From Strigamia acuminata (lineage: Eukaryota; Arthropoda; Chilopoda; Geophilomorpha; Linotaeniidae): a DNA stretch of 64,000 nt. The position numbers and the translations under genes are program-made. The number at the start of each line of letters is the position of its first letter. Within the stretch, counting starts at the first letter, position 1. The notes beneath the pieces are model-generated. The model was not told the origin of the DNA. It ran no database searches and worked only from the letters and a program-made list of their open reading frames with translations. Positions 1-64,000 of this stretch are shown in pieces. Location of the stretch: assembly GCA_949358305.1 (NCBI GenBank), contig OX442322.1, positions 2,542,001 through 2,606,000 of the forward strand, written 5' to 3'.

Positions 1-942
1 GTCTTGGGCCTCTCTGTGCCTTCCTTCTACGGTATTATTCCATTCTCTTCGTATTTTTGCTTCCTGCTCTTCTCTTATTTCTTGCACCATTTCTTCCGTT
101 CTCTCCATGGTTCTTTTTTCCCGCTGTAGTCGTTCCTCTTCCTCGTTCCAAAGTTCTCTCCTTTCAGCGCTCACTCTACGCTGACGATTTATCGTTTCCT
201 GCCTCGATTCTTCTCGGGCTTTCTCCCGAGATTCGTGAAGGGCTTTGTGAGGATCGGGCACGAAGTTACCTACGTCACTCGGCGTTTCTTGCGCTACAGG
301 CGTCTCCGCCGCTGGTCTTGCGACTGGCGTCGGGGCCTGTGCTGCGCAAATCGCTTTAGTGAGTATAGTAATCGAGTCCCAAACTGACGTTCCCGGCGGA
401 ATATCGGTTACTGCTTTCAGTCGGGCTGCCTGTTGCGATAGGTGAATTAAATGGGCTACCTCGGGGGAAACAGGGGCAGGTCTCGCCGAGGCACGGGAGG
501 CCATCGGGGTCCCGCTCGTGTTTCTCGCCGGAGTTTCATTTAGGGGGGCCGAATGGTGGCTTTGTGCTGGTGATGGGTTGTTGTCGACTGTGGTTGTTCG
601 CCTCGGAGTTTCCGTCTTCTCCTCGGCTACCAGTATCGGCACTCGTCCTGTTGTTGTATCGCGAATTTCTTCTTGATTTTCTAGGACTTCCGTATCGGTG
701 TCTTCGACAAAGGGCATATCTGAGGAGAGCGGCTCTCGCTCGGGCTCGGTTAGGGCCTCGAGCGAAGCAGCTGTTTCCTCTTTCTGCGCCTTTGCTTTCC
801 TCCGATTCGCTCGGGCTTTCGCCTTCGCGGATTGTTCGGGGACTGGGCCGCCCGACCTTAAGTTATAGTCGGAGGTCCGTTTTCCCTTTTCGAGCGTAGG
901 TCGCTCGTTATCAGACGCGGATTGTTCATCTTGGTCTGACAT
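1..942 (-). CDS. Partial gag-like ORF of minus-strand LTR retrotransposon Z
   Basis: Reading the minus strand from the ATG at 942, the frame stays open to the window edge, giving at least 314 codons; the 3' part is outside the window. It lies about 75 bp downstream of a primer-binding site and LTR on the same strand, the position of gag. The N-terminus is acidic and polar and contains a DYNLRS motif like those seen near the start of many Ty3/Gypsy Gag proteins. A Pro/Ala/Thr-rich middle follows, and then a long Glu/Arg-rich stretch (about residues 230-314) that looks like a coiled coil. No zinc knuckle is reached. Plus-strand ORFs over this interval are shadows. The Gag assignment rests mainly on position and composition. 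Confidence 0.6.
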   Translation of the reverse strand, partial: MSDQDEQSASDNERPTLEKGKRTSDYNLRSGGPVPEQSAKAKARANRRKAKAQKEETAASLEALTEPEREPLSSDMPFVEDTDTEVLENQEEIRDTTTGRVPILVAEEKTETPRRTTTVDNNPSPAQSHHSAPLNETPARNTSGTPMASRASARPAPVSPEVAHLIHLSQQAARLKAVTDIPPGTSVWDSITILTKAICAAQAPTPVARPAAETPVAQETPSDVGNFVPDPHKALHESREKAREESRQETINRQRRVSAERRELWNEEEERLQREKRTMERTEEMVQEIREEQEAKIRREWNNTVEGRHREAQD

Positions 943-1015
943 TTCTTTGAGTAATTCTTCGATTTGGGTTATTATATTGAATGAGAGATCACAAGTTCAG
1001 TTGAGATTTATTTCT

Positions 1016-1035
1016 AAATCCCGGACGGGCCCCCA
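1016..1035 (-). promoter_or_regulatory. Primer-binding site, tRNA-Pro type
   Basis: On the minus strand this reads TGGGGGCCCGTCCGGGATTT, complementary to the 3' end of eukaryotic tRNA-Pro (ending ACGAGCCCCCA) with one mismatch by memory of that tRNA. It lies 2 nt from the LTR edge, so it primes minus-strand DNA synthesis of element Z and fixes the orientation of that element. Confidence 0.7.
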
Positions 1036-1037
1036 CG

Positions 1038-1855
1038 TGTCGCGTCCTACCTGGTGATAGGTTTAATGAGCTAACGTGTATTACTTTACCTGTGATTCTA
1101 CTAAATATGTAAATTACCCAAATGAATACTAAGTATATGTAAATGAACAAACGGGTTTATTCAATAGGCGTAAGCCTTAAAATACACTCAGTATAAAACT
1201 CGAGTCGACTTGGTCAGAGTCGAACAAAGGATTTCTCAAGATGGCGTCGTCGGTTCCGCGTGGTCGGCGGAACAAAGGCGGCGTCTCGAGTTGTCGTTAA
1301 TTCGTCACGGATTCGTCGTTCACGGACGCGGTGGAATGCTCTTTCGAGTCTTCTATCCGTGCCTGTTGTCTAGGAGTTGGTTTTAGCGTCGCAAGGCTCC
1401 GTCCAGAAACGAGGAGTTTCTTACAGGGCACTCGGACACTTTAGTGATGGAATAACCGTGGGTCGGTTATTCGGTGTGAATTCACAAGGGTTATTTTCCT
1501 GCTTTCGCGGGAAATAAACGCACAGTGTAAATTCGTGAGAGTTACAGTTGCACTGGAATCAGCGGTCCTCTATCAATCCTAACTTTTGGTGGAGTTGGCC
1601 TGACGGTGAGGTAGTTGCTGTGTTCTTGGTGTCGTTTGTGTAAGTTCTGCTTGTAGGGCGCGAAACTCTACCTGATATAGGCCAGGGTGAGGGGCCTGGC
1701 TCGGCCAATGGGGGCCGTCCACGCATCACCTCACCCCCTCGGGGCACGCGCTTCCCAGGGGGGGAAGGCGGAGCCAACGCGAGGGAACTGACCTTTCCTA
1801 GTGACTCATGCGGATGGCGTCCACTGGAGGGACGACCACCCGCGGGGTCACCACA
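1038..1855 (-). repeat. 5' LTR of Gypsy-like element Z
   Basis: The boundaries TGTGGTGACC...GCGACA on the minus strand have the TG...CA form. A second copy of nearly the same sequence lies at 30733-31548. The tRNA-Pro primer site abuts its lower-coordinate side, so this is a 5' LTR reading leftward. Its higher-coordinate side is joined to the interior of a different LTR (1856-2699), showing that Z inserted into that older repeat. The target duplication cannot be checked because the other end is outside the window. The plus-strand ORF-like stretches here are not genes. Confidence 0.75.
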
Positions 1856-2699
1856 ATTGTTATTGTTGTTGTAGGGCATTTTCGGGAAGACCAACCCGGT
1901 AATAGGCATGCTGGCGGATGGAGGAGTCAAATCCTCCCGCGATGGTTCTCCCGACCGTCGTGACGGTCCCCGCCCCATCGTACCCTCCGGGTTAGTAACC
2001 CGTGAACGATATATAAAATATATCATGTTAAACAAATTACTCGGGCATTGGTAATCCTGTATTAGCAATATCTTCTAAACCCGGTAAGTCCATAGAAATG
2101 TTTACCTGGTGGTTGGTACCACCGACAGCGAATTAAAAGCGTACAATTAAATACTCGGCGCCTGATCACGAGATCTTGTCGTCGTAAGGCATGCTGGCGG
2201 ATGGAGTCTCAACAACTCCTGCGACGTTCTCTCAATTGTCGTGACGGTCCCCGCCCAATTAATATTTATATAACAATTCATTTGTTATATTCCATTAATC
2301 ACTTTACATTTATTCATTTGGAACATGGAATATTCTGCCGAATATTCCTATTTATGCGAAGGACTCTTCGCATCATTAGATACTCGAGCTGCGGACCAAA
2401 TACGTCTCCGTAGCGTTATTTGTGACGATGCCGCAAGTCAGCCGTATCCCTTTGGCTTCGCCCGGATCCTCAACCAGTTGATGCCGCCCGTTTACACGCG
2501 TCAAGAACCCAATTATGTTATCGTTAATATTTAGTAATAAATATGTTATGTCACACTAATATTGTAAGTTATTTCTACTCAGTCATGGATTCATATTTTA
2601 CACAGACTTCCGTAAGCTTATCTCGGTTAGGTTGTTGCTACTCCTAGCAACGTCTTGTTTAAACCGATTATTTATCTATCTTAAAGTAGAATCGTCACA
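1856..2699 (+). repeat. Truncated, internally deleted B-type Gypsy LTR
   Basis: This matches the 3' half of the element B LTRs (32515-33751), including the repeated GGCGG...CCGCC three-way-junction unit (about 1905-1977 and 2189-2258), the TTGGTA-loop hairpin and the terminal AATCGTCACA. About 370 bp present in B, between GGTAATAG and the first GCATGCTGGCGG, is missing, apparently by deletion between short similar sequences. Its 5' side is cut by the Z LTR. No primer site follows the CACA end; Copia sequence does, so this was the downstream edge of an insertion into a Copia copy. Confidence 0.75.
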
Positions 2700-2754
2700 C
2701 ATCTTAAGTCAATTTCAATCGAATCCAGGATGGGATCACTGGATTTCGTTCCAG

Positions 2755-3309
2755 GACCTACTCAGCTACCTGAGAACGACAAGAAGTCATGGACTAATGT
2801 TGTTCCTCAATAATCGGATCGAGGTAATTGGATAGAGCGATTCCGATTATGCGAACAATAGAGATGACAGAATCTCCATTGGAGGAACGTTAGTAACCCT
2901 GGGCAGCACGCCAATTTACTGGAGAACATTCAAACAACGGAATGTGACATTGTCTACGATGGAGGCAGAATACGTAGCCCTGACAGAGACTGTTAAGGAC
3001 TACATTTGGATTGTTCGTGTTTTGCACGAGGTTTCTCCTGAATTGGCAGATAGATTCTCTCATTACGTCATGTGCGATAACATTTCAACAGTGGATTTCA
3101 CAAAGTCTTGTGTTGAAAATCGGAAGACCAAGCACATCGACATCCGCTACCACTTCATAAGGGAGCTAGTCAAGAGAGATAATCTCCAAATTATTCACGT
3201 GGGCACGAAATCCAATTATGCGGACATTTTTACAAAGTCAATCGATAAAACTGACTTAGTGAAATTTTGCGATCGTTTCTTAATCGATTTGAGCATTCTG
3301 CGTGCTTGA
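2755..3309 (+). pseudogene. Copia pol fragment: end of RT and RNase H
   Basis: One frame reads the region joining reverse transcriptase to RNase H in Ty1/Copia polyproteins: a LxYLRTTRSHGL stretch, then SDSDYANNRDDR, STMEAEYVAL (the usual catalytic-Glu region of RNase H), KHIDIRYHFIRE and the terminal YADIFTK. A TAG at 2833-2835 interrupts the frame just before SDSDYA, where other Copia elements have a Tyr codon. The 5' portion is cut off by the LTR remnant ending at 2699. The ORF ends normally at 3309, so the natural C-terminus of pol is preserved. No integrase or protease is present in this copy. Confidence 0.85.
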
Positions 3310-3480
3310 TGCGAAGCAAGATAATACGAGGGGGCCGATTCAGTTATCGGCACCAGAGTGCCTTTTTCAATGTTATTCCGAATCCAAGATGGCGCAAAAC
3401 GTTGGTTTTTGCTACTTGGATATTTTTCACCTAACTCGTAATGTATTTTCGTTTTATAAAGCATTTTATTTATTTTAAAC
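3310..3480 (+). repeat. Copia 3' end: purine tract and LTR start
   Basis: Directly after the Copia stop lies ACGAGGGGGCC, a plausible polypurine tract, then sequence containing CACCAGAGTGCCTTTTTCAATG and an AAGATGGCGC motif. A related, inverted sequence occurs at about 7380-7470, as expected for pieces of one Copia LTR family. The 3' limit of the LTR is not clear. Confidence 0.4.
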
Positions 3481-3629
3481 ATTGTGTGTTTGTTTAACTA
3501 CTTCTTAAGAGTAGTTTGCGGTGCATATAAGCGACCTTATGTCGCGCACCTTCGTGATTAACGATACGGGTTGTATTGTCGTCAATGTTCGTGTGCGTAG
3601 CACGACTCCTTCATTCATGTTTCCAATCG

Positions 3630-3852
3630 ACTTATCGTTGATATTTGCGCGCTCTTCTGCTACAGTCCCATGTCGCGGATGAACTCGACGCCTAACAACT
3701 TCGTAATCGGACCGAAATTAACGATTTGAAATTTTGAACTTGTAAGACGGATCAGCTGGTCTAGTACGCTGTCAGATGCGTAAAATAAAACAATGTCGTC
3801 CACATAGACCAACATCAGGGCGGTTTTTCCAAATATGTAAACGCAGTTGCAT
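3630..3852 (-). pseudogene. Copia reverse transcriptase fragment
   Basis: The minus strand encodes LVYVDDIVLFYASD, the YVDD catalytic box of Copia RT, followed by FGPITKLLGVEFIRD, the usual conserved block about 45 residues later. The frame then meets a TAG directly after RDMGL and further stops. The finger and palm regions upstream are absent. It lies 3' of a minus-strand Copia gag-protease ORF (4022-5203) and on the same strand, so both probably derive from one element that lost its integrase and most of RT. Confidence 0.75.
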
Positions 3853-4021
3853 GCAAGCTGTTGAATACTGCTAGAAATTAATGTAAACTGTCAGATTCAG
3901 CAGTGGTGTGGAAAAACCTAATAGTGAAATAAAGCACACATGATCTTCACAAGTGTGAAGCAAAACATAGAGTGACATTTTATTATAAAGTCATGTGACT
4001 CCAAAACATACAGTGCCACCT

Positions 4022-5203
4022 TTAGGCAAAATATACAAACAAATTGCAAGTAATGCTGCAGCCATTTGCGCAGCTTATTCCAAATAGAAACAAACGAATG
4101 TCCGATGGATATACATTGAGTTCACCATTGAATATGTGAATGTGATGTTTCACTTTGTCAATCTTGGAAACGGAAATTAAATTTGCTTTGAAGTTCAGTG
4201 CGTAGAGAACATTCGTCAGATTAATGGTGGAATCTGCATCGTCAACCGATGGAAGGAGTCGAACAGTTCCTCTTCCGGTGACTTGCGACTTTCCTTGTCC
4301 CAATTCGATGTCAAAAAGGACGATGTTTGAGAAATCAGTGAACCAAGCGCGTACGTGAGATACGTGGTCGGTGGCGCCGCAGTCAACAATCCACTCATTT
4401 GATTGCATGAAGTGGGCAACTGGGCGCTCAACGACTTGCGGTGCACTGTAGAAATATGTCCCCTCTCGCTGTGGACGTGAACTTCCTCGAGGTCGAGTAT
4501 CGTCGGATTTCGCAGCGACGTTCTTATTGCGCCTTTGTCGACTCTGACTTCGAGATGGGCGTTGTTGCAATGAGGCCGCAGGCTGATTACGATTGTCACG
4601 TCGCGAGAGTGGACACCGGTTCGCATAGTGTCCCATCTGGTCGCAATTGAAACACTTGATGGTCGATAAATCACGAGTACCAGATTTATTCCGTTGACGG
4701 AACTGTCCTTTTGCAGAAGTGTGAGCCGTCGGTGGAGTTGTCTCGAGTAGTCCTATCGATTTTAGACGTAAGTGTTCGGATATCAATTGCTCAGCGACTT
4801 TAGTTGGCGTAAAGTCCGCATCTGCCCAATGATAAATCGCAAATGTGGCCTGCGAGTATTCGGGTGGCAAACATTTTAGATACTGATATGCGTGGTGAAT
4901 GTCGGTAACCATTTCCTTTACATCCTTTAATTGCCGTACATAATGGTCCAAGCGGGCAATAAAATCAGGCATATTTTCGTTGGGCTCGAGGCGCAAACTC
5001 AGGAACTCCCAGCGCATAGCCGCTTGACGGGCCCTGGAACTTGGCGCATATATTTTAGCTAGAGTATCCCACGCCTCTTTTGGCGTATTGCAGATGTCGA
5101 GAACCGAACGTTTGGCCTCACTTACATGAATGTAAATGTGACCAAGTGCCTTATCCTTTTTGGTCATAAATCTGTCCTTCTTCTTGTCGGTGAATGTTGC
5201 CAA
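4022..5203 (-). CDS. Copia Gag-protease, N-terminally truncated remnant
   Basis: The 393-residue ORF has the order of a Copia polyprotein start. A UBN2-type Gag domain (about residues 15-145; TPKEAWDTL, then CLPPEYSQA) is followed by a CCHC zinc knuckle CFNCDQMGHYANRC (about 184-197), a basic Gln/Arg-rich linker, and an aspartic protease site WIVDCGATDHV with Cys in place of the usual Ser after Asp. The start of the pre-integrase region follows (NVLYALNFKANLISVSKID). The first 40 or so Gag residues are missing or out of frame upstream, and the ORF ends without integrase. This is a decayed element, probably not functional. Confidence 0.8.
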   Translation of the reverse strand: MATFTDKKKDRFMTKKDKALGHIYIHVSEAKRSVLDICNTPKEAWDTLAKIYAPSSRARQAAMRWEFLSLRLEPNENMPDFIARLDHYVRQLKDVKEMVTDIHHAYQYLKCLPPEYSQATFAIYHWADADFTPTKVAEQLISEHLRLKSIGLLETTPPTAHTSAKGQFRQRNKSGTRDLSTIKCFNCDQMGHYANRCPLSRRDNRNQPAASLQQRPSRSQSRQRRNKNVAAKSDDTRPRGSSRPQREGTYFYSAPQVVERPVAHFMQSNEWIVDCGATDHVSHVRAWFTDFSNIVLFDIELGQGKSQVTGRGTVRLLPSVDDADSTINLTNVLYALNFKANLISVSKIDKVKHHIHIFNGELNVYPSDIRLFLFGISCANGCSITCNLFVYFA

Positions 5204-6234
5204 GTGTTCGGTTTCCTTATCCTCGGTGACGTGTCTTCATAGGCCTTCGAATTTGAGCAACATCCGCATTGACCTTTGCCATTGTTCGTAATTCCCGACT
5301 CCTGGGAAGGGAATTAAACCACTCGACAAGCCGGCCGCTTTTTGCATCGTAGCGCGAAGAATGAAACACGACGCGTAGAACACAAAAGCTCAGGGACTGG
5401 TACTGAAGACACTGTCGAATCACACGAGGAATGGACTGGATTCGGGGCACAAAACTGACGCACTTCACTAGCACTTTCGAGGCGGAAACCAACAAATTGG
5501 GAGCCGATTCTAAGATCAGCTGATAACCTGAAACAAGTTTTCTTTTAGCATCCTTTGTGACCACCTGGGGTCGCGGAAATGCTAGGTGGCGCAGGGCTCA
5601 GTCTTGTCTCAGAATACAAACACAGCTTCAACGGAATGTCCAAAGGGCTGTGCCGATTCTAAAAATGTCCCCCAAAAGCCTTAATAATATCTTAAGATTA
5701 ACAATTTTAAATGCGACAAAAGGAGAAATAGGTGAATCAAATTGCAATCTTGTGCAAATGAAGGCACGGGGCAGCTTTCTTGAAAAGCTACTAGAAAACG
5801 CAATTTTGAACTGAAATCGAGGCTCTTCGCAAATAAATTCGAAAAATCGGCGTAACAACAAAAATCGACAATACTGCATGCACGCCGGGGTGCAATGCAG
5901 CGAGATGAACTCGTTTCTCAATGGCGGACGTTGTTCCGACATCGTCGAATTGTGAAATCATCGAAATACGGTGAAAAACCTACAAAACCATAAAATTTGT
6001 CTCGAAATTCGCGAAACCCGCGCAATTTCGGACAAAATTAGACAAAATAATGATAGAGTAGACAGTCCTGGCTGTCTAAAACGTTGATGACACGTCTCTG
6101 GAGTCGCACGGAACGTGCACGTCACGGAAAACGAGCCGAAACTCGTGGGAAAACTAAAAATAGAAATTCCGGCGCAAAATCGCGAATTTTGCAAATTTCA
6201 CGTCGAAAAATAAACAGAATGGAACGTAATTAGC
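5204..6234 (-). other. Copia 5' region, decayed; no intact gene seen
   Basis: The stretch upstream of the minus-strand Copia Gag contains short ORFs only. The missing Gag N-terminus probably lies out of frame near 5204-5310. Beyond that I see no recognisable domain. Confidence 0.35.
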
Positions 6235-6252
6235 AACTATCCTCTGCTAGAT
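6235..6252 (-). promoter_or_regulatory. Degenerate initiator-tRNA-Met primer site
   Basis: The minus strand reads AGCAGAGGATAGTT here, close to the AGCAGAGGATGGTT core of the initiator-Met primer site at 26759. It is correctly placed upstream of the minus-strand Copia gag. The first TGG is lost, so this is a remnant at best. Confidence 0.35.
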
Positions 6253-6420
6253 ATTAAACCCATTAATTATTCGTTTTTTCGTTTCCGAATTTTGGTTTTT
6301 GGACGTTTTTCCGTGCTACGAGGCGAAGCACGTATCGGCGACGTGTTGGGGTTTACGAATTGTAAACGTTTCTTCGAGTGTGAAACAAGGACATTTATTC
6401 TCGCCAACCACACGTGAAGT

Positions 6421-6748
6421 GTGAACGAGAAAGGAGAAACCCGACGCAAAAACGACGAAAAACGAGCGGATTCTTGTGACGAGAAGCCATCTGAATCGAA
6501 TACAACAGCAGACTATTCAGACGCAGATATAGACGAATTCTTCAGTTTAAAATATGACCCGGCAACGGAAACAATTGGGATTTTTGCAGCAAAGATACGA
6601 AACGCCGCAAAGAAATTGGCCGATGTGAAACACAAGTTGGAGGACTTATATCAAGCTTTCCAGGTGATTCGGTATTTACCTCAACAATACCAATCAATCA
6701 CGAACGCAAACGATACGTGTATCGTCTCGAGAAGCGCGCACGAAGTAA
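6421..6748 (+). pseudogene. Copia gag fragment interrupted by a MITE
   Basis: The frame encodes part of a Copia UBN2 Gag domain: FFSLKYDPATETIGIFAAKIR, then KLEDLYQAFQVIRYLPQQYQSI, matching the layout of the Gag at 4022-5203 (EFLSLRLEPNENMPDFIARL, then YQYLKCLPPEYSQA). The frame runs into the inverted-repeat element that starts at 6749 and does not resume clearly after it. There is no zinc knuckle. It is on the strand opposite to the 4022-5203 copy, so it is a separate Copia insertion. Confidence 0.65.
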
Positions 6749-7267
6749 GGAGCCATCCATAAAGAACGCCACAGTCTTAGGGGGAGGGAGAAGTAAGCCA
6801 ATCTCATGACAAATTGTGAGATAGGGGGAGGGGGGGTTCTTAGAAATGTTACGTCACAAGCAAAGATCTTTCAGGCACAACTTGAAGACATGTGGGTGGT
6901 TGCAGAATGTTCCTGTTGAAGACAGTAGCGTTGATAATGGTCCACCAAGTAATATAATTAATTTAGACACATGTCTGCAAAATATTTGGGAAAATTGTTA
7001 GATTCTGTATTTGTGGATAAATAAATGTCTAGTTATATTTTTAATCATGCATATTTTTTTACATAATTTTCATTGTTCCGTAAACTTTGCTTGCTTGCAC
7101 ACATGTACATGTGCAAACCACAAAGACCTAATGATAATAAACCGTGACTGTGACATAGGGGGTAAGGGGGGGGGGATGAAGCTTAGCGTGACAGTAGTGT
7201 GACATGGGGGGAGGGGGGTGGTCTAAAAAAAGCTGATTTTAGCGTGACGTTCTTTATGGATGGCCCC
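6749..7267. mobile_element. MITE with GG(A/G)GCCATCCATAAAGAACG terminal inverted repeats
   Basis: The left end GGAGCCATCCATAAAGAACG and the right end CGTTCTTTATGGATGGCCCC are inverted copies with one mismatch. The roughly 520-bp interior has G-rich runs near each end (for example GGGGGAGGG and GGGGGGAGGGGGG) and repeated GTGACA words, and no coding capacity. I could not find a clear target duplication. It interrupts the Copia gag fragment ending at 6748. Confidence 0.7.
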
Positions 7268-7379
7268 GTTTATCAGCGCAGAAAACAACACTCTAAGTGC
7301 TTTAAAGTAAAAGCAATGCTTAAAATAAAAAAATACACTTTAATAAATGATAATACATTACATATTCCGGTGTGAAAGC

Positions 7380-7470
7380 AGCTAAGCCACACAAAGCCAT
7401 GTGTGGCGCCATGTTGGATTGAAAAGATGAGTGACACTGCACTCTGGTGTCAATCATACACATTACAAAG
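7380..7470 (-). repeat. Copia LTR remnant
   Basis: The minus strand carries GACACCAGAGTGCAG followed by a CAATCCAACATGGCGCCACA stretch, resembling 3341-3400 on the plus strand. Ends are not defined. Flanking 7268-7379 and 7471-7860 are AT-rich with nothing recognisable. Confidence 0.35.
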
Positions 7471-7861
7471 TTAATCAAAAGAACAAATCATCTAAGATAC
7501 ATGAAAATAGTATGAAATTACATACGAGACAACGTAAATTATAAATAAATACCGAATATCACAAGTAACTAGCCAATATCGAAATAATAACTAAAGATAC
7601 GTAATATAGAATGACTAAGCATTTGATATTGATAAAAAAGGCGGTCTTTAGACCAACAGGTTTAGGGAATATGGCATTGTAATTTGCATTTCCCGAAACG
7701 ACTGATTTCAGGTCGATAATCCGGAAGTGACGTTTCCTTTCGCTCCTCAGCCTGAACAGCTGGACGAAAGCGGTGCAGATATCGACAAGTGGGCAAGGGT
7801 CACGCTGTAACACGGCGTTGATGTTGTCGAACTGTCGCTATCATCCAACCAATTAGATCTG

Positions 7862-8790
7862 TTGGAACCCTGCAAAATTGAAAATATGCGGAAAGTGAGA
7901 ATGACTCGTGGGCTCGACGAGTTTAGCCACACCTTCAGCGAGATAGGAGGCTGTCATCCGACGATGGAACTTCTGATCTCCACGGGTGATGCGCCGCCCT
8001 TCTCGTGCAATATCAAACCAACATGCCCTGCTGAAGCAAAGGCTCTCCGCCGTTTGGTGCAAAGCGCGCTGAAAAAGGGCGAAATAGAAAAAAGCGTCAG
8101 TGATTATAGGAGCCAGTTGGTTATAAGTATTAGCTGATGGAACCTTTGACGCTTGTATTGATTTTAGACAGCTCAATTCGATCACGGAGAGAGACAGGTA
8201 TCAAGTCTTGTCAATCCCCATGATCTTGGCCTGTTTAGAGGGGAGTGTGTTCTTCTCTACCTTGGATCTGGCAATGGGTTGCTTTCAATTAAAAATTGCA
8301 CAAATGGACAGGCCTAAGACAACGTTTTACACACCTCAAGCGACTGATGAAAAAGGTACTCGGCGAGTTGAAGTTTAAGTGGGCGTTGCCCTACCTGGAC
8401 TCGATCGTCGTGTTCAGCAAAACGTTTGAAGAACATCTTACGCACCTGTCCGACGTGCTAAGCAGGCTGAGCAAACATAGCTTGACCGTTAGCTCGTCTG
8501 GTTTATGTGTGTTGTCCACTTCTTGGGACTTTCTTGGCTATTCCATGACTCCTGCTGGTTTCGACCGAACGATCGCCGAGTTCAGGCGATTGTGGACTAC
8601 CCGGGACCGGCGAATGTCGCCCAGCTGCGACGTTTCCTCGGCATGTTTGGAGGAGACACACCGCCGATCGAGGGACTGGAACATCTGACGAACCCACTGG
8701 ATGACCTACTCGGTGTGGGTGCGGAATAGAATTGGTCCAACGAGTGTCAGGAAGTATTTGAATTTTTTAAGTATCATCTTTCGCATGGGA
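7862..8790 (+). pseudogene. Decayed Ty3/Gypsy reverse transcriptase
   Basis: Recognisable Gypsy RT pieces follow in order but in shifting frames: EAKALRRLVQSALKKGEIEKS (thumb-proximal entry region), CIDFRQLNSITERDRYQV, FFSTLDLAMGCFQL, a damaged active site YLDSIVVFSKTFEEHLTHL in which YLDD has become YLDS, then YPGPANVAQLRRFLGM and NPLDDLLG. Several frameshifts and the lost catalytic Asp show that it is dead. It belongs to a different Gypsy lineage from elements A-C. No gag, integrase or LTR is attached. Confidence 0.8.
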
Positions 8791-8849
8791 TCATGCTGCC
8801 TATGCCTGATTTCAACAGCCTGTGCATTGTTACTTATTTGCGGTGTGAA

Positions 8850-9473
8850 GGTGTGACGATTTACAATGGCTATAAATGCCTATTTTCTTACAAAGAAGCG
8901 CTGTTGCACCATTATCATGATATTTTTCGAAGATATTCTGTGTAAAACTGATATGATTCCTAAATAAAGCTATTTATAAGGTTTCAATAAGAAATATGTT
9001 GGATTAATAAGTATTAAATAACATTGCTACCTGATATCAAGATATCATGACCAAATCACGAAGATTCGTCTGCTAAAACCGCAATTGTCAATGCGCAATG
9101 TTGCCACTAGATGGCGCGATCGCGATTTAGCAGTAAATATGAATATGAATAAAGATTGTGTAAATAAATATAAACCTATATTTATTAGAGTAAAACGAAG
9201 CTTTGTGAACATTAATATAAAGATATATTAATGTCTATTGATGGTTAAATATAATTTAACATCCGTGTTTAGCAGAAAAGGACATTTAGCGATCAATCGA
9301 TCGTTCCTTCGATTTGATTGGTGGAATCCATTTCCGGTCCTGGGTATCCAGTTCCGGTCATACCAAGTAATTTGCATAATCCGAATTGTGCTCCTCCGTA
9401 TCCACTTCCGGTGATACGGGATTGGCGGGATTCCTGGAACCCATGTTCCAATTGGATAAGCGGTCAAATCCCT
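8850..9473 (+). repeat. Old LTR-like sequence related to A/B LTRs
   Basis: TGTGACGATTTACAATGG near 8855 and AATGTTGCCACTAGATGGCGC near 9100 resemble the first 60 bp of the A and B LTRs (AATGTTCACNNTAGRTGGCGC). AT-rich DNA with TTTATTAG and several CCGGT words follows, comparable to the LTR interior. Element A starts at 9474 within or beside it. Homology is by eye and patchy. Confidence 0.4.
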
Positions 9474-11056
9474 TGTGACGGTTATAAAACCGTATTATCC
9501 AATGTTCACACTAGGTGGCGCTGTTTATCTAACGCGCGCAGTTTAAACTCGATAAAGTTACGAGTTATATTAAAGAATTAATATAAACGTTGCAAATAAA
9601 ATATACAGTATTTTATTAGACTCAACTAAGTATTATTTACTTGAGATATTGATTCTATCGAATCAATATCCTGTTGTACTTACCTTTTGAAGAGAACCAA
9701 TCGGACTCTTCTGGACCCAGTTCAATATTAGGTCCGGACTAGTGATCCACGAATCCAGGGATTCTGACGTCTGATTGGCTGTCGCTAATCTGATTGTTCT
9801 CTCAAACTATATAAGCTCTGGTTTTCACCAGCGCAACCCCCCCCCCCCTTGGCTTGATTCTGAATATGTTTATATTGTTTGTATTGATAAGTTGTTATCG
9901 TTGGATCTCACTTTCTTTATCGACACATCAGGCCTCCTCAGCTCTCCACAAATAGTATTAATACTAGTTTGTTATTGCTTGTTGTAGGGCCCTTTTGGGA
10001 AGGCTAACTCCGGTAATAGACATGTTTCACACATGAAATGGCCCCGTAGTGTTAGCCGGCTGTTCTAAGGGACAGTAGGATTTCATACGGTGGCTTAGTA
10101 TATCGCTCATGCACGGGATTGATTAACACCGTTAAACAAATATCAAACTATATGATCGGTGATAGTCGCATCTATCTGCGAGATTCTCCGATCATAGGTC
10201 AGATGCTCTGCCAGAGCACATATACGGGAAGTCAAACCCGTCAAACAAATGCGGGCAAACTGTATTCCCAGGGTTCCGATGCAGTGCATTGGCCCTTCCG
10301 TTAAGTGGGCAAGACTTGTCCGAGGTCGGTAAAAGCCTTATTCACAGGCGACGCACCGGGTTGGTAGCCCGTGAGCAATTGCATTCATACCTTGCGCTAA
10401 ACAAATACTCGGGTATTGGTAATGCCGATCTGGTAGTCCCTTAGGAACTGTTTACCCAGTGGTTGGTACCACTGAAAGCGAACTAACGCAGAAAACAAAT
10501 ACCCGGCGCCTGATCACGAGATCTTGTCGTCGTAAGGCATGCTGGCGGATGGAGCTTCAACAACTCCCGCGATGGTCCCCTCGACTGTCGTGACTGTCCC
10601 CGCCCATAGAATAACAATATAACAATTCATTTGTTATATTACACTAATAATGTTTGTTGATTTGAATACGGAATATTCTAATGAATATTCCCGACCAAAT
10701 ACGAAGGATTCTTCGTATTAATAGATATCCGAGCTGCGGGACCGAATACGTCTCCGTAGCGCTAACTGTGACGATGCCGCAAAGTCAGCCGCACCACTCG
10801 AACAGCATCGCCCGGATCCTCAACCAGTGTAGCCGCCGTTACACTTATCCAGAACCCCAACTCCAGTTGTAATGTTAATAAACATGTATTTGAATCACAC
10901 GAAAATCGTAAGTTATTATATTTGATCACATATTCACGTTGTATAGATTTCCGTAGCTTATCTCGGTTAGGTTATTTCTAGTTGTGGAAATGTCTTGTTT
11001 AAACCGATTTATCTCTTATAATGGCTAATTATTCAGCCAAAAGTAGAATCGTCACA
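9474..11056 (+). repeat. 5' LTR of element A
   Basis: This 1583-bp LTR begins TGTGACGG and ends CGTCACA, a 7-bp inverted pair TGTGACG/CGTCACA. It carries a TATA box (9808-9814), a poly-C run near 9840, a long block of predicted hairpins (about 9990-10600), an AATAAA (10877-10882) and a GTAAGT (10908-10913). The short ORFs inside are not genes, as they recur identically in both LTR copies. Confidence 0.93.
9808..9814 (+). promoter_or_regulatory. LTR promoter TATA box (element A)
   Basis: TATATAA lies in ACTATATAAGC, about 30 bp downstream of an ATTGGCTGTCGCTAAT segment containing an inverted CCAAT. The same TATA is kept at 22188-22194 and in both B LTRs. Transcription should start about 25-30 bp downstream, near the poly-C run. 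Confidence 0.65.
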
Positions 11057-11058
11057 AG

Positions 11059-11076
11059 TGGAGGTTCTACCGAGAT
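11059..11076 (+). promoter_or_regulatory. Primer-binding site, tRNA-Gln type
   Basis: TGGAGGTTCTACCGAGAT begins 2 nt after the LTR and is the complement of the 3' end of eukaryotic tRNA-Gln (…ATCTCGGTAGAACCTCCA in insect-like tRNAs, as I recall it). The identical site occurs in element B at 33754-33771. Confidence 0.75.
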
Positions 11077-12171
11077 AGGCTGCCCAAATTTTAATTAAAA
11101 TATTTGAAGTTTTGTGTGTCTATTGTGAATTCGAATAAGTGTAACTTTTACGGTGATTTTTGTGTGTAAAATAAGTTTCGAACGAAATTTATATTCGTGT
11201 CTAATATATTTTATTCTGTTTTAAGTGCTTCGCAAGATAATAAGTGTAATCCACTTTATTTCGATTTTTCGCCGAAGAAATTCAATGTTTTAACAAACTA
11301 ATAATTTCTACCGCGTGGTCAGGCCTAATGATCAGACCACGGAAATTGGAAAATCTTGCCCGAACTTGTCGTTGTTACGTCCGCCCGTGAAACGTCGATT
11401 CGCCGTCGTCGATTCGAGAAACCACGTGGTTGGGCCTAATGCAAAAAGTTCAAAGTTTTATCGGGAATCCTAAATGAATTCCGACAGGTATTGGTAGTTT
11501 GTTTATTTTTATAACTGTATAAATACTTGAGATTTCAAGTTAAACCTAACTTTCTTCTCGTGAATAAGATACAAGGAAATTGACATTTTCGAAGGAATTA
11601 AAATTCATATTTTATTTCAAGGGGTTATTTTATTTACATTCTTGGTTCTACATTAAAATGTTCGACCAAAATTAGGATTTCGAGACATTGAAATCAAAAG
11701 CTACGAGTGAAAAATTCATTCAAATGTTGGCGAAGAATTTCTCGTTTGTTGTGTTGCTTAGCAACCAAAGCTTTACAGCAAAGCCGTAGAAATCAAAAGG
11801 TTTTTCATGCGCTTTGTTATACGAAATTTCAGCGAAATTCAAATTGTTTATAAGTAAGATTTTATTATGGAAATAAGTAATGCTTTTTCGGTGAATTTGG
11901 ATGATTGTCCATTTTTATTTTGTGACTACGTCATAATTCAGAAATCTGACTAGATTATGGTTCCGCGAAAATGGTGAAATCCATCAATCACAGACAAGAT
12001 TAAAATCTCGTGAGACTAACGTTCGAAGTTCAACCAATCAGAGAGGTTTGCCGAGGTATTTGAAACCCAGAACGACCCAGTGAAACCATTGCTTCGTTTG
12101 CAACCTTCCGGATCGCTTGTGACTTCTTCGTTTATTTGTGAATTTTTTGGAATCTCGATTTCGATTAAAAG
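11077..12171 (+). other. Untranslated leader of element A
   Basis: About 1.1 kb without an ORF separates the primer site from gag and aligns with the leader of B. It contains two related CCGCGTGGTYRGGCCTAA-like segments (near 11310 and 11420), a GTTGCTTAGCAAC palindrome at 11753-11765, and repeated AAATT-rich tracts. Packaging and dimerisation signals would be expected here but cannot be assigned. Confidence 0.6.
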
Positions 12172-14448
12172 ATGACTAGTAACCAGCATTCGATGAATAC
12201 CCGTGGTAAGGAAAGAACGTGTTTGACCGGTGGAATTAATTTAGCCTGATTTGTACCCGTTCCAGATGAAATGAAAACAGTGAATATCGTGGAAAACCAC
12301 GTGGACGATAATAATGTTTCAATTAAACCGACTGACCCAGTCGCCATTATCGATCCTATTGTGGAAGTAACTGATCCTACCCCCGTGGAGGAAATGAATC
12401 GTCCACAAGATGGATCACATTTAGGTCCAGCTGGACTTTTTATTTGTCGGGATTATTGTCTGAATCCAATTCAATTTGGAACAATGGCCGAAGTTTTAGA
12501 TTTTGTTAACACACATCGAGACCCGTCGGAGCATTCTAGTTCTAGATCACAGACTCCACGTAATCAAGGACCGACAGATCCTGGTTTGAATCCGTCGACT
12601 CCGATCACTCGGTATCGACAGAAAACGACAGGACCTCCGACAACCAATCGGAAATCTCGTTGGGATCAACAGAATCCTACACCCGACAGTTTTGAACAAG
12701 CGTTCTATCGGCGAATGAATAATCAACTTATTGCTTCTCATAAAAGAAGGTTTATGGGTCTTAATAATAATAAGAACCCAAATCCTGGTTTTCCGAATGG
12801 AGCCAACAGTTGTCCGAATCTTGCTGCTGAACCCATTCATGGATTGAATAGTGATATAAGTGCGCAATTAAGAGGGGTAGTCGATCCAAACAATCGTTTC
12901 AATCCCTTTTCTGGAAATAATAATATTCCAAACCAAGTACCTTTAGTACAAGGAAGTTACCCAGTTCAGCCGAACTTAAATAATTTAAATAATCCGAATA
13001 ACTGTTCAAGTTCCGATAATCAAGGCCAGTGGAATAATCATTCACAACCTGGCAATCAGAACCAGTCGAATAATTTTTCGAACCAAGGTTATCAGGGAAA
13101 TTCGAATAATCATTCGAACTTTGGAAATCAAGGTGGAGCGAATAATCATTCCAATTTTGGTAACCAAAGAAGACAAAATCCCAGTGGATCGAATAATCAT
13201 TCGAATTTTGGCCATCAAAGTAGACAAAATCAAGGAGGGTCGAATAATTTCAACCCCAATAATTTTAACGGCTCCAGTCAAAATAATTCGAGTCATTCTA
13301 ATAATGGTTCGACGAATGATAATTCGCGACCAACAAGTAGTTTTGGGATGTCAGCAGACGACTTAGCTACTATTGCATTAAATATGCATAAACTAGCCCA
13401 AGCAGGAAAGAATTCCACACCTGCAACACCCCAAACTATAAGTTTGAAACCCCCCGATATACCTGTATTTTCGGGTAAAACTGAAGAAAGCGAGCGCTTC
13501 CTCAGTATAATTCGAAACGTTGCGTTTCTGCGAAATATTTCACTCGATGAAATGCTAGTAAACGGCGTAGCTGGTTATTTAACCGACCTCGCATATAGTT
13601 GGTTTCAAGAGAGACGAGACAACTTTCATAATTGGGATACGTTTGAAAAAGCGTTTAGAGGAAGGTTTGTTGCCACGTGCTTGGAACGAACAACCCAATT
13701 AACAAAGTTGAGACAACTCGACTCAGAGAACTTGTATGATTATACACATAAGTTTTACCAACTCTGGTTATTACAAGATAACCTTAACTCTCAGGGAGCT
13801 GCGAGTATATTTTTGGGAAGCATTACTCCCGCCAACGATCTTCTCTTGCACACGCAAGGTTTAGATGAACTTCCCTTCATAGACATTTATAATGCTATTA
13901 CGAAGAAAAAAGGACTGTACAGCCGTACAACCAATGGGGTGAGGGTAAGCGATCCAGTCGTTTTCCCGCCTAGGAAACCGGACACTCGTTCGCAACCTAA
14001 AAATAACGCCAAATCCCTGACTTTGGAATCGGATGAACAGATTAATTTCTGTACAGATGAGTTGCCCGAAGAATGTGAACTAATTTACGCAGTAAATGGT
14101 GTGGTAGACCCCAACAGGAGGAGACAAATGGTTTGCTTTAATTGTAAGAAACCCGGACACTTCCGACGAGAATGTCCAGATTTAAAACCTCGTTCGAATT
14201 TTAAGTCTGAAGACATTCAGAAGCGAAATACCCCAGATAATCCAACTTTGGATCCCTCTGCTAAGCGTAAACCTAATTGGGTAACCCAAGAAGTGTTGGA
14301 TGCAACACTAGATGCAAAACTTGATTCCAAATTTAACAATTTTGAGAATAAATTGCAGTCGACGCTCACTAATCAATTAGCTGAGATAGTCAAACAATTG
14401 GCTAAACCTGAATCTAACGATTCGACTGATTCTAGTACAAAAAACTAG
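12172..14448 (+). CDS. gag: Gag of element A, with premature stop at codon 26
   Basis: The start homologous to intact B gag is the ATG at 12172 (MTSNQHSMNTRGKER...), but a TGA at 12247-12249 stops it; the same frame is then open from the ATG at 12271 for 725 residues. Seen from that ATG: a divergent N-terminus, an Asn/Gln/Ser/Gly-rich low-complexity tract (about 190-355), a retrotransposon Gag domain (about 390-500; GYLTDLAYSWFQERRDNF, then FEKAFRGRFVATCLERT), and a zinc knuckle CFNCKKPGHFRREC (C622, C625, H630, C635) for RNA binding. The extreme C-terminus ends STKN at the frameshift site. Gag forms the particle. Whether the downstream ATG is used is unknown, so this copy is probably impaired. 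Confidence 0.88.
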
Positions 14449-14479
14449 ATTCGGGGGATGAAGAAATCATTCAGCCCCC
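14439..14479 (+). promoter_or_regulatory. -1 ribosomal frameshift signal, gag-pol (element A)
   Basis: Gag ends ACA AAA AAC TAG, so the heptamer A AAA AAC (14439-14445) is in the zero frame immediately before the gag stop. After a 7-nt spacer a hairpin follows: GGGGG (14453-14457) pairs with CCCCC (about 14475-14479), with inner ATGA/TCAT pairing. Pol is open in the -1 frame from 14442 onward. The same arrangement with different inner bases is found in B. Confidence 0.85.
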
Positions 14480-14495
14480 AGAAATAGCTGATGCT

Positions 14496-17400
14496 ATGTC
14501 GGACTCTTTGTTCATGGACGTGGAAACTACGTTTCTTGAAGTGGCCACTAGTCATAGCGGTGGAGTAGATGAAAATCTACAAAAGATGACGGAGCAATTC
14601 AAGAATTTGACATTGTTTCCACATAAGTCTTACACGAAGAAATTTTGTAGACCTCGACGACTCAACAGAGTCATAGGAAGCAATAATTTGCACAATATTA
14701 CTTTGGGTAATAATAAAGACGATCTTCGAATGAAAGTCACAATTGGTGGGCTCACCTACAATGCGCTCATGGACACAGGAGCTTCTCAATGTTATATTGG
14801 GGAACAGCTTTTGTCAGAAACTCAAGCTCTGCCTGAATTTTTACAAGAAGCACCCAGAAACATGTTGGTTAATGCTGTAGGTGTAGCGCACAAACCAGTC
14901 GGACAAATAATCTTGTGCGTACAGTGGGCTGATGAATTCACGCCGATGAATTTCATCGTTTTATCAAAACGAGTCTGTGGATTAATACTTGGACACAATT
15001 TCATGCGTCGACAAAAGATTAGTACACATCAACATCTCCAAGAGTTCTCTTGTGCTGATAAACCTACTTGGTCCGCCCCTTATGTGTCGGAAGAAGATAA
15101 TTTTGCGATGGCACCATTAAATCGAATTACCTTCGAGTATTTAGAAGAACTTGCGTCAGTCGCTGATTCAACTGAATTATCTGATGCACCCGTTTTAGAA
15201 TGGGATGAGAAGTTAGTCGAAGGTAGTGATTGTACTCCTGAACAGCGCCTAGCGCTTCGAGAAGTGGTCAATGCAGTATCTAATGTATTTCGTGACCAAG
15301 TTGGATGTACGAATGTTACACAACATCGTATTAAGTTCAAAGAAGGGCATTCATTGCCCAGAATGCAGTACCGCATGTACAATCCGGCCAAGAAAGCCAT
15401 TATGTCCAAATTAGTTGCTGAACTAGAGCAAGATGGACTAATTGAAAAGGCCACCGGGCCATTTATTAGCCATCCTGTAATTGTTGCGAAACCTGATGGT
15501 ACGTACAGAATGTGTATCGACTACAGGTGGTTGAATGCAATCACCGAACTGGATGTGATTCAGATGCCTAGTATAGACCTGCTATTGCATAATACTGGAC
15601 CAGGAAGGTATTTCACATCCATTGACCTTGTCAAAGGTTATTACCAAGTCGAGATGTGTAAAGAAGATCGTCCAAAGACGGCTTTTTATACGCCAAATGG
15701 CCCTTATCAATTTGTGCGAATGCCATTTGGACTTTGTAATGCTCCTTGCACTTTCCAACGATTGATGGAAGGCGTTTTAGGCTCAGCATTGCAAAACTAC
15801 GCGTTAGTTTATTTAGACGACGTAATTGTCTATTCGAATACTTGGGATGAACATCTCATTCATGTCCGAGACGTGTTGGAAAAGCTTAATAAAGCTAATA
15901 TGACAATCAATAAAGCGAAATCTCGTTTTGGAAGAACAGAACTCAAGTTCTTAGGACATTGGATTAAACCTGACGGTTTATATGGAGATCCTGATAAAAT
16001 TTCTGCAATTATGAAATTTCCGACTCCAACATGTGCTGAAGACATTCAACGGTTTCATGGAATGACAAACTTCTTCAGGAAGTTCGTTCCTAATCACGGA
16101 GCCATTGCTGCGCCATACACATGTATGATGAATGAGAAAACTCCATTTGAATGGGGAGATGCTCAAACTGAAGCTTTTAATAAAATTAAAGCGCTGCTTT
16201 GTAACGACAATTGTCTGCACAAACCAGACATGTCCAAACCTTTCGTAGTCATGACTGACGCATCCCACAAAGGCTTAGGAGCTGTCATCTGCCAAGATGT
16301 TGATCTTTTAGATAAAGACAAAAAGAAAACTGGTACGGCAGCCAGACCTGTAGCTTACGCAAGCAGAGTACTGAGAGGAGCGGAGAAGCGTTACACAACG
16401 CCAGAACTTGAATGCCTCGCAGTCGTGTGGGCTATTGATCGTTTTAAACCATATTTAGAATATGGTACTTTTACACTCGAGTCAGATGCTGAAGCATTAA
16501 AATGGCTTATGCGAACGCCTGAGCCATCTGGAAAATTTGGCCGATGGGCTTTAAGAATCCAATGTGGTGCTTTCAAGATTGTATTTCGAAAGAGTGCTTA
16601 CAACCAAGTTGCAGACGCACTCTCGAGGGCTCCATTAGGAGAAGAAGACATTCCTCTTCGTGATCATGTGGAACCCATCGAAATAAATCAGTATTGGCCA
16701 GAATGGGACGGCAATCCTTCAATTTCTTTGAATCGTGCTCCAGGAAGGTCAGAATATTTAGCAAATGTTCGTGTCCATTTTTCAGAAAATTCTAAAGAAT
16801 ATTCTGAAGAAAGGGAGGGGGAGGAGATACAAGAAACTTTGTATAGTGCTCTCACAGATGTGATAAGAGAAGTCCCACCTACAAGAAGGGAAATAATTGA
16901 TGCGCAGTTAGTCGACACTGAATGTAAACGCATTCGAGAGTATCTTTTATTCGACAGAATTGTTGGAATTCCGAAATCGGAAATAAAAGAATGGAAAAAC
17001 AAAGTTAAAAACTATTGTTTGGACAAAAAGGAAGATGATGGCGATCAAATGATCATTTTCTTTAATCCTTCATTTGAAGAAGAGCTCAACGACTCTGGTA
17101 ATGGCTTCAAAGCGGTTGTTCCCAGTTCACTCATAAAGCGAGTGCTTTTCGCCTGTCATGGTCACCCCTTGAGCGGCCACGCAGGCATGAGTAAAACTCT
17201 CGAGAAAACTCGATTGATATATTATTGGCCTGGAATGAGCCGAAGCGTAAGAAATTACGTTAAAAGCTGCCCACATTGTAGTCAATACAAACCGGATCAG
17301 CAGAAAAAGCGTGCAGGTCCTTACGTACCTCATAACATGACCAACCCTTGGGAACATATTAATATGGACTTAATGGGGCCAAAACCAGCTGGGAGATCCC

Positions 17401-18620
17401 AAAATCAGTACGTCTTCGTCATAATTGACAACTGTACTAAATTTGTAGAGATTAAAGCTTTAACCAAAGCCACGAGCGCTAATTGCGTTCAAGAATTAAG
17501 ATCTGTTGCAAATCGTTGGGGTCACCCAAAAAAGATTGTTAGTGATAATGGGAAACAATTCGTTTCAGATATTTATAATGAATATTGCGAAACTTATCAT
17601 ATCCGACCGGCTCATACGAGCACTTATCATGCTCAGGCTAACCCGACAGAGCAAGCCAACAGGGACATTAAGATTTTATTGGCAATTTACACTGATGTGC
17701 ACACCCAATGGCCGCGATATTTAGACGAATTTGCGTTTGTAATTCGTAATAATAAATCGGATGCAACGAATTCGACACCGATGTTGCTGAATACGGGGAG
17801 AATTGTTACCTTACCTTTCGATCCGAGAATTCTCAGGCATGCCAATCCATTTGACAAGCATAACCCTGAGAAATATGTTCGAGAATTACTTGACATACTA
17901 CGTAGAGCGCATCAAGAGATGCACAGAAGAATTCAATTGAATTACGAAAGACATCGTAAGATTCACAAACAAAAGTTCACAATTGTTGAATTCGAAGTTG
18001 GAGATTTAGTTTGGAAACAAACTCACATTCTCTCGTGCGCAGATAAAAAGATCTCCGCAGGTCTTGCTGAGAAGCGGGACGGTCCTTGGGAGATTGTCGA
18101 GATTCTTTCGGGTAGCGCGTATAAATTACGCAAACTTGCTGATGGTTCAATCGAAAAATCAGTAAATATTAAGGCTTTATATCCTTATACGCCGTTATAT
18201 CCAATTGAAACTTGGAAAATAGGGCAGAAAACTGCTTCAAATACAGATCAAGAAAATCCTAAATGGATGGACGAAAGTAATGAACTTCCGTCACCACCTG
18301 TTCAAGAGGAAATAATTCCTGAAACTCCTACGGAAGTTCCAATGGAATTATCCGGCTCGCCCCAAGTACAGACCAAAAAATCTGTACAAGAAAAGTCTAA
18401 ACATAGACATCGACAGCGATTAATTGCTGTAAAGAAGAAAGCAGCAGTGGAACGAGGAGAACCTCTAAAGAAACCTCCTCGCAAACCACGCAAACCCCAG
18501 AAACTAGTTGAACGAACTAGCACGCGTCCTCGAAGAGAACGAGTTCCAAATCCGAAATATTCAGATGAAAATTTCGTGCGAAATATTACGGCAGTATTTA
18601 GGAAGCCTTATCAACAATGA
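14496..18620 (+). CDS. pol: Pol polyprotein of element A (PR-RT-RNase H-IN)
   Basis: The frame is entered by -1 frameshifting near 14442; numbering here is from the first ATG. Domains in order: aspartic protease LMDTGASQCYIG (D93), reverse transcriptase with YRMCIDYRWLNA and the YLDD site (439-442), RNase H with TDAS (D588), E637, D664 and D707, an integrase zinc-binding HHCC region (H890, H895, C925, C928), and a catalytic D958, D1017, E1052 triad (NMDLMGP, SDNGKQF, NPTEQANRD). A GPY/F-like module (KRDGPWEIVEILSGSAYKL, about 1190) and a basic C-terminal tail follow. All catalytic residues are present and the frame is unbroken. Element B encodes a close homologue. Domain order RT-RH-IN places it in Ty3/Gypsy, not Copia. 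Confidence 0.95.
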   Translation: MSDSLFMDVETTFLEVATSHSGGVDENLQKMTEQFKNLTLFPHKSYTKKFCRPRRLNRVIGSNNLHNITLGNNKDDLRMKVTIGGLTYNALMDTGASQCYIGEQLLSETQALPEFLQEAPRNMLVNAVGVAHKPVGQIILCVQWADEFTPMNFIVLSKRVCGLILGHNFMRRQKISTHQHLQEFSCADKPTWSAPYVSEEDNFAMAPLNRITFEYLEELASVADSTELSDAPVLEWDEKLVEGSDCTPEQRLALREVVNAVSNVFRDQVGCTNVTQHRIKFKEGHSLPRMQYRMYNPAKKAIMSKLVAELEQDGLIEKATGPFISHPVIVAKPDGTYRMCIDYRWLNAITELDVIQMPSIDLLLHNTGPGRYFTSIDLVKGYYQVEMCKEDRPKTAFYTPNGPYQFVRMPFGLCNAPCTFQRLMEGVLGSALQNYALVYLDDVIVYSNTWDEHLIHVRDVLEKLNKANMTINKAKSRFGRTELKFLGHWIKPDGLYGDPDKISAIMKFPTPTCAEDIQRFHGMTNFFRKFVPNHGAIAAPYTCMMNEKTPFEWGDAQTEAFNKIKALLCNDNCLHKPDMSKPFVVMTDASHKGLGAVICQDVDLLDKDKKKTGTAARPVAYASRVLRGAEKRYTTPELECLAVVWAIDRFKPYLEYGTFTLESDAEALKWLMRTPEPSGKFGRWALRIQCGAFKIVFRKSAYNQVADALSRAPLGEEDIPLRDHVEPIEINQYWPEWDGNPSISLNRAPGRSEYLANVRVHFSENSKEYSEEREGEEIQETLYSALTDVIREVPPTRREIIDAQLVDTECKRIREYLLFDRIVGIPKSEIKEWKNKVKNYCLDKKEDDGDQMIIFFNPSFEEELNDSGNGFKAVVPSSLIKRVLFACHGHPLSGHAGMSKTLEKTRLIYYWPGMSRSVRNYVKSCPHCSQYKPDQQKKRAGPYVPHNMTNPWEHINMDLMGPKPAGRSQNQYVFVIIDNCTKFVEIKALTKATSANCVQELRSVANRWGHPKKIVSDNGKQFVSDIYNEYCETYHIRPAHTSTYHAQANPTEQANRDIKILLAIYTDVHTQWPRYLDEFAFVIRNNKSDATNSTPMLLNTGRIVTLPFDPRILRHANPFDKHNPEKYVRELLDILRRAHQEMHRRIQLNYERHRKIHKQKFTIVEFEVGDLVWKQTHILSCADKKISAGLAEKRDGPWEIVEILSGSAYKLRKLADGSIEKSVNIKALYPYTPLYPIETWKIGQKTASNTDQENPKWMDESNELPSPPVQEEIIPETPTEVPMELSGSPQVQTKKSVQEKSKHRHRQRLIAVKKKAAVERGEPLKKPPRKPRKPQKLVERTSTRPRRERVPNPKYSDENFVRNITAVFRKPYQQ

Positions 18621-18723
18621 GATAAAAATCTCAAAGTTATCTAGGATTTAATAAAGTTTTATTTAAAACTTGGTGTGTGCTTATTTACATGTCTAAATTC
18701 GTGTAGTGATTTATAATCTCAAC

Positions 18724-18732
18724 ACCGGGGGA
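18724..18732 (+). promoter_or_regulatory. Candidate internal polypurine tract (element A)
   Basis: ACCGGGGGA here equals the sequence of the 3' polypurine tract at 21843-21851. It sits about 100 bp after pol in a 33-bp block (from GTGTAGTGATTTATAATCTC) that is unchanged in element B (41373-41381). Confidence 0.45.
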
Positions 18733-18951
18733 CATAATAAACACACATTCTCGTCAGATTTATATTAAAATATAAATTTGTATTGAAATTAATTAGTTTC
18801 AATAGATTATCTCATTTGATTCATTTTATTTGAGATTTGCAAGTATTTTTTGATTAAAAAATACGAAGATTTACTTGAAACAAGTGATCTCGTCTTCTTA
18901 CGAAGACACGTGATTATCGAAGTGCGATTAAACCTCGAACCCGATTAAAAG

Positions 18952-18966
18952 GGGATAAAAAATCCC
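18952..18966 (+). other. Conserved short hairpin between pol and ORF3 (A)
   Basis: GGGAT-AAAAA-ATCCC forms a 5-bp stem. Element B has GGGAAT-AAA-ATTCCC at the same place, keeping pairing while changing sequence. A conserved CAGGGTTCATTGCACAC follows in both. It could also serve as an AT-rich core promoter (GGGATAAAAAAT, then TTCATTGC about 20 bp on). Confidence 0.45.
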
Positions 18967-19115
18967 AGGGTTCATTGCACACACACACTTCAACACGTGG
19001 ACACCAGTCTACTCGTCTCTACCTTTTCTTCGCACGTCGAGAAAGATTTAAACGAACGGACTTATCCATTAAGTGAGAGTTACGGAAATTTAGGAGTTCC
19101 TAAAGCGATAGTTAC

Positions 19116-19715
19116 GTAAGTAAATTTTGAATCTTTGTCAGAGAGTTGTGAAAATGTTCGTAACACTTGTATACGGCGTCCCGATAAAGTTTGATTAAAA
19201 CTTGGAAAAATTCACGTGTAGTTATAAACGTGACTTAGCTAATTTAGCGGGGAAATTAATTATTCTATCGAATGAATTAGATGGCTTGAATTTAGACAAG
19301 TAGTTGTTATTTTAAGCGTAGTAGCACTAATTTAAATTAAGTCGCGGTTGAGGCTTGGGTAATTTTTATTTGTAATAAATTCCCAACCGAAGTTTATTCG
19401 GTATTGTATTTTCACTCACACGTGGAATGGAATAATTAATTATTCAGAACTAGAGTTTCTATTGAAAAGTTAGCTAAAAAGAATTTTCGAGAGAAAACTC
19501 AACAAGTTGCGATTTTGAAAAATCCTTCGGGCGAGTCTATTCTCTTGTCATAAACACAAGGGGACATGAGTCATTAAGTGTCATGTGATACAAGTTATAA
19601 ATAACTCGGTTTACACGAAGTTGTTACGAACGTATTTTTGCAATTTTTTGAATACAAAGAATTTTGGGAGTTTGGAAGCGAAAATTGTTTTAATAAATGA
19701 TTTATTCTATTTTAG
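19116..19715 (+). other. Candidate intron in the ORF3 leader (element A)
   Basis: A donor-like ACGTAAGTAA (GT at 19116) and an acceptor-like TTTATTCTATTTTAG ending at 19715 bracket 600 bp. The acceptor AG lies 1 nt before the ORF3 ATG. Element B has the same pair 607 bp apart. The LTR also carries a GTAAGT (10908-10913) that could splice to this acceptor instead. The interval itself has no coding sequence. Confidence 0.5.
19596..19603 (+). promoter_or_regulatory. TATAAATA upstream of ORF3 (element A)
   Basis: TATAAATA lies 114 bp before the ORF3 ATG and follows a conserved CATAAACACAAGGGGA block. Element B has the identical octamer 112 bp before its ORF3 (42233-42240). Its use as a promoter is only a suggestion. 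Confidence 0.3.
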
Positions 19716-19716
19716 A

Positions 19717-21160
19717 ATGGGTTCGAATAAACATCATTCTAAACGAAGTCATCGTCGGCATCGACGAAGTTCCAGCTCCAGCTCATCCACCTCAACGGAG
19801 GGAGAACAGCGTCGTTCCGCCGAACGAAATTTGATAAGGTTGCAACAAATTGCACCTGTGCCGACGTTCAACCTGTCGCCACTTCAATTAGCCGCGCTGA
19901 ATTGGATTGGCTCGCACCCGGAATGCCTTCCGCTCGATATGCAAGCGAATGCGCCGTTGCCAACGGAAGTTCTTCCTGGGATAAGTGCCCAGCTGACTAT
20001 TTCTGAGCCTGCTCCAATGGCCCAACTGGCCCCGCTCGCGCAAGTGTTACACCCGCCGACTAACGTCATCAGTGTCCCGTTGGCTCCACACACGCCAGTG
20101 TTCTAGCCACCCGTAGCAAGTGTTCCGCCAATCGTCGCGAATACTTCCGTCGTTAGTGCGCCAGTTACAACGGTAGCTACGAATCCAGGATGGATTCCCG
20201 CCGGAGCAGAGTCGTCTGCCTCTTCGTCTGGATGGACGGAACCTCCGCCAGGAGCTTTTCGAATACCGGCATCGACGACCCGTCCCAACGCGCAGCGTAT
20301 GGCTTATAAAGCCAAGAAGAAGGACGAGGCGGCCCAAAAGCGCCGTGAGCAGTGTGCGCGGGATATTGCGCAGGGAATTCCCCACGACAATATTGTCACC
20401 GACCAAGCGACGGAGACCATCTGTCCATTTTGTGTTGGTTGTGGTTGGTGTTGCGGTGCTTCCGCCGGCTCTTCTCTTATGAGATGCCCCAACTGCCGAG
20501 GCACGAAGGTGCGACCGCGCTCAGAGCCCTGGCACAAGGAGGTGGAACTGCCCAATTTGTGGCGTGTTTCTCAACGCTCGAGGAGAAGCCGTTTACATCG
20601 ACCCCAGATTCCTCACAAAGGAACGAGCAGCTGCCAATGCGGGTTTGACGGTTGAAGCTTTCCGACACCCGCCTTCATCGACTGCCTCGGAGATTTCGGA
20701 GGAAACGGTGCAAGAAGTTGAGAGCGTCGAGGAAGAAGTGGTCGCTCGCCCGAGAACCATGTCTCGAGGACGGGGATGCCTTACACTGGACAGAGCTAAA
20801 GCTATTGCCCAGGAGCAGCGACAAAACATCGTCGCCCGTGGACGAGCCCGTCGGCTCCAGAAGATTGTGTCGGAGCAAGGTAAACAACCGGAGGTTCCTC
20901 CAGTGGCCAAGTCGGATATTTCCGACGAGTCGAAGTACGAGGATGCCGAGGAAAACCCGATTTCCATCGTTGACTTCGTGGCTGATCTTTTGGAAGATTT
21001 GCCGTTCCCTCCACCGAGTCCGGAGGAAGTGGAGAAACCCGAAGAAGCAGTATTTTCCGCCGTTTCCACCGAAGCGACTGAAGAATCTTCAGATTTCCTA
21101 ACTTCGACCGAAGTTGAGAAACCGGTTGAGAAGTCGACTGACGTCGAGAAGAAGAAGTAG
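19717..21160 (+). pseudogene. ORF3 of element A, cysteine-rich protein, disrupted
   Basis: This is homologous to the intact ORF3 of B (42352-43869). The ATG at 19717 starts MGSNKHHSKRSHRRHRRSS, an Arg/His/Ser-rich N-terminus. A TAG at 20104-20106 stops the frame after 129 codons; the same frame then continues through the cysteine cluster ETICPFCVGCGWCCG and MRCPNCRG. Near 20545 about 50 bp present in B is missing, which removes one Cys region and shifts the frame; the remaining C-terminal part reads in another frame from about 20560 to 21160, ending in an acidic tail with PFPPPSPEE. At least two lesions therefore block full-length product. No signal peptide or membrane segment is seen. Function unknown. 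Confidence 0.8.
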
Positions 21161-21842
21161 AGATTAACATTTGTTTTTTCGAGTGGATATTTTACGTTGT
21201 AAAATATGCCAAGTGTTGTTTGTTGTGTTTTCAAGTGAAATTTCGTTTATTTTCGAATTAAGAATAATTTGTTTAAATGTTTGAAGATTTTTGAACTAAT
21301 TATTAATATTCCTAAGAATAAGTTTAATTTGAAAATTGGATTCAAGTTTGAATTCAATTTATTTTGTTGATCTTGATTATTTTCATAATAAGATGTGTTT
21401 TGAATTTTCACTTTGATCAAAGTTAAAAAGACTTCGAGTTGAAGTCAGTTTTCATTTTTATAACAATCGTAATAAAGAATGATTCGTAGTTTAGATTTGA
21501 TAAATAAAGTTTTGCATAAATTTATTTAATGTCTCATCTAACTTATATAAACTACAGAGAAGTTTATTTTGATCGAAGAAGTTAAGATTTCCATCGAAAT
21601 CCGCACTGTCGAACATGAGTACAAGTTCGGACGAGTTCATTTCGTTGCTTGGCAACCAGGAGATGTGCTGTGCGGAAAAGTCGATTAGTTTAATCGTTTG
21701 CGATGTTTCTGAAAAGAAATAGTTGATTAATTTTGAATAAATTAAGCGATACGAGTTAAGTCTGATAATTCAATAGAATTTGGTGAACATTTCTTAAGAT
21801 ATTAAGAATGACAATTAAAGAGTTGGAAACTCTATGCTTGTC
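21161..21842 (+). other. 3' untranslated region of element A
   Basis: AT-rich, no ORF. It contains GTTGCTTGGCAAC (21644-21656), matching a palindrome in the 5' leader, and a small hairpin GAGTT-GGA-AACTC just before the polypurine tract. The same items occur in B. Confidence 0.6.
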
Positions 21843-21853
21843 ACCGGGGGATG
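21843..21853 (+). promoter_or_regulatory. 3' polypurine tract (element A)
   Basis: ACCGGGGGATG lies directly against the 3' LTR start (21854). It is the expected plus-strand primer and is conserved in B at 44597-44607. It is short for a polypurine tract. Confidence 0.7.
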
Positions 21854-23431
21854 TGTGACGGTTATAAAACCGTATTATCCAATGTTCACACTAGGTGGCG
21901 CTGTTTATCTAACGCGCGCAGTTTAAACTCGATAAAGTTACGAGTTATATTAAAGAATTAATATAAACGTTGCGAATAAAATATACAGTATTTTATTAGA
22001 CTCAACTAAGTATTATTTACTTGAGATATTGATTCTATCGAATCAATATCCTGTTGTACTTACCTTTTGAAGAGAACCAATCGGACTCTTCTGGACCCAG
22101 TTCAATATTAGGTCCGGACTAGTGATCCACGAATCCAGGGATTCTGACGTCTGATTGGCTGTCGCTAATCTGATTGTTCTCTCGAACTATATAAGCTCTG
22201 GTTTTCACCAGCGCACCCCCCCCTTGGCTTGATTCTGAATATGTTTATATTGTTTGTATTGATAAGTTGTTATCGTTGGATCTCACTTTCTTTATCGACA
22301 CATCAGGCCTCCTCAGCTCTCCACAAATAGTATTAATACTAGTTTGTTATTGCTTGTTGTAGGGCCCTTTCGGGAAGGCTAACTCCGGTAATAGACATGT
22401 TTCACACATGAAATGGCCCCGTAGTGTTAGCCGGCTGTTCTAAGGGACAGTAGGATTTCATACGGTGGCTTAGTATATCGCTCATGCACGGGATTGATTA
22501 ACACCGTTAAACAAATATCAAACTATATGATCGGTGATAGTCGCATCTATCTGCGAGATTCTCCGATCATAGGTCAGATGCTCTGCCAGAGCACATATAC
22601 GGGAAGTCAAACACGTCAAACAAATGCGGGCAAACTGTATTCCCAGGGTTCCGATGCAGTGCATTGGCCCTTCCGTTAAGTGGGCAAGACTTGTCCGAGG
22701 TCGGTAAAAGCCTTATTCACAGGCGACGCACCAGGTTGGTAGCCCGTGAGCAATTGCATTCATACCTTGCGCTAAACAAATACTCGGGTATTGGTAATGC
22801 CGATCTGGTAGTCCCCCAGGAACTGTTTACCCAGTGGTTGGTACCACTGAAAGCGAACTAACGCAGAAAACAAATACCCGGCGCCTGATCACGAGATCTT
22901 GTCGTCGTAAGGCATGCTGGCGGATGGAGCTTCAACAACTCCCGCAATGGTCCCCTCGACTGTCGTGACTGTCCCCGCCCATAGAATAACAATATAACAA
23001 TTCATTTGTTATATTACACTAATAATGTTTGTTGATTTGAATACGGAATATTCTAATGAATATTCCCGACCAAATACAAAGGATTCTTCGTATTAATAGA
23101 TATCCGAGCTGCGGGAACGAATACGTCTCCGTAGCGCTAACTGTGACGATGCCGCAAAGTCAGCCGCACCACTCGAACAGCATCGCCCGGATCCTCAACC
23201 AGTGTAGCCGCCGTTACACTTATCCAGAACCCCAACTCCAGTTGTAATGTTAATAAACATGTATTTGAATCACACGAAAATCGTAAGTTATTATATTTGA
23301 TCACATATTCACGTTGTATAGACTTCCGTAGCTTATCTCGGTTAGGTTATTTCTAGTTGTGGAAATGTCTTGTTTAAACCGATTTATCTCTTATAATGGC
23401 TAATTATTCAGCCAAAAGTAGAATCGTCACA
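21854..23431 (+). repeat. 3' LTR of element A
   Basis: At 1578 bp it is nearly identical to 9474-11056. Visible differences include a shorter poly-C run and about ten substitutions (for example CACCGGG to CACCAGG, and CCCTTAGG to CCCCCAGG). TATA box at 22188-22194. The duplicated target CCCT follows at 23432. Confidence 0.93.
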
Positions 23432-24017
23432 CCCTTAATCCAGTACGGTATGTATTCCCCAATCAGAGCCAATCAGACACAGTCTCGGTTCCTTTCAATT
23501 CACACACAGTTCACAGTTATAAGATAACTCTTGGTTCTTGTCTTCACGGCATTTGGTATAAGTTTATACGGCATTTATCACTGGAAAAAAAATCAGATTT
23601 ACTCACTTGTAAAGAATTGTAAATATATAGGTAGATGGATTTTACAAGTTTGTAAATTAGATTTATAAACAATTGAAAATAAGTCTTTTCCAAACATATT
23701 TACAATCTGGAAAGAGACCATTTCCGTGACTTTTTTTACAATAACTTTACAAACATTTTCAATTGTGTAATTATAAAATTTCATAATATATTTCCAATGT
23801 ATTTCCAATATATTTCCAATATATTTCCAATAAAAGAAATCTACTACTCTCCATTTTAAAAAATTTAAACACATGAACTCAATTTCTTTTTTTTAAGCTG
23901 TTTGAATTTTTTTTCAAACACCATACAATAATTATTTTTCATTGATTTGATCACAATTTGCATGTTTTATTGACAGTTTTACTTAAATTTATTTTAATCT
24001 TAATTTTTCTTATTTTT

Positions 24018-24100
24018 TACCATGACCTCTGCCGGAATCGAACCTGGGACCCTTTGTTCTAAAGACCACTGCTTTATCCACTAGGCTTGTACGGCTGATG
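24018..24100 (-). other. Degenerate tRNA-like (SINE head) sequence
   Basis: The minus strand has an A-box-like CCTAGTGGATAAAGC, and about 40 nt on a B-box GGTTCGATTCC, the two internal Pol III promoter boxes. T-stem pairing is imperfect and the anticodon arm does not fold into a normal 7-nt loop, so it is not a functional tRNA gene. It could be a SINE-derived piece carried by the transposon. Confidence 0.4.
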
Positions 24101-24221
24101 CTATTGAATGCATAACTTTTGTGATATAGTTATGTTTTCCAAAATGTTTTTGGATTTTCAAATAGTCTATTTGAAAATCAAACAGTTTAGTATAAAGTTT
24201 AGTATACAGTATACACTGTTA

Positions 24222-24440
24222 CGTCCTATAGACGTTATTCGTAACGTACGAGTGACGTTACGATTCATAACTTACGATAGACGTTACAATTGGCCGATTC
24301 GTAACGTACGATAGACGTTACGATTGGCCGATTCGTAACGTACGATAGACGTTACGATTGGCCGATTCGTAACGTACGATAGACGTGTACGTTACGAGTG
24401 GACGATTCGTAACGTACGATGAACATTACGAGTGGACGAT
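24222..24440. repeat. 34-bp tandem repeat with internal palindromes
   Basis: About five copies, some diverged, of a unit built on CGATTCGTAACGTACGATAG followed by ACGTTACGATTGGC. CGTAACGT and ACGTTACG are inverted copies, so each unit can form a cruciform. It is located inside the CACTA-like element. Confidence 0.7.
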
Positions 24441-24836
24441 TCACAGAATTTGGTGGGAATGTTTGAATGTTTTTAAATTTATTGAAAATATATTTAAAAT
24501 ACATTGTGAAATTTCAAAATTACACAATTGAAAATCTAATTTACAAACTTGTAAAATCCATCTACTTTTATATTTACAATGTTTTGGAAATATCCAAACA
24601 ACATTTCCATCTGAAAGAAAACTGATAGTAAATATATTATTTTAAACAACAAATTTACAATTTATTGGAAATATTAGATTTAACTTTTAGCATTTACTAT
24701 TAATTTACAAAAGTGTGGAAATGTATAAATATTTGCAACACATTTCCAACTAATTTTTTCATAATAGGAAATTTGAATTTTCCAAATTAATTTCCAACTT
24801 GGAAATGTTTGAAAATTTACTTTTTTTCTAGTGTAT

Positions 24837-25399
24837 ACGGTATTTGGTATATGTTTTATGCGGCATTTGATATGCATATTGTACAGTATTTAGTATGAAT
24901 TATTTGGTTTCTTTTTTGATGGTTTAATTGCTTGAAACCGCGCATTGTTCTGCTGAACAATGCACCCGATCAATTGAAGGTTTAAGTCTGGATTCTAATG
25001 TTTCAGTCAACGGTCTCGCCGAGGAGAACCCGCTTTCATTGCAATTCAGTATCCTCCGGGCAAGACAGAGTGGCCATTTGCAGTATGAACACATTCTGTT
25101 ACCGCAAGTAGCACTGGAGATTATGGGGATTGGTTCCATCACCTGATGGTGCCAAAGTAGTCTGCAAGCAGTAACCACGAGTAGCACCAAGTGTTTGGCC
25201 AGCTGATTCCCATGATATTTGGTGCCAAAGCAGTCAGCCTGTTATTAGTACCACAAAGGGCTAAACTGCTGTGCGGAGCCGCGAGCTATAACCCCCGGTG
25301 TACGTGGTACCGTCAACCACTCGATGGACGACCGTGCCGCTGCGCTGGAGACCGTTGATACAGTTCTGCATGGCAAGGCGTTTCTATCGACGGCAACTG
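24837..25399. other. Unassigned sequence, no gene recognised
   Basis: Moderate GC, with small ORFs of up to 88 codons on both strands and no recognisable domain. ATTGTTCTGCTGAACAAT (about 24944-24961) is a perfect palindrome. A GGTGCCAAAG(T/C)AGTC word occurs twice (near 25146 and 25220). Possibly old repeat. Confidence 0.4.
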
Positions 25400-26110
25400 T
25401 GTGATTGCGACGGGAAGTATTAATCATTATTTTATAGCAACAATAGGAACAACCAAGAATTGACTTGAATACAAGTAATACAATCAATCTTTCGATTGAA
25501 TTACACTCGCAATAAATCATTGTTTGTAATGATAAATTGGCGACAATTTATCGGCGAACTAAATCACAATGTTACGAATTAGATATACTTTGTAATTGGA
25601 ATATTGGTAAGTAAATGAATTCATTTACTTAAACCAATATCCTTCCAAAGTTGTGGCGGTGCACGAAAGCCAACCGCACCTCTCGGATCGACTGATCTAT
25701 CAACCCAGCGAAGCATTACACGAACCCCAGTTACGATTACGACACTGACGGAAGCCACGAGGATCACGAAGCCATCCCAAACTCGAAGACACAGCCAGGA
25801 CACAGCCCCGATGACATCTGTAAACCCGGTCGAGTGGTGATCAAACCATTCCCGAATCCAGGACACGTAATGATATTATTTCAGGGCTGTTTTACAGCCA
25901 ACTTTTGTATAGTTTAATTGTACTTTTAACTGGCCAAATGTCGGCATTAATCTCTTGTATAATTTAGTAGCGATTATATTGTTTAGTAACAATAAATGTA
26001 GTTGTTTTGATAACCATCTTTGTCTCGTATTTATCTCGTTATTATTCGCTGTTTATGCGACTTATACCCGGTACTAGCAGAGCTAGGAAGTTGTGGTCGT
26101 CACCGTCACA
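25400..26110 (+). repeat. LTR-like block (possible old solo LTR)
   Basis: It begins TGTGATTGCGACG and ends CGTCACCGTCACA, imperfect inverted termini like those of A and B, and holds AAGTATTAATCATTATTTTAT near the start, as B does, and an AATAAA near the end. No matching target duplication is visible on the flanks, so the limits are provisional. Confidence 0.4.
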
Positions 26111-26758
26111 AGGGCGCTGTGTGTAAAATGATAAAGTTCTTCTACCGCTCCAGTCTGTGATGATGATGTCATAGTAATGACATCATCAGGTGTCATGATT
26201 GTTTCTTGTTTTATACTCTTACATGTAAATAACATGATTTATTCTTTGTATAAAAGTTTTTGGTCATGTGAATAAAACTTTACCATTCTGCTTATGTTTT
26301 CAACTGCAACTCAGCGTTTTTCATTGTGTCCTACATCTCATTACATATTCATGGATTTAGGGTTAGTTTCATCCAATTTCATCTAATTTTAAGACACTTT
26401 GAACTGAGAGTTTCCCAGCATTATTTTTGGACAAATCTTCATCAAGATAGGATTGTGTTTTTTTTGAACTCACATCAAGTATAAAGTTTAATCATTTAAT
26501 ATCAACTGGGATTTAATGTGATAATAAGACATTGTCACATGTAAGTACTTTATTTTACAATACATTATTTTAATTCCGATAAATTTGTTGCCGGTTCACA
26601 CGTTGCAAACGGAACGCAACAACGACGTACACAAATTCGGGATTCATGCGTCGTAGCGAAGCTGAATTAATCGCCGCCCGTCATTCTTTGGATAGGACAT
26701 TCGCAGTTGCCGAATCGTTTCCACTGCATGTGATTATAATTGTAGTGAATGTCCTACA
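26111..26758 (+). repeat. Region holding the 5' LTR of a Copia element
   Basis: The LTR ends ...GAATGTCCTACA at 26758, abutting the primer site. Its start is not certain; TGTAAGTACT at 26539 is one candidate. AGGACATTC (about 26694) and GAATGTCCT (about 26747) form a 9-bp inverted pair near the end. A TGTATAAAAG and an AATAAAAC lie near 26258-26280. Confidence 0.4.
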
Positions 26759-26776
26759 TGGTAGCAGAGGATGGTT
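26759..26776 (+). promoter_or_regulatory. Primer-binding site, initiator tRNA-Met
   Basis: TGGTAGCAGAGGATGGTT is an 18-nt exact complement of the 3' end of eukaryotic initiator tRNA-Met (AACCATCCTCTGCTACCA). It directly follows a CCTACA LTR end and precedes a Copia gag by 49 nt. Confidence 0.85.
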
Positions 26777-26824
26777 CCTCTAAAACCCGATACCGACGGA
26801 AAATAGCGGCGACACAACCGGAAA

Positions 26825-27802
26825 ATGGCGTCCAAGACGAATACGGCGTCGGCGGCTGCGGGAATTGCGCCGCTCGATAAAACGAACTATGAGACATGGA
26901 AGGTGGATATACAACTGCTTCTTCAAGAGTTGAATTTGTGGAGTTTCCACAACGAGACAATTAAAGCACCGCCTGCTGGATCGTCGGCGACGGATTTGCC
27001 AAAATACGAGAAGCGAAAAGCACGTGCACACGGTATTTTGTGCAACAGCGTCACAACCAGGTTAAAACCGTCGCTTCTAAAGCTTGACACATCAAAGGAG
27101 GTGTGGGAATATATAAAGAAGCTACACGAGCCCACGTCAGTTGCAAGGAACGCAAAGATTCTAGAGGATTTCTACACGATACGTTGCGGTGATAAGGAAG
27201 AAGTTGATACGTTCATAACACGTGTAGAATTGGTGGCGGACGAATTAAAATCAATAAAGCAGGAACCAAATGACAAGGTGAAAGTTTATACATTAATAAA
27301 TCGAATCCGCAAAGATTATGAACATCAAGTCCAGGCTATCTACCAATGGAGCGGCGGGGACTTTACATTTGACAAAGTTTCAGCTGCATTGCTTGCCGAG
27401 AGCGCACGACGTCGATATACGACGGGAATCAGTGTTACAACAACATATTCGAGTGCGCTTAGTGTCAGTGCTTCTAACAATCAAAAGGGATCGAGGAAGC
27501 AAGACAACAAAGACGGTAAGAGCAATTTTTCCAATATTTTATGTTATAATTGCCATGAAAAAGGACACATTGCTCGAAATTGCCCAAGTCCAAATCCAAA
27601 GCAACAGGACAACACACGCGGACTTGGCAAAGGACGCGGTCAGTCCCAACGGGGCAGAGGTCTGCGTGGAGCATTTTATGCATCATTTTTGGGGGAATGT
27701 GTGTCTAAATCAAATGAAAACGTTTGTGATGAGGACGCATGGTTTGTGGTCTCCGGAGCATCGGATCACGTGTGGAAATTTAGAATATTTTCAGAGTTTT
27801 AA
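26825..27802 (+). CDS. gag: Copia Gag with damaged protease start
   Basis: This 325-residue ORF starts MASKTNTASAAAGIAPLDK and has a typical Copia Gag: an N-terminal LDKTNYETWKVDIQLLLQE motif (about residues 18-36), the UBN2 core (EVWEYIKKLHEPTSVARNAK, then VYTLINRIRKDYEHQV), and a zinc knuckle CYNCHEKGHIARNC (about 240-253). A Gly/Arg-rich linker and the protease entry DAWFVVSGASDHV follow. The Asp normally before Ser-Gly-Ala has become Val, which would abolish catalysis. The frame is then lost near 27765 and stops at 27802, while protease sequence continues in another frame. The ATG lies 49 nt past the primer site, supporting this start. The element is inactive. Confidence 0.88.
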   Translation: MASKTNTASAAAGIAPLDKTNYETWKVDIQLLLQELNLWSFHNETIKAPPAGSSATDLPKYEKRKARAHGILCNSVTTRLKPSLLKLDTSKEVWEYIKKLHEPTSVARNAKILEDFYTIRCGDKEEVDTFITRVELVADELKSIKQEPNDKVKVYTLINRIRKDYEHQVQAIYQWSGGDFTFDKVSAALLAESARRRYTTGISVTTTYSSALSVSASNNQKGSRKQDNKDGKSNFSNILCYNCHEKGHIARNCPSPNPKQQDNTRGLGKGRGQSQRGRGLRGAFYASFLGECVSKSNENVCDEDAWFVVSGASDHVWKFRIFSEF

Positions 27803-28193
27803 GCCATTAGCACCAACTAAATTACAATTGGGTCAGGGCACGGCTAGTATTACTGGCTGTGGTGCTGTTAGTATCAGCACAGTAGCTAATGGAATCCACA
27901 ACCATGTGGACTTAATAAATGTATATTTTGTCCAGGGGTTCAAACGCAATTTGATTTCAAGTGCAAAGATTGACGAAGCTGGGTTTAATCAACACATTTA
28001 CAATGGTGTGTTGAAAGTGTATTTACAAAATAACAAAGAGTGTTTATTGTTAGCAAATAGACAAACGGATGGATTGTATCGTGTCGAAGGCACGGTGATG
28101 ATGAACCAGAACGTGCCAAATGTCGTTTCAAAGAGTGTTAATAATTTGAATTCCATTTCACAAAATGTTACACAAGTGTTACCATTAGCTTAG
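27765..28193 (+). pseudogene. Copia protease end and pre-integrase region, frameshifted
   Basis: Continues the preceding ORF in a shifted frame: NLEYFQSFKPLAPTKLQLGQ, GCGAVSI, FVQGFKRNLISSAKIDEAG, FNQHIYNGVLKVY, then a degraded pre-integrase part (LLLANRQTDGLYRV). It stops at 28193 before any HHCC or DDE integrase motif; RT and RNase H are absent, so the element is truncated. The long ORF upstream in this frame (27318-27760) is a shadow of gag. Confidence 0.8.
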
Positions 28194-28427
28194 ATTATAA
28201 CAAATCAAAAGAGTTTACAAGATGTAAAACGTGTTGGAATTGAATGAGAGGAGATGGCATCGATTGTTGCTGATGTACTTTGTTTTTCCATCGCACGTTA
28301 TTGCAACGATTTCCACGTCCCCACAACGTCACCGGAAGTCACGTGACACCGTGATTGATTTGTGAGATTACACCCAACTCTTCCTGGCGGTGGGAGACCC
28401 TCATCCGGGATTTAACAATACAATTGG
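28194..28427. other. Unassigned sequence after the Copia remnant
   Basis: No ORF or repeat end recognised. Confidence 0.3.
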
Positions 28428-30732
28428 CACTGCAAGAAAAATTAGATTTAATTTGATTAAAGGTATTGTAAAGTAATTGTAAATTTAATATTTACAAGTT
28501 GTAAATTAAATTTACAAATTTTGTTAAAGATGAAATTTATCTTTAACTTTAATTTTGTAAAAGGACACTTTACAAATGTTGTAAACCTTAACTTTACAAA
28601 ATTAAATTTTTTTTAAATTAAACATTTAAATGTTTGTGAAATTAATTGTAAAAATGATTATAAAAATCAACTTTGCATTAAATTTAAGTTACTTAAATAC
28701 GATTTTCTTTTTAAATTTACAAAAAATTTACATTTGTAAATATTGAAATAAAATTAAGACGGACAACAAATTTTTAAAAATTAAAATTTACTTTTTATTA
28801 AATAAAATATATAAACAATTACATTAATATAATATAAAATAAATTAGAAAGCAACAATAACCTTTGTTAGCAATTAATAGAACAAATTTATTCCATTTTT
28901 CGCTAAATCAAAAATTTAATTTTTTTAAATATAGCTAAATGAATTTTGTGGTATGGTTAAGCTCCTGAAATTAAATCTGAAGCTATACCCAAACCCAATA
29001 ACCATTGTGATAGTAAAGATCACACTTGGCAGACTCCTGATTTTCATCTGAAGTCCACCAAACATAATATTACTAAACACTTCTTACATTTTTTACTTAA
29101 TCTCCCCATACGGATAAGAAAGATTATTGTTCGAGCATTAATGAAACGTTGTAAGCACCGTATCCCTAAAACCCGGCGCCACGTAAAAACAAAATACCAC
29201 ATAAGGAAACGGTTGATGGACGGCTCGGTCAGCTTCTTTTAGCACCTGAAATTATTGTTTATTGTTTTTAAAAAATTTAGTTCTTGTTGTTTAATGCTAA
29301 GATGTCTTATCTGATTGTTTGCCCTTCATGTTTCTTCCTTGTTTTTTTCTCCTGTTTATTAATGCTCATGAGGGGATTCTTGTAGTTTATTTTCCTTGTC
29401 TTAACTTTCTAAAATGAAAATATAGTTAATTAATTAATTCTCAAGATTTGCGCTAATGTTTTAATCAAATTTAGAATTTTATAAAACTTACTTGCTCAAA
29501 CGTTAAGCCTGATCGCGGGATTTTGTTGTTGTGATCTCGAAAGTTTGCTTTAAGATTTGGAGTAAGATTAGTTACTATGTTTGTTAGTTTATTTAAGACA
29601 ATTTCTTACCCAGTTCGTTGTTTTTTACGTGTTTCTTCTTGTTGTGCGGTCGCACGGTTGTTCGATACGAGCACGTTGATCGCCATGTTTGTTTTACTCG
29701 TGACAATGGGTGCGGTTAAAACCTGAATTGATTAAAATGATATTAATTATTAAGTCTATTGTTTTTTCTTAATTGCTAGAAAATTGTTGAATTTTACCTT
29801 TTTATTCTTCATAATTTATTAATGGCCAAGATGTCGATGTTTTGTTCACGTGTTGATTTCCGTACTGTTTCGAGATCTGTGAACGATTTAGTTTAAATTG
29901 TTTCATATCTTCTGACCTTTTGATTTTCTAATGTTAATTAAATTTATCATATAATGTTTATTCTTGCTTGGATTTACTGTTTAAAACGGTCGTTCGTTAT
30001 CGTTGTTCTTGTCTGTTAGCGCTCGTCGGTTCTGCCTGCTCCAAGCCTGCAAATAAAACAAAAAAAACGCTTCGTGAATGTGTTTAACTGACCAATAAAG
30101 GTTATTTTTTACCTGCTTTTCAATTCCGCCGCTTATGGCCGTCGAATTCTGTCTCCTCGTCCCGTTAGCAGCCCGACTCGTCGGCTCGATGTGTGTTACG
30201 CTTAGCCAGTCCGCCATTTTGAGCGTTACTCGCTCTCAATGTTGTTTTTCAGCTTAGAATTTCTAACTTGTCTGCCCAACTAACGTACTATCGCTGCTAA
30301 AATAAAGTTTGGCACTAATGTCTGTTCGTTTTCTTGTTTCATTGAATTTTTCCGAAGCGTACATTTGAATTTTGGTCACATGACTGCGCCTGTCTTTGTT
30401 TTTGGCTTCCGCCTTCGCCACGTCGGGTTTTCTCGTCACCCGAGCCCGACACCTCGCTTCTCGCTTCGTTTTTGTTGCTTTCTCGCCGGATTTTAGAGAC
30501 CGCGCGAACCCGTCTCCTCCCCTGCACCAACGTTATGTGTTTTCATGTATTTATAATAAACGATTTTTGGGGGTTTTTGATTCATGCATTTAGTGATCAT
30601 GTTTTCTCGAGGTTTTAGAGCTTAAAATTTTATTTAGGCTAAGCTTTTATGTTATTTTGGAGTTGTTATGCATTGTTGCTGTTGTATTGTTGCTGTCAGC
30701 AAAAGGGAAATTCCTTGTTTTTAAGTTAAAAC
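28428..30732. other. AT-rich region with a CACTA-like left end; no gene seen
   Basis: It opens with CACTGCAAGAAAAATTAGA, a CACTA-type terminus like those at 23579 and 48544, followed by short direct and inverted TTTACAA/TTGTAAA words to about 28760. A matching right end was not found. The rest is AT-rich with ORFs of 78 codons or less. From 30120 to 30530 GC content rises and small ORFs occur on both strands, none recognisable. Confidence 0.4.
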
Positions 30733-31548
30733 TGTCGCGTCCTACCTGGTGATAGGTTTAAAGAGCTAACGTGTATTACTTTACCTGTGATTCTACTAAA
30801 TATGTAAATTACCCAAATGAATACTAAGTATATGTAAATGAACAAATAGGTTTATTCAATAGGCGTAAGCCTTAAAATATACTCAGTATAAAACTAGAGT
30901 CGACTTGGTCAGAGTCGAACAAAGGATTTCTCAAGATGGCGTCGTCGGTTCCGCGTGGTCGGCGGAACAAAGGCGGCGTCTCGAGTTGTCGTAAATTTGT
31001 CACGGATTCGTCGTTCACGGACGCGGTGGAATGCTCTTTCGAGTCTTCTATCCGTGCCTGTTGTCTAGGGGTTGGTTTTAGCGTCGCAAGGCTCCGTCCA
31101 GAAACGTGGAGTTTCTTACAGGGCACTCGGACACTTCGCAATGGAAATAATCGTGGGTCGATTATTCGGTGTGAATCCACAAGGGTTATTTTCCTGCTTT
31201 CGCGGGGAAATAACACAGTGTAAATTCGTGAGAGTTACAGTTGCACTGGAATCAGCGGTCCTCGATCAATCCTAACTTTTGGTGGAGTTGGCCTGACGGT
31301 GAGGTAGTTGCTGTGTTCTTGGTGTCGTTTGTGTAAGTTCTGCTTGTAGGGCGCAAAACTCTACCTGATATAGGCCAGGGTGAGGAGCCTGGCTCGGCCA
31401 ATGGGGGCCGTCCACACATCACCTCACCCCCTCGGGGCACGCGCTTCCCAGGGGGGGAAGGCGGAGCCAACGCGAGGGAACTGACCTTTCCTAGTGACTC
31501 ATGCGGATGGCGTCCACTGGAGAGACGACCACCCGCAGGGTCACCACA
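30733..31548 (-). repeat. LTR of Z family (3' LTR of a minus-strand element)
   Basis: Closely matches 1038-1855 end to end (TGTGGTGACC...GCGACA on the minus strand). The flanks AAAAC and CGTCC do not form a target duplication, so it is not a simple solo LTR. A purine tract on its higher-coordinate side shows it is the 3' LTR of a minus-strand element whose body lies at higher coordinates. Confidence 0.75.
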
Positions 31549-32003
31549 CGTCCCTCCCTCAGCTTCGATCTTCGATCGGGGCGATTACCCTATCTGGTCC
31601 CTCAGCGCAATAGCGGGCAACTTCCCTCCGCGGGGACGTAGGATTGGAAGATTAACGGCTGGCGGTGGCGGAGGAAGGCCATCGGGCAGCGACGTGGTCA
31701 GATTTGCTGGATTCTCTGATTCGTTAATGAAGAATTGAGCGTGGCCGGGAGGTCCGTCCGTGCTGCTTCTTCTTTCATGTACCCAGATTTGGGTCGAAGC
31801 GGGGAAGCGGCTGGGACATCAACGCATTCGCTGCGTTTCCGGCGGGGTGAGGGGCTCTCGGTGAGCCCGCTGGAGCCGTTGGTGAAGGATCGGGTCGTTG
31901 GTCAACCTTATTTCCTTCGCCATCCACTGTAGGAATGATTCGCCTTAGGCAGCCCAGATTTTCAGTCGGTTCGGTCGTATTCCTCACGTTCTGGTGGTCG
32001 CCT
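31549..32003 (-). other. 3' end of a minus-strand retroelement, with polypurine tract
   Basis: The minus strand reads CTGAGGGAGGGACG directly before the LTR start (31549-31562 in window coordinates), a good polypurine tract. The rest is noncoding or a Pro-rich open stretch. Element B is inserted at 32003, and the sequence continues at 46356. Confidence 0.6.
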
Positions 32004-33751
32004 TGTGATGATTACAAATCGATAGTTATCAATGTTCACCATAGATGGCGCTGTTTAACCAACGCGCGTATTTCAAACTCGGTTAAAACTAAAAAGTGTG
32101 ATAAATAATTATTTAAACACGGTGAATAAAATATAACTATTTTATTCAATATGAATTAAGTATTAATTACTTGATGGTGTTGATTCTATCGAATCAATAT
32201 CCACATTACTTACCTGTCAAAGGGAACCAATCGGACCTTTCCGGACCCCAACTGGGCCCATCTGGACATAGTCATATATTAGGTCCGGACTAGTGACCCA
32301 CGAATCCACCGATTCGTACGCTGATTGGCTGTCGCCAATCTAGTAGTTCTACAGAACTATATAAGCTTCAGTTTTCTCACTTCCAGTGCTTGGCTTGATA
32401 ACTGAACTTGTATATTGTCTGTAGTTGAATTGTTATCGTTTGATTTCATTATTCTCTATCGACACATCAGGCCACCTCAGCTCTCCACAGTTAGTATTCA
32501 TTACTATTTTGTTATTGCTGTTGTAGGGCTATTTCGGGAAGGCTAACTCCGGTAATAGACATGCATCCGCATGAAATGGCCCCGTAACGTTAGCCAGCTG
32601 TTCTACGGGACAGTAGGACTTCGTACGGTGGCTTAATATAACGGTCGTATACAGTACGACCTTGCTAAATGAAAGTAGGTCCCTCAGCTAACTGGCCACA
32701 GTCCGCTGCAGGATGGTTGTTGTAAACAGCCCACGCAGGTTCCCGTCTTTCTACGATTGGTCCTTCCGCTCGTTAAAAGTCGGTAAAGGCCTAATGCACA
32801 GGTAACACGCCGGGTTGGTAGCCCGTGAGTAATATCTTCAAGATGTTGCGATAAATAACTACCTGGATAATGGTAATCCAACGGCAGTGGCCAAATAATA
32901 TTTTACCCGGTGCTCGATCATTGGATCCCGCCATCGTAAGGCATGCTGGCGGATGGAGGAGTCAAATCCTCCCGCGATGGTTCTCTCGACCGTCGTGACG
33001 GTCCCCGCCCCATCGTACCCTCCGGGTTAGTAACCCGTGAACAGGAGTTGAACAACACTGTGTTAAATAAATTACTCGGGCATTGGTAATCCTGTATTGG
33101 CAATATCTTTTTATACCGGTAAGTCCATAGAAATGTTTACCTGGTGGTTGGTACCACCGATAGCGAGTTAAAACACACAATTAAATACTCGGCGCCTGAT
33201 CACGAGATCTTGTCGTCGTAAGGCATGCTGGCGGATGGAGTCTCAACAACTCCCGCGACGTTCTTTCAATTGTCGTGACGGTCCCCGCCCAATTAATATT
33301 TATACAACAATTCATTTGTTGTATTCCACTAATTACTTTACTTTTATTCATTTGGAACATGGAATATTCTGCTGAATATTCCTACTTATGCGAAGGACTC
33401 TTTGCGTTATTAGATACTCGATGCTGCGGACCAAATACGTCTCCGTAGCGATATTTGTGACGATGCCGCAAGTCAGCCGTATCCCTCTGGCTTCGCCCGG
33501 ATCCTCAACCAGTTGATGCCGCCCGTTTACACGCGTCAAGAACCCATATTTTGTTGTTAATATTTAGTAATAAATATGTCATGTCACACTAAAACTGTAA
33601 GTTATTTCTACTTGATTACATATTCATGTTTGTGAAGGCTTCCGTAGCTTATCTCGGTTAGGTTGTTGCTAAACTTAGCAACGTCTTGTATAAACCGAAT
33701 TATCTATCTCAAAAAGGACTAATAAATTAGCCCAAAAGTAGAATCGTCACA
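32004..33751 (+). repeat. 5' LTR of element B
   Basis: Starts TGTGATGATT and ends CGTCACA. TATA box at 32358-32364, structured block at about 32520-33290, AATAAA at 33569-33574 and GTAAGT at 33597-33602. The hairpin unit GGCGGATGGAG...CCCCGCC is present twice (about 32950-33010 and 33228-33290), whereas A has it once. Short minus-strand ORFs here are not genes. Confidence 0.94.
32358..32364 (+). promoter_or_regulatory. LTR promoter TATA box (element B)
   Basis: TATATAA in GAACTATATAAGC, the same context as in element A, downstream of GATTGGCTGTCGCCAATC. Also at 44962-44968 in the 3' LTR. Confidence 0.65.
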
Positions 33752-33753
33752 AG

Positions 33754-33771
33754 TGGAGGTTCTACCGAGAT
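33754..33771 (+). promoter_or_regulatory. Primer-binding site, tRNA-Gln type (element B)
   Basis: TGGAGGTTCTACCGAGAT, identical to the site of element A and 2 nt after the LTR. Confidence 0.75.
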
Positions 33772-34878
33772 AGGCTGCCAAATTTTAAATAAAATTTGAA
33801 GTTTTGCATGTCTATGATGAATTCGAGTAGTGTAACGTTTATGGTGATTTTTTGTGTGTAAAATAAATTTCGTTTGAGATTTATAAGTGTTTAATATATT
33901 TTATTCTGTTGTAGAACTTCTTGCAAGATAATAAGTGTCACTCACTTTATTCTGTTTTCTCCGCAGTGGAAATTATTTGTTTTAACAAAATAATAATTTC
34001 TACCGCGTGGTTAGGCCTAAAGGCCCAGCCCGAGAACGGAAAAATCTTGCCCGAACTTGTTGAAGTTGGTTCCGCCCGGGTACCGTCATTTTGTCATCGA
34101 CAATCGGACAAAACCACGCGGTCGGGCCTAATTTTGAAAAGTTGACTTTTGTTGGAATTCTTAAAGAATTCTATCAATTTAACAGTTGTTTTAATTTTAG
34201 AAATATTTTTCACATGTATTTTGCTTGAGACTTCAAGTTAAACCTAAATTTATTTGCCTAAATAAATTAGAAAGAAAATTGACGCTTTTCGAAGGAATTA
34301 AAATTTATATTTTATTTCAAAGTGGGTTTACCTTATTTTACAGACTTGATCTACATTAAAATGTTGGTTAAAAATCGTGATCTCAAGCCATTGAAATCGA
34401 ATTATACGAATGGAATACCATTCGAATTTTAGCGAAGAAGAATTCTTGTTGTTGTGTTGCCTAGCAACCCGTGTTGTGCAGAAAAGCCGTCGATTCAAAC
34501 GAATCGGCGCGACTTTTGAAATTACGAGTTTTAAAAAACTTTAAAAAATTCCATAAAGGTGATCATTCATTTATTAATAAATGCGGTGATATTTTAAAAT
34601 ATTTTGAAAAGTATCCATTTTGTTTGGTGACTACGTCATAACACTGGAATCTGTCAAGATTACGGTTCCACGAACTTGATGATTTCCACCAATCTCGGAC
34701 GAGATTGGACTCTCGCGAGACTAGCGTTGATATTTGACCAATCAGAGAGGTGTATCGAAGTACCCTTACTTCCTTTCGAACTAGTGTGACCACTGCTTCG
34801 TTTGCGATCCTCCTGAACGTTTGCAACTTCATCGTTATCTCTCAGACTTAGGAAATTTTCTTAGTTTTAAGTTTAGTT
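33772..34878 (+). other. Untranslated leader of element B
   Basis: Alignable with the leader of A. Contains CCGCGTGGTTAGGCCTAA and a diverged second copy (ACGCGGTCGGGCCTAA), and the GTTGCCTAGCAAC palindrome (34456-34468). No ORF runs on the plus strand. Confidence 0.6.
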
Positions 34879-37104
34879 ATGACTAATAACCAGCATCACA
34901 TGAACACCCGTGGTAAGGACAGAACTTGTTTGACCGGTGGAATGAATCTATCCGGGTTTATACCTGTTCCTAATGGAACTGAAGAAGTGGAAAACCACGC
35001 GGTCCATAATGGCGTTTCAAATGAAACAGCCGGACCATCTGGAGAGAATAGGGCTCCACGTGAACCTACTCCGCCTGGAGAAGAGGAATGCATTCCTGAA
35101 GGTTCTCATTTAGGCCGAGGCGGTCTATTATTTTGTCAGGATCATGGTTTGAACCCAAACCAGTTTAGATCTTTGACCGAAGTGTTAGATTTTGTACACG
35201 CGCAACGTGCTACATCGGAGCATCCTAATTCCCCAGCCAGCCAAAGATTAAATAATTTTAGTCCCACTCCTTCGACGCCTATTTCTAGATATAGAAATAA
35301 AAATGCACAACCTCCTCAAGATCAGTCGAATTTGACACCAGGAGATTTTAATCGTGCTTTCCAACAACGATTACCAGCGAATAATTTCGCTCGCAACCAA
35401 CAAAGGGGATTTACAAATCCAGAGAACTTTGAGAATACGTTCACCAGAGCGAATTTGGGTCCGCCTAATATGGCCAACCCTAATCCAAGTTTTCCAAACG
35501 GATCCAATAGTTGTCCGAATCTCGCTGGAAATTTGAACCCAAATTCAGGTGCGACAAGAGGTCCAAACCGCCGTTTTGACCCAAATTCTAGATTTGCAAA
35601 CAATTCTAGTCCAGCACCTAACATACAAAGGGGTCACCCAGTTCCTCCGAACTCGAATAACCCAAATAATCCTTCTACTGGAACTCCAGGAAATTCAAAT
35701 AACTATTTGAATCGGGGTACGCCAGGTAATTCGAACTATCGTCCGAATTTTGGTAATCAAGAAAGTTCGAACAACCGTCCGAATTTTGACAATCAGGGTA
35801 ATTCTAATAATCATTCGAATTATGGGAACCAAGGCAATTCGAATAACCATTCGAACTTTGGTAACCACAGCAGGTCAAATCAAGGAGGGTCGAATAATTT
35901 CAACCCTAATAGTGGTGGCTCAAGTCAAAATAACTCGAGTCAACCAAATAATGGCGGGTCGTCAAACGACAACTCGCGCCCCCCCAGTAGCTTTGGAATG
36001 ACGGCTGATGACCTCGCGTCAATTGCCACGACCATGCACAAGTTGATGCAGGCAGGAAAAAGTTCCGCCACTGTCCCTCAAACTAACTGTTTGAAACCAC
36101 CAGATATCCCTGTATTCTCCGGAAAAGCAGAAGAAAGCGAACGCTTTCTCAATATTGTAAAAAATGTCGCTTTCCTGCGAAACATGTCACTCGATGACAT
36201 GCTTGTTAAAGGCGTGGCCGGTTATTTAACCGAGCAAGCGCATGGTTGGTTTCATGAAAGGAGAGAAGATTTCATATCTTGGGAAGTATTTGAACAGGCG
36301 TTCAAAGAACGGTTTGTAGCCACTCGACAAGAGCGGACGAACCAACTAACTAAGTTGAAACAACTAGAAACAGAAAGTCTTTACGACTTTATGCACAAAT
36401 ATTACCAGTTATGGATATTACAAGACAGTCTTGATGCAAAAGGGGCTGGTTGTCTTTTTATCGGGAGTGTAACTCCTGCTAATGATTTGCTTTTGCATAC
36501 GCAAGGCATAGCGGATTTGCCTCTGACAGAGATTTATACCGTTATAACAAAAAATAAAGGCTTGTACAGTCGTACAGCTAATGGAGCAAGGGAAAATATT
36601 TCCAATCCAGTTGTTTTCCCACCTCGGAAAACTGACACTCGTCCTCAGCCAAAGACAAATGTTAAATCTTTAACTTTGGATTCACAAGAACAACTTAATA
36701 TTTGTGAAGAAGAGTTACCTGAGGAATGCGAGGCCGTTTATTTAATAAATGGAGTAGTGGATCAGACCAGACGTGGTCAATTAGTTTGTTACCACTGTAA
36801 GAAACCAGGACACATGCGTCGAGAATGTCCAGATTTAAAACCACGTGCAAATTTCAACTCTGAAGAGTTGCAAAAACGAAGTACGCCGGATTCCCCGACT
36901 GTGGATCCTACTTCTAAACGTCCTAATAATAGGTGGATAACTCAAGAAGTGTTGGATGCAACACTAGATGCTAAACTTGATGCGAAACTTAATACTTTTG
37001 AAAATAAGTTACAAACTTCGCTGACTAACTCGTTGGCAGAAATGGTCAAGACTTTGATCAAGCCCGAATCTGCTGATTCAAGTGCGACTAGTTCAAAAAA
37101 CTAG
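34879..37104 (+). CDS. gag: Gag of element B
   Basis: The intact 741-residue Gag starts MTNNQHHMNTRGKDR at the first ATG after the leader; the homologous start in A supports it. After the N-terminus comes an Asn/Gly/Ser-rich tract (about residues 185-365) with repeated NNHSNFGNQ-type units, then a retrotransposon Gag domain (about 405-515; FSGKAEESERFLNIVKNVAF, GYLTEQAHGWFHERREDF, FEQAFKERFVATRQERT). The zinc knuckle CYHCKKPGHMRREC (C637, C640, H645, C650) is the nucleic-acid-binding nucleocapsid part. A conserved QEVLDATLDAKLD motif near the C-terminus looks like a short coiled coil. It builds the virus-like particle; Gag-Pol is produced by frameshifting at the last codons. Confidence 0.93.
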   Translation: MTNNQHHMNTRGKDRTCLTGGMNLSGFIPVPNGTEEVENHAVHNGVSNETAGPSGENRAPREPTPPGEEECIPEGSHLGRGGLLFCQDHGLNPNQFRSLTEVLDFVHAQRATSEHPNSPASQRLNNFSPTPSTPISRYRNKNAQPPQDQSNLTPGDFNRAFQQRLPANNFARNQQRGFTNPENFENTFTRANLGPPNMANPNPSFPNGSNSCPNLAGNLNPNSGATRGPNRRFDPNSRFANNSSPAPNIQRGHPVPPNSNNPNNPSTGTPGNSNNYLNRGTPGNSNYRPNFGNQESSNNRPNFDNQGNSNNHSNYGNQGNSNNHSNFGNHSRSNQGGSNNFNPNSGGSSQNNSSQPNNGGSSNDNSRPPSSFGMTADDLASIATTMHKLMQAGKSSATVPQTNCLKPPDIPVFSGKAEESERFLNIVKNVAFLRNMSLDDMLVKGVAGYLTEQAHGWFHERREDFISWEVFEQAFKERFVATRQERTNQLTKLKQLETESLYDFMHKYYQLWILQDSLDAKGAGCLFIGSVTPANDLLLHTQGIADLPLTEIYTVITKNKGLYSRTANGARENISNPVVFPPRKTDTRPQPKTNVKSLTLDSQEQLNICEEELPEECEAVYLINGVVDQTRRGQLVCYHCKKPGHMRRECPDLKPRANFNSEELQKRSTPDSPTVDPTSKRPNNRWITQEVLDATLDAKLDAKLNTFENKLQTSLTNSLAEMVKTLIKPESADSSATSSKN

Positions 37105-37134
37105 ATCCGGGGGACGAAGGTTTATTCCATCCCC
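37095..37134 (+). promoter_or_regulatory. -1 ribosomal frameshift signal, gag-pol (element B)
   Basis: Gag ends TCA AAA AAC TAG, giving the in-phase heptamer A AAA AAC (37095-37101). A 7-nt spacer is followed by GGGGGA (37109-37114), pairing with TCCCCC (about 37128-37133), with inner GAA/TTC pairing. Element A keeps the stem with different inner bases. Pol is in the -1 frame. Confidence 0.87.
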
Positions 37135-37139
37135 CAGAA

Positions 37140-40100
37140 GTGGCTAATGCTACGTCGGAATCTTTATTTATGGATGTAGACACAACTTGTCTTGAAGTAG
37201 CCACTAGTCATAGTGGCGGAGTAGAGGAAAATTTGCAAGAAATGACAGAACAATTAAAAAATCTGACATTATTTCCTCACAAGTGTTACACGAAGAAATT
37301 CTGTAGACTTCGCCGACTCAACAGAGTCATAGGCGGCAATAATTTGCACAATATTACTTTAGGTAATAATAAAGATGATCCTCGAATGAAGATCACAATT
37401 GGTGGGCTCACCTATAACGCGCTCATGGATACAGGAGCATCTCAATGTTACATTGGAGAACAACTTTTGTCTGAAACTCAGGCTCTGCCGGAATTTTTGC
37501 AAGAGGCTCCCAGAAACATGTTGGTTAACGCTGTAGGCGTAGCACACAAGCCTGTCGGACAAATAACTTTGTGCGTGCAATGGGCTGATGAATTTACACC
37601 AATGAATTTCATCGTTTTAGCAAAACGAATTTGTGGCTTGATACTTGGCCACAATTTCATGCGCAGACAGAAAATTAGTCCGCATCCACATTTACAAGAG
37701 TTCTCTTGTGCAGATAAACCTAATTGGTCCGCTCCTTATGAATCGGAAGAAGCCAATTTGGCCCTGGCCCCATTAAATCGAATTACTTTCGATTATTTAG
37801 GACTGTCGTCCACTCTCAACTCAATTGAGTTAACAGACACTCCTGTGTTGACTTGGGATGAAAAATTAGTTGAGGAGAGCGACTGCACTCCGGAACAAAG
37901 ACTAGCACTTCGCGAAGTGGTTAACTCAATACCGAATGTATTTCGTGATCAAGTTGGGTGCACTAACGTGACCCAACATCGTATTAAGTTCAAAGAAGGG
38001 CATTCATTGCCCAAAATGCAGTATAGAATGTATAACCCGGCCAAGAGAGCCATTATGACCAAACTAGCTGCAGAATTGGAACAGGATGGACTCATTGAAA
38101 AGGCCAAAGGGCCCTTCATAAGTCATCCCGTCATTGTTGCGAAGCCTGACGGCTCGTATAGGATGTGCATTGACTACCGGTGGCTAAATGCCATCACTGA
38201 AGTCGAAGTAATACAAATGCCAAGTATTGACCTTTTATTGCATAATACTGGTCCGGCAAAGTATTTTACGTCTATTGACCTTGTCAAAGGTTACTACCAA
38301 GTCGAGATGCGTGAGGAAGATCGTCCAAAAACGGCGTTTTATACGCCAAACGGCCCTTATCAATTTGTGCGAATGCCGTTCGGCCTTTGCAATGCGCCTT
38401 GTACTTTCCAGCGTCTGATGGAAGGCATTTTAGGCTCAGCTTTACAAGACTACGCATTAGTTTATTTGGATGACGTAATTGTGTATTCAGATAATTGGGA
38501 TGATCATCTCAAACATGTCCGAGATGTTTTGGAAAAGCTTAACCAAGCCAACATGACGATAAATAAAGCGAAATCTCGTTTTGGGCGTACAGAATTAAAA
38601 TTCTTGGGCCACTGGATTAAACCCGAAGGTCTCTTCGGTGATCCCGATAAAATATCGGCGATCATGAAATTTCCCACCCCCACGTGTGCTAAAGACATTC
38701 AGCGCTTTCACGGCATGACTAACTTCTTCAGGAAGTTTGTTCCAAATCACGGAACTATTGCCGCACCATACACACGTATGATGAATGAGAAAACTCCATT
38801 TGAATGGGGAGATGAGCAGACAGAAGCTTTTAATAAAATTAAAGAGCTACTTTGTGGTGACAATTGTCTACACAAACCAGATATGACTTTACCATTTGTT
38901 GTCATGACTGACGCTTCACATGAAGGCTTAGGAGCTGTCCTTTGCCAAGACGTCGATATATTCGATGAAAAGAAGCAGAAAAACATTTCTGTACCCAAAC
39001 CTGTAGCTTATGCAAGCAGAGTTTTACGTGGAGCGGAGAAGCGTTATACAACGCCGGAACTCGAATGTCTCGCAGTCGTGTGGGCTATTGATCGATTTAA
39101 ACCATATCTCGAATATGGTACATTCACTTTAGAGTCAGATGCAGAAGCACTGAAATGGTTGATGCGAACGCCTGAACCATCTGGGAAATTTGGCCGATGG
39201 GCCTTAAGAATCCAATGTGGAAATTTTAAAATTGTTTTTCGAAAAGGTGCTGCTAACCAAGTTGCAGATGCACTTTCTAGAGCCCCACTAACAGAGGAAG
39301 ACATTCCTCTTCGTGATCATGTGGAACCTGTCGAAATTAAACAATACTGGCCTGAATGGGACGGAAATCCTTCTGTTTCATTAAATCGTGCCCCGGAGAA
39401 ACGAGAATATTTGGCTAGTGTGCGTTCCTATTTTTCAGAAAATTCTAAAGAATGTTCTGAAGAAAAGGAGGGGGAGGAAGTACAAGAAACCTTGTACAGT
39501 GCGTTGACTGAAGTACTTAAAGAAGTCCCTCCTACAAGGAGAGAAATAATAGATGCTCAGTTACTAGATACTGAATGCAAACGCATTCGAGAATATTTAT
39601 TGAATGACAAGGTTGTTGGGATACCACAATCTGAAATAAAAGAATGGAAAAACAAAGTCAAAAACTATTGTTTAGACAAAAAAGAAATTGATGGTGATCA
39701 AATGATCATCTATTTTAACCCTTCGTTCGAAGAGGAATTAAACGATTCGGGAAACGGCTTTAAAGCCGTTGTACCCAGTTCACTCGTAAAACGAGTACTC
39801 TTTGCTTGTCATGGCCACCCCCTAAGCGGTCACGCTGGGATGAGTAAGACGCTTGAGAAAACGCGTTTAATATATTTCTGGCCTGGTATGAGTAGAAGTG
39901 TCAGGAACTACGTCAAAAGTTGCACGCACTGTGCTCAGTACAAGCCTATTCAACAGAAAAGGCACGCAGCTCCTTACACGCCACACAACATGACCAATCC
40001 TTGGGAATGTATTAACATGGACTTGATGGGCCCAAAACCCGCGGGAAGGTCCCAAAACCAGTATATTTTTGTCATTATTGACAATTGTACCAAGTTCGTT

Positions 40101-41300
40101 GAAATTAAGGCTTTGACCAAAGCCACGAGCGCTAACTGCGTTCAAGAATTAAGATCTGTTACAAACAGTTGGGGACACCCCAAAAAGATTGTGAGCGATA
40201 ACGGAAAACAATTTGTTTCCGATATTTACAATGAGTATTGCGAAATGTACAACATTCGCCCGTCCCATACAAGCACGTATCATGCCCAGGCGAACCCGAC
40301 AGAGCGAGCCAATAGAGATATAAAGACGATGCTGGCCCTGTACACAGATGTGCACACGCAATGGCCACGTTATCTAGACGAATTCGCGTTCGCGATGAGA
40401 AATAATGTCTCAGCGGCAACGGGCTCAAGCCCAATGTTACTGAACACAGGACGAATCGTAACATTACCTTTCGACCCAAGGATTATTAAACATGCCAATC
40501 CATTTGACAAAGAAAATCCAGAAAAATATGTCAGAGTACTATTAGATATATTACGTAGATCGCATCAAGAGATGCATCGCAGAATTCAATTGAATTTTGA
40601 ACGACATAGAAAAATACACGAACAAAAGTTCGTAATTACGGAGTTCGAAGTTGGAGATTTAGTTTGGAAACAGACTCACATTCTCTCGTGCGCAGATAAA
40701 AATATCTCCGCTGGATTTGCCGAGAAGAGAGATGGACCGTGGGAAATTACTAAAGTACTTCCTGGCGGAGCGTATAAATTACGCAAATTATCTGATGGTT
40801 CGATCGAAAAATCAGTGAACATTAAAGCGTTGTACCCCTATACGCCCTCATACCCAATTGAGACTTGGAAAGTAGGACAAAAGTCCGCCTCTTACTCGCC
40901 TCAAGACAATCCTAAATGGATGGACGAAAGTAATCAACTTCCGGATGCTGAAGAAATGGAATTAATTCCTGAAACTTCCTCAGAAATTCCAATGGAATTA
41001 TCCGACTCAACTTCAGTGCAGATTGACAAATCTGCGCCAACAAAGTCTAAACATAGACATAGACAACGCTTAACTGCTATGGAAAAGAAAGCGGCGTTAA
41101 AAAGAGGTGAAGTTCCAAAGAAACCACCTCGAAAACCCCGCAAACCCCAACCGATAGTTCCACGAACTAGCACTCGTCCACGACGAGAACGAAAACCAAA
41201 TCCTAAATATGCAGATGAAAATTTCGTGCGAAACATCACTGCAGTATTTAAAAAACCTTACCAACAACGAGGAAAAGCCTCAAAGTTTTGTTGGAATTGA
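37140..41300 (+). CDS. pol: Pol polyprotein of element B (PR-RT-RNase H-IN)
   Basis: The 1386-residue ORF (first ATG) is probably translated from the frameshift at about 37098. Domains as in A: protease LMDTGASQCYIG (about residue 95), reverse transcriptase with RMCIDYRWLNAI, FTSIDLVKGYYQVEM, RMPFGLCNAPCTFQRLM and YLDDVIVYS, RNase H beginning VVMTDASHEGLGAV with ESDAEALKWLM and QVADALSRAP, integrase HHCC (HGHPLSGH, then CTHC) and DDE (NMDLMGPK, SDNGKQF, NPTERANRD). A GPY/F-like module KRDGPWEITKVLPGGAYKL follows. The C-terminal tail is Lys/Arg/Pro-rich and ends 15 residues longer than in A. All catalytic residues are intact. The product copies element RNA into DNA and inserts it. Confidence 0.96.
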   Translation: MANATSESLFMDVDTTCLEVATSHSGGVEENLQEMTEQLKNLTLFPHKCYTKKFCRLRRLNRVIGGNNLHNITLGNNKDDPRMKITIGGLTYNALMDTGASQCYIGEQLLSETQALPEFLQEAPRNMLVNAVGVAHKPVGQITLCVQWADEFTPMNFIVLAKRICGLILGHNFMRRQKISPHPHLQEFSCADKPNWSAPYESEEANLALAPLNRITFDYLGLSSTLNSIELTDTPVLTWDEKLVEESDCTPEQRLALREVVNSIPNVFRDQVGCTNVTQHRIKFKEGHSLPKMQYRMYNPAKRAIMTKLAAELEQDGLIEKAKGPFISHPVIVAKPDGSYRMCIDYRWLNAITEVEVIQMPSIDLLLHNTGPAKYFTSIDLVKGYYQVEMREEDRPKTAFYTPNGPYQFVRMPFGLCNAPCTFQRLMEGILGSALQDYALVYLDDVIVYSDNWDDHLKHVRDVLEKLNQANMTINKAKSRFGRTELKFLGHWIKPEGLFGDPDKISAIMKFPTPTCAKDIQRFHGMTNFFRKFVPNHGTIAAPYTRMMNEKTPFEWGDEQTEAFNKIKELLCGDNCLHKPDMTLPFVVMTDASHEGLGAVLCQDVDIFDEKKQKNISVPKPVAYASRVLRGAEKRYTTPELECLAVVWAIDRFKPYLEYGTFTLESDAEALKWLMRTPEPSGKFGRWALRIQCGNFKIVFRKGAANQVADALSRAPLTEEDIPLRDHVEPVEIKQYWPEWDGNPSVSLNRAPEKREYLASVRSYFSENSKECSEEKEGEEVQETLYSALTEVLKEVPPTRREIIDAQLLDTECKRIREYLLNDKVVGIPQSEIKEWKNKVKNYCLDKKEIDGDQMIIYFNPSFEEELNDSGNGFKAVVPSSLVKRVLFACHGHPLSGHAGMSKTLEKTRLIYFWPGMSRSVRNYVKSCTHCAQYKPIQQKRHAAPYTPHNMTNPWECINMDLMGPKPAGRSQNQYIFVIIDNCTKFVEIKALTKATSANCVQELRSVTNSWGHPKKIVSDNGKQFVSDIYNEYCEMYNIRPSHTSTYHAQANPTERANRDIKTMLALYTDVHTQWPRYLDEFAFAMRNNVSAATGSSPMLLNTGRIVTLPFDPRIIKHANPFDKENPEKYVRVLLDILRRSHQEMHRRIQLNFERHRKIHEQKFVITEFEVGDLVWKQTHILSCADKNISAGFAEKRDGPWEITKVLPGGAYKLRKLSDGSIEKSVNIKALYPYTPSYPIETWKVGQKSASYSPQDNPKWMDESNQLPDAEEMELIPETSSEIPMELSDSTSVQIDKSAPTKSKHRHRQRLTAMEKKAALKRGEVPKKPPRKPRKPQPIVPRTSTRPRRERKPNPKYADENFVRNITAVFKKPYQQRGKASKFCWN

Positions 41301-41372
41301 TAAGTTTTATTCAAAACTTGAAGACTGTAATTATTTACATGTCTGACAGGTGTAGTGATTTATAATCTCAAC

Positions 41373-41381
41373 ACCGGGGGA
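41373..41381 (+). promoter_or_regulatory. Candidate internal polypurine tract (element B)
   Basis: ACCGGGGGA, identical to the 3' tract at 44597-44605 and to the internal site of A. It lies 70 bp after pol in an otherwise diverged region. Confidence 0.45.
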
Positions 41382-41592
41382 CAAGATATTACGATATTTA
41401 TTGAAATTTATATTAAAATATGAATTTGTTGCGATGAATTAAATATTCGATAGAATATTTTAATTTTTTGGTCGTATTTACATGTGTTTTAACCAAAATA
41501 CAGAGAATTACTTTGAAAAGTGATAATCTCGCGTAATTACGAAGGTACGAGACTTACGAGGTGTGATTAAACCTCGAACCCGACAATTAATA

Positions 41593-41607
41593 GGGAATAA
41601 AATTCCC
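41593..41607 (+). other. Conserved short hairpin between pol and ORF3 (B)
   Basis: GGGAAT-AAA-ATTCCC, a perfect 6-bp stem. Compare GGGAT-AAAAA-ATCCC in A. It is followed by the shared CAGGGTTCATTGCACAC. Confidence 0.45.
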
Positions 41608-41744
41608 AGGGTTCATTGCACACAAACACTTCGTAAAACACGTGGATACAAGTGACTTCGTCCCTTCGTCCCTCTTCATTTTTCGACTCGAGATTTCAAC
41701 GCTAATTCAATTAGCAACCTCAGCAAGGAAAACAAGCTTCAACA

Positions 41745-42351
41745 GTAAGTAGTTTTCAAATATATTCTTTGACCAAAGAATTGGAAAAATTGTTCGCAAC
41801 AATTGAAAAATATCGGCGTCCCGATAAAAAATTAGAAATTCACGTGTATTATAAGCGTGAATCGGCATTAAATCACTCTGGAAGTTTAGCTATTCAGTCG
41901 AATAGTTGGGTTAAATATTAATAATGAATTATTAAGATTTAAGTATGTAGGCACTAATTATTTAAATCAAGTCGCGGTCGAGGCTTGCATAAATTATTTG
42001 GCGATGAATTTTCGATGTAAGATATTTATTAGACTAAGTGTTAATTAATTAATACGAAAAGTTATCTTTGATACTCGGAAGTTGGATTAAATAGTTTACA
42101 AAACTAAGGGGATTTTTTCTTTTGAAAAATCAACAAGTTGCGATTTTCGATGAAAAATCACTGTCAGGCGAGTCCATTCTCGTGTCATAAACACAAGGGG
42201 AATGAGACTCATTAGTGTCACGTGTTAAGGGTTATAAATAACTCGAGTTGTGTATTTTCGTTGCGAACAATACGTTTTAATTCTTTGGACTCAAGGAATG
42301 ATTATTTAGAGTGGAATTATTTTTAATAAAATAATTTATTTGCGTCTGCAG
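41745..42351 (+). other. Candidate intron in the ORF3 leader (element B)
   Basis: The donor-like ACAGTAAGTAG (GT at 41745) matches the consensus well. The acceptor-like TTTATTTGCGTCTGCAG ends at 42351, immediately before the ORF3 ATG. The length is 607 bp, against 600 bp in A. It is noncoding and contains TATAAATA (42233-42240). An LTR donor (33597-33602) could also join to this acceptor. Confidence 0.55.
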
Positions 42352-43869
42352 ATGGGAAGTGGTAAGCACCGTTCAAAACGGAGTCATCGACGACACCGAC
42401 ATGAAAGCTCCAGCTCGTCCACCTCGTCTAGTGACGAGCAACGCCGTTCAGCGGAACGTGCTTACATGAGGGCCCAACCGATACCAACGGCGCCCGCCTC
42501 GATGTACGCCCTGACGCCGCTGCAACTCGCAACGCTTAATTGGCTGAGCGTCCATCCGGACGGACTTCCGCTCGACTTAAATGCGATGATGCAGGCCCCA
42601 TCCACTTCTGCGCAGCCAACCGTTTATGAGTCGGCGCAATTGGCCCCGTTGGCCCAGGTAGCATATCCGCCTGTAAACGTTATTAATGTCCCGTTGGCCC
42701 CGCATTCGCCAGAATTTCGGCCGCCAACTGCAAGCGTGGCGCCCACCGTCGCCAACACGTCGAATGCGGCTGCACCGACTGTGACGGGACAATCAGCGTC
42801 TGCTACGCATCTTCCTGCTGGTGCTGAGTCTTCTGCGTCAGAATACGGATGGAATGAGCCGCCGCCGGGCGCTCTGCGTTATTCGGAGCCTGTTTCTCGC
42901 AACCGCGAGTACCGAGCGGCCAACAAGGCCAGAAAGAAGGACGAGAAGGCCCGCCTGCGCAAGGAGCAGTGCGAACGAGACATGGCAGCCGGAATACCTC
43001 ACGATAACATCGTGACGGACCAGGCAACAGAGACGATCTGCCCATTTTGCGTCGGCTGTGGGTGGTGCTGCGGTGCATCCGCAGGCTCTTCTCTAATGCG
43101 TTGTCCAAACTGCCGTGGAAGGAAAACGCGACCGCGTTCGGAGCCGTGGCGCAAGGAGGTTCAGCCCCACGTGGTGAAAGGCATTAAGCCTAACGAGAAG
43201 CGATGTTGGGCTCACTGCCCAAAGTGCCGACTTTTCTTGAATAGTCGCGGCGAAGCGGTTTACATCGACCCGCGCTTCCTCACCTGGGCCCGCGCTGAAG
43301 CCAACGCCGGTGTAAGAGTCGAACTCCTTCGACAGTCGCCGCCGCCATCTGAGGACTCCGAAGTTTCTACTGAAACTGTCCAAGCCGTCGAGAGCGCCGG
43401 AAGCGAGGTGCAGGAAGAATTCGTTCGACCAAGAGCGATGTCGCGTGGACGAGGCTGTCTGACGCTCGACCGAGCGAGAGAAATTGCCAAGGTTCAACGA
43501 ACCAACATCTTGGCACGAGGGCGAGCTCGTAAGCTTCAACAGGCTGTTGAAACGTCGTCTAAACCCGTGGAGGATCCTCCAGCGGCCGTAACCGACGTGT
43601 CTAGTGCCCCTCCAGCGTCTAAGTCTGAGACTTCGGACGACGCACAGTTCGAGGACGCCGAGGAGTTGCTCTCCGTCGTCGATTTCGTGGCCGAGTTGCT
43701 CGAGGATCTGCCGTTCCCACCTCCGAGCCCAGAAGAGATTGAAGCTCCGGAAGAAGCTGTGTTTTCCGCCGTCTCGACAGAGGCGACTGAAGAATCGGAT
43801 TTTCTGACTTCTGCTGAAGTCGAGAAAAAGGAAGAGGAAGATTCGACTAACGTCGAAAAGAAAGAGTAA
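42352..43869 (+). CDS. ORF3 of element B: Arg/Ser-rich, cysteine-cluster protein
   Basis: I chose the ATG at 42352, giving 505 residues, because it directly follows an AG acceptor and matches the start in A; an in-frame ATG lies 4 codons upstream. Order: a basic N-terminus MGSGKHRSKRSHRRHRH with a Ser run (1-28), a Pro/Ala-rich segment (80-180), a basic helix-like stretch (182-210), and a cysteine cluster C230, C233, C236, C239, C240, C251, C254, then C285, C289, C292, with CxxC spacing typical of zinc-binding folds. An MSRGRGCLTLDRAREIAK stretch (363-380) and an acidic, Ser/Glu-rich tail (about 425-505) follow. There is no signal peptide, membrane segment or fusion peptide, so it is not an envelope protein although it sits in the env position. 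A nucleic-acid-binding regulator is a guess. I know no named family for it. Confidence 0.85.
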   Translation: MGSGKHRSKRSHRRHRHESSSSSTSSSDEQRRSAERAYMRAQPIPTAPASMYALTPLQLATLNWLSVHPDGLPLDLNAMMQAPSTSAQPTVYESAQLAPLAQVAYPPVNVINVPLAPHSPEFRPPTASVAPTVANTSNAAAPTVTGQSASATHLPAGAESSASEYGWNEPPPGALRYSEPVSRNREYRAANKARKKDEKARLRKEQCERDMAAGIPHDNIVTDQATETICPFCVGCGWCCGASAGSSLMRCPNCRGRKTRPRSEPWRKEVQPHVVKGIKPNEKRCWAHCPKCRLFLNSRGEAVYIDPRFLTWARAEANAGVRVELLRQSPPPSEDSEVSTETVQAVESAGSEVQEEFVRPRAMSRGRGCLTLDRAREIAKVQRTNILARGRARKLQQAVETSSKPVEDPPAAVTDVSSAPPASKSETSDDAQFEDAEELLSVVDFVAELLEDLPFPPPSPEEIEAPEEAVFSAVSTEATEESDFLTSAEVEKKEEEDSTNVEKKE

Positions 43870-44596
43870 AAAGGGACAAAATTAACATTCGTTTATTTTT
43901 CCGAGTGGAGATTTTTATGACTAAAAATGCTCCAAGTGTTTGTTGTGTTTTTTTTGCCATTACGAAATATTCCCACAAGTATTGTGTTTGTTTCAAGATT
44001 TTGAACTAATCATTAAAATACTCGAACGAGTATAGTTTAATTTTAAAATTGGATTCAATTTAATTTTTCGTTTTCGAATTCAATTTGAGCATTTATGGAA
44101 CTAATCATATTAATATATGTTTGTTTGATTTATTTGCGAATTTCATAATTATTTGTGGAAATTGTGTTTGTTTTGCTTTGTTCAAAGTGTTGAAGAATTT
44201 CAAGTTGAAATTCAATAATTTTTATGACAATCGTAATAAAAATTACTAGTTTAGATTTTCGATAAATAAAATTTTGCATAAGTTTATTTTTTATTGATTA
44301 TCTTGTTGATTAATAAGCTATGAATAAGTTTATTTGACGGAGAATTAAAATTTCTATCGAAATTAGTTTTCTCGAACATGTATCCATGTTCGGACGAGTT
44401 CATTTCCGTCGCTTAGCAACCGGGAGTTGCGCAGTGCAGAGAAGCCGATTAGTCTAATCGGGTGACGAAGTTTCTGAAAGAAATAACATGATTAAGTTAA
44501 TAAAAAACTTACCAAGTGGATTAATTCGATAGAATTAGGTGAACATTCTTATTCATTAAGAATGACAATCGAGAGTTAGTAAACTCTATGCTTGTC
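43870..44596 (+). other. 3' untranslated region of element B
   Basis: AT-rich and noncoding. It contains GTCGCTTAGCAAC (44408-44420), a variant of the leader palindrome, and GAGTT-AGTA-AACTC just before the purine tract. Confidence 0.6.
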
Positions 44597-44607
44597 ACCG
44601 GGGGATG
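44597..44607 (+). promoter_or_regulatory. 3' polypurine tract (element B)
   Basis: ACCGGGGGATG directly before the 3' LTR (44608), identical to the tract of A. Confidence 0.7.
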
Positions 44608-46355
44608 TGTGATGATTACAAATCGATAGTTATCAATGTTCACCATAGATGGCGCTGTTTAACCAACGCGCGTATTTCAAACTCGGTTAAAACTAAAAAG
44701 TGTGATAAATAATTATTTAAACACGGTGAATAAAATATAACTATTTTATTCAATATGAATTAAGTATTAATTACTTGATGGTGTTGATTCTATCGAATCA
44801 ATATCCACATTACTTACCTGTCAAAGGGAACCAATCGGACCTTTCCGGACCCCAACTGGGCCCATCTGGACATAGTCATATATTAGGTCCGGACTAGTGA
44901 CCCACGAATCCACCGATTCGTACGCTGATTGGCTGTCGCCAATCTAGTAGTTCTACAGAACTATATAAGCTTCAGTTTTCTCACTTCCAGTGCTTGGCTT
45001 GATAACTGAACTTGTATATTGTCTGTAGTTGAATTGTTATCGTTTGATTTCATTATTCTTTATCGACACATCAGGCCACCTCAGCTCTCCACAGTTAGTA
45101 TTCATTACTATTTTGTTATTGCTGTTGTAGGGCTATTTCGGGAAGGCTAACTCCGGTAATAGACATGCATCCGCATGAAATGGCCCCGTAACGTTAGCCA
45201 GCTGTTCTACGGGACAGTAGGACTTCGTACGGTGGCTTAATATAACGGTCGTATACAGTACGACCTTGCTAAATGAAAGTAGGTCCCTCAGCTAACTGGC
45301 CACAGTCCGCTGCAGGATGGTTGTTGTAAACAGCCCACGCAGGTTCCCGTCTTTCTACGATTGGTCCTTCCGCTCGTTAAAAGTCGGTAAAGGCCTAATG
45401 CACAGGTAACACGCCGGGTTGGTAGCCCGTCAGTAATATCTTCAAGATGTTGCGATAAATAACTACCTGGATAATGGTAATCCAACGGCAGTGGCCAAAT
45501 AATATTTTACCCGGTGCTCGATCATTGGATCCCGCCATCGTAAGGCATGCTGGCGGATGGAGGAGTCAAATCCTCCCGCGATGGTTCTCTCGACCGTCGT
45601 GACGGTCCCCGCCCCATCGTACCCTCCGGGTTAGTAACCCGTGAACAGGAGTTGAACAACACTGTGTTAAATAAATTACTCGGGCATTGGTAATCCTGTA
45701 TTGGCAATATCTTTTTATACCGGTAAGTCCATAGAAATGTTTACCTGGTGGTTGGTACCACCGATAGCGAGTTAAAGCACACAATTAAATACTCGGCGCC
45801 TGATCACGAGATCTTGTCGTCGTAAGGCATGCTGGCGGATGGAGTCTCAACAACTCCCGCGACGTTCTTTCAATTGTCGTGACGGTCCCCGCCCAATTAA
45901 TATTTATACAACAATTCATTTGTCGTATTCCACTAATTACTTTACTTTTATTCATTTGGAACATGGAATATTCTGCTGAATATTCCTACTTATGCGAAGG
46001 ACTCTTCGCGTTATTAGATACTCGATGCTGCGGACCAAATACGTCTCCGTAGCGATATTTGTGACGATGCCGCAAGTCAGCCGTATCCCTCTGGCTTCGC
46101 CCGGATCCTCAACCAGTTGATGCCGCCCGTTTACACGCGTCAAGAACCCATATTTTGTTGTTAATATTTAGTAATAAATATGTCATGTCACACTAAAACT
46201 GTAAGTTATTTCTACTTGATTACATATTCATGTTTGTGAAGGCTTCCGTAGCTTATCTCGGTTAGGTTGTTGCTAAACTTTGCAACGTCTTGTATAAACC
46301 GAATTATCTATCTCAAAAAGGACTAATAAATTAGCCCAAAAGTAGAATCGTAACA
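44608..46355 (+). repeat. 3' LTR of element B
   Basis: Same length (1748 bp) as the 5' LTR, with about seven substitutions seen by eye. The terminal inverted repeat has one change (CGTAACA). Target copy GCCT at 46356-46359. Confidence 0.94.
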
Positions 46356-47160
46356 GCCTCACAAGCACCTTCTCAACTGGATCGTTGTGTTGCAACTTCA
46401 GCTTCTCGCACGTCTCATCATTGCTCGTACCCCGTTTATTTCTCCCTCGTTTCTTGTTTCTGCCTCGTTTCGTTCGTTTTCCTTGGCCGTCGTTTGATTT
46501 CACATCGATTTCCACGTCAACAGCGTCCAAACTCTCGTCGATTATATCCAAATTTGATTCGTTCGTTTTTTTATTTTCGGAAATATTAGGTTGTGCTTCC
46601 CCGCATGACAGCAAATCACCAAACTCGTCTTCGCCATTTCCGCCGAACTCATTTAACTTCTCGTTAGCTACGGACAATTTCGCATACATTTTATCTCTTT
46701 CGGCATTAAATTTGTCTTTTTCGTCAAGTCTAGCCAATTTCGCATCTATTTCGATTCGCTTGGCATCTAGTTCGTCCATCTTCGCATCCAATCTCGCCAG
46801 TTTTTTGTCAAGTTTCAGTTTGACACTTTTGCTGTTCAAATCGTCGCTTTTCTCGTCCAAATCGTTTCTCATACGGCCGTCCAAGCTCCACGTTTCGTCT
46901 GCGTTGCTGTACACTTCACCGTCGTTTGCCTCGTTATCTCGTGGCTGCATTTCCTCCGCACCTGCTTCTTCGTCCTGGCCCATGAACGTGCATACTGCAC
47001 CTTCTCGGATCTTCAAGAGTGCAGCTGTATTCACAATGGTTTCGACGTTTAAACGATATACTTCACCAATCTTTGTGGCAGTCATTAGTGCTTGATTCCC
47101 GAATGAAATCGTACACATTCCGCCCCCAAAAACAATTCGTAATCCCACATTGTCTAACAT
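46356..47160 (-). CDS. Coiled-coil ORF of a minus-strand Copia-like element, cut by B
   Basis: The minus-strand frame from the ATG at 47160 begins with a Copia-like piece (LRIVFGGGMCTISFGNQALM, then GEVYRLNVETIV). It then changes to an unusual charged tail: heptad-like KLARLDAKMDELDAKRIEID with further copies, a Glu/Asp-rich part, and a Lys/Arg/Gly cluster (KRTKRGRNKKRGRNKRG). At 46355 it meets the 3' LTR of B; across the insertion, using one GCCT copy, the same frame continues for about a dozen codons at 31960-32003 before a stop. The frame after 46355 (to 46273) is LTR sequence and not part of the original protein. No integrase or RT follows. Confidence 0.55.
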
Positions 47161-47821
47161 AACTTAGGTCGGGGATATACAGCACGTTTTTCGCCACCAA
47201 ATTGCGATCGTCAGTGGTTAGTCGCACGCTTCCGGTTCCCATTATACTGGCTTTCCTTCCGTCCGCAACCGTCACTCTGCGGCTCCCATCGTCCGCTGTA
47301 AATGTCTCAAACAAGTCTCGATTGTTCGTCATATGTCGTGTTGCGCCCGAGTCGAGGATCCATTGTCGTTTCTCTTCTTTGTGGAACCTAACCTGAAAGG
47401 AAGATTCATTATTGGCTTTCATAGCCCTGGCGCTGACGTCCGGCTGCTGTTCCTTCCTCACACTCTGCTTTGGCTGATTCTGGCTCGCATCGTGCTCGTT
47501 TTCAGTTTCCGCTTGGCTCCGACAATTTCTCGCGATGTGCCCGAACTTCTGGCAGTTGTAGCACTTCACGTACTTCAAATGTCGTCTGCATTCACCACTC
47601 TGCTTGCCGCTTCCTTCACTGTTGCGTTCACCGCCCCGATTGTTGCCGTTCGTGCGGTGCGACAAACTAAGTTTGTGCAGCTTTTTGTACACCTCGTCGT
47701 CACCCGTCTGGCGCGACTCTTCCTGCAGTATCATGTGGTGCAGCTTCACCATCGTCACGGCATCGTCGTCGCACATATCTGTTGATGTATAAAACATCAT
47801 ATGATTTAGTATGGATCCCAT
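47063..47821 (-). pseudogene. Copia-like Gag end and protease, frameshifted
   Basis: The ORF holds the C-terminal part of a Copia Gag (MVKLHHMILQEESRQ), a CCHC knuckle CYNCQKFGHIARNC (about residues 86-99), a Gln/Glu-rich linker, and an intact protease site QWILDSGATRHMTNNRDLF, then GTGSVRL and KNVLYIPDLS. The frame departs from the coiled-coil ORF near 47140, so a frameshift separates them. The Gag N-terminus is missing above 47821, where LTR-like Copia DNA begins. The plus-strand ORFs over this stretch are shadows. Confidence 0.75.
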
Positions 47822-48338
47822 TATATGGAAGTATTAATGTTATTTTGATCATTCATTGCTTTACGATGTATTTTACCATTTAGCAGTGTTTAGTTCAGTT
47901 AATCACGTTGTGATATCATGTTTTCGCTATTTCCGTGTTCGTTGCACGATACTGTATCTGTTGGCATTGAGTACAATGCTGGCTATATCGTTCTTTACTT
48001 TATTAATGTTCAATTTCGCCACTAGTTGGCGTATCGTTATTGTATTTTCCCAAGATGGCGGTGACCATTGGTTTTTGCTCTCGCCTCTTGTCATTTTCCA
48101 GCAAATGGTTTCTAAAATGTTAAGTATGATTAAATTTATTGTTTTATATTTTTATTTATCGTATTATCACTGTATTCACGGCGAATAAGCGCTCCAGCGC
48201 GGCCGTTCATCGTTTTCTACACCGCCTACAACGTCGCGAGTGCGTACGGGTCGTACGCCGCCATTTTGCAGTTGAAAACATTGCTTTTCTTCGTTGAAAC
48301 ACGACAATTCGTGTTATTTATTTCATTTCTCTGCTACA
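47822..48338 (+). repeat. Probable Copia LTR (plus strand)
   Basis: The downstream edge is supported by ...TCTGCTACA, then AT, then a primer-like site. The upstream edge is near the TGTTATTTTG at about 47838. The interior is AT-rich with an AAGATGGCGG word like other Copia LTR pieces here. No second copy is seen in the window, so the limits are uncertain. Confidence 0.4.
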
Positions 48339-48340
48339 AT

Positions 48341-48358
48341 TGGTAGCAAAGGATGGTT
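48341..48358 (+). promoter_or_regulatory. Initiator-tRNA-Met primer site, one mismatch
   Basis: TGGTAGCAAAGGATGGTT differs at one base from the perfect site at 26759. No gag follows; the next 180 bp are AT-rich and noncoding. Confidence 0.5.
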
Positions 48359-48543
48359 GTCATCCTCTGCACGCTTTATTTCCACTAAATTATTACCGAA
48401 AATTTCGCAAATTTTGCAAATTTTGCGGTAATTTTGTATTTACAGATTTCTGCGCCGATTTTCGTCATTTTTCGGACGTTTCACGCCGTGAGACGACTCC
48501 TGCATGATTACAACGCCTTCACGATGTTGTACACGGATCATTT

Positions 48544-49239
48544 CACTGCAAAAAAAGTGAGATTTCCGGTATGGAAAATGTGTGGGAAATGTTATGGAAA
48601 GAACTACTTTCCATACGTGGAAATGTTACATTTTCATACTGTGTAAAGGTTATGTTTACACATCATATTTCCATATGAAAAGACATCTTTTCCATATCAT
48701 CTTTCCATAAGATTTCCCTATCTGTGTGATTTCATATTTCCATTAAATTTACATACTGTTTGATTTCAAATTTCCATTACATTTACATATTGGTTGATTT
48801 CCATATTTCCATATCATTTCCATTTCATTTCCATATCATTTCCATTTTATTTCCATATCATTTCCATGTTGGTTAATTTAATATTTCCATACCATTTCCA
48901 TGTTGGTTAATTTAATATTTCCATTTCATTTCCATACTGATTGATTTCATATTTCCATTATATTCTCATAGATTATATATGACATTTCCACAGTATTTTT
49001 TTTTTACTTTCTTGTTAAATTTTTTTTTTATTTTTCATTTTTTTTATTGTTTTTGTTAGTTTTAACTAACTAAAAAAAGAATTCACAAATTTATATATTT
49101 TTAAAATTATTTATTTTATTTCAGACGTTCTGTGGAACAACTTACACTTCCAAAGCCTTAAATAATATATTGGTTTATTAAACACATTACGTAATCATTT
49201 TCTTGACAAGTTAAATCATCATAAAGTTCTACAACCAAA
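48544..49239. repeat. CACTA-like end and degenerate TTTCCAT-rich repeat
   Basis: CACTGCAAAAAAAGTGAGA (48544 on) resembles the other CACT termini. From about 48660 to 48970 many copies of a TTTCCATATCA/TTTCCATTTCA word occur in loose tandem. No partner end was found, so element limits are open. No gene. Confidence 0.5.
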
Positions 49240-49688
49240 AATTTTAGATGATACCAATGGCCAAACAGTTCTACCATCTAGTATTATCAATAATACCAAT
49301 GGCCAAACAATTTTATCACCAAGTATTAAAATTAACACCAATGGCCAAACAATTTTACCACCAAGTATTAAACTTAACACCAATGGCCAAACAATTCTAC
49401 CACCAAGTATTAAACTTAACACCAATGGCCAAACAATTCTACCACCAAGTATTAAACTTAACACCAATGGCCAAACAATTCTACCACCAAGTATTAAAAT
49501 TAACACCAATGGCCAAACAATTTTACCACCAAGTATTAAAATTAACACCAATGGCCAAACAATTTTACCACCAAGTATTAAAACTAATACCAATGGCCAA
49601 ACAATTTTACCATCAAGTATTAAACTAATACCAATGGCCAAACAAATTTACCATCAAGTATTAAACTAATACCAATGACCAAACAATT
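49240..49688. repeat. 42-bp minisatellite, about 10 copies
   Basis: The unit contains ACCAATGGCCAAACAATTY then TACCACCAAGTATTAAANT. Because 42 is a multiple of 3 and the unit lacks stops in some frames, it produces repetitive ORFs on both strands; I do not regard these as genes. The array is interrupted at 49689 by a solo LTR and resumes at 50814. Confidence 0.9.
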
Positions 49689-50813
49689 TGTCACGGCCCG
49701 TGTTTCCTACGCGTACAGTTTACGCATTGTCAACCCGTGTTTGTTCCCATTAAACCTAATTTGTGATTTTTCTACCTTTGTTGTTTTGTTTATGTTTGAT
49801 ACGTGAGTTTTCCTCATTTTCCTTCTCTCTTACTCTCTCCTAACTTTCTCTTCATTCTCTCACTTTTCTCTTATCTACTCCTAGTTTTTCTTCTTTAGTT
49901 TATGATTTCGATGCAAGTCTATTTGCATATCTATTTTGGTCATCACGCGTCGTCATCAGTCATACTCATCAGTATGCACCGACAGTGGTGATTGGCTCTT
50001 GACTCTTCCGTGATTGGTCAAGCTTGGGTGAGTCCAAGTTTACCTCTCACCCTATTTTTCCTCTTTTGCTTCAGTTGATCTCAGTATCCCGAACGCGTAG
50101 GTGCTCCTTTGGAGCCGGTGCTCATGGCTGAGGTTTAACTCCGAAGCTCACTTGTTGCTTTGCATTCGCCCTGGAATTCTGCAACACGGTTTCAGGCTTT
50201 CATTTCATTTCGCGTGTTAACTCACGGTTTTACACCACTCGTTCACCATTTGTTTTCCTGCTCCTTTTGGTTCATGTTTTATCGCCGTGACGCGTTATCC
50301 AAGGCCAAACAGGATTTGTTGGCCATAAGTTCGAAGTTTGTGTCGTTTATTTCGCGTGCGCGTGCATTTAGCTTAGTTTAGCCGCCTGCCATTCGGGCTT
50401 TAGCTTTAATTAAGCATTCAGTCAGGTTTAGAGTTAGGTTTAGGGCCCGTGCGTTGTATAAGCACGAGTAAATTGCCCATCCTCGTTCAAACTCGACAGT
50501 TTGGGGTTGCTTATGAGCCACTACGAGACGTGCATTCGTTTGCCTTCGTGTGAAAACACGATTGTTGGCGGGTCACGCGTTGGGTTTTGGTTCAGACGCG
50601 ACTACCGGACATTCTGTCCCCGAGTTTTACAGCTCGGGATACCCGGCCACAAATAAATATTAGTGTGGTGCACAGTATCTGAGAGTGTGTTAGCTGCCAC
50701 TTCCTGCGCACATTCGATTTACGGCAGGTACGAAATTACCAGGGTGTGTGAATTTACTGTTTCGCGGCGTCTTTCAAACGCTTCTAAACCACCTAGACTC
50801 GCGATCCATCACA
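49689..50813. mobile_element. Solo LTR inserted in the minisatellite
   Basis: The 1125-bp block runs TGTCACGG...CCATCACA and is flanked by the 4-bp duplication AATT (49685-49688 and 50814-50817). The 42-bp repeats match on both sides, which proves insertion. CACAAATAAATATTAG near 50650 supplies an AATAAA on the plus strand. It has no coding sequence; ORFs of 70-73 codons are insignificant. The 4-bp duplication matches the habit of elements A and B. Confidence 0.8.
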
Positions 50814-50875
50814 AATTTTACCATCAAGTATTAAAAATAAATCCAATTGTCAAACAATTTTACCTTTAATTTACA
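50814..50875. repeat. 42-bp minisatellite, continuation
   Basis: AATTTTACCATCAAGTATTAAA and CAATTGTCAAACAATTTTACC continue the array, more diverged than the left part. Confidence 0.75.
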
Positions 50876-52584
50876 TAATATTATCTGTATCAATTATTAT
50901 ATTATATATTAAATTTTTCCCATGATTATAAAGAAAATAAATGAATGAGTTTATTTGAATGTTGTATTCCTAGTCTTCGTCTAAATGTGTGTGTAGCTGT
51001 ATTGGACAATGTGGCATATATATACATGCTAAGCATCGTTTTTTTCTCTTGCTTGATTGTGGTGGTTGGACTTGACTGAAGCCAGAAACATGATTTTGGG
51101 TTAAATTATTCTGTAAAATAAAATTTTAAATATAAAACACTTTGCATCTAAAATGTATTAATATTACCGTAAACTTATTCACCACAATCCCCGGAATATC
51201 AATCGTAATTTCTGAATTCAATAGGTGAAGATATTTAGGAATTATAACTTTCAAATTTGGATTTTCCTTGATCTTAAAAAGTAAAAAAAAATTATCAAAA
51301 AAGCAGAATATTAGTAAAACCCTAGTTAATTATAATTAACTCACCTTTTCATTCAAATACAGTTTTTCTTTAGACCTCTGCATCACTTCATCTTCATAAC
51401 ATGTACTAGTATTAGTGGATACAAGTTCAATGATACTATTTTTGCTCTTTGTCTAAATGTTTTCAATTTAGTCTTATTAGTTTTATGCAAAATTTTTATT
51501 TAAATAACCAAAACTTAATACCTTATTTTTTCTTTTGCGACGTCTCAAAATAGCTTTGTATCGATTTTTGTAAGATTGTTTCTGCATTTCCGCTGAACTA
51601 CAAAGTACCGGTAATTTAAAAAAAAAAACATTTTTATAAACATTTAGAGATAAAAAGTTTGTCTTACTCAATCTGCATTTTCAATGGTGATGGTGACTGG
51701 AATTAATAATTCTAGTGTTAAATAATATTTTCTTCGTTTTTTGAATTTTAATTTTGTATTTAATACTCATTTAGAAAATATTGTGTCCAATTTTGACTTC
51801 AAATAAGATATTCGAGCACGATTTGTTCGGATCTAATAGAATCAAGCACATAAAACACGCAAAATTGACCACGATTAAGACGAAATTGTGCACCATTTGT
51901 TCAGATCGAATCGTGCGGGATTTGTGCGTGTATAAAATCGAAATCAGGCACGATTCAATCTAAATAAATCGAAGCCAATAGCGACTTCAATTATGCAAAA
52001 TCGAGCGGGATTTTGTGCTCGATTTTGCAAATTTTAAATCGACATTGGGTACGATTTGTTGCGATCGAATCGTGCCCGATTTTGATTTAAAACACCCAAA
52101 ATCGAGCGCGATTAGATCTGAACAAATCGCACCTAAATTCAAGTGAGAATTTGTGTTCGATTTTCCGTTTTTATGTCGAAATTGGGTAAGATTTGTTCAG
52201 ATCTAATTGCATTAGAATTTGCGTGTTTGAAATTGAAATCGGGCACGATTTACCCTAACAAATCCTGCCCAATTTAGACTTAAAACACGCAAAATCGAGC
52301 GCAATTTTGTGCTCGATTTTCCGTTTTAGAATTCGGTTTCAAAATATTTAAATAAAACAAAACAATACAGGCTTTCGAACTTACTTGCATTTATATTTTA
52401 TAATGTAGGCCTAGTATTTTTGGATCAAGTTACCGCGTGCAGGTTTTAGTCACGTGACTATATGTAGAGCCTAAAACTATACATAGGACCCTTCCTATGA
52501 CGTCATTTTAGATATTTTTGAATGGCAGATATATGGTCATGTGACACCATTAATGCCTATAGTCATATGACTTAAAACACTCGT
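50876..52584. other. AT-rich intergenic DNA, no gene recognised
   Basis: No ORF exceeds 62 codons and none is recognisable. It includes the decayed repeat at 51765-52335. The last 150 bp hold several CACGTGAC/CATGTGAC-like words and directly precede the LTR of element C. Confidence 0.5.
51765..52335. repeat. Degenerate repeat of ATCGAGCRCGATTT-type words
   Basis: Words such as AAAATCGAGCGCGATT, TTGTGCTCGATTTT, ATCGGGCACGATTT and GATTTGTTCAGATCTAAT recur in both orientations at irregular spacing, suggesting an old tandem or inverted array. Confidence 0.5.
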
Positions 52585-53600
52585 TGTCGCGCTCAACTCT
52601 AACCGTCGCTAACTCGTGGGTTGATTACTTAATTCGACTAACTCACTACCGCTTTGCTCAAGCGGTTTACCCAAAGAAATGATTACACAGATATAAAAGG
52701 TAAAATATAATATAGATTTATTCTGCGGGGCAATGTACAGATATATCTTATATATATATATATAAAGGGTAAGTAAAAGGTAAATCGGAATGGGTGATGG
52801 GAATGGAAAGGTAAAGGTAAGATGAAAGCTGGCTGGAATCGGCGAGGTCGTCTGTTGTCTCGTGCGTGTCCAAGATGGCGTCCTCGTTGTAGCAACGTGA
52901 TGTCGTCTTGGGCCGGCGTGGCAATATGGCGTCCTCGACTCGTCTCTGGCTGGTCCTTCGGGCTCACGCTGGTCAGGCGCGAGTGAATGCTTAGTTAAAA
53001 GGCTTACTTCGGTCTGTTGTCTAGGTTTTTGTGTGGTGTCCGGCGATCACACAGCGGCGGACTCTTCTGGCTTCCGGCGGTCACACAGCGGCGGGAACGC
53101 TCGTCGTGGTTTTACTGCAGTTTAGGCTTGTGCGACCGTTTGTCTGCACAACTCGCTAAACTGGAGTGGTTTTTACTATTTCTAGCTGGTGTGCTAAAAT
53201 AGTGTGGTAATCTTATCTCGCAGGTTACTCTGCGGAGTTTGACACTGACCAAACGTACTCACGGTAAATTGTCCTTTGTCCTTGGTCAATCCCAGTATAT
53301 TTACTTGGGCCTGATCTTGTAGGACGACGGGTTTACGTGTGTTTCTCGTTTGGTGGTTGTGTTGGTTCTGCCCGCTCAGTGCAAGGCACATTCCTTTGCA
53401 CAAAGCGGGGTTGACAGGTGACCGGAATCACCCAATGGTGGGGTGGACGAGCCATCCCCACTCCCTCAGGGCAGACGCCTGTCCATTGACTAGATGTCAA
53501 TGCACTGAGGGAAGGGAGACGCGCTTGCGGCTCCCCTTACACCCGAAACGAGGTCACGAGAGAAACTCTTCGTTGACCCCGGTCCAGTCGGGTCACAACA
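52585..53600 (-). repeat. 3' LTR of element C
   Basis: This 1016-bp block reads TGTTGTGACCCGACTGG... to ...GCGACA on the minus strand, placed directly after a purine tract. A (TA)n tract at about 52747-52765 could include the TATA element of the LTR promoter. The second LTR copy is not in the window, so the inner limit (52585) is inferred from the terminal sequence. Confidence 0.75.
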
Positions 53601-53612
53601 CTTCCCCCTCCG
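53601..53612 (-). promoter_or_regulatory. 3' polypurine tract (element C)
   Basis: The minus strand reads GGAGGGGGAAG directly before the LTR start TGTTGTGACC. Confidence 0.8.
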
Positions 53613-53636
53613 AGCTCAGACCGTGGGGCTGAGCGA

Positions 53637-56390
53637 TCACCTCTTTCCTGGGAGACCCGACACTGAGTCCGTCACCTGGGCGTAACTCACTCCAAGGACA
53701 GGCGGTTGAGTGCCGGGTGGCGCGGGTAGATCGCCTACTAGCGCCGAGGACCGATCACGGGGGTCCTCATGCTCCGTAATGAAACATAATGCATGGCCGT
53801 CAACTGGCTCATGCGGGGCACGCGTCCTCTCGTGTAACCAAACGCTCGGGATGTAGGCGGAGAAGCCGGTGTTCGTATGCCGGATGGCATTGGCTTCCGC
53901 TGGCGTCACTGGCGCACGGTGGGCTCTCAGCAACCTCTGGTGGAAGATGAGGTCTTTAGTCTTCCGGATCTGGTTGTGAAGCCAGATGAAGACCGATTTG
54001 CCTTTGTCCCGCTGCGCGAGGATAAACCTCCTGGTCGCCGTCGTCATCGAAAGATGGGGAAACTCGTCGATGATTCGCCCATAATAGTCTGGTGGAGGCG
54101 GTGCCGGCTTCGGCTTCTGGGTGGCCGCGGGAATCACGGCTTGCGTCGTTGTCGCCGCTCGGGCCGGTGAGGTCCCGGGCGGTGTCGGCTTCGTTTGCTC
54201 GACGGACCTGACGGGTGGCGTTCGGCACAGCAAGCGCTTTGGTTTACCCGCCACTTCGAACAGGGCGGGTCCTTGCGGGGATATCTCCGCAGGCATCGGT
54301 GGCGGAATCGGAACTCCGCTCGTCGGCGAGATCACCATGTCTACATCCTCTGCCGATTCTTCCGTCTGGATGGTCAAGGCGCGCAGTTGTTGGGTAGGCG
54401 CCGCTGTCCAGGTGGCGGAGGTGTAACGAAACGCCGTGCTTCGCAACTTGTACCCCTCGAATTCGGGGTTTACCACATCCCTGGTTAGCTCGTACCGAGT
54501 CAACACAGGGTCGGGCAGAATGGAGCTCCACTCTGCGAGGAGTGCACGGGGAACCTGTACACCCTCTCTGTCCACGACAGACCATGCGGCCATCGCCTGA
54601 CGCCCTTCTCCGAAGAGTGCTGGGGTTAGCAGCTGCATCATGACCTTGGTCAATGATAGCTGTAGGCTGCGACGATTCACTGGATTCGATCGCTCTGAAT
54701 CCGCAGTGAAGGCACGCGAGAGCTTACTCATCATCGCGATAGCCCATTCGATAAAATATCGCTGTGTCTGATCCACACCTCGCAAGGCGGGCGCGGAGAC
54801 TCTGGGGTCTTCCATCACGAAGCGAAACGCTGAGAGCTCGGAGATAGTCGGGTTGGCGGCTTCTCTCGCGAGTCGCGCTTCTTCGTCTCGCCTCTCGAAG
54901 AACAGGGCCGAGGAACCGGGTCGGGGTCGGCTCGGCCTGTAAATGTCGGTCAAATTGGCTCGACATTCCTGCATAATGCTCTGTCCAACGGGGAGAGGGA
55001 CTGAGCGGTCGGTGGGTAAATCCGGCGGATCGCTCGAATTCAACAACGACGGTGGCGGCAGGTCCGGAGGCGGCTGCGTCTTGGTCGGCAGCGTCGGTGG
55101 CGGCGGCTGCGTCGGCGGTGGTGGCGTCTCCGTCGTCTGCACCCCAGTCATTGCGACTTGGGGCGCCGGGAGATGTTGTTCGGAGCTCGAAGGCTGCACG
55201 ATGGCGGTTGGCATGCCATCGGGTCGCGGTCGCGAATTTATGTAGTCTGCGAGCCACCTTGCCACCTCGTGTGGGGTCACCTTTCCGTCGGTGACAACAC
55301 CCATCTTCCTGGCGTGTTTCATCGCGGGATCGAAACGTGTCAGTTTCGTCCGCTTCATCTGAGTCAGAATCTCGCGAAGGTCCCGCGTATCTGTCGCTGG
55401 GACGTTTCGCTCACCTGACTGGCTACCACTTCGTCGACCCGCTCTCTTGGAGATGTAGGCGGGTTCGGGGATGGGACGGCCCCGAGCTTCGCACCTCGCG
55501 AAGTATCGCTCCTTGCGATCTTTTTTCCGCTGCTCGCGATGAGTCAGCGGACGTCTAGAAGTGCTGGGACGAGAGACTCGCTCTTCATCACCAGACATCC
55601 AAACCTCCTTGCACTCCTTACCGTCTTTAATCTGACGGTTTACGAAAATTCGCGGTCGGGAATACTGCGAAGGGTCACGCACCGTACTAGTGGATGGCCC
55701 AGCTTCGTTGCCTTCAGTCGTGTTTTGAGTGACACGCTGCTTCTTGGCTGTCACCGGGGAACGCGACTGGCTGTTCCCGGCGCCTTTGGAGCGCTTGCGC
55801 TTCCGCGGGTAGCTGCTTTTGGGCCCCAAAATCCCCAGGTGGTGGAGCTGCCACATCTCGGCTTGGGACGTTAAAATTCCCATCCGAGGTCTCCACTGGG
55901 GCGTACTCTCTCCCAATCGCAGCCTCTCAAACCACAGATGAATATCATCCGCGGTCATCCCCTCGTTTTGGAGGATGCGCTCGGCCACTGCCGCAGCGGT
56001 ATCCACCAGCTGTTGTCTATACTGCTGATAGATGGCCTCACGGGCCTCTTCTGTCTCGGCTGCTCGCCACGCATGCAGCACGTGTTCCTCCGCCGGAGTG
56101 CCAGTGTACTGACTTGACAATCCGGGGTGGAAAATTGGCGATTTCGGGTCCTCGTCACGAGCTAACTCTGTGGCGATGCCTTCGCGCATCCCCTCCGGGA
56201 ACGTGTCCAGGAGCGTACAGTCTCGTACCCAACGTCGGGCGATGCATCGGGAATGTAGTATTCGCAGGCGCCAAGGGTCGGCGTCTTCGCCGAAACATCG
56301 TCGGTAGAATTCGGGCAGCGCGCCTCGAAATATCCCGCCACGAGCGATGCAAGCGGGGTCTAATGGTCCCCATGTTTTACGTAATGCCAT
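53637..56390 (-). CDS. ORF3 of element C: 917-residue protein of unknown function
   Basis: The ATG at 56390 is chosen because it directly follows a strong acceptor TTTCTCCATCCTTCCAG; an upstream in-frame ATG at 56414 would add 8 residues encoded by that tract. The protein has an N-terminal helical, Arg/Glu-rich domain (1-190), a basic cluster PRKRKRSK (195-202) followed by AKKQR, likely nuclear-localisation signals, a second basic region (about 265-330), a Pro-rich linker (about 430-485; PPPPTQPPPP), a conserved-looking globular part (about 520-690), and a C-terminal region with DYYGRIIDEFPHLSMTTATR (about 785). I see no signal peptide, membrane segment, zinc knuckle or enzyme motif. It is not visibly related to ORF3 of A/B. 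It lies 24 bp from the polypurine tract, the place of env in retrovirus-like elements. The long plus-strand ORFs here are shadows. Confidence 0.8.
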   Translation of the reverse strand: MALRKTWGPLDPACIARGGIFRGALPEFYRRCFGEDADPWRLRILHSRCIARRWVRDCTLLDTFPEGMREGIATELARDEDPKSPIFHPGLSSQYTGTPAEEHVLHAWRAAETEEAREAIYQQYRQQLVDTAAAVAERILQNEGMTADDIHLWFERLRLGESTPQWRPRMGILTSQAEMWQLHHLGILGPKSSYPRKRKRSKGAGNSQSRSPVTAKKQRVTQNTTEGNEAGPSTSTVRDPSQYSRPRIFVNRQIKDGKECKEVWMSGDEERVSRPSTSRRPLTHREQRKKDRKERYFARCEARGRPIPEPAYISKRAGRRSGSQSGERNVPATDTRDLREILTQMKRTKLTRFDPAMKHARKMGVVTDGKVTPHEVARWLADYINSRPRPDGMPTAIVQPSSSEQHLPAPQVAMTGVQTTETPPPPTQPPPPTLPTKTQPPPDLPPPSLLNSSDPPDLPTDRSVPLPVGQSIMQECRANLTDIYRPSRPRPGSSALFFERRDEEARLAREAANPTISELSAFRFVMEDPRVSAPALRGVDQTQRYFIEWAIAMMSKLSRAFTADSERSNPVNRRSLQLSLTKVMMQLLTPALFGEGRQAMAAWSVVDREGVQVPRALLAEWSSILPDPVLTRYELTRDVVNPEFEGYKLRSTAFRYTSATWTAAPTQQLRALTIQTEESAEDVDMVISPTSGVPIPPPMPAEISPQGPALFEVAGKPKRLLCRTPPVRSVEQTKPTPPGTSPARAATTTQAVIPAATQKPKPAPPPPDYYGRIIDEFPHLSMTTATRRFILAQRDKGKSVFIWLHNQIRKTKDLIFHQRLLRAHRAPVTPAEANAIRHTNTGFSAYIPSVWLHERTRAPHEPVDGHALCFITEHEDPRDRSSALVGDLPAPPGTQPPVLGVSYAQVTDSVSGLPGKR

Positions 56391-57536
56391 CTGGAAGGAT
56401 GGAGAAATAAACAATTAATAAAAAGTTAATATTAAATACGTAGATAAATGGTTGGTTTCGAGGGACGTTGCCGATACGTGCAGCCGTCCGTCGAGACCGA
56501 TTCCTGTCTATCGGTGCAAACGTAGGACGAATTGTCCCTCGTCGGATAGAAAAAGAGAAGTCATCACGTGAAAAATCTGTCTCATGTCCAAAACGCACAG
56601 CGAGACGGAATCGAGCCTTTAATCCGGATTTTTATCATCAGATTTTACTTCACATTAATTCTAACGTTAATTAGAACATTACTAATAATTAAATTAATAA
56701 TTATCAGTCATTCGTAAAAAGAATTCGTCGGGTGTAAATTATTACTAAAATTGCACAATAAATGTGCTTGTCGAAATTTTATTAAATAAATAAATCTAAA
56801 AAAGAATTATTCCGAAGTCGGACTTTGTCTAATTTTTAAAAAAGTTAAAGTCAAATTAAATTTATCCAACACACCGAAAAATTCATCGTACGAATGTTAA
56901 GTTGCATCAATTCGATGCGTCAAATTACTTGTGGAGAAAAATATTCTTTTACAGAATATTCTCCCCTTGTCATAAAATTATTTATGGCTCGAGCCCATTG
57001 TCTCGCTCGTGACTCATGTCATGAGGAATTTTCGAGACGCGAGGCGACGTGAAGTCTACGATCGCATCCCGAAAACAAATTAACAAGAAAAAAATACGAT
57101 CGTGTGAGCGATCGCGGTTAATAATTAATTATACGCTATTGTGAGTGCAAAGCACTCATGTCAGGTATTAGTCAACAAAATTTCTTCTTCAGCAGCATGG
57201 AAATAATTCTCATGTGCCGACGCCGACTTCTACCTGATCGGGTGGGACTTGGTTTACATCGTGGTCCCAGTTTGCCTCGTCCTCGTGCTCGATGGCAAGC
57301 ACGTCGTTCTCTTCCTCGTCCATGGCGAGGAGCGCGCACAAAAAACTCAATCACGATTGAAAAAGGATGATAAAACTATCTCAAAAAAACTCGATAAAAA
57401 CGTTAAAAACGAGGATCACGCACGAATGCAGCGATCAGCTGTGAAAAGCGGAAGTCCGTGTGAACACGAGGTAATCGCGATGGATTCTGGGTAATATACT
57501 CCAGAACCCGGGTGTTTGAGACTAGTGCGCACTTAC
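56391..57536 (-). other. Candidate intron in the ORF3 leader (element C)
   Basis: On the minus strand a donor ACGGGTAAGTGCG (GT at 57536-57535) and the acceptor ending at 56391 enclose 1146 bp without a convincing gene. The layout equals that of A and B although the sequences are unrelated. Short ORFs (up to 81 codons) in this interval are not recognisable. Confidence 0.5.
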
Positions 57537-57694
57537 CCGTGCGCATGTTACGCTACGGGTCTCCTTTGTTTTCACTCCCGTGCGCGATTGCTGCTACGGG
57601 GTCTTTTTTGTTTTCACTCCCGTGCGCGATTGCTGCTACGGGGTCTTTTGCACGCGGTATCCGACCCGTGCCGATAATTTTGCTACGGGTCCCG
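57536..57694. repeat. Four tandem CCCGTGCG...CTACGGG hairpin units
   Basis: Units of about 40 bp start CCCGTGC at 57536, 57578, 57620 and 57665 and contain GCTACGGG about 20 bp later; CCCGT and ACGGG can pair. The second and third are almost identical (CCCGTGCGCGATTGCTGCTA). They lie just upstream of the candidate donor on the minus strand, so they may be promoter or RNA elements for ORF3. Confidence 0.75.
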
Positions 57695-57842
57695 CGCTTC
57701 CACGCCATCTTGTGACGTGAATTCGACCGATATCCGCTTTGTTGGACTTAGCGGAATTTTCTTCGAGTCTCGCAACGTGATGGCTTGCACTATCGGTCGA
57801 TTAGAATTTATTTTTAGTGCCGCCATCGACTCGTAATTTATT

Positions 57843-60800
57843 TTACTTCTTTCCTACGACCTTTCCGCCTTTTATAAACGGATTATCTCTTTTTGGTCGC
57901 AGGTTACGGATCGAGGCAGGTACGATATTTTTTGTTGTTTTTTGTGTCTGTACCTCCTCATTATTGTTTTCTTTTTTATCCGTGTTTTTTGTGTTTGTTT
58001 CAGGAGTTTCTCCTGTTTCCCCCCCGACCAAAATTGGATCCGGAACGGATTCAACTATCTCGTTTACCGGAGGTGAAGGGGCGTCGAAATACTCCTCGTT
58101 GTCACTTGGCGGTGCTTGTTCCGACTCGCCAGCGAACGTATCGACGATTTGGCCGTCAGTTTTAGACTTGACTTGGCCCTTGGCCCACATTTCTTGCGGG
58201 AATTCCGGAATGTACGGAGTTAACTCTCGTACCTGGATCGATTTTTGCTCGGTGTTGTCCTCGAGCTTGCGTAATTTATACGCGTTACCGCCATGCTTGC
58301 CGATGATTACATACGGACCATCTCTCTTGTCGGCCAAGCTGGCGGTGATCCCTCTCGCTGCATTTGAGAGGGTGTGTGCATCTTTCCACACCAAATCATT
58401 GATCTCGAAATTCACGAATTTTCCACCGCTTTTATCTTGTAAAATGCGGTCGCGCATGTTAAAAATGTGCGCCATCATATGCTTGTATGTGTTTGAAATT
58501 GTTTGCTCCAATTTATACACATACTCATGTGGTTTCTCTGGGTCCACCACATTTACCGACTCTGCCACTCGTGGGTCCCAAGGCACTCGTAGCTCTCGGG
58601 CGAAGTTGAGGTAGGCCGGAGAAAAATCTCTCGTCCTCGAGACTGTTGTTCGTATGCTGAACGCGATCTCCCTCAAGTATTCATCCCACCTATTGTGGAT
58701 GTCAGTGAATATACTTAATGCATATTTGATATCCCTGTTGAGTCGCTCAACGGGATTTGTTCTAGGATTGTAGGTCGAAGTATGTGACGCCACAATCCCG
58801 AATTTTTTACAAAACTTACCCCAAATTTTCGAGATAAATTGGGGTCCGTTATCGGATATTATTTTACGTGGAAATCCGTAACGTAACGCCACGTCGTAGA
58901 TACATTCAACGATTTTCTCTGCTGAAGGTCTAGCGACGGCGTACAACTCGGGCCAACGAGTTGCCACGTCCATTATAACGATAATGTACGGATTTTTATT
59001 TCCCGTAACGGGTTTTGGGCCCATCACATCGACACTTAAACAATCAAAAGGCGCGTAAGGCCCTAAGAAAATAGTTTCGAATGGTGATTTACTCCTCGGC
59101 TTGCACGCTTGACATCGCTGACATTGGTGGACAAAAAGAGCAATATCTTTTTTCATCCCTGTCCAGTGAAAAAGCTGTGTAGCACGATAGAGTGTTCTGC
59201 TTACTCCCGCATGGCTCGCAAGCGGGTGCCCGTGTAACAACCACAGCACGCGACCGATTAAGGAAGCAGGTATTACTACCTTTACTGCGGTGTCCGATTC
59301 ACTCAAGTCATCTTGGTGATTTGGGTGATGTTTCACTAAAAGGCCGTCATCCAATAGGTAATCTATGGATTCGTGTGCATAACGACGCTTCTGCCTTCTG
59401 GTTAAGTTGGGCGGATAATTTCCTGTCAGTACGAATCTAGCTCTGTCCTGACATTTTTTGTCTAATTTTTGTTGCACAATTATTTCCTCCCTCGTCGGGG
59501 GATTGCTTCGCATTTGCTTGCCGACATGAGCGTGGAAGGCGCTTAGTAGCGGGTCATTTATTCTCCGCTCTAGCTTAAATTCCCTCTTTGCATCTGGGTA
59601 ATTGTCAGCAGCTGGTTGGTATAACCGCGTCCAGAATCCACAGAATTTTACATCTGCCGGAGACGCGGTAGGAATTTCATTCATCTTCCTTAAATCCCAA
59701 CGGTGACAACTCGTAGGGCAATAAATGATGCGGGAGTCATCCTCGCCATCATCGTCAGCGTCGATTGGATCTGACACTGGTGCCCGTGACAGAGCGTCAG
59801 CCACGACGTTATATTTGCCGGGCTTGTATTGAATGGTCAAGTCGCATGCCATCAGTTCTAACTGCCATCTGGCTAGTCGACCGGCTGGCTCTTTTAATTT
59901 CATCAGCCATTGTAACGCTTGATGATCTGTGTGGACCACAAATTTGGTATATTCGAGATAATCTCTGAATTTCCTTATGGCCCACACAACGGCCAAACAC
60001 TCCAACTCGGTGGCATTGTAATTCTTTTCAGCGCCTTGGAGTTTGCGACTTATAAACATGCACGGCAGGTCTTGTTCGACTCCGTCGCGCACGTGTGTTT
60101 GGAGCAACGCCGCTCCTAACCCAACTCTGCTGGCGTCCGTGTGTAATATGAACGGCCGGTTTAAGTCGAGTAGAGGCATTACGCCGACTTCCGTCAGCAT
60201 CCTCTTTATTGCATTAAATGCGATGTTGCACTCATTTGACCATACAAATTCGTTTTCATTCTTCAGGAGGTCGGTAACTGGGGCTGCCACTTCAGCTAGG
60301 CCCGGTAGCAACCTGCCGAAGAAGTTTATCATTCCCATAAACCGTTGGACACCTTTAACGTCCTCGGGTGGTGGGAAACGATTAATCGCATCGATTTTTT
60401 CGGGGCCAATAGCTAAACCATTGACTCCAATGCGATAACCCAGGAAGGCAAGCTCCTTTCGACAGAACTTGCTCTTGCCCGGGTGAACGTGTAACCCAGC
60501 TTTTGCCAGCCGGGTGAGCACTTGGTCGATGTGCTCAATGTGCTCTTCGAATGTTTTGGAGGCAATAACTATGTCATCTAGGTATGCCCACACAAACTGA
60601 TGCAGGATATCACCCAATACGCTTTCGATTAGTCTCTGAAAGGTACTGGGAGCGTTCACTAAACCAAATGGCATGACGTTGAACATCAACCGTCCAATTG
60701 GCGAGTAAAATGCTGTTTTTAGCTTATCCTCTGGCCTCATCTCAACCTGCCAGTATCCCTTCGACAGATCCATCGTCGTAACCCAAGAAAAGGGGCTAAG

Positions 60801-61913
60801 CTCTCTCAAAATGGATTCGATAGACGGCATCTGTATGGGATCTATCTCTGTCACCGCGTTTAATGGGCGGTAATCAATGCATAGGCGTGGGTCCGAGCCC
60901 GGGCGCATCACGAGCACAACTCGCGTCGCGTATTCTCCCTGGGCCTCGGAGACAATGCCACTGTCTAGCATTTCTTGGCACATTTTTTGCACTATTTCAC
61001 GTTTTTGCGGGTTCATTCCCTTATACGCAACTCGTATAGGTTTATTATCCGTCAATTTAATTTCGTGAATAGCCCTATTCGTTCGGCCCGGTTTTTTCGA
61101 CAGGATCCCGTCATATTTAAGTAGGACCCTTCGTAGGGCTGCCGCTTCGTTTAATTCTAAAGCGGCGTCGGCGACAAGCGTTTCCACTACATTGTCCCGT
61201 TGCAATTCTGTTACGAATGCTTTAAAATCGTAGTCTTGAACGAATTTCTTTAGGCCTTTCTCCCACTGTGTCTTGTCGGCCGCTTCTTTTACAAGAGCTG
61301 GTGGCACGACAATTGCGGGTCTTTCCTTATCATTTCTGATATAATTCCAAGATTTCGTTATTGGATTTGGTTGTATTTCCATTGACGCCATGAGGTCTAA
61401 GCCCAACAGAAAAATTCTGTCGCATGTGGGCAGGACCAGGAAAGGGTGCTGTTCTACCCCTCCGAGCCACTCCATGGTCAATAATATAACTCCTTTTGGA
61501 CGCGCCATTCCGTTGGCGGTTTTTAGACGTATATTTTTATTAACGCCTTTTATCTTATCGGTGAGACCCAATGATGCTACTATGTCTTCGGAAACGAACG
61601 AGCGATCTGCTCCCGAGTCTAGCAGTCCCATAATTTTTTCACGTTCTATTGTCATGGGCAACATGCATAGGCGGTTGGTGTATTCGACCGCCACGTTGCA
61701 CATGAAAACACGAAATTCTTCTGTGTCTTCGACTACTTGAGGTAATTCTTCAAGCAGTAGGTTCGGTTCTTCCGCCTCAGCCTCAGCGTTTGCGGTAATT
61801 ACCTGCAAAGCGTTGTTGGCCCTGTCTTGAATTTGGGCGTTAGCTATGTCACTACCCATTTCTTTGACTGGTGGCGGCTTATCGAACCCTTTGTTAAACC
61901 CCTTCTTCTTCAT
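57843..61913 (-). CDS. pol: Pol polyprotein of element C (PR-RT-RNase H-IN)
   Basis: A 1356-residue frame from the first ATG; translation probably enters by -1 frameshift about 50 nt upstream. Domains: aspartic protease MGLLDSGADRSFVS (D99), reverse transcriptase with RLCIDYRPLNAVTEID, TMDLSKGYWQVEM, MPFGLVNAPSTFQRLI and YLDDIVIAS (YLDD 444-447), RNase H with LHTDASRVGLGAAL, HTDHQALQWLM and VVADALSRAP, integrase HHCC (HGHPLASHAG, then CQRCQACKP) and DDE (SVDVMGPKP, SDNGPQF, NPVERLNRD), and a GPY/F-like module KRDGPYVIIGKHGGNAYKL. The tail is acidic, then basic. All catalytic residues are present and there is no break. It is related to A/B Pol (for example VMGPKP, GGNAYKLRKL) but clearly a separate lineage. 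Confidence 0.95.
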   Translation of the reverse strand: MKKKGFNKGFDKPPPVKEMGSDIANAQIQDRANNALQVITANAEAEAEEPNLLLEELPQVVEDTEEFRVFMCNVAVEYTNRLCMLPMTIEREKIMGLLDSGADRSFVSEDIVASLGLTDKIKGVNKNIRLKTANGMARPKGVILLTMEWLGGVEQHPFLVLPTCDRIFLLGLDLMASMEIQPNPITKSWNYIRNDKERPAIVVPPALVKEAADKTQWEKGLKKFVQDYDFKAFVTELQRDNVVETLVADAALELNEAAALRRVLLKYDGILSKKPGRTNRAIHEIKLTDNKPIRVAYKGMNPQKREIVQKMCQEMLDSGIVSEAQGEYATRVVLVMRPGSDPRLCIDYRPLNAVTEIDPIQMPSIESILRELSPFSWVTTMDLSKGYWQVEMRPEDKLKTAFYSPIGRLMFNVMPFGLVNAPSTFQRLIESVLGDILHQFVWAYLDDIVIASKTFEEHIEHIDQVLTRLAKAGLHVHPGKSKFCRKELAFLGYRIGVNGLAIGPEKIDAINRFPPPEDVKGVQRFMGMINFFGRLLPGLAEVAAPVTDLLKNENEFVWSNECNIAFNAIKRMLTEVGVMPLLDLNRPFILHTDASRVGLGAALLQTHVRDGVEQDLPCMFISRKLQGAEKNYNATELECLAVVWAIRKFRDYLEYTKFVVHTDHQALQWLMKLKEPAGRLARWQLELMACDLTIQYKPGKYNVVADALSRAPVSDPIDADDDGEDDSRIIYCPTSCHRWDLRKMNEIPTASPADVKFCGFWTRLYQPAADNYPDAKREFKLERRINDPLLSAFHAHVGKQMRSNPPTREEIIVQQKLDKKCQDRARFVLTGNYPPNLTRRQKRRYAHESIDYLLDDGLLVKHHPNHQDDLSESDTAVKVVIPASLIGRVLWLLHGHPLASHAGVSRTLYRATQLFHWTGMKKDIALFVHQCQRCQACKPRSKSPFETIFLGPYAPFDCLSVDVMGPKPVTGNKNPYIIVIMDVATRWPELYAVARPSAEKIVECIYDVALRYGFPRKIISDNGPQFISKIWGKFCKKFGIVASHTSTYNPRTNPVERLNRDIKYALSIFTDIHNRWDEYLREIAFSIRTTVSRTRDFSPAYLNFARELRVPWDPRVAESVNVVDPEKPHEYVYKLEQTISNTYKHMMAHIFNMRDRILQDKSGGKFVNFEINDLVWKDAHTLSNAARGITASLADKRDGPYVIIGKHGGNAYKLRKLEDNTEQKSIQVRELTPYIPEFPQEMWAKGQVKSKTDGQIVDTFAGESEQAPPSDNEEYFDAPSPPVNEIVESVPDPILVGGETGETPETNTKNTDKKENNNEEVQTQKTTKNIVPASIRNLRPKRDNPFIKGGKVVGKK

Positions 61914-61918
61914 GAATG

Positions 61919-61982
61919 GCGCAGACGGTCGAGAAGTTATTTCTTCGCCGCCTGCGCTGACTCGTTTTTTGACTCGTTTTTT
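61919..61982 (-). promoter_or_regulatory. -1 frameshift signal with tandem heptamers (element C)
   Basis: On the minus strand two A AAA AAC heptamers, both in the gag reading phase, lie at 61982-61976 and 61970-61964. After a 6-nt spacer, GCGCAGGCGG (61957-61948) pairs with CCGTCTGCGC (61928-61919), a 10-bp stem with one G-U pair, and GAAG/CTTC pairs inside. The gag stop is in the loop region. The -1 frame is open from either heptamer into pol. Confidence 0.87.
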
Positions 61983-64000
61983 GCCATGGCGAGTTTAATC
62001 TCTGCCATCTGCTTCATTATTGCGTCAAATTTAGCGTCTTCTTTCGCTGTTCTTGGGCACTCATTGGAATAGTGACCCGGTTGGTTACACTTGAAACAAC
62101 GAATATTTGATTTGTTTCTTGGGGCTTCAGTCGATTTTTTCTTTTCAGGGTCTGCTTTCGACGGTGGCGTGTAATTCTTTCGAAAATACTTCGGAATTCG
62201 GCCGGCATTTGGTTTTAACCTGGCGCGAAATTCTTCTACCGCTCTATCTCGATGGATGAGATGTACTAGCGGTCCTTCCTCATCGCAACCCGTTGATAAG
62301 GTATCGCGATAGCTTCGTATTTCTTCGTCCGTCGAATAATCGTCTTTTTCTTCTTTTTCGTCTGATTTTCCGGCATCTTGTCCGGCTTCCTCCCCCTCCT
62401 TGACCTCCTCCAGTGTCGCTTGCATGGCTGACGCTGTCGGTGCCTTTTTAGGGGCGGCCAAAGGGTTGGAAGGCAGCGTGGATGTCAGTTTATTTTTTAT
62501 TTGTAAACCAACGCTAGCTTCTGCCAGCTCCATTATACCGCTAAGATATTCAGTAGGGCGCATAATTTTATCTGTCGCCCCATATCTTTCCGCACTCAAC
62601 TTGAGACGTTTAGCGGTTGCTGCTTTCTCCGCTTCTGGTAAAGCGGAATAATATCTCTTCTCGATATCTATCGTGTTCTCAAACAGGAAGGCGCTCATCT
62701 CCTCGTAGCTGCCTCCTGTCGGTGCCCTTTCTTCAAGTAACACCCGTTGCGAGTACTCCGACAAACCGCCGAGAAAGAAAAGGTTGAATCCCGTGGCATG
62801 AAATTCCATCGGGGCCTTTTCGAACAACAATCTGGCGCGAATGTCGTAATCCATTATGGTTTCACCAGGCATCTGGCGAAGACCTCGCATCTTTCGGCTC
62901 ACCTCTTCGGGTGTCTCGCCGTAGCGTAGGTCGAATCTCATTAAAAAGTCGTCCCAATTGACGCCTTTCAATCCTTGGTACCACTCACGTGCCGAGCCTG
63001 TCATTAGCTCGACAATACCGTGGGTGAGCATGTCTCCTACGGTGGCTTTAGTGGCAGTCTTAATTCGAATTACTTCGTCAAGGAAGCGATCTCCCGCTTT
63101 CCATGACCCGTCGAAACGGTTCTGAATATAAAATTGCCACCTAATATTCCCGGTAACACTCATGGTGTCACGTCGGGAGACAGCGTATTTTTTCTTTACG
63201 CGGTCACCAGTGCTACGATTACGATCGTTTCGTTTGCTCAGATCGATTCCCTCGGCCTTCAACGAGCCAAGCAGGGCTCTTCCAAGCTCTCCCATTGTAT
63301 ACTGTCGACCCGTCGAATCGGTAAACGCGCTTTGTCGGGGAAGGTCCTGAAACTCCTCCCGTCGGTGGTCGCTATTTTCCGATCGACGTCGTTTCTCTCT
63401 ATCGCGCGGAGAGTTGGATCTCTTCCGGCGATTACTTGATTTATCCTTTCGTCTGTCGTCGTTGGATGAGGGGTCGGAGCTGGGGTCGGGAGACGGTGAG
63501 CGGCGTGGCGGGTTGCGCCGTGAAGAGTTTGACTCTTTCCGGCCCCTACGACGGTCGTCACGTTCCCTTTCCCTGCGTTCATCGCGTTCTCTTTCCCTTC
63601 GTTTTTCTCCGGAACCTCTCTCCGAATCGTGATGACTGGGTGCATTTGACTCCAGTCCATCTGACGACGAATCACTATTTCCGTAGTGATAATATTTCGG
63701 TCTTTCATCGCGTTTGCCTTCTTCTCGCGAAGAGGTGCGATCATGCGATTGTCTCCTTGACGACTCGTCGTCTTTAAGGATGGGCACTGGTTGTTGCCAC
63801 TCAGTCCCTTGCGGATTATCTTGCTGTTGGCTTGTGAGAGCTTGCTCTTCATTTCGCCTAGCATTATTAGCGTTGATTAACCGTGTTATCGCATTATTTG
63901 TGGCTGAATCGAGAGCTTGCATGCGGGGCCGAGTTTGTTGTTCTCTGGCCGACGCATCTCTCTTGCGCGGAGTAGCTGGTGTCGCCCTCTCCGGCTGGGG
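61937..64000 (-). CDS. gag: Gag of element C, N-terminus outside the window
   Basis: The frame is open to the window edge; the ATG at 63922 gives 661 residues, but codons above it are also open (PQPERATPATPRKRD...), so the true start is probably outside. Visible: an Arg/Ser/Glu/Asp-rich region (residues about 45-205 from that ATG) with many RS and RE dipeptides, a Gag domain (about 255-400; ELMTGSAREWYQGLKG, then FLMRFDLRYGETPEEV, MDYDIRARLLFEKAP), an acidic segment, and a zinc knuckle CFKCNQPGHYSNEC near the C-terminus. The last codons AAKK end at the stop 61937-61939, inside the frameshift hairpin. The SR-like N-terminal part is unusual for Gag and may bind RNA or splicing factors. Confidence 0.92.
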   Translation of the reverse strand, partial: PQPERATPATPRKRDASAREQQTRPRMQALDSATNNAITRLINANNARRNEEQALTSQQQDNPQGTEWQQPVPILKDDESSRRQSHDRTSSREEGKRDERPKYYHYGNSDSSSDGLESNAPSHHDSERGSGEKRRERERDERRERERDDRRRGRKESNSSRRNPPRRSPSPDPSSDPSSNDDRRKDKSSNRRKRSNSPRDREKRRRSENSDHRREEFQDLPRQSAFTDSTGRQYTMGELGRALLGSLKAEGIDLSKRNDRNRSTGDRVKKKYAVSRRDTMSVTGNIRWQFYIQNRFDGSWKAGDRFLDEVIRIKTATKATVGDMLTHGIVELMTGSAREWYQGLKGVNWDDFLMRFDLRYGETPEEVSRKMRGLRQMPGETIMDYDIRARLLFEKAPMEFHATGFNLFFLGGLSEYSQRVLLEERAPTGGSYEEMSAFLFENTIDIEKRYYSALPEAEKAATAKRLKLSAERYGATDKIMRPTEYLSGIMELAEASVGLQIKNKLTSTLPSNPLAAPKKAPTASAMQATLEEVKEGEEAGQDAGKSDEKEEKDDYSTDEEIRSYRDTLSTGCDEEGPLVHLIHRDRAVEEFRARLKPNAGRIPKYFRKNYTPPSKADPEKKKSTEAPRNKSNIRCFKCNQPGHYSNECPRTAKEDAKFDAIMKQMAEIKLAMAKNESKNESAQAAKK

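Follow-up and report, generated by a model that had tools for sequence, protein, structure and literature searches.

A conserved cysteine-rich, non-Env gene in the env position of a Gypsy retrotransposon family of the centipede Strigamia acuminata

The third ORF of a complete Gypsy element of the centipede Strigamia acuminata (ORF3 of element B) encodes a cysteine-rich protein that is not an Env. ORF3 is a gene family of two subfamilies, A and B, with many open copies, and is no accident. It is an accessory, lineage-specific Gypsy gene with a published analogue, the CERV protein of the Caenorhabditis elegans element Cer1. The best explanation, to which as a whole a probability of about 0.45 is assigned, is that ORF3 functions as an accessory gene in a Gypsy (Ty3-like) retrotransposon family that was active recently, and that its product would be expressed by splicing and act, in the manner of CERV, as a nuclear regulator of the element's unspliced RNA.

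Element B and its third gene

The window, i.e. the whole stretch of 64,000 nucleotides that was analysed (G000:C13:2542001-2606000, in a searched genome of 237.5 Mb), contains three Gypsy elements, A and B on the forward strand and C on the reverse strand (Table 1). Element B is a complete Ty3/Gypsy (Metaviridae) element, with the order PR-RT-RH-INT, LTRs, a tRNA primer site and a polypurine tract all present. Its LTRs differ by 7 mismatches in 1748 positions, without gaps, and the 4-bp TSD GCCT is found on both flanks. The tRNA-end pattern corresponding to the primer site occurs three times in the host genome, and both loci tested with ARAGORN are tRNA-Gln. Among the candidates scored in a database of 5.8 billion proteins, pol of B has 2919 relatives including arthropod ones, the best named match among those listed being from the centipede Strigamia maritima (49% across 44% of the query length); together with the scarcity of odorant-receptor matches given below, this points to a host that may be an arthropod other than an insect. 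Pol and ORF3 are separated by 1051 bases in which the longest listed ORF has 53 codons. ORF3 is followed by non-coding 3' sequence, then by the polypurine tract and finally by the 3' LTR.

Table 1. Coordinates in the window of the features of elements A, B and C
Feature	Position	Strand	Remarks
5' LTR, element B	32004..33751	+	TG...CA, 1748 bp
Primer binding site, element B	33754..33771	+	complementary to the 3' end of host tRNA-Gln (TTG)
gag ORF, element B	34879..37104	+	741 aa; Retrotrans_gag, CCHC zinc knuckle
pol ORF, element B	37140..41300	+	PR, RT, RNase H, INT
Probable conserved RNA structure	41269..41663	+	covers the end of pol and the bases that follow; within the presumed ORF3 intron
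G-rich tract CACCGGGGGACA	41372..41383	+	directly after pol; near copy of the 3' polypurine tract
Predicted 3' splice site TTATTTGCGTCTGCAG	42336..42351	+	ends exactly at the ORF3 ATG
ORF3, element B	42352..43869	+	505 aa; Cys-rich non-Env accessory protein
ORF3 residues 214-256	42991..43119	+	near-invariant block with CPFCVGCGWCC and CPNCRG, both subfamilies
3' polypurine tract CACCGGGGGATG	44596..44607	+	adjoins the 3' LTR
3' LTR, element B	44608..46355	+
A-type ORF3 copy, element A	19717..21160	+	broken; ATG at 19717
ORF3, element C	53637..56390	-	917 aa from ATG; non-Env, env position, AG/ATG start

The initial annotation had described an intact ORF of 505 residues in the env position of B, with an Arg/Ser-rich N-terminus, ten cysteines, an acidic tail and no membrane segment. 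This description holds throughout: the ORF is the third gene of the complete element, the net charge is +7 across residues 1-40 and -25 for the final 105 residues, and the ten cysteines (230, 233, 236, 239, 240, 251, 254, 285, 289 and 292) are all present, with two more (207 and 369) outside the cluster. The highest 19-residue Kyte-Doolittle average is only 1.1 and the N-terminus is charged, so that no membrane segment is indicated. The protein is organised as a basic Ser-rich N-terminus, a Pro-rich linker, a basic Cys core and an acidic tail, and starts with Met-Gly in both subfamilies.

A homologous, broken copy had also been reported in element A and was found there, interrupted by one internal stop and one frame break, with 64% identity to B in each of its two pieces. 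The core TICPFCVGCGWCCGASAGSSLMRCPNCRG is identical in A and B, as had been reported. The third Cys group (285, 289, 292) is interrupted in the element A copy, where the frame break falls, and is whole in the A-type copies whose ORF3 is intact.

Copy number and selection

In a search of the genome with ORF3-B, 85 of 788 candidates were scored, all of them nearly full length and at 95-100% identity; 78 of these 85 have no stop in the match, a fraction biased upward because the copies scored were the best-scoring ones. The C-terminal half of the A copy yielded 205 matches, of which at least 35, at 92-99% identity, are A-type. Among 51 ORF3 loci examined the gene is intact in 43, which encode 33 distinct proteins. 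ORF3 is seen in both subfamilies, on many contigs and also as degraded relics. A polypurine tract and an LTR start lie downstream of it at 39 of 41 loci (L001-L041), the remaining two being relics.

All 33 distinct proteins have the ten clustered cysteines and C369, and 32 of them have C207. The block of residues 214-256 is invariant among 13 representatives drawn from both subfamilies, and its conservation exceeds chance. Between one copy of each subfamily (L001 and L012), 26 of its 43 codons differ, the changes counted being 26 silent ones, at 30 silent sites, and a single non-silent step, so that selection acts mainly on the protein.

Ratios of dN/dS were computed by the Nei-Gojobori method on the 33 distinct intact coding sequences, L018 being left out for its long insertion. 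Median values were 0.098 within A (65 of 78 pairs, dS>0.1) and 0.096 within B (182 of 190 pairs, dS>0.1). The median between A and B, 0.129 (260/260 pairs), is rough since silent sites are saturated at that distance (pooled pS 0.69), which is not the case within the groups (pooled pS 0.18 within A and 0.24 within B). For the Cys core (residues 227-300) the A-B median falls to 0.037, computable in 186 of 260 pairs. A comparison of the window elements A and B gave 0.154 for gag and 0.069 for pol, which places the constraint on ORF3 at about that of gag. The selection suggested by the initial annotation is thus confirmed as strong purifying selection over many copies, with dN/dS of about 0.1 and not near 1. 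The excluded L018 (G000:C5:11012039) is an A-type ORF3 that an in-frame insertion extends to 614 residues, with an open reading frame.

Searches for homologues and for a fold

No relative of ORF3 was found above the cut-off in Pfam or NCBIfam, nor among solved structures (PDB). The protein database, which includes eukaryotes, was scored for the candidates sharing most words with the query; none of the nearly 8000 candidates scored out of 5.8 billion was an ORF3 relative, whether a single sequence or 12 were used, and among these candidates no similarity to CERV or Rev was seen with the single sequence or the alignment. In IMG/VR 33 stretches fitted a pattern, and 0 of 33 encoded a relative. 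Two matches to solved structures were attributed to chance, one of the Cys core alone to p300 (E 0.07) and one of the ORF3 alignment to a ribonuclease (E 0.09). In agreement with the initial annotation, the matches listed in these searches include neither an Env nor a host homologue of ORF3. Pfam gave no Env family match for ORF3-B, and neither the signal peptide nor the transmembrane segment of errantivirus Env (env-F) was recognised in its hydropathy profile and charged N-terminus; an Env or env-like fusogen was rejected given this composition together with the lack of a family match. Pfam also gave no match in ORF3-B to the esterase (GDSL) or exonuclease (DEDDy) domains of the rotifer type, and no DNA-binding family match or homologue was found in Pfam or the protein database. 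No description of ORF3 was found in the literature searched, mostly non-subscription papers.

A confident zinc fold of the Cys region, named by the initial annotation as possible support for a functional gene, was not obtained: AlphaFold2, given a shallow input, returned mean pLDDT values of 43.5 and 37.3 and the fold was unusable. The central domain of DnaJ carries CXXCXGXG zinc hairpins, and the pattern CPFCVGCG...CPNCRG of ORF3, formed by its first two Cys pairs, resembles these and fits the CXXCXGXG of the anti-TRAP hairpins, although ORF3 has extra cysteines. The match to anti-TRAP (PF15777) reached 20.3 bits (E 5.6e-4), below the curated cut-off of 32.

Predicted splicing of the ORF3 message

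All AG dinucleotides between the pol end and the first part of ORF3 were scored as acceptors with a simple matrix of general, unfitted frequencies. In B, the acceptor at the ORF3 ATG ranks first of 69 AG sites (41301-42700), and in A the top acceptor of 80 ends one base upstream of the ATG. The acceptor sequence differs between A and B while its AG is kept. Against splicing, a good acceptor is missing in two of the 43 intact A/B copies, L047 having no AG there and L007 a poor one. Several sites may serve as donor. GGTGAT, about 90 bases past the primer site, is aligned in the two elements (33844 in B, 11153 in A). GTG/GTAAGG inside gag (34913 in B, 12206 in A) is kept in both as well, yet it was rejected, since its use would place the gag AUG, in another frame, ahead of ORF3. 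None of the sites listed for A corresponds to 33119 in the LTR, which is the most donor-like position of B. The ORF3 mRNA is therefore predicted to be probably spliced, on the strength of the acceptor and with several candidate donors.

The GC content of ORF3-B is 0.58 vs 0.42 for gag and pol of B, and that of ORF3 of element C is 0.60 vs 0.47-0.50. Such a high value would be consistent with an exon that borders a long retained intron; other causes are possible.

RNA structure and G-rich tract after pol

Folding was assessed in 19 chosen windows of 150 bases by z scores against shuffles. In the windows directly after pol, z was -2.4 and -2.4 for the first two of B (300 bases) and -2.8, -3.3 and -2.6 for the first three of A (450 bases). 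One leader window (-2.8) and one window of the 3' stretch (-3.5, the best of the 19) also fold well, so that good folding is not special to the post-pol stretch. A common structure was derived from 18 of the 20 located copies, two near-identical B copies being left out. In it 99.3% of 1318 cells are paired, vs 34-53% when partners are slid, a high figure that partly follows from the use of this alignment to derive the structure. Cells with both sides changed number 22 vs 8.4 in shuffles (reached in 0 of 500). Pairs with both sides changed (4 vs 3.1, reached in 140 of 500), three of which coincide with the one divergence between A and B, and further pair types (18 vs 18.9, reached in 497 of 500) stay near the shuffle level; a post-pol RNA structure is thus likely, the covariation being no proof of it.

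Inside the structure, GTGTAGTGATTTATAATCTCAACACCGGGGGACA was located in 20 of the 21 sequences examined, 15 of these being exact and five having one or two changes. The G-rich tract, which adjoins a nearly invariant hairpin, was likewise located in 20 of 21 sequences, with its 12 bases exact in 19 of those. This tract repeats the 3' polypurine tract and is possibly a central polypurine tract; in place of a part in the RNA target, it might serve as a primer for plus-strand DNA.

Comparison with known systems

Cer1 is a Gypsy/Ty3 element of C. elegans whose CERV protein, in the part of the published account that was available, is described as encoded in the env position, expressed from a spliced mRNA, nuclear and provided with a Cys-rich loop; a stop mutation in CERV blocks export of the genomic RNA, and residues of the Cys loop are reported essential for export (PMC10309623). 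CERV and ORF3 share the env position, the lack of likeness to Env, a Cys-rich region and a lineage-restricted sequence, and are of similar length (517 and 505 aa), while the spliced mRNA is known for CERV and predicted from sequence for ORF3 (PMC10309623). As far as that account goes they differ in Cys spacing, in the placing of CERV exons 1-3 in the gag reading frame whereas ORF3 is seemingly complete from its own ATG, and in the three domains predicted for CERV as against no confident fold for ORF3 (PMC10309623). Given the other Cys spacing and the absence of detected homology, ORF3 is said here to work like CERV, not to be CERV.

Third ORFs that are not Env are also present at the env position of LTR elements of bdelloid rotifers, where, in the available portion of the source, they are typically expressed from spliced messages and encode enzymes of recognisable homology (GDSL, DEDDy), while ORF3-B has no Pfam match above the cut-off (PMC5408684). 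In Drosophila errantiviruses, according to the text consulted, the splice that yields the env message starts from a leader exon, from an AU dinucleotide or from a site inside gag (PMC12992720). The env-F genes of gypsy, ZAM and idefix lie, like ORF3, downstream of pol and are expressed from a spliced subgenomic mRNA, as is predicted for ORF3 (PMC12992720, PMC4276936, each seen in part), but ORF3 is devoid of a hydrophobic signal or transmembrane segment. A further likeness is with sORF1 and sORF2 of the MDG1 group, accessory ORFs that in arthropod Gypsy elements show low dN/dS; the sORF1 protein of element 412 is nuclear (PMC11952523). In the passages of this source that were available, and unlike ORF3, the two are about 110 and 70 aa long, usually located upstream of gag and read from unspliced transcripts, and sORF2 is a membrane protein (PMC11952523); the single transmembrane segment of sORF2 and FAST fusogens is not seen in ORF3.

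Possible function of ORF3

The preferred reading, to which the probability given above applies, is that of a spliced nuclear regulator acting like CERV on the element's unspliced RNA. ORF3 would be read from a subgenomic mRNA made by splicing, with a last exon predicted to begin at the ATG or one base before it. The protein would probably be nuclear by virtue of its Arg-rich N-terminus and bind zinc through its Cys core. The RNA it acts on would be the element's unspliced transcript, whose export in that form it would most likely aid, a task performed by CERV in Cer1 and by Rev in HIV. The candidate target is the conserved hairpins after pol, which would be present in the unspliced RNA and absent from the ORF3 mRNA. 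The control of RNA export, splicing or transcription suggested by the initial annotation thus stays a hypothesis, though a specific and testable one, based on the predicted acceptor, the probable RNA structure in the presumed intron and the precedent of CERV. The sequences establish the gene, where it lies, how many copies it has and the selection on it; they support the acceptor and, with less certainty, the RNA structure. An NES-like motif at residues 446-455 was set aside: the protein has five such motifs vs 2.1 expected in shuffles, which is not above chance, and they carry little information.

The same features can be read in other ways. ORF3 could be a counter-defence protein, Cys-rich, Arg-rich and nucleic-acid-binding, that suppresses piRNA or siRNA silencing by targeting the host machinery. 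Many recent, near-identical copies are what a family evading silencing would leave, and plant viruses encode small Cys-rich silencing suppressors which the basic and Cys-rich make-up of ORF3 recalls. Arms-race proteins usually evolve fast, whereas the core of ORF3 is very slow (dN/dS of about 0.04), and suppression would leave both the splice acceptor and the post-pol RNA structure unexplained, which makes this reading unlikely. A Tat- or Tas-like activator of the LTR promoter, with a basic Cys-rich core and an acidic C-terminal activation region, would account for the strongly negative tail, in which hydrophobic-acidic segments are conserved, and for closely spaced cysteines reminiscent of HIV Tat; it is considered rather unlikely given that neither a homologue nor a DNA-binding family match was obtained and that the RNA structure examined sits after pol and not at the start of the transcript.

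A role in particle assembly or in Env-free transfer from cell to cell is quite improbable. The Met-Gly start shared by the two subfamilies is a precondition for N-myristoylation, but residue 6 of ORF3 is His where myristoylation sites usually have Ser or Thr. The env position itself would suit such a factor, since insect elements without env use an accessory ORF for transmission, in the available part of the source; sORF2 of the MDG1 elements is the model, and the absence of a membrane segment sets ORF3 apart from it (PMC11952523). That ORF3 is a captured host gene or a random ORF without function for the element is very improbable: its GC content, higher than that of gag and pol, could indicate a foreign origin, but the dN/dS of copies on many contigs contradicts a functionless ORF, and among the matches examined the gene is present in both subfamilies and in relics, with the tract and LTR start behind it at 39 of the 41 loci.

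In the literature searched, CERV of the nematode is the sole worked example of RNA export by env-less LTR elements outside vertebrate retroviruses. The large and recently expanded ORF3 family, with its conserved gene, predicted acceptor and candidate RNA target, makes the nuclear exit of intron-containing genomic RNA testable in a second animal group. It also suggests that some ORFs in the env position that are regarded as env are something else.

A different ORF in the env position of element C

Element C, with 35% identity to B in pol, carries its own ORF3 (ORF3-C) directly upstream of a polypurine tract and an LTR-like start. Homology of ORF3-B and ORF3-C was rejected (BLAST E 0.013 over 35 residues, hhalign probability 1.5). 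ORF3-C showing no visible relation to ORF3-B, and each occupying the env slot, this slot, judged from the sequences, is filled by two different non-Env ORFs in one genome. In the search with ORF3-C, 49 of 2339 candidates were scored; 48 are full-length copies (45 stop-free) and one copy is in two pieces. The acceptor exactly at the ATG is the second of 100, 0.08 below the best, and AG/ATG is found in 10/10 intact copies among the 12 examined. Values of dN/dS range from 0.20 to 0.33 (24 of 45 pairs, dS above 0.04), and the evidence of selection is weaker than for ORF3-B because the C copies are so close. The first third of ORF3-C matches GDSL lipases at E 0.18 only. A wider reading can be offered tentatively, and is itself doubtful: the env slot might have been used at least twice in this genome for unrelated spliced non-Env regulators, with the A/B gene and the RNA structure after pol forming an independent Rev/RRE-like export system built on a new Cys-rich family.

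Other observations

Pieces of Copia-type gag/pol (Retrotran_gag_2, Pol_BBD) are present at 4022-5203 (-), 26825-28193 (+) and 47063-47821 (-) of the window. Outside elements A and B, the segments 1038-1820 and 30733-31513, 29.7 kb apart, contain 300-base repeats that are 98-99% alike, and a tandem array of about 10 copies of a 42-base unit occupies 49136-49710. Elsewhere in the genome, one of five contig starts examined, that of contig C1, consists of 3 kb of CCTAA/TTAGG repeat, a sign of an arthropod genome. The insect odorant receptor family PF02949 has one borderline match in the whole genome, a number that would be low for an insect.
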